Assembly: GCA_944321155.1 (NCBI GenBank)
Contig: CALUKG010000012.1
Location: 1-33,151 of the forward strand
Direction of reading: 5' to 3'
DNA length: 33,151 nt
DNA from: an uncultured Bacteroidales bacterium
GTDB lineage: Bacteria; Bacteroidota; Bacteroidia; Bacteroidales; Paludibacteraceae
Under the pieces are notes generated by a model that saw nothing but the letters and a program-made list of their open reading frames with translations, had not been told where the DNA came from and searched no databases. Shown one piece after another: positions 1 through 33,151 of this stretch; position 1 is the stretch's first letter; every line of letters begins with the position of its first letter. The translations under genes were made by a program, and so were the position numbers.

Positions 1-1256
1 GCTTTGAGTTCTTTTTCCAGGCGTTCGATTTCTTTTTCCTGGTTGTTGATGGTTTTCAGCAATGCATTCAACTCTTCGTTTTCAATGGTAGTCGGATATT
101 GTTCGTCTACACGTTGGAGGAAGTCAGACAAGACGTTCATGTAATTCATGAATGCTTCATAAGGAGACTCGTAGTTGGTGTCAAATGCATCCGTGTGGCT
201 CATGTAGCGGAAATGGTCAACGCTTTGCAAAGCTAACCAGTCCTGTTGGAGTGCCTTGTCGGTGCACAGTCTTACACGTTCGCCTACAGAATAGAGTTTG
301 TTGAGTGCTTCCTGTTGCAAATCATTGCCTGTCCATACACTGAGGTTCTTGGTTTCACCAGACCATGAAATGGCAGAATTGGTGGAAAGTGTGTCAACTG
401 CGGTCAGTTTCTTGCCGGCTTCAGCAGGAGTAACGAAGCCCATTTTCTGCTCCATTGCAAAGTAAGGTAATGATTTGAGGAAATCAAAGATTCCTGTGTA
501 AGCTTGCTGGCGAATGCCGAATGTTTCATATCCCATCCACAGGTTTACAATAGGTTCTTCTGCTGGTATGCTGCTTATCCAACGGATAAATTTTTCCGCA
601 TCAAGAGGGTAGTCTTGCCAGCTATGGTCATTGAAACGGAAGGAAATGTCGTCGCTCAATTTCGGATTTCTTACCAGGAGTTTGGCTTTGTGGTTAAATA
701 CATTGCTGTACATGTAGTTTGGACTCTTCCAGCCTAACATGTGTTTTGCTCCTGGAATCATTTGAACATGATAGCCCATTTTATAGGCAATATCACCCAA
801 TTCGTCGGAATAGATAAGTTCGGAATTGCACAATGTGGTTGGCTTTTGTCCGAAGAGTTGTTCTATTCTGTCAGCATGCAGTTTGAGCTGTTTCTCAAAT
901 TCATTGATATCGAAAATCGAAGACAGAGAATGAGCGTATGGTTCAGCCAGAAATTCAACGCTGCCTGTTTGCGCCAGTTCACGGAAACTGTCAATCACTT
1001 CCGGTGCATATTGTTCCAAAAGTTCCAAGGTGATACCAGAAATGGCATAGGCACATCTGAATTTGCCATTGGAACTTCTAATCATATCCAAAATGGTTCT
1101 GTTGGCAGGTAAATATGACTGCTGAGCCAATTGTTGGATACGATTTTCTGTTTGATAATCATCGTAATAATAATGGTCTTGGCCTATTTCAAAAAAACGA
1201 TAACGTTTCAACCTGTAAGGGGCGTGCAATTGGAAGCACATGCAAATGTTTCTCAT
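1..1256 (-). CDS. Glycoside hydrolase family 57 alpha-amylase-like protein (3' end cut by window)
   Basis: Translated by hand from the minus strand; ATG is complementary to 1254-1256, and the frame stays open for 418 codons to the window edge, so the C-terminus is missing. It resembles Bacteroidota GH57 proteins: an N-terminal His-Ala-Pro near residues 11-13, EFLAEPYAHSL near 101-111, and NSELIYSDELG near 144-154, where E146 matches the family's catalytic nucleophile. The next conserved block reads MGYETFG (241-247). Family members normally have Asp before YETFG, as the proton donor; here it is Gly242. The protein may therefore be a catalytically reduced amylase-like homologue. The visible C-terminal part ends in a Glu/Lys-rich helix. 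It lies 47 bp downstream of the glycosyltransferase, in the same direction, and probably belongs to a cytoplasmic glycogen or malto-oligosaccharide operon. Family assignment is firm; activity is uncertain. Confidence 0.88.
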   Translation of the reverse strand, partial: MRNICMCFQLHAPYRLKRYRFFEIGQDHYYYDDYQTENRIQQLAQQSYLPANRTILDMIRSSNGKFRCAYAISGITLELLEQYAPEVIDSFRELAQTGSVEFLAEPYAHSLSSIFDINEFEKQLKLHADRIEQLFGQKPTTLCNSELIYSDELGDIAYKMGYHVQMIPGAKHMLGWKSPNYMYSNVFNHKAKLLVRNPKLSDDISFRFNDHSWQDYPLDAEKFIRWISSIPAEEPIVNLWMGYETFGIRQQAYTGIFDFLKSLPYFAMEQKMGFVTPAEAGKKLTAVDTLSTNSAISWSGETKNLSVWTGNDLQQEALNKLYSVGERVRLCTDKALQQDWLALQSVDHFRYMSHTDAFDTNYESPYEAFMNYMNVLSDFLQRVDEQYPTTIENEELNALLKTINNQEKEIERLEKELK

Positions 1257-1303
1257 CTTTTATAGGTATTTTGAGTTTTTATTTTCTGTTGTTAGTTTTG
1301 TTT

Positions 1304-2563
1304 TTAGAAGCGGTGCAGCACCTGTTCATAGATGGCTCTCACTTTAAGTCCTGCGTCATACCAGCGAATGTTGTTTACTTCTTCTCGTCCAAGTTCCCTC
1401 AGGCTATTGTACATGGCTGGATATTTGACAATGGCATAGATGGCATCGGCCATAGCATCAATATCCCAATAATCGGTTTTGATGGCGTGAGAGAGAATTT
1501 CCGCACATCCTGATTGGTGGGAGATGATGGACGGTGTTCCTACCTGCATGGCTTCCAATGGGGAGATACCAAACGGTTCTGATACGGATGGCATGATGTA
1601 AACATCACTTTCAGCAAGCATCTCATGAACCTGTCGGCCACGAAGGAATCCGGTAAAATGGAATTTATCGGCAATGCCTTTTTGTGCAACCAAATGAATC
1701 ATGGCATTCATCATGTCGCCGCTTCCTGCCATTACAAAGCGTACCCCGTCAGTTTTTTGCAAAACACGCGCTGCTGCTTCTACAAAATATTCCGGTCCTT
1801 TCTGCATGGTAATTCTACCAAGGAATGTAACTATCTTGTCTTTTCGCGGTGTTTTGGTAAATGTATCAGCATCCTTCAGCGGTTCAACGGCATTGTGAAC
1901 GGTTGTAACCTTGGCCGGGTCAATGTGATATTTCTCAATGACTGTGGCTCTGGTCAGGTTGCTCACAGTAATGATGTGGTCAGCCTCATCCATACCTCTT
2001 TTTTCAATGTTATAGACGGTAGGGTTGACATTGCCTCTTGAGCGGTCAAAGTCAGTGGCATGTACGTGGATAACCAACGGTTTGCCGGAGATTTGTTTGG
2101 CAAATACGCCGGCAGGATAGGTGAGCCAGTCATGGGAGTGGATAACATCAAATTCCAATTGATTGGCCAGAACACTGGCAACTGCTTCATAGTTGCCTAT
2201 TTCTTCTACCAGATTGTCTGGATAACGTCCGGAAAAATCGACACATCCCAATTCGTTGGTACCAATCCGTCTGAAGTCGTAATGGATGCCCTCACGGAGT
2301 CTGTAGAACTCGTCCGGACTCATGAATTTTCCCAGTTTTTCGTTTACCTGGTTCCAATCACATTCTTTCCACACGATGGGGACATTGCATGCGCCAATGA
2401 TTTTCAGAAACGACTGGTCTTCATCACCCCATGGCTTTGGAATAACGAATGTGATATCCATATCTTCTTGTTGGGCCATTCCACGTGTGAGTCCGAAACT
2501 TGCAGTGCCCAAGCCTCCGAGTATATGAGGTGGAAATTCCCAGCCAAACATTAATGCTTTCAT
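1304..2563 (-). CDS. Starch/glycogen-synthase-like glycosyltransferase (GT4/GT5 type)
   Basis: A 419-residue GT-B fold enzyme. The N-terminus MFGWEFPPHILGGLGTA is the starch-synthase-like nucleotide-sugar entry loop. DVIHSHDWLTYPAG lies near residues 139-152. The C-terminal Rossmann half has VTFLGRITMQKGP, MAGSGD and the EX7E signature in SEPFGISPLEAM, which contacts the sugar nucleotide. It likely extends or remodels alpha-glucan in the cytoplasm. In Bacteroides this gene recurs between a debranching enzyme and a GH57 amylase, as here. The gap to the upstream debranching gene is 29 bp, so the three genes are probably one operon. Exact donor (UDP- or ADP-glucose) and acceptor cannot be read from sequence. 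The overlapping plus-strand frames have no recognisable domains and are shadows. Confidence 0.9.
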   Translation of the reverse strand: MKALMFGWEFPPHILGGLGTASFGLTRGMAQQEDMDITFVIPKPWGDEDQSFLKIIGACNVPIVWKECDWNQVNEKLGKFMSPDEFYRLREGIHYDFRRIGTNELGCVDFSGRYPDNLVEEIGNYEAVASVLANQLEFDVIHSHDWLTYPAGVFAKQISGKPLVIHVHATDFDRSRGNVNPTVYNIEKRGMDEADHIITVSNLTRATVIEKYHIDPAKVTTVHNAVEPLKDADTFTKTPRKDKIVTFLGRITMQKGPEYFVEAAARVLQKTDGVRFVMAGSGDMMNAMIHLVAQKGIADKFHFTGFLRGRQVHEMLAESDVYIMPSVSEPFGISPLEAMQVGTPSIISHQSGCAEILSHAIKTDYWDIDAMADAIYAIVKYPAMYNSLRELGREEVNNIRWYDAGLKVRAIYEQVLHRF

Positions 2564-2592
2564 ATATTTCGTTCGTGTTTTTGGTTACTGGT

Positions 2593-4554
2593 TTATGAAT
2601 TAGATTGATTGTCGGTTTGCTTTGAATTGTTCAGTGTATGGAGCACTTCAAGCACAGCTGCTACACTTCTGGCAAATGACATTCCACCATGGCCTTTGAA
2701 TGGAGGATTGCCGTCATACAGCTCGTTGAGTGTACCGATGCACAATTCACTCATCTCGCTTTCAAATCCATTGAGCAAGCGCTGGATAAACGACAAGCCT
2801 GTGCGTTTGTACACCTTTAAGTAGGCTTTGGCGTAGGCACCGATAGTACTAGGCCAAACGGGACCATTGTGATAATTGCGGTCACGTTCCAACTGTCCGC
2901 CAATGTAGATGGGGCGGTATGAACCGCTTTTCGGACTGATGGTACGCAGGCCTTTGGGAGTGAGCAACTCTTTTGTACAAATATCAACAACCGCTTTCTG
3001 CTGTTTGATGTCCAACGGAGAGTAGGTGAGTGAAGCGGCAAATATCATGTTGGGACGCACTTCCTTGTCTTTGTAATCGTTGATGACATAATCATACAGG
3101 TAGAGTCCGTTCCAGAATGTCTTGACAAAAGAATCTTTGGCAATCTCAGCTTGGTAATCCAATAAGTCAGCAGCATGTTCCTGTTGTTTGGCTCTGGCCA
3201 GTTCGGCTCCAAATTTCAGGGCGTTATACCAGAAAGCATTGATTTCTACAATATAGCCTGTTCGTGGAGTGATAGGGAAACCATTTTCGGTGGCGTTCAT
3301 CCAGGTAGCAGGCTTTTCTGTTCCGTCCACAAACAGCAGACCGTTGTTGTGGAGCATTAGCCGTGGATGGTGCTGTTTACGTATATAGCTTATGATGTCC
3401 AACACCAAATCACCATAAAGCTTGGCAGCCTCGTCTATGGATGTGAATGCTGCATATTCCTGAATAGCCCTAATAAAGATGAGGAGTGCATCAGAAGCAT
3501 CCATATCCTTGAGTTTGACTCTGTCATTATTGCCTTCCATAAAGGCTCTGATTTCACGGACAGCGGTCTGGTTGACAATGAGGTCCCAATAATCCATTCG
3601 GTCAACAATGAGTGTACAGGCTGGCAGCGCAAAGAATTCGTCACGGGCAACAGCCTTGAACCATGGATAGCCGGCTATCAGATAACAATGTTCGTTTTCG
3701 CGTTTATAAAACTGTTGAGCTGAGTTTTTCAGGCAGGCAAACATGTCCACTCTGGCTTGTCGGCGTTCCAGTTCTTTGTCCCACAAAGCTTTGAGACTTC
3801 TTGGCTTTACTTCGCTAATACCTGCAGAGAAAATGATTTCATCGCCTTTCTTGATAGGCATTTCAAAATAACCCGGAACTAATAAATCTTCCTGATATTC
3901 AAATCCTCTTTCCTGTTCTTTGTAATATTCAATTCCCTTATACCAATCAGGTTCATGCTTGTATTCACTTTTCTTTGAGAATTGGAGATACAGGTGTGGA
4001 AAATGGCTATACATCTGAAAAGCAGCTCCGTTTTCAGCTTGAACGTAATTGCTGTTTGCATCACTGTTTTGATGAGTCAGCTCATTGACACTTCTAAAAG
4101 CCAGGAATGGGCGGAAACGTATGGTGGTAGGAGAGTGTGCTTCTACCAATGTGTATTTGATTAAAACACGTGGTTCAAATGAAACAAGCATACGTTCCTT
4201 GGTCAGAATAACACCTCCCACTCTGTATGTGGTCTTCGATATTACTTCGCAACTGAATTCCCGGATGTATTTATGGCCATTCGGATTGTAGTGACCATTG
4301 GAATATTTGTGTATTCCAAGATTGAATTCAGCACCATGTTGTATGACGGTTTCATCCAACGAAGATAGTAGTACATAGTTGTCATCACCAACTTCCGGCA
4401 ATGGCAGAACCAATTGGCCGTGATATTTGCGCGTATTGCAGTCAATCAATGTTGTACTGTTGTATGCTCCAGCACGATTGGTGCGTATCATCTCTTTGGT
4501 GAGTGAACGCTCCAAGTTGGTCAATAATGCTTTGTCAAAATTGAGGTAACTCAT
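2593..4554 (-). CDS. Glycogen debranching enzyme (amylo-alpha-1,6-glucosidase)
   Basis: A 653-residue protein with the two-domain layout of bacterial glycogen debranching enzymes. An N-terminal beta-sandwich domain (about residues 10-230) begins with LTNLERSLTKEMIRTNRAGA and has the typical NTRKYHGQLVLPLP and LVSFEPRVLIKYT strands. A C-terminal alpha/alpha barrel starts around 290 with AGYPWFKAVARDEFFALPAC and carries GYIVEINAFWYNALKFG, NGPVWPSTIGAYAKAYLK and GTLNELYDG. It hydrolyses alpha-1,6 branch points in glycogen in the cytoplasm. It is first in the minus-strand glycogen cluster, and the 185-bp region upstream presumably holds the operon promoter. A TACCTTG sequence complementary to 4625-4631 resembles a -7 box with one T missing, too weak to list separately. 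Confidence 0.93.
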   Translation of the reverse strand: MSYLNFDKALLTNLERSLTKEMIRTNRAGAYNSTTLIDCNTRKYHGQLVLPLPEVGDDNYVLLSSLDETVIQHGAEFNLGIHKYSNGHYNPNGHKYIREFSCEVISKTTYRVGGVILTKERMLVSFEPRVLIKYTLVEAHSPTTIRFRPFLAFRSVNELTHQNSDANSNYVQAENGAAFQMYSHFPHLYLQFSKKSEYKHEPDWYKGIEYYKEQERGFEYQEDLLVPGYFEMPIKKGDEIIFSAGISEVKPRSLKALWDKELERRQARVDMFACLKNSAQQFYKRENEHCYLIAGYPWFKAVARDEFFALPACTLIVDRMDYWDLIVNQTAVREIRAFMEGNNDRVKLKDMDASDALLIFIRAIQEYAAFTSIDEAAKLYGDLVLDIISYIRKQHHPRLMLHNNGLLFVDGTEKPATWMNATENGFPITPRTGYIVEINAFWYNALKFGAELARAKQQEHAADLLDYQAEIAKDSFVKTFWNGLYLYDYVINDYKDKEVRPNMIFAASLTYSPLDIKQQKAVVDICTKELLTPKGLRTISPKSGSYRPIYIGGQLERDRNYHNGPVWPSTIGAYAKAYLKVYKRTGLSFIQRLLNGFESEMSELCIGTLNELYDGNPPFKGHGGMSFARSVAAVLEVLHTLNNSKQTDNQSNS

Positions 4555-4739
4555 AGTATATATGTGTGATTCAGAATATTAATCTGTTTGTTATCATGGT
4601 AAAGTTGTTGACTGAAATTTGTTGCAAGGTAGTGATAATTTGTGTAACACACAATATTATTTAATTCTTTTTAAAAGCAAAATATGAGTAATACTTGCAA
4701 TGCGTTATATTTTTGATACAAGAGACGTGTATGCTTATG

Positions 4740-5396
4740 TCAGATGGTGAAGAGCTGGTTCATTTCACGGATAAGTATCTGTTTTGCTTCTTCTTCGTCG
4801 ATGGTTTTGTGGCATTCGGATGCTATCGAACACACACCTTTGTCAATAAAGCCGCACGGATTGATTTTCTTGAACCATTCCAAATCGGTATTGACATTCA
4901 GTGCAAATCCGTGCATGGTTATATAGTGGGAACACCTGACACCGATAGCCGCAATTTTTCTGGCCTGTGGTGTGTGCGCTTCTATCCATACACCTGTTGC
5001 CCCTTCCAGGCGTTCGCCTTTTATGCCATAGTGTTGAATGGTGCGAATGATGCATTCCTCAATCAGATAGACATATTTTTTCAGACCCAGCCCCAGGCGT
5101 TCCAAATCAAAAATAGGGTAGCCTACTATTTGTCCCGGTCCATGATAGGTAATATCTCCACCTCTGTTGGTGTGTACGAAGTCAGCGCCTAGTGATTTTA
5201 GGTAGTTTTCAGATACCAGAAGGTTGGTTTCGTGTCCGTGTTTGCCTAAAGTGTAAACATGCGGATGTTCACATATAATAAATGTATCTTCTGTTGGCAA
5301 GCCATTTTTCTTGCGTGCAATCTGCTCTTGCATAATGGCCTCCTGTTTGTCCCATGCTTCTTGATAGGGTATAATACCCCAGTCTGTGATGTTCAT
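4740..5396 (-). CDS. lipB: Lipoyl(octanoyl) transferase LipB
   Basis: A 218-residue protein that moves octanoyl groups from acyl carrier protein to lipoyl domains of 2-oxoacid dehydrogenases and the glycine cleavage H protein. The family motifs are present in order: HPHVYTLGKHG (44-54), RGGDITYHGPGQIVGYPI (78-95), GATGVWI with ARKIAAIGVR (132-154), and HGFALNVNTDLEWFKKINPCG (162-182). Cys181 matches the acyl-thioester cysteine and Lys147 the conserved catalytic lysine. The length is normal for LipB. The gene stands alone, behind the rprY terminator and 185 bp before the debranching enzyme, so it probably has its own promoter in the short gap at 5397-5446. No clear -7 box was seen there. Confidence 0.96.
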   Translation of the reverse strand: MNITDWGIIPYQEAWDKQEAIMQEQIARKKNGLPTEDTFIICEHPHVYTLGKHGHETNLLVSENYLKSLGADFVHTNRGGDITYHGPGQIVGYPIFDLERLGLGLKKYVYLIEECIIRTIQHYGIKGERLEGATGVWIEAHTPQARKIAAIGVRCSHYITMHGFALNVNTDLEWFKKINPCGFIDKGVCSIASECHKTIDEEEAKQILIREMNQLFTI

Positions 5397-5446
5397 ATCG
5401 TTATGAATGTTGGTGATACTAATTTCAGTTTTTCAATGTTTAATGC

Positions 5447-5479
5447 AAAAAAGGACATTTCCGTATGGTGGAAATGTCC
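5447..5479 (-). terminator. Intrinsic terminator of rprXY
   Basis: A perfect 10-bp stem, GGACATTTCC (5453-5462) and GGAAATGTCC (5470-5479), encloses a 7-nt loop. On the minus strand the stem is followed directly by six T (complement of A 5447-5452). It sits 32 bp past the rprY stop and before lipB, so it ends the two-component transcript. Confidence 0.85.
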
Positions 5480-5511
5480 CTTAATCTTATTGCATGTTAT
5501 GGAGAAAGGAC

Positions 5512-6213
5512 TTATTGTTCTGTTGGCATAATAAGTTTGTATCCTTTACCATGAATGTTGATAATTCCGACGTTTGGATCATCTTTCAGCAATTTACGCA
5601 GTTTGGTGATATAAACATCCATGCTGCGTGCGTTGAAATAGTTGTCATCCACCCAGATGGTTTTCAATGCAAAGTTACGCTCCAGCACATTGTTGGCATT
5701 GGCAGCCAAAAGTGTAAGAAGTTCTGATTCTTTGGTCGTTAATTTGGTTACTTTTTCACCAATTGACAACAATTGTTTCTGAGAGTCAAATTCAAATTCA
5801 CCAATCTTGTATACAACAACATTCTTTGCTCTTTTTCCGTGTACACGGCGCATGATAGACTCAATACGATAGAGCAATTCTTCCATACTGAATGGTTTTG
5901 ACAAATAATCATCAGCACCAAGTTTAAAACCTTGCAGAATATCTTCTTTCATTGACTTGGCAGTCAAGAAAATGATAGGTACATCTGCATTTAAGTTACG
6001 AATGTCAGCAGCGAGGGTAAATCCGTCTTTTTTAGGCATCATAACGTCCAATACGCACATGTCGTATTTATTTTTGGTAAAGGCACGGTAACCAGCTTCT
6101 CCATCTGGTTGGAGTTCTGTATCATAACCTTTTGATTGTAGATACTCACGTAATAATGTACCCAAATTTTCATCATCCTCACACAAGAGAATCTTTGTCT
6201 TTTCTTCAGTCAT
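5512..6213 (-). CDS. rprY: OmpR-family response regulator, RprY type
   Basis: A 233-residue two-domain regulator. The receiver domain (about 6-120) has the acidic pair D13-D14, the phosphoacceptor D56 in CVLDVMMPKKDG, T84 and K106 in SKPFSM. The C-terminal winged-helix DNA-binding domain (about 135-230) has LTTKESELLTLLAANAN and FNARSMDVYITKLRKLL, typical of OmpR/PhoB effectors. By overall sequence it matches RprY of Bacteroides, which pairs with RprX and controls envelope and stress-related genes. It lies 4 bp after the kinase stop codon, so the two are co-transcribed. The phrase GYKLIMPTEQ closes the protein at the expected length. Confidence 0.94.
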   Translation of the reverse strand: MTEEKTKILLCEDDENLGTLLREYLQSKGYDTELQPDGEAGYRAFTKNKYDMCVLDVMMPKKDGFTLAADIRNLNADVPIIFLTAKSMKEDILQGFKLGADDYLSKPFSMEELLYRIESIMRRVHGKRAKNVVVYKIGEFEFDSQKQLLSIGEKVTKLTTKESELLTLLAANANNVLERNFALKTIWVDDNYFNARSMDVYITKLRKLLKDDPNVGIINIHGKGYKLIMPTEQ

Positions 6214-6217
6214 AATC

Positions 6218-7672
6218 TTATAAGTTTTTTAGGGTTGGTATGGTTATTATAAATTTTGTTCCAATTCCAAGTTCGCTCTCAACTCTAATGGAGCCTTTAT
6301 GCTCTTCAACCATTTTTTTAACGTATGCAAGACCCATGCCAAAACCTTTCACATTATGTAAGTTTCCAGTAGAAACACGATAAAATTTTTCAAAAATGCG
6401 TTTTTGGTCGGTTTTGCTTATGCCAATGCCGTTATCTTCAATGCTAATCAACAACTTACCATCTTTGTCATTTTCTGTTGTTAGGTTTAATAAAAGAGGT
6501 TTGTCGCAATATTTCAAAGCGTTGTCCATCAAATTATAGAGAATATTTGTAAAATGGACCTCGTCCACCATGGCAACATCTTTTGTGGCCTGTAGCTGGG
6601 TTGTCACTTTACCTCCCTTGTTCGTTATTTTCAAAGCGAATGTTTTGGCAACTTCGTCTAGCAGGTCGTTGATGTGCATCTCTGTCATTTTCAATATGGA
6701 CTTGTCACGCTCAAACAGCGCCATTTGCAGCACCTTTTCAACCTGCAGACTTAACCGTTTGGTTTCGTCATTGATGACCTTTGATATGTATTGCAACATA
6801 TTGGGGGTTTTGCCTATGCTTTCATCCTTTAACATCTGTGCAGCCAGTGATATGGATGATATGGGGGTTTTGAATTCATGGGTCATATTGTTGATGAAAT
6901 CATTTTTCATGCGATTCAATCTGTTTTGCTTGAAAATGATGACCAACGTGGTAATAAATATGAACAACACAAAAAGCATCATCAGCGCAGAAGGCATAAA
7001 TTGCCGCAGTGATTTGCGCAAGAAGTTGGGGCGGTCAGGAAAATAGACGTGTAAATAAGCCTGTGGCCGACTGTTGCGTTCTTGTGGGAAAAACTCCCTG
7101 CAATAGACGTATTCTTTTTCCTTAGGTGTCAATTTGCTCATGCCGGATGATTGGTATACGACATTTTTGTTTTCAATCACCTCAAAAGCAAAAGGCAAAT
7201 CTATTTCATTGTGTTCAAGATTGTTTTGCAATACAGTTTCCAGTTCTACAAAATCAACTCTTTCTGTGATGCTTTTGTTGCTTTCCCGCAGCCAACGGAA
7301 AATGGCTTCCTCCAAAATGTTTTTTGAGTGGGCGAAGCGCTGTGTGAAACGATAGTGCAGTTCATTGATGGTTTGCTCTATGCTTGACATTCCATGCTTT
7401 TGGGATAAGGAGATTTGAGGTGGCGTGGCAGGGTTTTCCTCTTCCTCCTTCAGTATGCTGTCTTGCATTTCTTTGGTGGAAGCCAAATAAACCAATGCTT
7501 CCTTCTCCTCAACAAAACGCATGGTTTGCATTATGCTACGATATACGGATTCGTTGAATTGGTTCATCCGTGATTGGGCAATGTCCTTGAAATATTCAAT
7601 CTGCAATGCCCCTAAGCCCAAAAATGCAATAGTCATGCCGACAATCAACAGTACGAGCGTTCCTTTTTTCAT
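6218..7672 (-). CDS. rprX: Membrane sensor histidine kinase, RprX type
   Basis: A 484-residue sensor kinase. Membrane helices are visible at about residues 5-22 and 228-247, enclosing a roughly 200-residue extracytoplasmic sensor region. The dimerisation and phosphotransfer segment reads NDFINNMTHEFKTPISSIS, with His265 as the phosphorylated residue. The ATP-binding domain follows with the N box around NILYNLMDNALKYCD, the G1 box SIEDNGIGIS and the G2 region GFGMGLAYVKKM. It autophosphorylates and passes the phosphate to the adjacent RprY-type regulator. The start ATG is complementary to 7670-7672; the first residues MKKGTLVLLIVG lead straight into the first membrane helix, which supports it. 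Pairing with RprY is established for Bacteroides; the signal sensed is not evident here. Confidence 0.94.
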   Translation of the reverse strand: MKKGTLVLLIVGMTIAFLGLGALQIEYFKDIAQSRMNQFNESVYRSIMQTMRFVEEKEALVYLASTKEMQDSILKEEEENPATPPQISLSQKHGMSSIEQTINELHYRFTQRFAHSKNILEEAIFRWLRESNKSITERVDFVELETVLQNNLEHNEIDLPFAFEVIENKNVVYQSSGMSKLTPKEKEYVYCREFFPQERNSRPQAYLHVYFPDRPNFLRKSLRQFMPSALMMLFVLFIFITTLVIIFKQNRLNRMKNDFINNMTHEFKTPISSISLAAQMLKDESIGKTPNMLQYISKVINDETKRLSLQVEKVLQMALFERDKSILKMTEMHINDLLDEVAKTFALKITNKGGKVTTQLQATKDVAMVDEVHFTNILYNLMDNALKYCDKPLLLNLTTENDKDGKLLISIEDNGIGISKTDQKRIFEKFYRVSTGNLHNVKGFGMGLAYVKKMVEEHKGSIRVESELGIGTKFIITIPTLKNL

Positions 7673-7827
7673 AACTTTCCATTACTTATTTGCATCTGTT
7701 GTACAAAAAGTGTGCTAAAATATATTTATGCTACTAAAAAACTGCATTGTAATATTGATTAGCTGTTCATATTCAGTGCTTTATATAAAATGTATTCTAC
7801 TCATGCATGCGTTATCCAAATAATTCG

Positions 7828-7835
7828 TACCTTTG
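7828..7835 (+). promoter_or_regulatory. Bacteroidetes -7 promoter box of the porin gene
   Basis: TACCTTTG is an exact match to the TAnnTTTG -7 box. It lies 22 bp before ATG 7858 and inside the longer reading frame that starts at 7807. A transcript beginning around 7842 could not use ATG 7807, which decides the start. No clear TTTG -33 box is seen at the usual distance. Confidence 0.65.
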
Positions 7836-7857
7836 CGCCATTATGCGTATAACATCT

Positions 7858-9735
7858 ATGAAGAATTGGTTGCTAATGTTGTTGTTTTCTTTGGCTGTGG
7901 TGGGAGGATTTGCCCAGCAGCCTAAGATAGAGAAACGCATTAAGACGTGGCATTTGACGGAAACACCTGTTTTGGCCGATTCTGTGGCGCCAGACACCAA
8001 TTATATCAATTATCCGATTTGCAGTCCCATTGACCGTATGTCGATAGCCAATGCCTATAATGGTAACTTGGTTTCTCCAGTACAGTCGAAAATCTATTTT
8101 GACCGTTACCGGAAAACGGATTTCCTTTTTGCCGATGCCTATAATCCTTTTATCTTGACACCGCTGGATGTTACCTATTATAATACGACTGTTCCATTTA
8201 GCAATATTACCTACAGAACGGGTGGTACAACTTATCGAGAAGAGGACTGGATTAACTTCATTTTTACAGCCAATGCCAACAAGAGGTTAAATGCGGGAGT
8301 GACACTTGATTATCTGGATGCCCGTGGAGAATATGACAATCAGGAGGCCAGACGTTTTGCAGGAAGCCTATTTGGTTCTTATAACGGACGGAATTATTCT
8401 GCTCATGCTGCAGTGATGGTCAATACATTAAGCAACTTTGAAAATGGTGGGCTGATGGATCCCGATGCGCTGAATTCGCCGGTGGCAACAGAAGACATGG
8501 CTGTCAATCTGGATGCTATGTCAGGTTATCGTTACATTGCCGGTTTTTATGACCATAAATACAGCTTGGGAATTGAGCGTGAAACCAAAATCAACGAGGA
8601 TTCCATTGCCAAAGTGTTTGTTCCTGTAACCACTTTTGGACATACATTGCAGATAGACCAGGCCTCCAAACGCTATGTGGAACAAAGGCCGGATACCAAT
8701 TTCTATGATTTTACTTATGTCGATTCGATTCCAGTCAGTGACACGGCCAATGTGTTGAACATACGCAATACTGTGTCGGTAACTTTTGAGGAGGAATTCA
8801 ACAAATGGCTTAAATTCGGGGCAACGGTCTATGCGGAAAATGAGGTGCAGCGTTTTGCCTATGCTCTTCCGGATGATACACTTACGGGGCATGAGTGGAA
8901 AAGCAATACGAAAGTGGGAGGTGTGCTCTCGAAAAACAGAGGAAAATACATTCGTTATGCTTTCGGAGGAGATGTTTATTTGCAGGGATATAAATTAGGC
9001 GAGTTTAATGTACATGGCAATCTTTTAGGTGAATTCCGTTTGGGCAAGGATACGATGGCTATTACGGCTTCCGCTTATATACGTAATGAAGAGCCCGACT
9101 ATTTCCTGCAACATTACACGTCCAACCATTTCCGCTGGGATAATGATTTCAAGAAAACCTACAAGACTTATATAGGCGGACGATTGCAATATCCTACACG
9201 TTTTGTTCAGGCTGATTTGAAAGTGGGGGTGGAAAACGTGACCAGCTATATTTACTTTGGACGTGACGGAAAACCTGTACAGCATGACGGAAATATTCAG
9301 GTGATAGCGGCAGATATGAAACTGAATTTCAAAACCAAGCACTTTGCATTGGAAAATAATGTGATATATCAGTATTCTTCAAGTGATGTATTACCCTTGC
9401 CGATGGTGAGCCTCTATCATAATTTGTATTATTACGACAAGTATTTTAAGGTGTTGAGCGTGCAGTTTGGTATTGATATGAGTTATCACACAGCCTACTA
9501 TGCACCGCTATATATGCCGGCAACCGGACAATTCTGTGTGCAGAATGAAACGAAAGTGGGCAATTATCCGCTTTTGAGCGCTTATCTGAATTTCCACCTC
9601 AAGCAGGTGCGCTTCTTTGTTTCTTATTACAATTTCAGTTCGCTCTTCCTGCCTAAGACCTATTATTCCATGCCGGGTTATCCAATGAATCCTGCCATTT
9701 TCAAAATGGGAGTTTCCTGGAATTTCTACAATTGA
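7858..9735 (+). CDS. Putative outer-membrane porin (Bacteroidota beta-barrel)
   Basis: A 625-residue protein when started at ATG 7858. That start gives a clean signal peptide, MKNWLLMLLFSLAVVGGFAQ, with cleavage expected after the Ala-Gln region. In-frame ATGs at 7807 and 7843 would place extra residues before the signal, and the first precedes the likely transcription start. The mature protein is full of alternating aromatic/polar beta strands (for example FNVHGNLLGEFRLGKD, VRFFVSYYNFSSLF) and ends in MGVSWNFYN, with the terminal aromatic pattern of outer-membrane barrels. It fits the Bacteroidota 'putative porin' family. It is likely a passive channel or structural outer-membrane protein; no SusC plug or TonB box is seen. 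It converges on the SpoIID-like gene with 33 bp between stops. Confidence 0.82.
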   Translation: MKNWLLMLLFSLAVVGGFAQQPKIEKRIKTWHLTETPVLADSVAPDTNYINYPICSPIDRMSIANAYNGNLVSPVQSKIYFDRYRKTDFLFADAYNPFILTPLDVTYYNTTVPFSNITYRTGGTTYREEDWINFIFTANANKRLNAGVTLDYLDARGEYDNQEARRFAGSLFGSYNGRNYSAHAAVMVNTLSNFENGGLMDPDALNSPVATEDMAVNLDAMSGYRYIAGFYDHKYSLGIERETKINEDSIAKVFVPVTTFGHTLQIDQASKRYVEQRPDTNFYDFTYVDSIPVSDTANVLNIRNTVSVTFEEEFNKWLKFGATVYAENEVQRFAYALPDDTLTGHEWKSNTKVGGVLSKNRGKYIRYAFGGDVYLQGYKLGEFNVHGNLLGEFRLGKDTMAITASAYIRNEEPDYFLQHYTSNHFRWDNDFKKTYKTYIGGRLQYPTRFVQADLKVGVENVTSYIYFGRDGKPVQHDGNIQVIAADMKLNFKTKHFALENNVIYQYSSSDVLPLPMVSLYHNLYYYDKYFKVLSVQFGIDMSYHTAYYAPLYMPATGQFCVQNETKVGNYPLLSAYLNFHLKQVRFFVSYYNFSSLFLPKTYYSMPGYPMNPAIFKMGVSWNFYN

Positions 9736-9768
9736 TGAAAGTTGGGATTTTATTGATGCGTCAATGGC

Positions 9769-11070
9769 TTACCAGCATTTTTCCAGTGTGGCACCTTTGA
9801 AATAATGTGCCAATATCTGTTGGTAATTGTAACCTTGGTGCGCCATCATGGCGGCACCTATTTGGCATAGGCCAACGCCGTGTCCCCAGCCGGCGCCGTG
9901 CAGAATAAAGTCACCAGCCTCATTTCTGTCAATAACAAAGGCAGAGCTGTATAAATGACTTTCAGAAAGCCAACGTCTAATCTCAAGTTCCTTACCTACA
10001 CGCATGGTCTTTTTTTCGCCTTTGATTTCCAGTTCTACGATTCGTCCTGAATAGCCTCGTCGAATGGGAGTAAGTGAGAGGATGCGTCCGAAGTCCACAC
10101 CAGATTTCTTGTGAATCAGTGCGGAAAGCTCGTCTGTACTATACACTACTTTCCATCGGTAGAAATCTGCTGTTTCCTGATCATAGCTGTTTAATATCTG
10201 GCGCAATACGGCTTTGTCTTCCGTGTTGCAAAAGCTGTTGGGGCGGCTCATAATCCAGGCACGTGCCGTTGCTTCGTCGCGCAAATCCATAGGGGTGTTT
10301 TCCGCATCGTCTTTTACATGGGGTAGGTAGTCGTGTGTTTCATCTGCCCAGCAGTTTTCAAACACTTCCGTTACTCCACCGCAAGCTTTAGAAAAACGTG
10401 CATCACATACTTTCCCGTCATATAGCAACAGTTCGCCTCGGGTGGCATTTACGGCTTCTCTCACATGGGCTTGCGTGGTGCGGGTGATTCCCTGATAGCG
10501 TTGGCAGTGGTCATCGGCACATACATCAAAACCGGTGTGTGCATCACGTTCGTACCACACGATTCTTCTGTCTTCCTCTTGTATGATGCCTTCCTGTGAA
10601 GGTTGTGTGCCTTGCCAGATGGGACGTATCAGCCAACTGCGTGAAATGACAGCATGGGCTTTCAGCAACTCAAGTGATGCGTTGGCACTCATTTCCGATG
10701 AAATGACACTTTCAATATAATGTTCTGCATCAATGCAGTTTACGGCTCTTATCACATCCTCTTCGGGTTGTAGGCGTAGGCCTCCTCTGAACACTTGGTC
10801 TTCTTTCCGTTCCCAGTGGAAATGGATGCCTATGGTGACATCGTGCAGGCAAAACGAAGCATCATCTGTACTAGCCAGCGGTGTGAATTCAAGTTGCTCA
10901 AACAATGCGCCTTCCCAATGGAGTTTTCCTTGCAGGAAAGTGCAATTCTGTTCCCCTTGATAATGCTTGCCGGTTTGTTGGCAAACAAAAAGGCCGTCGA
11001 AACGGAAACGTATCATTGGGGCAGCCATGATACCGACGTGTATTACCGGAACGGATGCTGTTTTATTCAT
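9769..11070 (-). CDS. SpoIID/LytB domain protein
   Basis: A 433-residue protein with the SpoIID/LytB fold. The core begins near residue 110 with NCIDAEHYIESVISSEM, followed by LELLKAHAVISRSW; Glu126 matches the glutamate essential in SpoIID peptidoglycan lytic transglycosylases. The C-terminal family block HGAGWGHGVGLCQIGAAMMA is present near 390-410. In spore-formers SpoIID cleaves peptidoglycan during engulfment; Bacteroidota do not sporulate, so the role must differ, perhaps cell-wall turnover. No classical signal peptide is visible at the N-terminus (MNKTASVPVIHVGIM), unexpected for a wall enzyme. The start lies 2 bp after the DUF4922 stop, so translation is probably coupled. Family assignment is strong; substrate is not known. 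Confidence 0.88.
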   Translation of the reverse strand: MNKTASVPVIHVGIMAAPMIRFRFDGLFVCQQTGKHYQGEQNCTFLQGKLHWEGALFEQLEFTPLASTDDASFCLHDVTIGIHFHWERKEDQVFRGGLRLQPEEDVIRAVNCIDAEHYIESVISSEMSANASLELLKAHAVISRSWLIRPIWQGTQPSQEGIIQEEDRRIVWYERDAHTGFDVCADDHCQRYQGITRTTQAHVREAVNATRGELLLYDGKVCDARFSKACGGVTEVFENCWADETHDYLPHVKDDAENTPMDLRDEATARAWIMSRPNSFCNTEDKAVLRQILNSYDQETADFYRWKVVYSTDELSALIHKKSGVDFGRILSLTPIRRGYSGRIVELEIKGEKKTMRVGKELEIRRWLSESHLYSSAFVIDRNEAGDFILHGAGWGHGVGLCQIGAAMMAHQGYNYQQILAHYFKGATLEKCW

Positions 11071-11072
11071 GT

Positions 11073-11972
11073 TTATAGTGTTGCGCTTACTTGTGAGTAG
11101 ATGGATAGGATGTCTTCCTGATGGATGCGGTTGAAATGTTCTTCCACGGGCACTACCAATATGCCGCCCATTTCCACGGTGGCAGGACTTACCAGCAGTT
11201 GCTCATTTCCTTCGGCCTCGTATTGCCACGGGCGGAATGCGCGCCGTGGAAAGACGAACATGAGCCATTTCCCTTCCACATAACAGCAGCAGACGTTCAT
11301 CATAGGTTCATTGTCGTGCGGTTCTAAAATGGAATAGAGCCATTCGAACGCAGTGCATACACCATCACTTTTTTCTGATTCGATGCATACCACTGTGCGG
11401 AGGTAATTTTCCAATGAGTAGACGGCATAGGTCCCGGTTTGTGCCAGCCGTTTTCTGTCGTAGCGCATGCGTGCATAATCCCCAGCGATAGGCAGAAAAT
11501 CCAATGTACCAGCCTGAAAATGCATGTGGTCGGGTGCAGAAGCTCCGCAGCGTGGGCCGTTGTAAAAGACCAGCATGCCCGGAAGGGCGCGGGACAAATC
11601 AACCATGTCGCTGATAAAGGGCAATATAGCTTGCTCACGGTGGGTGGCATGGGCTATGGTATAGTGCTCCGGAAAAATGGGAAACGGGTTGACCAGCAGT
11701 TCATAATTGCCCCATAACACCTTTTCCTGTGCGGCGGGGCGGTTGGCTTCACATAGAAAACAGGGACGGGTGGCAATGGCTTCGCGGTTTATTTTTGCCC
11801 CTGTCGATACCATGCGCGCAGGATTGAACTGTACTTTCACGCTGAACTTGTCGAAAGCAAATTCCTTTACTTTTACGTGATGGAGTGCTTCGTAATTGTT
11901 GCGGGCCAGTTCCCAATTCTCTAGCTGTGAGCGAAACAGATCATGAGCCTCTGATAATAGACAGCCATTCAT
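11073..11972 (-). CDS. DUF4922 HIT-superfamily-like protein (possible nucleotidyl transferase or phosphorylase)
   Basis: A 299-residue protein of the DUF4922 type. Residues 68-78 contain ATRPCFLCEANRP, a CxxC resembling the zinc site of galactose-1-phosphate uridylyltransferase. PFPIFPEHYTIAHATHREQ (96-114) and APDHMHFQAG (146-155) resemble the GalT/Ap4A phosphorylase strand and the HxHxQ active-site motif, with His149, His151 and Gln153. This suggests transfer or phosphorolysis of a nucleotidyl group on a sugar phosphate or dinucleotide. It sits between a GT2 glycosyltransferase (4-bp gap) and a SpoIID-like gene (2-bp gap), so a role in making or recycling an envelope glycan is plausible but is inference. 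No function is established for this exact family. Confidence 0.8.
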   Translation of the reverse strand: MNGCLLSEAHDLFRSQLENWELARNNYEALHHVKVKEFAFDKFSVKVQFNPARMVSTGAKINREAIATRPCFLCEANRPAAQEKVLWGNYELLVNPFPIFPEHYTIAHATHREQAILPFISDMVDLSRALPGMLVFYNGPRCGASAPDHMHFQAGTLDFLPIAGDYARMRYDRKRLAQTGTYAVYSLENYLRTVVCIESEKSDGVCTAFEWLYSILEPHDNEPMMNVCCCYVEGKWLMFVFPRRAFRPWQYEAEGNEQLLVSPATVEMGGILVVPVEEHFNRIHQEDILSIYSQVSATL

Positions 11973-11976
11973 AACT

Positions 11977-13425
11977 CTATTTGTTTAGGCTGATACGTGC
12001 GTTCAGTTCCATCGTTCTGATGCGGTCTTTATACAGGTTGTTGGCATTGACACGTTCAATGGACAGAGCCGCATCTGAATTGCCTTCCCAGCGGCGGCAC
12101 ATATATACGGAATGCATCACTCTGCCGATGCGGTATTCACGGCAGATGCGCAATCCAATGGCATAATCCTCACCATAGCTGGTGTTCGGCAAACGCAAAG
12201 TGCGCAGTAATGGTGTGTAGAATGCACGTGGAGCACCCAGTCCATTGATGCGCAGTGCGTTGTTGCGACCGTTTTCAGCCGTCCATTCCTTATGGTCAAT
12301 CAGTCCGGGAGGCAGTGGGCGCAGTTCAAAATCGGTCATGCTGTATGAACCGATTACCATAGCACATTGTTCCGCATAGAAGCAGGATACCAAAGTGGAC
12401 AGTGTATGTGCGTCAGCATAAAGGTCGTCGCTGTCCAGCTGTATGGCAAATTTTCCGCACAAAGGATGGCTTACACCTTCGTTCCAGCAACCGCCTATAC
12501 CCAAATCCTTGCGTGTCGGAATGACATGGACTACACGGTTGTCGCGGGCACAGAAGGATTCAATCACTTCACTGGTTCCGTCGGTGGAATAATTGTCCAC
12601 AACAATTACATTGAAAGGGAACGAAGCCTCTTGGCTTAATACGGAAGTAATGGCATCGCCAATGGTGCGCACACGGTTTTTGATGGGAATAATCACTGAT
12701 GCTTCATAGGCAAACTGATGTTCTTCCAAATCTATATTCTTGAATTGTGGTGACAGATAAGCACCAATCCGTTTCAGGTGCAAGGTGCAGATAGCTTCCA
12801 TTTCCAGTTGCACGCTTCTGTTTTTCGGATCCACATAGTCAAATTGGCGTTCCCCGCTTAGACGGCGGTCTGTCAGACTGCAACTGTAAAGTAATTCGTT
12901 CAGATGGAAAAAGTCGCCTCTTTCCGATAGACGCAAGCGTACGTCATACCAGCCTCCGAAGAGATAATCATCTTGCAGTTCTGCGCACACCCGACGCAGG
13001 GCAGAAGTTCTGATAAGCACCAAACCGCCAAAATCGAAATCATCTCTCAAACTTCCAGATTGATAGTCAATCACAGGGTGTGCACGCCTGCTGTCGCCAT
13101 CCACATCGTAATAGTCGGAATAAACCATTACGCTGCCCATGTCTTCGACAGCCTGCAACATGCGTTCCAGTCCATATTGTCCCAATTCCATGTCGCGCAA
13201 GCACAACCCGAGCAACACATAACTGCTGTTGGCACATTCGGCCATTTTGCGCATAACATTGGTGCACGACAAACTTTCCACAATTAGTGAATCAACTCCT
13301 TCAACTTTTATTTTATGGTCAACCAGAATATGTACATTCTTGACATATCGGTTCTTTTGCAATTCGCTCACCAAAGCCTCATTGCAATTTTCGGAATAAG
13401 GTATAAAACAATCGATGGAACGCAT
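11977..13425 (-). CDS. Two-domain family 2 glycosyltransferase
   Basis: A 482-residue protein. The C-terminal half (about 243-470) is a clear GT-A/GT2 domain: [39 protein letters not shown], then [10 protein letters not shown] with the metal-binding DxD-like acidic cluster, and [18 protein letters not shown] with the acceptor-side ED. The N-terminal half (1-235) looks like a second, diverged GT-A-like domain ([42 protein letters not shown]), which may be inactive. It likely adds a sugar to an envelope glycan or protein in the cytoplasm. It leads a three-gene minus-strand operon with the DUF4922 and SpoIID-like genes. A well-formed promoter lies 60-92 bp upstream. Specificity cannot be predicted. 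Confidence 0.88.
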
Positions 13426-13484
13426 AAATATTTCTATTAGTCAAAATAAAATCAGATTTGTCCGGATTTCCGGTCTTGTTACTG

Positions 13485-13517
13485 CAAAGATACGATTTGC
13501 ATGTGTATTTCCACAAA
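13485..13517 (-). promoter_or_regulatory. Promoter of the GT2-DUF4922-SpoIID operon
   Basis: On the minus strand TATCTTTG (complement of 13485-13492) matches the -7 box exactly, and TTTG (complement of 13514-13517) lies 21 bp upstream as a -33 box. Spacing and distance to the ATG at 13425 fit a real Bacteroidetes promoter with a leader of about 50 nt. Confidence 0.7.
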
Positions 13518-13641
13518 TATTAGCATGCTATTTCTGTCATAATTTCTTTACGGAGGTATGGCATGAAAGTGCTTGGATATGCAGACGTTGGAATAATGAT
13601 ATTTTGATGTCTGTGTATAGTGATATATCAAAGTATAATTA

Positions 13642-13649
13642 TATCTTTG
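13642..13649 (+). promoter_or_regulatory. -7 promoter box of the aminopeptidase gene
   Basis: TATCTTTG matches TAnnTTTG and lies 55 bp before ATG 13705. The nearest upstream TTTG (13603-13606) is too far away for a -33 box, so only half of the promoter is supported. The gap 13426-13704 holds this and the opposing promoter and no gene. Confidence 0.55.
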
Positions 13650-13704
13650 CAGAAGTTGCATTGACGCAATGCCTTAAAACATTTCACTTATAAATACATT
13701 GTAT

Positions 13705-15000
13705 ATGGAAAAACACCTCGCTAAAGATTTGATTGAATTCATTTACCAAAGTCCTACGAATTTTCATGTCGTTTCCAATGCCAAACAGGAATTGATGGCT
13801 CACGGTTTTGAAGAGTTGTCTGCCGGTGAAGCTTGGAATCTGGAAAAAGGCAAAAAATATTTTGTAACGAAAAATGGTTCTTCCCTGTTTGCTTTTGTTG
13901 TTGGTACGGGTGGTTGTGCAGAAGGAATAAAATTTGTCTGTGCCCACAGTGATTCGCCTACCTTCCGTATCAAACCGAATGCTGAGATGGCAGTGGCCGG
14001 CAAATATCTGAAATTGAATACAGAGGTCTATGGCGGACCAATCCTCTACACTTGGTTTGACCGACCTCTTTCTTTGGCTGGACGTGTGGTTTTGAAAGGG
14101 ATTAATCCCTTGCAGCCTGTAACCCGTTTGGTAAACATCGACCGTCCTATGTTGGTCATTCCTCATCTTGCTATCCATTTCAATAGGACCGTCAACGAAC
14201 AAGGTAACCCATTGAGCCGCCAGAAAGATATGTTGCCTGTTGTGGCTACCATTAACGAAACCTTTGAAAAGGATAATTTTTTGGTGAATCTGTTGGCTAA
14301 AGAGCTGGATGTAAAACCTGAAGAAATTCTTGATTTTGACCTTACCCTGTATGATGTGGAAAAGGGATGTCTGCTTGGTGCTAATGATGAGTTTATTTCC
14401 TGTGGCAAATTGGACGATTTGGCTATGGCCTATGCAGGCTTGAGGGCTTTGCTTGATGCGCAACCTTCTGCTCAGACCCAAATGTTGGCTATTTTTGACA
14501 ATGAGGAAGTGGGGAGCACCACCAAGCAAGGAGCGGCTTCACCGGTTTTGCGTACTATCGCAGAGCGGATTGTATTTGCTTTGGGAGGTTCGTTGGAAGA
14601 CCTATGCCGAACCATTCACAATAGTTTCATGATTTCGGCTGATATGGCGCATGCACTTCATCCGAATTATGTTGAAAAGCAAGACCCGACCAATCATCCT
14701 GTCATGAATGGTGGGCCGGTAATAAAATACAATGCCAATCAGAAGTATATCACGGATGCAGAATCAGCTGCTGTATTTATGTCGGTTTGCGAGACTGCAG
14801 GTGTTCCTTATCAGAAATTTGTCAATCATTCCGATATGGCCGGTGGTTCAACGCTTGGCAATGTGTTCCTTTCACAAATGGAAGTGCGGGGTGTTGATAT
14901 AGGCAATCCTATGTGGGGCATGCACTCAGTGCGTGAAACGGCAGGAGTGGCCGACTTGACTTATGTGGTTAAAGCCTTCACCACATTCTTTAATTTGTAA
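13705..15000 (+). CDS. M18 family aminopeptidase (aspartyl aminopeptidase type)
   Basis: A 431-residue zinc aminopeptidase. ATG 13705 gives MEKHLAKDLIEFIYQSPTNFHV, the normal start of M18 enzymes; a TTG two codons earlier is not needed. Metal-site and active-site blocks are present: FVCAHSDSPTFRIKP with the first metal His, SCGKLDDLAMAYAGLRAL with the bridging Asp, IFDNEEVGSTTKQGA with the catalytic Glu and a metal Glu, and the C-terminal GMHSVRETAG with the last metal His. It removes N-terminal (often acidic) residues from peptides in the cytoplasm and forms large oligomers in known relatives. It is a single-gene unit on the plus strand, divergent from the GT2 operon. The assignment is firm; substrate preference is inferred from the family. 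Confidence 0.94.
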   Translation: MEKHLAKDLIEFIYQSPTNFHVVSNAKQELMAHGFEELSAGEAWNLEKGKKYFVTKNGSSLFAFVVGTGGCAEGIKFVCAHSDSPTFRIKPNAEMAVAGKYLKLNTEVYGGPILYTWFDRPLSLAGRVVLKGINPLQPVTRLVNIDRPMLVIPHLAIHFNRTVNEQGNPLSRQKDMLPVVATINETFEKDNFLVNLLAKELDVKPEEILDFDLTLYDVEKGCLLGANDEFISCGKLDDLAMAYAGLRALLDAQPSAQTQMLAIFDNEEVGSTTKQGAASPVLRTIAERIVFALGGSLEDLCRTIHNSFMISADMAHALHPNYVEKQDPTNHPVMNGGPVIKYNANQKYITDAESAAVFMSVCETAGVPYQKFVNHSDMAGGSTLGNVFLSQMEVRGVDIGNPMWGMHSVRETAGVADLTYVVKAFTTFFNL

Positions 15001-15028
15001 TAAACGCATTTGTTTCGAATCTATCATG

Positions 15029-15066
15029 GTGCCACATGCAGGCTTTCTGGCTTTTGTATGTGGCAT
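15029..15066 (+). terminator. Possible terminator after the aminopeptidase gene
   Basis: TGCCACAT (15030-15037) pairs with ATGTGGCA (15058-15065) around a 20-nt loop, 29 bp past the stop codon. The following T run (TCTTGT) is poor, so termination efficiency is doubtful. Confidence 0.35.
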
Positions 15067-15125
15067 CTTGTATGAGGTGCTAATAGACTGCGCTATTTTG
15101 GGAATAAACTTCAGTTTGCTGCTCA

Positions 15126-15142
15126 CAAAAAAGTAGACACGG
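15126..15142 (+). repeat. Left terminal inverted repeat of the IS
   Basis: CAAAAAAGTAGACACGG. It matches the complement of 16722-16737 except for one extra A in the A-run. Confidence 0.8.
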
Positions 15143-15167
15143 GAAGGTAGAAAAAGATTGAAAGTTG

Positions 15168-15175
15168 TACCTTTG
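15168..15175 (+). promoter_or_regulatory. -7 promoter box for the IS transposase
   Basis: TACCTTTG is an exact TAnnTTTG match just inside the left end. It would start a transcript near 15182 with a leader of about 105 nt containing the two alternative hairpins before orfA. No TTTG -33 box is seen. Confidence 0.55.
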
Positions 15176-15185
15176 GGAATTGATT

Positions 15186-15278
15186 GGAAGTTGCCTCAGT
15201 AAGGAGGGGCGAAGCCCCGAGTGGAGGAGGCAATTTCCGGCGGCCCGAAGCCAGCCAGTCAGAACTACCGGAAAGGAG
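15186..15278 (+). promoter_or_regulatory. Transposase mRNA leader with two mutually exclusive hairpins
   Basis: Hairpin A pairs GGAAGTTGCCTC (15186-15197) with GAGGCAATTTCC (15227-15238), one G-U, and encloses a smaller GC hairpin, GGGGC-GAA-GCCCC (15206-15218). Hairpin B pairs TTTCCGG (15234-15240) with CCGGAAA (15268-15274). Hairpin B covers the start of the AAAGGAG ribosome site (15272-15278) of orfA. A and B share bases 15234-15238, so they cannot form together. This looks like translational control of transposase; the function is inference. Confidence 0.55.
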
Positions 15279-15286
15279 AAACTTTT

Positions 15287-15631
15287 ATGGCACATTTAAA
15301 TCCTCTTGAAAAAGAGTTTCTGATTCGCCAGTTCAAATCGAATGGTCGGATCAAGTTGAGCGACTTCTGTACACAAAACAATGTGTCAGATGCCGCATTC
15401 CGCAAATGGATTAAACAGTATGAAGAAGGTGGTCTGGAGGGCCTGGCCCGTGCAGATGCTGAACTTAAGGATGTGTTTCCTGAAGGCATCAACCGCACGG
15501 AAGAAGCATATAAACGGGAAATTCTCAGACTTCGAATAGAGAATGAGCGGCTAAAAAAAAGTTATGCCGTTCAGATGAACGAAGCTGGGGAACAGGAGTA
15601 TGTTCGTTTAAAGGAGAAGAGTTCCAAATAG
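15287..15631 (+). CDS. IS3-family transposase OrfA
   Basis: A 114-residue protein. The start at ATG 15287 is chosen because AAAGGAG sits 8 bp before it; the open frame upstream to a GTG at 15221 covers the structured leader and is not likely translated. Residues 5-55 form a helix-turn-helix (EFLIRQFKSNGRIKLSDFCT, VSDAAFRKWIKQYEEGG), and residues 75-105 form a heptad-rich helix typical of OrfA dimerisation (YKREILRLRIENERLKKSY). It binds the element ends and joins OrfB by frameshifting to make the active transposase. It appears intact, so it could still repress or bind ends even though orfB is broken. Confidence 0.85.
   Translation: MAHLNPLEKEFLIRQFKSNGRIKLSDFCTQNNVSDAAFRKWIKQYEEGGLEGLARADAELKDVFPEGINRTEEAYKREILRLRIENERLKKSYAVQMNEAGEQEYVRLKEKSSK
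15553..15561 (+). other. Probable -1 ribosomal frameshift site (A-run) in orfA
   Basis: Eight A followed by G, read in frame as CTA AAA AAA AGT. A slip of -1 here enters the orfB frame, which opens just upstream after a TGA at 15544-15546 and runs on through the DDE domain. This fits the A-tract slippery sites of many IS3 elements. Confidence 0.6.
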
Positions 15632-16636
15632 TATCGGTGCTGTCCCGTGATTATGCTGTCAAGGACATCTGTGAGATGATGGGCGTGAGCCGTTCCGGCT
15701 ACTACAAATGGAAGAATCATCAGCCCTCAAAGCGCGACATCAACCGTGAAGAGATGATAGAGTTGGTTCGTGGCATACACGAAAAGCATCGCACGCATGG
15801 ATATCGTTAGACAGCAGCATATATCAGGATTAACGAGAAAATAGAAATAAGTGATAATTATGTTTATAAGTGCTTCCGATACCTTGGGATAAAGTCCGAG
15901 ACAAAGCATCAGGTTCATTACAGACCTCGCAAGGTAAGGGACAGGTATCCGAATCTGATATATTCCACCTGGGAGACAGTTGACAGACCGCGACAGGTGA
16001 TAGTGTCAGATATGACAGCATTCAAAGTTTGGTATATGTATATAGAGGTTACCTTTTACTTTGATGTATTCACGAAAGAGATTCTGTCATACAGAATAGC
16101 AGAGAGAAGAGGTGCTAGGTGCTAGAGAGCAATATATTGAGGGATTGAACGATGTTATATCATTGCTTAAAGGAACTAAAGCTCCAGTGATATTACATAC
16201 AGACCAGGGCACTGTATATGCATCAATGGCTTATAATGAACTTATTAAAGACACGAACATAGTCCGTTCAATGTCAAGGGCAGGCAAACCCACTGACAAT
16301 CCCGTGAATGAGGCTCTGAACGGCTGGATAAAAGAAGAATTGATAATAGACTTTGGAATAGAACGGTGTAGGGAGAAGCGAGACTTTCAGGAAGTAATGA
16401 CAAAATATGTAACATTCTACAATGAGCAGCGTCCTTGTTTTGCCATCGGCTATGACACTCCGACCAACTATAGAAAACGCTATTACAAAGGAGAAATCAA
16501 ATGTAATGAGACATTTGAAAAAAGAGAACTGACAATCGAACCTAAGTTCGTGCAAAAAAGACGCACGGAAACGCCTTGTAAAGACGATTTCTCAGATGTG
16601 TCCACTTTTGAAAACGATAATGGAGAAAAATTATAG
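15553..16636 (+). pseudogene. IS3-family transposase OrfB, broken by a nonsense codon and a 7-bp duplication
   Basis: In the -1 frame relative to orfA the sequence reads EEFQIVSVLSRDYAVKDICE, then MMGVSRSGYYKWK, IHEKHRTHGYR, stop, TAAYIRIN. The TAG at 15808-15810 replaces the Trp (TGG) usual at this place. The frame continues through VIVSDMTAFKV (first Asp) to 16116. There GTGCTAG is tandemly repeated (16112-16118 and 16119-16125), which shifts the frame and gives a second stop. Removing one copy restores RGAREQYIEGLN and the rest, including VILHTDQGT (second Asp) and NPVNEALNGWIKEEL (Glu), ending at 16636. All three DDE residues therefore survive but on separate fragments. Confidence 0.88.
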
Positions 16637-16737
16637 AAAATGTCTACTTTTGTAAAAGCTAACAGGACAAAAATATCGCGATTGTCTACTTTGGAAAAAA
16701 TGTTTAACTAAAAAATTTTTTCCGTGTCTACTTTTTG
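16600..16737 (+). repeat. Degenerate 42-bp repeats in the IS right end
   Basis: GTC(C/T)ACTTT starts at 16600, 16642, 16684 and 16726, exactly 42 bp apart each time. The units also share an A-rich stretch after the core and a second A-rich stretch near their middle. The last core is part of the right inverted repeat, and the first overlaps the end of orfB. This looks like an array of transposase sites in helical phase (four turns). Confidence 0.75.
16722..16737 (-). repeat. Right terminal inverted repeat of the IS
   Basis: Its complement reads CAAAAAGTAGACACGG, matching the left end at 15126-15142 with one A fewer. The flank beyond it (CGTCTGGTACAG) does not match the left flank. Confidence 0.8.
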
Positions 16738-16765
16738 CGTCTGGTACAGTTGTTTTTTTGAAATC

Positions 16766-16882
16766 TTGGAAAAGCGGCAAAAATGAGTGCTTTTTCCTTG
16801 GAAAAGTGGCAAAAATCTTTGTTTTTTTTCTTGGAAAAGCGGCAAAAAATGATTATGTTTGCCCTGAAAAAGCGGCAAAAAT
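16766..16882 (+). repeat. Four phased repeats in front of the DUF4143 ATPase gene
   Basis: Near-identical copies of TTGGAAAAGCGGCAAAAAT at 16766-16784, 16798-16816 (one C to T), 16831-16850 (one extra A) and 16864-16882 (start changed to CTGAA). Spacing of the central G is 32, 33 and 33 bp, about three helical turns. Copies three and four flank the likely -7 box, so they may be operator sites. A fifth related copy lies at 19707-19722. Confidence 0.85.
16854..16861 (+). promoter_or_regulatory. -7 promoter box of the DUF4143 ATPase gene
   Basis: TATGTTTG matches TAnnTTTG, 47 bp before ATG 16909, and lies between phased repeat copies three and four. A protein bound to these repeats would block or guide polymerase. 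Confidence 0.55.
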
Positions 16883-16908
16883 GAATCTGTGACCTAATTT
16901 TATTCCTT

Positions 16909-18255
16909 ATGTTGAAACGAAAAATCGATGCTTATATACGTGATTTTTACAGAAATAGCCCTAATGTCCTGTTGATTACAGGCGCAAGACAGATAGGCAA
17001 AACCTATTCGATTAGGGAATTCGGAAAAACGTTTAAGAATTTCATTGAAATCAACTTCATTGAAAATCCGGATGCGGTAGGTTTGTTTAAAGGGGCAAGA
17101 AATAGTTCTGATTTATTGTTGAGACTCTCAGCTTTGGTAACAAAACCTTTGATAAAAGGTGAAACACTCATTTTCTTTGATGAGGTGCAGGTTTGTCCTG
17201 AAATTGTTACGGCTATTAAATTTCTCGTGGAAGATGCTTCTTATCGGTATATTTTAAGCGGTTCTTTGCTGGGTGTCGAATTAAAGGATCTTCGTTCAGA
17301 ACCCGTAGGATATATGGGGGTGAAGGACATGTACCCTATGGACTTTGAAGAATTTGTAACGGCAGTTGGTGTTAATAAACAATTGATTGATGCACTTCGT
17401 GATGCGTGGGAAAATGAACGGCAGGTTGATGATTTTGTTCATTCAAAGATGATGGAACTATTTCGCTTGTATCTTGTGGTTGGAGGAATGCCTGCTGCTG
17501 TAGTAAAATATTTGGAAACCAATAATCTTCAAGAGGTGATGGCTGTTCAGCAAGATATCATACGTTTATATAAACGCGATATATCACAGTATGACCGGGA
17601 CAATAAATTGAACATTGCAGAAATCTTCAATCTGATTCCTCCCGAACTGAATGCTAAAAATAAACGCTTTATTCTCAAACGTTTGAATGAACACGCAAAA
17701 TTCGACCGTTACCAGAATAGTTTTTTATGGTTAAAAAATGCAGGAGTAGCGCTTCCTGTTTATAATGTGGAAGAACCAAAAGTACCATTGTTGCTTTCAC
17801 GTTCAAGAAATTTGTTCAAGTTATTTCAAAGTGATATAGGTCTGCTGGCTGCACAATATGCTGATGGGATACAATTGCGTATTATAAATGGGGATAAGGC
17901 AATCAATTTTGGATCTGTTTACGAAAATGTTGTTGCACAAGAACTTACCGCACATGGTATAGACATATACTATTATAATAGCAAGAAACGCGGAGAACTT
18001 GATTTTATAATAGAATTGGATGGAAAAGCGTTGCCAATCGAAGTGAAATCAGGTAAAAATTATGAGACGCATCGTGCACTTTCCAATATTATGGATTGTA
18101 CTGACTATGAGTTGGAAAAAGCTATTATTCTGAACAATGACAACCTAAAAGTGGATGGGAAATATGTGTATGCACCAGTTTATATGGTTATGTTTATAGA
18201 AAAGAAAAATATTGCTCCCTCTTTCTATAAAGTGGATTTAAACGGGCTCCAATAA
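16909..18255 (+). CDS. AAA ATPase with DUF4143 nuclease-like C-terminal domain
   Basis: A 448-residue protein of the large AAA_14/DUF4143 family. The N-terminal ATPase has Walker A LLITGARQIGKTYS (residues about 20-33) and Walker B TLIFFDEVQ near 86-94. The C-terminal DUF4143 part ends in RGELDFIIELDGKALPIEVKSG, an E/D...ExK pattern like PD-(D/E)xK nucleases. The family is abundant and mobile in Bacteroidota; its biological role is not settled, with mobile-element or defence links proposed from context. It follows four phased repeats, and a relic of a second copy with the same kind of repeat lies about 1.5 kb past its stop. Its stop is 3 bp from the stop of the opposing metallophosphoesterase gene. 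Confidence 0.9.
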   Translation: MLKRKIDAYIRDFYRNSPNVLLITGARQIGKTYSIREFGKTFKNFIEINFIENPDAVGLFKGARNSSDLLLRLSALVTKPLIKGETLIFFDEVQVCPEIVTAIKFLVEDASYRYILSGSLLGVELKDLRSEPVGYMGVKDMYPMDFEEFVTAVGVNKQLIDALRDAWENERQVDDFVHSKMMELFRLYLVVGGMPAAVVKYLETNNLQEVMAVQQDIIRLYKRDISQYDRDNKLNIAEIFNLIPPELNAKNKRFILKRLNEHAKFDRYQNSFLWLKNAGVALPVYNVEEPKVPLLLSRSRNLFKLFQSDIGLLAAQYADGIQLRIINGDKAINFGSVYENVVAQELTAHGIDIYYYNSKKRGELDFIIELDGKALPIEVKSGKNYETHRALSNIMDCTDYELEKAIILNNDNLKVDGKYVYAPVYMVMFIEKKNIAPSFYKVDLNGLQ

Positions 18256-18258
18256 ACC

Positions 18259-19449
18259 CTACAATGCCTTTTTCAGAGTGATAACGGTAATTTCGGGTGG
18301 CATGCCAACGCGAATGGGCATTCCTATGAAACCAACGCCACGGTTCACATATAAATATTGCTTGCCCTGTTCATATAATCCGTCCCATTCATCATATACC
18401 CATGAGGCAGGAGAAATATGCAGCTTGCCGCAGTCAATGCCTAACTGGGCGGCATGAGTATGGCCCGATAGAGTCAATGCAATATTTGTTTGCCCGGTTA
18501 CTTCTGCTTTCCAGTGGGAAACATCGTGTGAAAGTAAGATACAGAACGTACTGTCAGAAACGCCCTGTAAAGCTTTGGTCAGATTGCCATATTGCGGAAA
18601 AGGTGGTTTGCCCCAATTCTCCACGCCCGCGATACAGATGCTGTCATTATTGTGCCGTATGTATTCGTGTTCATTGAGTAATAATCGGAATCCGCTGTCG
18701 CGAATAAGCTGTTTGGTCTTGTTTAGATTCTGTTCGCGCGCATCTGTGCTTTCCCATTCTGTATAGTCACCATAATCATGGTTGCCCAAGATGGCGAACT
18801 TTCCATATCGTGCATTGAGCTGTTGGAATGTTTCCACATAAGGTATCAGCTCTTCATGAAAATTGTTCACCATGTCGCCCGTAAAGCAGATGATGTCAGG
18901 CTTTTGTTCATTTATCATTTGCACCATGCGCTCCATAACGCTGTGGTCGGATCCCCAATTGCCTACATGTGCGTCTGAAAACTGGATAACTCGCATGCCG
19001 TTGAAGGCAGTTGGCAAATCAGAGAAAGTCAATTCCACTTCTTTGATGGTAAGGGCTTTTCGCGTGTGAAACATTCCCCATAAAAGTACGACGAAAAGTC
19101 CTATGCCAATAATGCCGCCCGCTTTACTCAGGGCAAGTGTCTTTTTCTTGGTTATTGCTTGAACCAAACTGTTCAACAGACTGAAAAAAGTAAATATGAG
19201 TTTGGGCACATAAATGAGTGCATACACTCCAAACAGCCAAAATACTTTTAGTGAAAATGCAGGGTTATGAATATCCTTACCGTTTGTACGCAATAGGATG
19301 AAGCTTAGTAAGAAAAGTAGGGTAGGTAGCCAATAGATGGCATGTAGTGCAAAACTTTTATGTAGTTTATGCAGTCGGTAAGAAATCCATATATCGGGTA
19401 AAATGGTGGCAGCCAACAACATCAGAAAGGCTTGCAAGTGCATTGACAT
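18259..19449 (-). CDS. Membrane-anchored metallophosphoesterase
   Basis: A 396-residue protein. Four membrane helices occur in the first 130 residues (about 5-22, 33-52, 67-93, 108-128), followed by a calcineurin-like phosphoesterase domain. Metal-binding motifs are complete: FSDAHVG (DxH), FTGDMVN (GDxx), LGNHDYGD (GNHD), LLSHDVSH and SGHTHAAQ (GHxH). The active site probably faces one side of the inner membrane and hydrolyses a phosphodiester or phosphomonoester, possibly of a lipid; related proteins include LpxG- and YkuE-type enzymes. The start is MSMHLQAF at 19449, or the second Met at 19443; both lead directly into the first helix. A TATCTTTA sequence complementary to 19524-19531 is a one-mismatch -7 box and may be its promoter. 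Confidence 0.9.
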   Translation of the reverse strand: MSMHLQAFLMLLAATILPDIWISYRLHKLHKSFALHAIYWLPTLLFLLSFILLRTNGKDIHNPAFSLKVFWLFGVYALIYVPKLIFTFFSLLNSLVQAITKKKTLALSKAGGIIGIGLFVVLLWGMFHTRKALTIKEVELTFSDLPTAFNGMRVIQFSDAHVGNWGSDHSVMERMVQMINEQKPDIICFTGDMVNNFHEELIPYVETFQQLNARYGKFAILGNHDYGDYTEWESTDAREQNLNKTKQLIRDSGFRLLLNEHEYIRHNNDSICIAGVENWGKPPFPQYGNLTKALQGVSDSTFCILLSHDVSHWKAEVTGQTNIALTLSGHTHAAQLGIDCGKLHISPASWVYDEWDGLYEQGKQYLYVNRGVGFIGMPIRVGMPPEITVITLKKAL

Positions 19450-19621
19450 AGATGGTAACTATTTGATTTATAGTATGTAAATTAATTCATTTCTTCCACC
19501 TTAGCAAGGTGTCTTTTCTGAGGTAAAGATAGTGAAAGCTGAGCGCAATAGCAAGACAAAAGTTTGCTTTTGGCAGGATATTACCGAACAGTGTCCTGTC
19601 TTATTTCAGTCTTTTCATGTC

Positions 19622-19641
19622 ATACCGCAATAATGCGGTAT
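19622..19641. repeat. Perfect 8-bp inverted repeat
   Basis: ATACCGCA and TGCGGTAT are separated by ATAA. No T-run follows on either strand, so it is not a typical terminator. It could be an operator or a REP-like element. Confidence 0.6.
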
Positions 19642-19706
19642 CCAGTAGCTAGGATAAGCGGAGGACTTATGTTTCTGGATTTGTCGTTATAATTGCTATA
19701 ATCTTA

Positions 19707-19722
19707 TTGGAAAGGTGGCAAA
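19707..19722 (+). repeat. Stray copy of the ATPase-gene upstream repeat
   Basis: TTGGAAAGGTGGCAAA matches the 16798-16816 copy of the phased repeats with one A to G change. It lies 24 bp before the relic start codon. Confidence 0.7.
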
Positions 19723-19746
19723 CTATAGAATTCGATTTTATTTCTT

Positions 19747-19807
19747 ATGTAGAAAAAATAGATACTTATTTATCTGATTTCTATGCTGATAGATTCAATA
19801 TGCTGTT
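19747..19807 (+). pseudogene. Relic of the 5' end of a DUF4143 ATPase gene
   Basis: The stretch around ATG 19747 aligns with the start of the intact gene at 16909. Shared features are TTTTATT(T/C)CTTATGT before the start, then codons equivalent to K-I-D-x-Y-x-x-D-F-Y and a match at ATGCTGTT against ATGTCCTGTT. The second codon has become TAG, and a small deletion around the AAACG of the intact gene shifts the frame. No trace of the rest of the gene was found. With the repeat at 19707 it marks a deleted or displaced second copy. Confidence 0.7.
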
Positions 19808-19834
19808 TTCTTTAAAATAGGTTAAATGCAAAAG

Positions 19835-19862
19835 TTTGTTATGTGGAAATTTAATATATTTG
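19835..19862 (+). promoter_or_regulatory. Likely promoter of the defence operon
   Basis: TTTG (19835-19838) and TATATTTG (19855-19862), an exact TAnnTTTG, with 16 bp between them, which is somewhat short. It predicts a transcript starting about 18 nt before the HTH gene start at 19888. Confidence 0.6.
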
Positions 19863-19887
19863 CGTTGAACTACAAATTTTGTCAGTT

Positions 19888-20100
19888 ATGAAGCAATTAA
19901 ATAGGATTAAAATAGTGCTGGTCGAAAAGAATAAAACAGCAAAATGGCTCTCAGAGCAGGTGGGCAGGAATGTGACATCTGTTTCCCGATGGTGTACCAA
20001 TACTTCGCAGCCAGACTTGGAAACATTGTTTCGGATTGCAGCACTCTTGGATGTTGACGTAAGAGAGTTGCTTCATGTAGAAAAGGATAAATCTAATTAA
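19888..20100 (+). CDS. XRE-family helix-turn-helix regulator
   Basis: A 70-residue protein made almost only of a Cro/C1-type HTH domain. The recognition region reads TAKWLSEQVGRNVTSVSRWC, followed by PDLETLFRIAALLDVDVRELL. The start is ATG 19888; a TTG at 19879 is in frame but is too close to the predicted transcription start. It is the first gene of the defence operon, 10 bp before the AlbA_2 gene. Small regulators of this kind often precede restriction-modification genes and act like controller (C) proteins, delaying restriction until methylation is in place. Autoregulation of the promoter at 19835-19862 is therefore likely but is inference. Confidence 0.88.
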   Translation: MKQLNRIKIVLVEKNKTAKWLSEQVGRNVTSVSRWCTNTSQPDLETLFRIAALLDVDVRELLHVEKDKSN

Positions 20101-20110
20101 ACATTTCAAG

Positions 20111-21664
20111 ATGGCTATTCCTGTAAATATTGAAGATCTGCTTCATAAGCGTAAAATAGAATCTACTCGCATAGAATTTAAGGCGGGTTGGAATCCAGAC
20201 AAAATATATCGTACTATCTGTGCTTTTGCTAATGATTTTGATAACATTGGCGGAGGGTACATCGTAGTTGGTGTTGAAGAAGAAAGCACTGGTATTGCTA
20301 AACGGCCGGTGGTAGGTGTTCCCATGGAAGAACTTGATAAGATCCAACGTGACATGATTGGTTTCAATCATAAGATTGAACCGTTTTATTTGCCACGGAT
20401 CGACGTGCAAGAAGTGGATGAAAAAAATGTGCTACTTATTTGGGTACCGGCAGGAGTAAACCGTCCTTATAATGTGCGTGAACGGGTTACTGCAACTAAT
20501 CAATCACTATGTAAATGGTATGTACGTAATGGGACCAATACGATTGAGGCAAGAGGTGAAGTCTTGGATGAATTGCGTGAGATGGCAAATCGTATTCCAT
20601 TTGATGAAAGAGGTAATGAGAATATAGAGATGACTGATATTTCAAGAGCCTTGGTTCTAGATTACCTGCAAACTGTCAATAGCCGTCTGGTTGCTGATTT
20701 CGAAAAGTTATCTCTATCTGAGTTATTGTCGCAGATGGATCTGCTGGTAGGGCCCGTTGAACGTCAACTGGTCAAAAATGTGGCTGCCATGATGTTTTGT
20801 AAGAATCCTGCCCAATTTTTCCCGACGACACAGGTGGATATTGTTATTTTTCCTGAGGGCTGTATCAAGAATCCCAACAATATGATTGAGGTTCCAAAGA
20901 TTGTTGGCCCTGTGCCCGATATGATTAAACAAGCGTTGGATTATATCAAGACGAATGTTATCAAAAAACGCATTATCAAACAGAAAGATAAGGCTGAATC
21001 TATAACCTTCTTCAACTATCCTTACCAAGCAATTGAAGAGGCAGTAGTTAATGCACTGTATCATAGGGATTATCAAGAACGGGAACCGGTTGAGATTACG
21101 ATTGAGCCAGACAAGATTTCTATTCTTAGCTATGCAGGTCCGGACCGTTCCATCAGTATTGATGCTATCCAAAAGGCTGAGCGCCTGAAGTCACGCCGCT
21201 ACCGTAATCGTCGTTTGGGCGATTATCTCAAAGAACTTCAGTTATCCGAAGGTAGAGGAACTGGTATTCCAACCATACAAGACGAGTTAAGAAGAAATGG
21301 CTCTGGTCCTGCTGTAATTGAGACTAATGAAGAAAGGAGTTACTTTTTGATAGAAATTCCTTGTAGAGAAGGATTTGAAGATGAACCATTAAATAGCATG
21401 ATAAATGAGCCATTAAATGATAAGATAAATGATAAGATAAATGATAAGATAAAAAGTGTACTGCTAAAGATTTCAGAACTTGGAATAGCAAAAAGAAAAG
21501 ACTTGCATGATGCAATAAAAATATCAATGCCCACTATTGATAGAATCCTTAAGCAGCTTATTTCAGAAGATCTTAATTTGATTGAGTATCAAGGATCTCG
21601 TAAGACAGGCGGTTATATATTGACCGAAAAAGGTAAATCCTTTGTAGAATCAATGAATGATTAA
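20111..21664 (+). CDS. AlbA_2 (Schlafen-type) ATP-binding regulator with winged helix
   Basis: A 517-residue protein. The N-terminal AlbA_2/Schlafen-AlbA domain (about 15-150) starts with ESTRIEFKAGWNPDKIYRTI and has ANDFDNIGGGYIVVGVEE. A GHKL-like domain (about 305-410) has YPYQAIEEAVVNALYHRDY and LSEGRGTGIPTIQDELRRNG, the HATPase_c_4 type. A C-terminal winged helix (about 450-510) reads RKDLHDAIKISMPTIDRILKQL with a C-terminal GGYILTEKG wing. The linker between them contains NDKI repeats. Such proteins are often found inside type I restriction loci and are usually labelled ATP-binding or transcriptional regulators; the molecular role is not settled. The stop overlaps the first possible start of hsdM1 by 8 nt. 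Confidence 0.88.
   Translation: MAIPVNIEDLLHKRKIESTRIEFKAGWNPDKIYRTICAFANDFDNIGGGYIVVGVEEESTGIAKRPVVGVPMEELDKIQRDMIGFNHKIEPFYLPRIDVQEVDEKNVLLIWVPAGVNRPYNVRERVTATNQSLCKWYVRNGTNTIEARGEVLDELREMANRIPFDERGNENIEMTDISRALVLDYLQTVNSRLVADFEKLSLSELLSQMDLLVGPVERQLVKNVAAMMFCKNPAQFFPTTQVDIVIFPEGCIKNPNNMIEVPKIVGPVPDMIKQALDYIKTNVIKKRIIKQKDKAESITFFNYPYQAIEEAVVNALYHRDYQEREPVEITIEPDKISILSYAGPDRSISIDAIQKAERLKSRRYRNRRLGDYLKELQLSEGRGTGIPTIQDELRRNGSGPAVIETNEERSYFLIEIPCREGFEDEPLNSMINEPLNDKINDKINDKIKSVLLKISELGIAKRKDLHDAIKISMPTIDRILKQLISEDLNLIEYQGSRKTGGYILTEKGKSFVESMND
21383..21454 (+). repeat. 24-bp and 12-bp tandem repeats in the AlbA_2 gene linker
   Basis: Two 24-bp units (21383-21406 and 21407-21430) are followed by two more copies of the 12-bp second half (21431-21442, 21443-21454). 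The 12-bp unit is GATAAGATAAAT, with the last base changed in the third copy. They encode a repeated NDKI linker. Units are multiples of three, so slippage changes linker length, not frame. Confidence 0.85.
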
Positions 21665-23159
21665 AATGGCAAAGAAAACAATAAAAAAAGAACTTACAGG
21701 GGCGCAAGATTTATACAATTTTTTGTTTGAAGCCTGTAATATCATACGTGGTCCTGTAAGTCAGGACAATTTTAAAGACTATATAACACCATTGCTATAT
21801 TATAAGCGTATATCAGATGTTTATGATGAAGAAACTGAGGATGCTTTGACTGATAGCGATGGTGATGAGGAATATGCTTCGCTACCTGAACAGCATCGAT
21901 TTGTTATACCAGACGGCTGTCATTGGCAGGACGTACGCGAACGCAGCGAAAATCTTGGTGCTGCAATAGTTGGAGCTATGCGACAAATTGAGATTGCAAA
22001 TCCAGATACGCTATATGGCGTTTTGTCTATGTTCTCTGCTCAGAAATGGACAAATAAAGCAATTCTGAATGATGGTAAAATCAGAGATTTGATTGAGCAT
22101 CTTTCAAAACGTAAATTGGGTAACAAGAATTATCCGGCCGATCTTATGGGTGATGCTTATGAGATCCTTTTGAAGAAATTTGCTGATGACAGTAAGGCTC
22201 AGGCTGGAGAGTTTTATACTCCTCGTTCCGTTGTTTCGTTATTGGTTCGCATACTTGATCCACAACCAGGAGAAACGGTGTATGATCCCGCGTGTGGTAG
22301 TGGTGGTATGTTGATTGAAGCCATTCGCTATATGCACGATGATACGCTTTGTTGCGGAAGCATTTTTGGACAGGAGAAAAACGTAGTCAATGCAGCAATT
22401 GCTAAAATGAATCTATTTCTTCATGGTGCATCTGATTTTAATGTGCTTCAAGGTGATACATTACGAGACCCGAAAATCTTGCAGAGTGGTAATATTGCCA
22501 AGTTCGATTGTGTAATAGCCAATCCTCCATTCTCTTTGGAAAACTGGGGGGCTACCGAATGGGCTTCAGATAAATACAAACGCAATCTTTGGGGAACACC
22601 TTCGGATAGTTGTGGCGACTTTGCATGGATTCAGCACATGATAGCATCAATGGCTCCGGCTCATGGTAGAATGGTGGTCGTAATGCCACAAGGTGTATTG
22701 TTCCGTGGCAATCAAGACGGGGAAATCAGAAAAAAAATGGTAGAAAGCGACTTGATAGAAGCTGTTGTAACTCTTGGAGACAAATTGTTCTATGGAACAG
22801 GATTATCACCATGTTTCTTGATTTTGCGAAGAATGAAACCAGCTGCACATTCTGGTCGGATACTTATGATTGATGGGACAAAGATTCTTACTCAGCGCCG
22901 TGCACAAAATGTATTAGAACCTGCAGATGTTGATAGACTATATGCATTGTATAAACAGTATGAAGATGTAGAAGACTTCTCCAAGGTAGTTACCCTGCAG
23001 GAGGTAAGGGATAAGGACTATAATTTGTCTCCCAATCGATTTGTGGAGTATCATAAGGAAGAAATTCGTCCATACTCAGAAGTACTGGCTGAGTTCAAGC
23101 AGGCGTATGAAGATGTAAAACGTCTTGAGCTTGAATTCTCTCAATTAATTAACGCATAA
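21657..23159 (+). CDS. hsdM: Type I restriction-modification methyltransferase subunit, first copy (HsdM1)
   Basis: A 500-residue N6-adenine methyltransferase. The N-terminal HsdM_N helical domain (about 15-170) has YYKRISDVYDEE and WTNKAILNDGKI. The catalytic domain has AdoMet motif I DPACGSGGM (210-218) and catalytic motif IV NPPF (289-292), with the family phrase GEFYTPRSVVSLLV just before motif I. It methylates adenine in the target chosen by HsdS and forms part of the restriction complex. The start may be ATG 21657 (8-nt overlap with the preceding stop, as at hsdS1 and hsdS2) or ATG 21666. It is followed after 4 bp by a second, diverged hsdM, which is unusual. Assignment to HsdM is firm. 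Confidence 0.93.
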   Translation: MIKMAKKTIKKELTGAQDLYNFLFEACNIIRGPVSQDNFKDYITPLLYYKRISDVYDEETEDALTDSDGDEEYASLPEQHRFVIPDGCHWQDVRERSENLGAAIVGAMRQIEIANPDTLYGVLSMFSAQKWTNKAILNDGKIRDLIEHLSKRKLGNKNYPADLMGDAYEILLKKFADDSKAQAGEFYTPRSVVSLLVRILDPQPGETVYDPACGSGGMLIEAIRYMHDDTLCCGSIFGQEKNVVNAAIAKMNLFLHGASDFNVLQGDTLRDPKILQSGNIAKFDCVIANPPFSLENWGATEWASDKYKRNLWGTPSDSCGDFAWIQHMIASMAPAHGRMVVVMPQGVLFRGNQDGEIRKKMVESDLIEAVVTLGDKLFYGTGLSPCFLILRRMKPAAHSGRILMIDGTKILTQRRAQNVLEPADVDRLYALYKQYEDVEDFSKVVTLQEVRDKDYNLSPNRFVEYHKEEIRPYSEVLAEFKQAYEDVKRLELEFSQLINA

Positions 23160-23163
23160 TAAT

Positions 23164-24699
23164 ATGGCAGAAAACAATATAAAGACTTACAGAAATCCCG
23201 ATGACCCGATTACGCTTGAAGAGTTGAAAAGCTTTCTTTGGGCTGCAGCTACCCATTTGCGTGGTCAGATTGATGCAGCAGGTTATAAAGAGTATATATT
23301 TCCGTTGTTATTCTTCAAGCGCATTTCTGATGTGTACGATGAACAATTTGATGGATTCCTCCATGAAGGCGGTGTGGAATATGCGGGTAAACAGGCTGAA
23401 GATTTGCCTATCCGCATTCCTGATGGAGCTCATTGGCGCGATGTGCGACAGGTTACAGAGAATGTCGGTCAGCGACTGGTAGAAGCTTTTATTGCCATCG
23501 AGCAGGCTAATCCCGCCAAAGAAATGGATGGCAGAAAGATTGGTGGTTTGGAAGGTATATTTGGTCCTAAAGACGGTTGGACGAATAAGGCCAAGATGCC
23601 CGACAGTATTATCACTTCTTTGATAGAAGATTTTTCTAAATATACGCTCTCGTTGAAAGCATGCCCTGCTGATGAAATGGGACAGGCTTACGAATATCTG
23701 GTTGGAAAGTTTGCTGACGATGCAGGAAATACAGCCCAAGAGTTTTATACCAATCGGACAGTAGTTCAGTTGATGGCTGAGATTCTTCAACCGCAACCGA
23801 ATGAGAGTATTTATGATCCGACTTGTGGTTCTGGTGGTATGTTGGTGAAATGCTTGGACTATTTACGCAATAAAGGTGAGGAATGGCAAGGAGTACAGGT
23901 GTTTGGTCAGGAGGTCAATGGCTTGACATCTTCTATTGCACGTATGAATCTTTATCTTAATGGTGTGGAAGATTTTTCTATTGCATGTGCCGATACCTTG
24001 GAGAATCCAGCATTTTTAGATGGCAGTTGCTTACGTAAATTTGATATAGTTCTTGCAAATCCACCATATTCAATTAAAGAGTGGAATCGTGAAAAGTTTA
24101 TGAATGATAAGTGGGGACGCAATTTCTTGGGTACACCACCACAAGGTCGTGCCGACTATGCATTTTTTCAACATATCCTTGCCTCAATGAATGATCAAAA
24201 TGGTAGGTGTGCAATTCTTTTCCCTCATGGAGTATTATTTCGTGATGAAGAGTTTGAATTGCGTAAAAAGTTGGTAGAGATGGATATTGTCGATTGTGTA
24301 ATTGGACTTGGACCCAACCTGTTCTTTAATGCATCTATGGAAGCCTGTATAATTGTTTGCAAGAAAAATAAACCTTTATCGCATAAAAAGAAGGTTTTAT
24401 TTATTGATGCTAAAGAAGAAGTAACGAGAAAGAATGCAGAAAGTTATTTAGAAGAGAACCACATTTTAAGGATTTTAGATGGTTATAGAGACTATTGTCA
24501 AATTGACTATTTTGCAGAAGTCATTAGCAATGAGGATATACTAAATAATAAAAGTTTACTCAGTATACAAAGTTATGTAAAGCAAAAGTGTACTAATGAA
24601 ATTTATATATTAGATGAGTCAATAGCAGATTTAGATAAAAGTTCGAAGTCTATGCATATTGAATTTAATAATCTTTTAAGGATGATGACAAATGAATAG
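23164..24699 (+). CDS. hsdM: Type I restriction-modification methyltransferase subunit, second copy (HsdM2)
   Basis: A 511-residue paralogue of HsdM1 with its own complete motifs: WTNKAKMPDSIITSLIEDFS, QEFYTNRTVVQLMAEIL, motif I DPTCGSGGM (218-226) and motif IV NPPY (299-302). Both copies therefore look catalytically competent. Identity between the two is moderate by eye and spread along the whole length, so this is an old divergence, not a recent tandem duplication. From about 24390 onward codon use becomes visibly more AT-rich, continuing into both hsdS genes, as if the 3' end of this gene was exchanged together with the specificity genes. It overlaps hsdS1 by 8 nt. It may pair with a different specificity protein than HsdM1 or form a mixed M1-M2 dimer. 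Confidence 0.93.
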   Translation: MAENNIKTYRNPDDPITLEELKSFLWAAATHLRGQIDAAGYKEYIFPLLFFKRISDVYDEQFDGFLHEGGVEYAGKQAEDLPIRIPDGAHWRDVRQVTENVGQRLVEAFIAIEQANPAKEMDGRKIGGLEGIFGPKDGWTNKAKMPDSIITSLIEDFSKYTLSLKACPADEMGQAYEYLVGKFADDAGNTAQEFYTNRTVVQLMAEILQPQPNESIYDPTCGSGGMLVKCLDYLRNKGEEWQGVQVFGQEVNGLTSSIARMNLYLNGVEDFSIACADTLENPAFLDGSCLRKFDIVLANPPYSIKEWNREKFMNDKWGRNFLGTPPQGRADYAFFQHILASMNDQNGRCAILFPHGVLFRDEEFELRKKLVEMDIVDCVIGLGPNLFFNASMEACIIVCKKNKPLSHKKKVLFIDAKEEVTRKNAESYLEENHILRILDGYRDYCQIDYFAEVISNEDILNNKSLLSIQSYVKQKCTNEIYILDESIADLDKSSKSMHIEFNNLLRMMTNE

Positions 24700-25246
24700 G
24701 GTTAAATTTGGCGATATAGTAAAAGATGTAAAAGTTAATGTTGATAGAATGAATAATCCTTATGAGTACTATGTTGCTGGAGATCATATGGATTCAGAAG
24801 ATTTAACTATACATAGAAAAGGTCGGTTTGCTACTGACGATGTAGGGCCTGCATTTGTCCGTATATTTAAACCAGGGCAGATACTATACGGGTCTCGAAG
24901 AACATATTTAAAGAAAGTCGCAGTTGCTGATTTTTCAGGAATATGTGCTAATACAACATTTGTTCTTGAATCAAAAGACAATTCTATTTTTGATCAGAGA
25001 TTATTACCCTTTATAATGTCATCTGACTCATTTACTTCATGGTCTATTTCAAAATCAAAGGGATCTACAAATCCGTATGTGTTATTCTCAGATTTAGCTG
25101 ATTATGAGTTTGACTTACCATCATTAGAGGAACAAAAAGTTCTTGCTGATAAATTATGGGCAGCCTATCGTCTGAAAGAAGCTTATAAGAAACTCCTTGC
25201 TGCAACTGATGAAATGGTGAAATTCGCAATTTATCGAGATGTTTAA
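24692..25246 (+). CDS. hsdS: Half-size specificity protein, one TRD (HsdS1), probably split from hsdS2 by a frameshift
   Basis: A 184-residue protein with one target recognition domain (about 1-145) and the start of a conserved spacer helix (SLEEQKVLADKLWAAYRLKEA, then LLAATDEMVK). The TRD has the pattern YEYYVAGDHMDSEDL, GQILYGSRRTYLKKVA, FSGICANTTFVLES and NPYVLFSDLADYEFDLPSLEEQ seen in type I specificity subunits. Full-length HsdS is normally about 350-450 residues with two TRDs. The last eight residues, KFAIYRDV, come from bases that in the other frame encode KSQFIEM, the conserved phrase in the middle of HsdS2. One extra T at 25223-25224 explains this. So it is either a true half-subunit or the front part of a broken three-TRD gene. 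Confidence 0.85.
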   Translation: MNRVKFGDIVKDVKVNVDRMNNPYEYYVAGDHMDSEDLTIHRKGRFATDDVGPAFVRIFKPGQILYGSRRTYLKKVAVADFSGICANTTFVLESKDNSIFDQRLLPFIMSSDSFTSWSISKSKGSTNPYVLFSDLADYEFDLPSLEEQKVLADKLWAAYRLKEAYKKLLAATDEMVKFAIYRDV

Positions 25247-25772
25247 GAATATACCTTCTGTTAAAATAGCTGATTGCTGTATAACGGTATCTGGTGGTAC
25301 TCCTAATACAAAGAAAATTGAGTATTATGATGGAGGAGATATACCATGGTTGTCTAGTGGTGAAATTAATCAAGGGTATATTTTTTCTACTGATAAATAT
25401 ATAACGCAATTAGGCTTAGAAAACTCATCTGCAAAATGGGTTCCTGCGAATAGCGTAGTCATTGCAATGTACGGTGCAACAGCAGGTAAAGTGGGGTTTA
25501 TAAAAATTCCACTTACAACCAATCAGGCAGTTTGTACATTATTGCCTAATGATGGCTTTGAACCTCTATACTTATATTATGCTACATTGTCAAAAACATC
25601 ATGGATGATATCACAATGTCGTGGCGCTGCACAGCCAAACATATCACAAAGTATTATTCGTGGTATGGAGATACCTATGGCAACAATAGATGAGCAAAAT
25701 CGATTTTGTAAATATCTAACACAGGCCGATAAATCAAAATTTGGCGACTTCAAATCGCAATTTATCGAGATG
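25224..25772 (+). repeat. 18-bp direct repeats flanking the first TRD of hsdS2
   Basis: TCGCAATTTATCGAGATG occurs at 25224-25241 (end of hsdS1) and 25755-25772 (middle of hsdS2), 531 bp apart, the length of one TRD module. The second copy is preceded by AAA, the first by AAAT; the extra T changes the reading frame. Confidence 0.9.
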
Positions 25773-26333
25773 ACCACAAGGTCTGAATTAAACAAGAAAT
25801 CCATTGGAGAGATAGCTGAGGTGAGAACAGGTTCAACACCTTCTCGAAGTAATCCTGAATATTGGAATGGAACACATTACTGGGTGTCTGCACAAGATAT
25901 GGGTAATAAATATATATACGATACTTTAGAGAAAATTACAGATACAGGATATGCAACTTGCAAAGTTGTTCCTGCAGGAAGCATTCTGTATGTTTGTAGG
26001 GGGAGTATTGGTGTAATGTCAATTAATACAATGGATTGTGCTACGAATCAATCTATCTGTACTGCAACATGTAAGACAGGATATAATACTGAATATTTGT
26101 ACTATGCTCTTAAAGTTGCAGAGAAAGCAATAAAAAAACAGGGTATTGGGACGTCATTCAAGTCATTAAATCAATCTGCCTTTGCATCAATAGAGATTTT
26201 GTTCCCGGCAATTGAAATCCAAGATAAATTTGCTACTATTGCTAAACAGGCCGATAAATCAAAATCTTATGTTCGGATTGCATTAAAAAATTTAGAATCC
26301 ATGTTAGGATATTGTATAAGGCAAGTAGCCTAA
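25239..26333 (+). CDS. hsdS: Type I specificity subunit with two TRDs (HsdS2)
   Basis: A 364-residue HsdS. TRD1 (about 5-155) contains SGGTPNTKKIEYYDGGDIPWL, AMYGATAGKVGFI and AAQPNISQSIIRGMEIP; a central conserved spacer QADKSK..KSQFIEM follows (about 162-178); TRD2 (about 188-335) contains RTGSTPSRSNPEYWNGTHYWV, YVCRGSIGVMS and FKSLNQSAFASIEIL; a distal spacer starts QADKSKSYVRIALKNLE. Each TRD reads half of the bipartite DNA target, and the spacers bind HsdM. The start overlaps the hsdS1 stop by 8 nt, but without one extra T upstream the reading frame would run straight through from hsdS1. AT-rich like hsdS1. Followed after 34 bp by hsdR. Confidence 0.92.
   Translation: MFKNIPSVKIADCCITVSGGTPNTKKIEYYDGGDIPWLSSGEINQGYIFSTDKYITQLGLENSSAKWVPANSVVIAMYGATAGKVGFIKIPLTTNQAVCTLLPNDGFEPLYLYYATLSKTSWMISQCRGAAQPNISQSIIRGMEIPMATIDEQNRFCKYLTQADKSKFGDFKSQFIEMTTRSELNKKSIGEIAEVRTGSTPSRSNPEYWNGTHYWVSAQDMGNKYIYDTLEKITDTGYATCKVVPAGSILYVCRGSIGVMSINTMDCATNQSICTATCKTGYNTEYLYYALKVAEKAIKKQGIGTSFKSLNQSAFASIEILFPAIEIQDKFATIAKQADKSKSYVRIALKNLESMLGYCIRQVA
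25721..26265 (+). repeat. 20-bp direct repeats flanking the second TRD of hsdS2
   Basis: ACAGGCCGATAAATCAAAAT occurs at 25721-25740 and 26246-26265, 525 bp apart. Both encode QADKSK in the central and distal conserved spacers. Identical repeats around a TRD can support exchange or loss of that TRD by recombination. Confidence 0.9.
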
Positions 26334-26367
26334 TCAAATAGATATAAACGAAAAATATTATATAGTT

Positions 26368-29298
26368 ATGTTTAACGAAGATAATACAGTGGAGCAAATG
26401 CTCATAAATGCAGCTACTCACAGTGGCTGGCAATATGTAAAGCCTAGTGATGTACCACGAAACACTGATTCGGTTCTGGTTGAATCTTGGTTGCAAGAGG
26501 CGTTGATCAGACTTAATCCTATTACGCTGCAGCAGGCCGAACAGGTGATCTATAAACTTCGTGCTGCTATTACCTGTGGTGGGAGTTTCGATGAATTGGT
26601 GACAGCCAATGACCGTTTCCGGGCATTATTATTTACTGAGAATACAGAACCATTTGGAAAAGATGGTGAATATATCCCTATTCGTTTCTTTAGTGATGAT
26701 TCTACTGAAGACTATTGTGTGGTTACCAATCAGTGGGAATATCCAAGACCGTCTGTTGACGGAGGTAAACGATTGGATTTGGTTTATCTTATCAATGGTA
26801 TTCCTGTTTGCATCGGAGAAGCGAAATCACCAGTAAGGCCTCAAGTTACATGGGCAGATGGGGCTACAGATATGCTACATTATGAAAAGAGTATTCCTGA
26901 GATGTTTGTTCCTAATGTATTGACTTTTGCTACGGAAGGTAAAGAACTTCAATATGCAGGAATCTGTACTCCTGTAGATAAATGGGGACCTTGGTTTAAG
27001 GATGAGTCGCGCCAGCATGGAACGATTGAGTCTGTAAAAAGTAATGTGATGAACTTAGTTGAGCCTAATCGATTGCTTGATATCTATCGTTATTATAGTG
27101 TATTTACAGGCACATCATCAGGCAAGAAAATAAAGATTGTATGCCGCTATCAACAATATTTAGGTGGTGAAGCAATAGTTCAACGAGTGCTTAAAACCTA
27201 TCGAGAGAAGCAAGGACCGAAAAAAGGTCTCATTTGGCATTTCCAGGGTTCGGGTAAATCTTGGTTGATGGTATTTGCTGCACAAAAGCTTCGTTTGCAA
27301 AACGAATTGCATGCTCCAACAGTTGTAATTGTGGATGACCGTATTGACTTGGAGGATCAGATTACTGGTGATTTTACTCGTGCAGAAATCCCCAATATTG
27401 AATCAGCCAAAACAAAAGAGGAATTGGTAGCATTCTTCAAACAAGACCAACGTAAAATTTTAATTACTACCATCTTTAAGTTTGGTGATGTGGAAAGTGT
27501 GCTTAATGAGCGAGACAATATTATCTTGTTGGTTGATGAAGCTCATAGAACACAGGAAAAAGATTTGGGACAGAAGATGCGAAGCGCATTGCCTAATGCA
27601 TTTTTCTTTGGTCTTACAGGTACACCTATCAATAAGCGAGATAAAAATACTTTCCTTGCTTTTGGTGCAGATGAAGACATGGAGACAGGGGGTTATATAT
27701 CAAAATATACATTCCAGAATTCAGTGGAAGATGGTGCTACGCTGGAATTGAATTTCCAGACTGTTCCTGTGGAAATGCATCTTAATGAGGAGCAGTTACA
27801 AGAGGAATTTGATGAATTGACTGATCAGATATCAGAAGAAGAAAAGAATGAATTGGTTAAACGAACCTCTGTAGAAGCATTCTTCACGGCTGAAAAACGT
27901 ATTAATGATGTTGCCCGCTACATTGTTAACCATTTTAAGGCTTATGTAGAACCAAGTGGAATGAAAGCACAAGTGGTTGTGTATAATCGTGATTGTTGCG
28001 TAAAATACAAGAAAGCCATTGATGCTTTGTTAGGTACAGAAGATGCCACAACAATAGTGATGCATACGGCCGGAGACAAGGCGGATGATTATAAAGAGTA
28101 TCGTAGAGACAGAGATCAGGAAAAGAAGCTGCTTGATCAATTCCGGGATCCATTATCTCCAATAAAAATGGTTATTGTAACATCTAAACTTCTTACTGGT
28201 TTTGATGCTCCTATACTTCAATGTATGTATCTTGACAAGCCTATGAGAGATCATACGCTTTTACAGGCTATTTGTCGTACGAACCGAAAATACACTGTCG
28301 ATAAAAAGTGCGGATTAATCGTGGATTTTGTAGGTGTATTCGATAATGTGGCAAGGAGTCTTGCATTCGATGAAGAGACAGTTAAAGCCGTTGTAAAGAA
28401 TATCGATGAAGTTAAAGCTTTAATACCTGATTTCCTACAAGAATGTCTTGATTTCTTCCCTGGAGTTGACCGTACGATTGGTGGTTGGGAAGGTCTTCAA
28501 GCCGCTCAGCAGTGCTTGCTGGATGATAAGGCTAAAACCGATTTTGCACGTCATTTTGCCCGATTGTCTAAGACTTGGGAAACTGTAAGCCCAGATACCA
28601 TGCTTGCTCCATATCAGCCAGATTATACTTGGCTTGCACAAGTGTATCAGAGTGTTCGTCCTGTCGGGACTAGCGGTTCACTTATTTGGACATTATTAGG
28701 TGCCAAAACGATTGAAATAATTCATCGTAATATAGATACAATTGATATAGGGACACCACTTGAAGATCTGGTTGTTGATGGTGATGTCATCAATACGGTA
28801 TTGGAACAAGCAAAGGATAATCCTAAAAAGATCCTTGAAGTTGAGAAGATGTTACGCTTGAGATTAGGTGAACACCGAGGTGATCCAAAATATAAGGCTT
28901 TTGCAGAAAAGCTGGATGAACTTCGCCGCCACATGGAGGAAAATCTTATTACAAGTATTGACTTTCTTCGCAGCTTGTTGACTCTTGCCAAAGAGGTACT
29001 TGAAGAGGAAAAGAATTCCAATCAGCCACTTGACAAACGTGAGCAAGCAAAAGCTGCTCTTACAGAATTGTTTGAATCAATAAAGACAGAAAATACTCCT
29101 ATCATTGTGGAGCGCGTTGTTGCTGATATTGACGAAAATGTGGTGGCTATTGTGCGTAAGTTCAAGGATGCTTTTAAAAGCATCACTGCTCAGCGAGAGA
29201 TAAAAAAGAAGCTACGTTCAATTCTATGGGTAAATTATCAAATCAAAGACCAAGAAGTCTTCGATAAGGCTTATCAGTATATTGAAATGTATTACTAA
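26368..29298 (+). CDS. hsdR: Type I restriction endonuclease subunit HsdR
   Basis: A 976-residue restriction subunit. The N-terminal nuclease domain has a PD-(D/E)xK site: Asp137 in KRLDLVYL and Glu151-x-Lys153 in CIGEAKSP. The translocase motor follows: Walker A HFQGSGKS (291-298), VVIVDDRIDL, motif II VDEAHR (389-394), motif III GLTGTP (415-420), and later SKLLTGFDAP and LLQAICRTNR (motifs V and VI). The C-terminal third is helical and contacts the methyltransferase. It translocates DNA with ATP and cuts unmethylated DNA away from the recognition site. Motifs all look intact. It is 34 bp after hsdS2 and 53 bp before hamA, in the same direction. Confidence 0.95.
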   Translation: MFNEDNTVEQMLINAATHSGWQYVKPSDVPRNTDSVLVESWLQEALIRLNPITLQQAEQVIYKLRAAITCGGSFDELVTANDRFRALLFTENTEPFGKDGEYIPIRFFSDDSTEDYCVVTNQWEYPRPSVDGGKRLDLVYLINGIPVCIGEAKSPVRPQVTWADGATDMLHYEKSIPEMFVPNVLTFATEGKELQYAGICTPVDKWGPWFKDESRQHGTIESVKSNVMNLVEPNRLLDIYRYYSVFTGTSSGKKIKIVCRYQQYLGGEAIVQRVLKTYREKQGPKKGLIWHFQGSGKSWLMVFAAQKLRLQNELHAPTVVIVDDRIDLEDQITGDFTRAEIPNIESAKTKEELVAFFKQDQRKILITTIFKFGDVESVLNERDNIILLVDEAHRTQEKDLGQKMRSALPNAFFFGLTGTPINKRDKNTFLAFGADEDMETGGYISKYTFQNSVEDGATLELNFQTVPVEMHLNEEQLQEEFDELTDQISEEEKNELVKRTSVEAFFTAEKRINDVARYIVNHFKAYVEPSGMKAQVVVYNRDCCVKYKKAIDALLGTEDATTIVMHTAGDKADDYKEYRRDRDQEKKLLDQFRDPLSPIKMVIVTSKLLTGFDAPILQCMYLDKPMRDHTLLQAICRTNRKYTVDKKCGLIVDFVGVFDNVARSLAFDEETVKAVVKNIDEVKALIPDFLQECLDFFPGVDRTIGGWEGLQAAQQCLLDDKAKTDFARHFARLSKTWETVSPDTMLAPYQPDYTWLAQVYQSVRPVGTSGSLIWTLLGAKTIEIIHRNIDTIDIGTPLEDLVVDGDVINTVLEQAKDNPKKILEVEKMLRLRLGEHRGDPKYKAFAEKLDELRRHMEENLITSIDFLRSLLTLAKEVLEEEKNSNQPLDKREQAKAALTELFESIKTENTPIIVERVVADIDENVVAIVRKFKDAFKSITAQREIKKKLRSILWVNYQIKDQEVFDKAYQYIEMYY

Positions 29299-29351
29299 GT
29301 ACTTGAAATTTGAGAAATCTATAAGTGACTTAAAAATAGGTATGACTAAAA

Positions 29352-30302
29352 ATGGATAGAATAGAAAATGCTATAAACAATCTACTAATTAAGCCCAATG
29401 AGGCACTAAAGTCACGTATTGAAGAGGTACGATATTGTATTGATATACCTGACACTAACTCGAAAGGGTATTGTTATTGTCTTAAAGTTGATGCAAATGG
29501 TAAATTAAGGCTTCAAGATTTAATAGATTATCTTGATACTCGAATAGTCGATTATGCTATTCCCAAAAAAGAAATCGATGAAGCGAAAAATGATTTAAAC
29601 AATACTGGTTCTACAAGAAAAATCATTCAGCTAAGAAAGAAAGCTAAAAATCTTTTTACTGATTTGAATAAAACTGGTGAAGGTGGTGAAATCTTATTGT
29701 ATATTCTTACACAGGATATTTTGAAGCTCCCGCAACTAATAAGTAAAATGTCTTTAAAAACATCTCCCAAAATGCATTATCATGGAGCAGATGGCATCCA
29801 TTTCCAATATAATAGCATAACTGGAAATTTAGAACTTTATTGGGCTGAGGCTAAAATGTATCAGGACCTAAATGCAGCTATGGTAAGTTGCTTTGATAGC
29901 TTAAAAGGTTTTCTACTTGATCCAATAGGTTATAAATCCACACAAGAAAGAGATATTGATTTGATTACATCGAATATACACCAAAATATAAATAATGAGG
30001 CTATTGAGGATATACTTGTAGAGTATTTTGACAAAGATAAAGAACAGTCAAATCATTTGGTTTATAAGGGTGTATGTTTTATTGGATTCGATTATGATAA
30101 ATATCCAAGTAATACAGATATTACAAAAACTACAGCAGACATAAAAAATGCTATATTAGCAGAATATGATAAGTGGTACAATAGTGTAGGACAAAAGATA
30201 AAAGAACATTTGAATCTTGATAAAAAAGAGATCCATGTGTTTCTGATGCCTTTCCCTTCTGTAGAAGAATTTAGACGATATTATCTCCAAACAATAAAAT
30301 GA
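29352..30302 (+). CDS. hamA: Hachiman defence protein HamA (DUF1837 nuclease)
   Basis: A 316-residue DUF1837 protein. The conserved block runs from TGEGGEILLYILTQDILKLP (108-127) and LISKMSLKTSPKMHYHGADG to YWAEAKMY (163-170). Glu113, Asp147 and Glu166-x-Lys168 form a PD-(D/E)xK-like nuclease site, as described for HamA. In characterised Hachiman systems HamA is bound and held inactive by HamB and released to degrade DNA when the helicase senses damaged or phage DNA. The start is ATG 29352; an ATG at 29342 gives only five codons before a stop that overlaps the real start. The stop overlaps hamB by 4 nt (ATGA), which signals coupled translation and equal output. More AT-rich than hsdR. Identity is well supported by motifs plus the adjacent helicase. 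Confidence 0.92.
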   Translation: MDRIENAINNLLIKPNEALKSRIEEVRYCIDIPDTNSKGYCYCLKVDANGKLRLQDLIDYLDTRIVDYAIPKKEIDEAKNDLNNTGSTRKIIQLRKKAKNLFTDLNKTGEGGEILLYILTQDILKLPQLISKMSLKTSPKMHYHGADGIHFQYNSITGNLELYWAEAKMYQDLNAAMVSCFDSLKGFLLDPIGYKSTQERDIDLITSNIHQNINNEAIEDILVEYFDKDKEQSNHLVYKGVCFIGFDYDKYPSNTDITKTTADIKNAILAEYDKWYNSVGQKIKEHLNLDKKEIHVFLMPFPSVEEFRRYYLQTIK

Positions 30303-32812
30303 TGTTAGCTGAAAAAGTTTATAATTTAAATAGTTTCAATCGTCAATACGAAGCTTTACTCACATTATCAGTTTGTGAGACTATCCCTAAGTTAGTTTGG
30401 GAGAAGAGTAAGTCCGATTTATTGTCTCAAATAGATTGGAATAATATGCTGAGTATAGCATCTTTGTTTAGTTATTGTAATGAAAGTAAATATTTGGATG
30501 CGGCTCTTCGTATAGCTCAAACGTGTTTAGTGCAAGACGAAACTAACGAAAATCAGAAAAATGCAGCTGCATTTATCCTAGATAATTTAACAAATAAACC
30601 AGCGCTTAAAATCGCATTAGACAAGCACTTTATAAAAAAGGATTTTAGAGATAATTATCCTTTTGCATTGAGACTTCAGCAAAGCAAATCAGATATTGAA
30701 CATGCGATAATAGTAAATGATGAAGTATTCCTTTTAAATAGGTTCCAAAAAGAAGTTTATTATGCATATAAACATAATGAAACAATAAGTATATCTGCAC
30801 CAACCTCGGCAGGTAAGTCTTACATTCTCTGTACTCTTTTGTTAGAGGAATTGACAGAAGGCAATAAGAATATTGTTTATGTTGTGCCTACAAGAGCACT
30901 TATAAGTCAAGTAGAAGCTGATTTAAAAGCACTACTGAGACAATATAATTTAGAGAATCAGACTAATATAACAACAGTACCACCTCAGGAAGATATTTTA
31001 GATGAGAAATCCAATATCTTTATTTTTACGCAGGAACGTCTTCATTGGTTTTTATATGGGAATTCTAATTGTAAAATCGATATTCTTATTATTGATGAGG
31101 CTCAGAAGATTGAAGATGGGAATAGGGGGATTTTGCTTCAACAAAAAATAGAAGATGTCGTTAAAGCAAATCCTGAAATAAAGGTATTCTTCTCCAGTCC
31201 ATTTACATCAAATCCAGAGATACTTCTGGATAATGTTATTAATAATAGCCGGAAAAGTAAGGTTAATACCCAGTATGTTGCAGTTAATCAGAATCTTCTA
31301 TATGTTTCACAGGTACCGAGAAAAATAAGAGAGTGGCAAATTCATTTATGTACTGTTGAAAACACTATTTTGTTGGGGAAAATAGTAATGATAGATCGTC
31401 CAACAACAGAACTGCATAAAATAGTTCATACGGCTTATCAAATATCGAATAGAGGAGGATGTTTGATTTATAGTAATGGGGCAGCTGATGCAGAGGATAC
31501 AGCAAATTTACTTTACGATTTGTTGCCAGAGCGTGAACAAGATTCTGAAATTAAAGAACTAGTTAAATTAGTACAGAGTACCATTCACACCCAGTATGTT
31601 TTAGCAAAAGTCTTATCAAAGGGGATTGCATTCCATTATGGAAATATGCCTTTGCTTATAAGAAATGAAATAGAGAGATTGTTCTCTATCGGTAAAATAG
31701 AATATTTGATCTGTACTTCAACTTTATTGGAAGGGGTTAATCTTCCTGCTAAATCTATTATTATAAGAAAACCATCAAGAGGTAGAGGAAATCCATTGAA
31801 TCAAAATGATTTTTGGAATTTGGCGGGTAGAGCTGGACGATTGGGAAAAGAATATAGTGGAAATATATTTTGTATAGAACCATTAAAATGGGATATTCAT
31901 CCAGAACCAAATAAAACGAAACAAGAAATTAAAAGAGCATTAAATGTTGTAGAAAGTAAAGGGGATGAACTTCTGGAATATATTCGGTGTGGAGCACCTA
32001 GAAAAGAGGCTGGAAAGCGTCCAGATTTAGAATTTGCTTTTGGATATTATTATATAAAGTATGCTTTGGAAAAGGAGGATGCACCTTCAACCCCATTTTA
32101 TGATAATTTGTTGTGTGAGTTGAGAACTCTGCAATCGATAATTACATTACCAGGTTCAATTATTAAGAAAAATCCTGGCATATCACCTTTAGCGCAACAA
32201 CAACTTTATAATTATTTTATTGACAATATTAATGAAATAGATACGCTAATTCCTGTGTATCCTAATGACTCTAATGCTTTAGAGGAATACAGAAAACTTA
32301 TAGAAGTCATAGGACAAACGATATCTGATTATCCACAACAATTAAATGTTCCTAGAGCAATATTATTGATCAATTGGATGTCAGGGAAACCGTTGTCATA
32401 TCTTATTCGTAAAAGTTATGATTCTTATAATAGGAATGGTTATAACAAAAAACTTCCTGCTGTTATCAGAGAGGTTATGGAGAACGTAGAAAATTTTGTT
32501 AGATACCAATTTGCTAAAGATTCAAGTTGCTATGTTGATATTTTGCGATATGTTCTTGAAATAAATGGAAAAAATGATTTACTTAATAATATTCCACAAT
32601 TAAATCTCTGGCTAGAGTTTGGTGTATCACAAAAGACCCATCTTTCATTGTTGGCCTTAGGACTAAGTCGTAATACGGTTATAGAGTTGACTAAATATAT
32701 TACATCTACAGAGAAATCAAAAGAGGAATGTTTAAATTGGCTTAGATCATTGAATTTAGACGAGTTAGATATGTCCCCAATAATTGTAGATGATATTAAA
32801 AAAGTGATATGA
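30299..32812 (+). CDS. hamB: Hachiman defence helicase HamB
   Basis: An 837-residue superfamily 2 helicase. Motifs in order: Walker A SAPTSAGKS (166-174), motif Ia VPTRAL (196-201), TQERLHWFL, motif II DEAQ (266-269), motif III FFSSPF (297-302), motif IV CLIYSNGAADAE near 388, motif V CTSTLLEGVNLPAKS (472-486) and motif VI NLAGRAGRLG (507-516). The helical N-terminal 140 residues and long C-terminal part are where HamB binds HamA and DNA in known systems. It probably moves along DNA with ATP, senses abnormal ends and activates HamA. The start may be ATG 30299 or ATG 30302; both overlap or abut the hamA stop. It is the last gene of the operon. No terminator with a T-run was seen behind it. Confidence 0.92.
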   Translation: MMLAEKVYNLNSFNRQYEALLTLSVCETIPKLVWEKSKSDLLSQIDWNNMLSIASLFSYCNESKYLDAALRIAQTCLVQDETNENQKNAAAFILDNLTNKPALKIALDKHFIKKDFRDNYPFALRLQQSKSDIEHAIIVNDEVFLLNRFQKEVYYAYKHNETISISAPTSAGKSYILCTLLLEELTEGNKNIVYVVPTRALISQVEADLKALLRQYNLENQTNITTVPPQEDILDEKSNIFIFTQERLHWFLYGNSNCKIDILIIDEAQKIEDGNRGILLQQKIEDVVKANPEIKVFFSSPFTSNPEILLDNVINNSRKSKVNTQYVAVNQNLLYVSQVPRKIREWQIHLCTVENTILLGKIVMIDRPTTELHKIVHTAYQISNRGGCLIYSNGAADAEDTANLLYDLLPEREQDSEIKELVKLVQSTIHTQYVLAKVLSKGIAFHYGNMPLLIRNEIERLFSIGKIEYLICTSTLLEGVNLPAKSIIIRKPSRGRGNPLNQNDFWNLAGRAGRLGKEYSGNIFCIEPLKWDIHPEPNKTKQEIKRALNVVESKGDELLEYIRCGAPRKEAGKRPDLEFAFGYYYIKYALEKEDAPSTPFYDNLLCELRTLQSIITLPGSIIKKNPGISPLAQQQLYNYFIDNINEIDTLIPVYPNDSNALEEYRKLIEVIGQTISDYPQQLNVPRAILLINWMSGKPLSYLIRKSYDSYNRNGYNKKLPAVIREVMENVENFVRYQFAKDSSCYVDILRYVLEINGKNDLLNNIPQLNLWLEFGVSQKTHLSLLALGLSRNTVIELTKYITSTEKSKEECLNWLRSLNLDELDMSPIIVDDIKKVI

Positions 32813-33037
32813 TTGTCGCATAGAGAGATACTGTCCAGAATTCTTTGTAAATAAAATCGGATTCAGTTATAGATTTTTCTATATTTGGATTTATGCACTA
32901 AAGGTGCAGGTAAATAACCTAAAAAAGAGAAGATATGGCGTTTAGAATAGCTTATTTGCTCTTTGCTTAAATCGTTTTATATCAGTATTTATGGTTGTTT
33001 CTTGTATTTTGTTGGTAATCTTTTTTTTCAAAACCCT

Positions 33038-33045
33038 TATCTTTG
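33038..33045 (+). promoter_or_regulatory. Possible -7 promoter box near the right edge
   Basis: TATCTTTG matches the -7 box. The nearest TTTG upstream (33008-33011) is 26 bp away, too far for a good -33 box. A transcript from here would reach the hairpin at 33120-33147 after about 70 nt. Confidence 0.4.
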
Positions 33046-33112
33046 ACCCCGCGATTAATCCGAAGGAATGAAAACAAATTATTGCTGTCCGATAAAAATT
33101 TTGCAAAGGAAT

Positions 33113-33147
33113 AAAAATAGGGCTGACTTCATTTGCGAGGTCAGCCC
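33113..33147 (-). terminator. Terminator-like hairpin at the right edge
   Basis: GGGCTGAC (33120-33127) pairs perfectly with GTCAGCCC (33140-33147) around a 12-nt loop. On the minus strand the stem is followed by TATTTTTATT, so it probably ends a gene coming from the right. On the plus strand ATTT follows and the window stops, so it may work both ways. Confidence 0.6.
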
Positions 33148-33151
33148 ATTT

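Follow-up and report, generated by a model that had tools for sequence, protein, structure and literature searches.

Helically phased direct repeats upstream of DUF4143 (PDC-S01) ATPase genes: a widespread, probably self-recognised operator

Introduction

Phased direct repeats that lie over the promoter of the gene for their own binder, or for its partner NTPase, are known from plasmid Rep iterons and from parC and tubC. A comparable layout occurs in RptR islands, in which three direct repeats span the boxes of a defence promoter and a repressor acts on its own promoter; RptR is a small homodimer, its 9-bp repeats are arranged around a 6-bp palindrome and one conserved sequence serves all of them (PMC12255303). 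Defence genes are also the setting of PDC-S01, an ATPase fused to a PD-(D/E)XK-superfamily domain, which was detected by guilt-by-embedding and ranks as the fourth most common defence system across prokaryotes, with 29,494 bacterial and 9,986 archaeal copies; most such candidates still await validation (PMC12988326). In the literature, its anti-phage role is a candidate one.

Here we describe an array of phased direct repeats ahead of a PDC-S01 gene in an uncultured Bacteroidales bacterium (contig CALUKG010000012.1, positions 1 to 33,151, hereafter the window) and follow such arrays across the gene family. Searches of the open literature on DUF4143, on PDC-S01 and on direct repeats with AAA ATPases and defence islands found no such arrays.

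Results

A four-copy array overlaps the predicted promoter of a PDC-S01 gene

The window contains four direct copies of the CTTGGAAAARYGGCAAAAA repeat at 16765–16881, all on the + strand, with starts at 16765, 16797, 16830 and 16863 and start-to-start distances of 32, 33 and 33 bp. Copies 1 (16765–16783) and 3 (16830–16848) both read CTTGGAAAAGCGGCAAAAA, while copy 2 (16797–16815) reads CTTGGAAAAGTGGCAAAAA and copy 4 (16863–16881) reads CCTGAAAAAGCGGCAAAAA and covers the transcription start, which the −7 box predicts near 16866–16868. An 18-mer allowing up to three mismatches has four matches in the window, compared with 0.06 in shuffled sequences (0 of 100 shuffles reach four), and the Tandem Repeats Finder (TRF) score of 145 is the highest in the window. 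The original observation of four phased 19-bp repeats at 32–33 bp is borne out. Used as a paired pattern, the repeat has no other match, either elsewhere in the window's genome or among 100 relatives chosen irrespective of the gene. We rejected a CRISPR array, as the copies diverge, the 13–14-bp spacers hold promoter boxes and no cas gene is found among the window ORFs examined. A phage-derived array was also rejected, since viral contigs gave no match to the paired repeat. One unannotated 'Bacteriophage sp.' scaffold from faeces (MT837929) has both array and gene; its label is unverified and the DNA may come from a bacterium.

A perfect Bacteroides −7 box, TATGTTTG (TAnnTTTG), lies in the last spacer at 16854–16861 (+ strand), at the same offset as in relatives and 23 bp past the start of the TTG of copy 3 (16831–16833, + strand), which this fixed offset marks as the predicted −33 element. 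The repeats had originally been described as surrounding the −7 box; the box does fall between copies 3 and 4, but the −33 element is part of copy 3. A perfect TAnnTTTG follows the start of a repeat TTG by 22–23 bp in 17 of 21 loci of the window type, usually with one more copy downstream; in the Bacillota type the repeat itself serves as the −35 box, in the order TTGAAA N17 TATAAT with an offset of 23. A sigma-70 promoter scan returned no match at the array, as expected for Bacteroidota. Sites repeated at whole turns and overlapping a promoter have the geometry of an operator, for which the gene product is the putative binder; deduced from this geometry alone, the sign of the effect would be repression by occlusion.

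The nearest gene begins at 16909 and encodes a 448-aa protein (16909–18255, + strand) that passes the Pfam cut-offs for AAA_14 (PF13173; 1.7e-25, 89.9 bits, cut-off 27) and DUF4143 (PF13635; 1.3e-29, 103.4 bits, cut-off 28.1) and matches the PADLOC model for PDC-S01 over its full length (PDLC04792; 1.5e-201, 667.9 bits). The gene, originally described as that of a DUF4143 ATPase, already has a name as the defence candidate PDC-S01. The protein comprises AAA_14 (residues 1–152), a lid (157–228), a winged helix (about 231–310) and a PD-(D/E)XK-like domain (334–423). Residues G25-A-R-Q-x-G-K31, D91-E92, E363, D365, E378 and K380 are invariant or nearly so in 51 relatives, so that both the Walker motifs and the PD-(D/E)XK-like residues that characterize the family are conserved. 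An AlphaFold2 model built with these relatives (pLDDT 84.6) has the same order of ATPase core, lid, winged helix and PD-(D/E)XK-like domain. The structures that match it best are those of the archaeal MNS-type ATPases 2qen (Z 16.4, rmsd 4.7 over 267 residues) and 2fna; CED-4 and plant NLR proteins come next, and MuB and TnsC also appear among the hits. In placing a winged helix after the ATPase core, the predicted fold resembles those of STAND/NB-ARC proteins. A sequence search of the PDB with the ATPase found no relative, and NCBIfam and PHROGs gave just weak matches, to the nuclease-like part (YraN-type).

Further along the window, a stretch at 19707–19808 (+ strand) is likely what remains, in decayed form, of the 5′ end of a second PDC-S01 gene; one repeat copy, the leader and the start region are recognizable as three weak collinear matches. 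This remnant adjoins restriction–modification and Hachiman genes, namely a type I restriction–modification cluster with two methyltransferase-like and two specificity-like ORFs (21657–29298) and Hachiman HamA/HamB (29352–32812).

Arrays are widespread among DUF4143 genes

To survey the family irrespective of repeat sequence, we used a motif-blind array score based on three 12-mers at any period from 15 to 60, evaluated against dinucleotide shuffles. Arrays were detected upstream of 60 of 131 DUF4143 genes versus 3 of 136 flanking genes (Fisher 6e-19), and in 35 of 79 genes of a second set made up of the paralogues of nine genomes; the sampled loci exclude archaeal members. Binned by similarity to the window's subfamily, the rates were 51/57 for that subfamily itself and 24/47, 5/58 and 15/48 for the others, indicating that nearly every gene of some clades has an array, whereas in other clades arrays are absent or escape detection. 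About half of the genes tested lack a detectable three-copy array, which is consequently not required for the protein fold as such. No array was detectable at any of the 14 DUF4143 genes sampled from a cyanobacterial and a chlamydial metagenome-assembled genome, which may represent a lineage-specific expansion working without arrays or with arrays below the reach of the test. These genomes, of about 2.2–2.3 Mb, have 43 and 36 DUF4143 matches, respectively. PF09820 ATPases from the same genomes as the DUF4143 genes passed the test in 3 of 29 cases, two of them in simple repetitive sequence and one probably at an orphan array.

A protein search of species genomes yielded 63 loci. Almost all close relatives (57–82% identical) have two to six copies of the window's repeat immediately upstream, and TTGAAAAGT-type repeats at 32–33 bp precede the gene in more distant relatives from Clostridia, Bacilli, Erysipelotrichia and Parasutterella; arrays were also seen by eye for members on plasmids of Vibrio, Acinetobacter and Glaesserella. 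The paired window-type repeat matched 34 times in 20 genomes, compared with 0 matches for the reversed control. An ATPase gene directly follows 30 of these matches; of the other four, two fall at a contig end, one precedes a decayed ATPase (L113) and the last (L112) is an orphan. The repeat thus keeps to DUF4143 ATPase genes, and its spacing is conserved; a repeat found mostly away from such genes, or unconserved spacing, had been named as grounds for refutation. The proposed tie between phased repeats and this ATPase family gains support well beyond what had been claimed, with arrays preceding nearly all close relatives. The exact repeat differs between paralogues and does not serve the whole family. 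At four loci (L112, L352, L078 and L059), the upstream regions hold orphan or second arrays that either lack an ATPase of their own nearby or precede the array of another PDC-S01 gene; such arrays are possible footprints of lost genes.

Array spacing falls on whole helical turns

The two sets together gave 95 array detections, with a few loci counted twice (84 after removal of duplicates and foreign arrays). Periods were 32–34 in 76 detections, 22–23 in 18 and 40 in one, with none between 24 and 31. Hence 94 of 95 detections correspond to two or three helical turns, in two classes one turn apart. This is the pattern expected from the original suggestion that phasing places a protein on one face of the DNA, where it would bind. 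The spacing class tracks protein phylogeny and not host genome: nearest relatives below 50% identity share the class 80 times out of 84 (permutation mean 57.7, maximum 72), and the class changes three times on the protein tree, compared with a mean of 15 and a minimum of 11 after shuffling.

Each paralogue tends to have a private repeat

The window's genome has seven DUF4143 matches. In addition to the window array, three paralogues have clear arrays of other repeats (GGATAATGTGAA at L118, AGGGAAATC..GGAAA at L121 and ATTTATCCGTATTA at L122), two (L117 and L120) have shorter repeat series seen by eye and one, which falls under the Pfam cut-off (L123), has no repeat series. In one Muribaculaceae genome, 9 of 11 sampled paralogues have arrays, with nine different repeats. 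Across 56 arrays, repeat similarity correlates with protein identity (Spearman 0.75; 0.66 below 45% identity; permutation p 0.002); in a wider set of 84 the correlation is 0.50 overall and weak (0.15) below 35% protein identity. Repeat similarity exceeds the 99% null in 10% of same-genome pairs, as against 58% of pairs from different genomes whose proteins share at least 40% identity. At equal protein identity, two repeats from one genome resemble each other no more than those of other pairs do. Like the spacing, then, the repeat sequence tracks the phylogeny of the protein and not the host genome.

No protein other than the ATPase is common to all array loci, making it the natural candidate for the reader. 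The original prediction that the repeats might bind the ATPase itself gains from the finding of an own repeat for each paralogue, which points to the ATPase as the probable binder. Within the protein, similarity of the winged-helix segment predicts repeat similarity best after correction for the remaining parts (partial r 0.26 versus 0.13–0.15), but this segment ranks first of the four domains in only 204 of 300 bootstraps, and the association is only suggestive.

An IS3-family element favours the upstream edge of arrays

A decayed IS3-family element occupies 15117–16748 (+ strand), its right end lying 16 bp before copy 1 and outside the array. It is flanked by a possible 3-bp target duplication, GTT (15114–15116 and 16749–16751), seen in the window only. 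The right end carries four copies of an 11-bp repeat, TGTCTACTTTT, about every 42 bp at 16599–16735; these are likely binding sites of the element's own transposase. An IS3-family element or right end lies 1–35 bp upstream of the array at eight loci (the window, L027, L035, L039/L218, L261, L362, L370 and L373) from Bacteroidota and a Clostridia plasmid, and at all eight the right end faces the array. The right-end sequence has six perfect matches in 997 kb of sampled loci, all just upstream of PDC-S01 arrays and in one orientation; a stricter pattern is absent from 197 other Bacteroidales genomes, and the end has no match in viral contigs. Searching about 270 genomes with the transposase protein gave five copies: a PDC-S01 array directly follows four of them, and the fifth (L372) precedes a UDP-glucose dehydrogenase-like gene. 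Several of the early cases were noticed before counting began. The adjoining arrays, one of which is on the Clostridia plasmid, represent both spacing classes and no fewer than five different repeat sequences; being unrelated in sequence, they suggest that the element recognises architecture or a bound protein rather than the repeat sequence.

In a sister species the flanking genes are collinear (88% and 94% identical) and 150 bp replaces the IS, array and ATPase, making this a variable locus. We nevertheless rejected the array as an IS end, because the IS stops at 16748 and the repeats begin at 16765, relatives have arrays without an IS and there is no inverted partner on the 3′ side. Indeed, a repeat copy on the 3′ side of the ATPase gene was found in none of 17 loci. 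The earlier idea that the repeats act as a mobility site finds no support in its original form, the repeats themselves occurring upstream only. What the loci do show is the preference of an IS3-family element for the spot just upstream of arrays.

Discussion

Taken together, the window array is one case of a widespread arrangement, most likely a variant of the cooperative autoregulatory operator in which, judging from sequence comparisons, the regulated gene's own product would recognise the repeats. We consider it probable that the arrays are head-to-tail binding sites through which the encoded ATPase controls its own promoter. Each PDC-S01 ATPase would bind the repeats ahead of its own gene, most likely via the winged helix, with protomers following each other head to tail along a single DNA face at one per three turns (per two in another clade). 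Occupancy would block RNA polymerase and keep expression low, since the repeats hold the −33/−35 element and a further copy usually lies over the start. Release could follow from a changed ATP state, loss of the protein or interference by an invader. The array, its whole-turn spacing, its overlap with promoter elements, its paralogue-specific sequence and its co-divergence with the protein are observed; the ATPase as binder, repression as outcome, the winged helix as reader and the nuclease-like domain as effector are inferred.

Other readings account for parts of the data. The ATPase–nuclease could be parked inactive on its own array as a sensor or address, so that displacement or a change in DNA state during infection would lead to attack on nucleic acid as well as derepression. 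Speaking for this are the union of an ATPase core, a winged helix and a PD-(D/E)XK-like site (E363, D365, E378, K380) in one protein, the position of this defence candidate in a stretch with type I restriction–modification and Hachiman genes, and arrays of up to six copies, which exceed the need of simple occlusion. Ordinary autoregulation, however, fully accounts for the geometry, and we regard a sensor as rather unlikely. In an extended form of the idea, to which we give an equally small chance, the array would act as an immune switch: disturbance of the inactive ATPase–nuclease would bring derepression and nuclease action, and the IS3-family transposase would land on the bound assembly in a MuB/TnsC/IstB-like manner. 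Private array sequences would then insulate the paralogues of one cell from each other, and a bound ATPase assembly as landing site would explain insertion beside arrays of unrelated sequence.

Recognition by a host DNA-binding protein other than the ATPase, such as one that silences foreign genes, would suit repeats that are A-rich and phased and thus able to bend DNA. Yet paralogues within a genome have different repeats, which go with the ATPase from phylum to phylum, and comparable arrays are missing from nearly all flanking genes and PF09820 ATPases of the same genomes; nine different arrays in one genome, with no other shared protein, mean that a host factor cannot be the sole reader, and we hold this explanation to be improbable. 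Nor do we favour the array as a transposon end, integration target or cassette site that moves the ATPase gene. The lack of both gene and array at the site in the sister species, the eight IS3-family right ends beside arrays and the existence of orphan arrays and remnants would all agree with mobility, but the repeats are direct, fused to promoter elements and present upstream only, with no 3′ partner, the IS ends before the array starts and cassette recombination does not need conserved whole-turn spacing, which together leave this reading very improbable. Least probable of all, to the point of being nearly negligible, is that the repeats act in RNA, as a leader structure or binding sites in the transcript, or are CRISPR-like. 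Short, regularly spaced repeats ahead of a defence-candidate gene might invite such a view; against it, Rfam reports no family above threshold, the short spacers carry promoter boxes, viral contigs lack the paired repeat and, with the promoter in the last spacer, most copies are not transcribed from it.

The interest of the arrays rests on their breadth, their privacy to each paralogue and their tie to an abundant, uncharacterised defence candidate. On the autoregulatory reading, they predict a DNA ligand for every protein as well as a promoter, and sets such as the nine different arrays of one genome amount to natural swap experiments; they also explain how many paralogues in one cell could stay under separate control. 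They can also be used for calling start sites, finding decayed copies and pairing orphan arrays with lost genes.

Compared with known systems, the window ATPase shares the combination of ATPase core and winged helix with MNS-clade STAND ATPases (2qen, 2fna) and NB-ARC proteins (CED-4), but differs in sequence (identity at most 16%) and in its extra PD-(D/E)XK-like domain. For STAND/NB-ARC proteins, we know of no DNA array. Iteron and centromere arrays are likewise phased direct repeats overlapping a promoter, whereas PDC-S01 arrays belong to single-gene loci on chromosomes as well as plasmids, where no partner for replication or partition was seen, and a single genome can have many private arrays. 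The window is not a member of the RptR regulon, which is marked by a TAGCTA palindrome and an adjacent rptR, since its repeat is CTTGGAAAARYGGCAAAAA and the neighbours of the array are the IS and the ATPase. PDC-S01 arrays depart from the RptR scheme in having asymmetric repeats (in the window's clade), a spacing of two or three turns, paralogue-specific sequences and no separate regulator gene; with direct repeats over the boxes of a defence promoter in common, RptR is the nearest described case.
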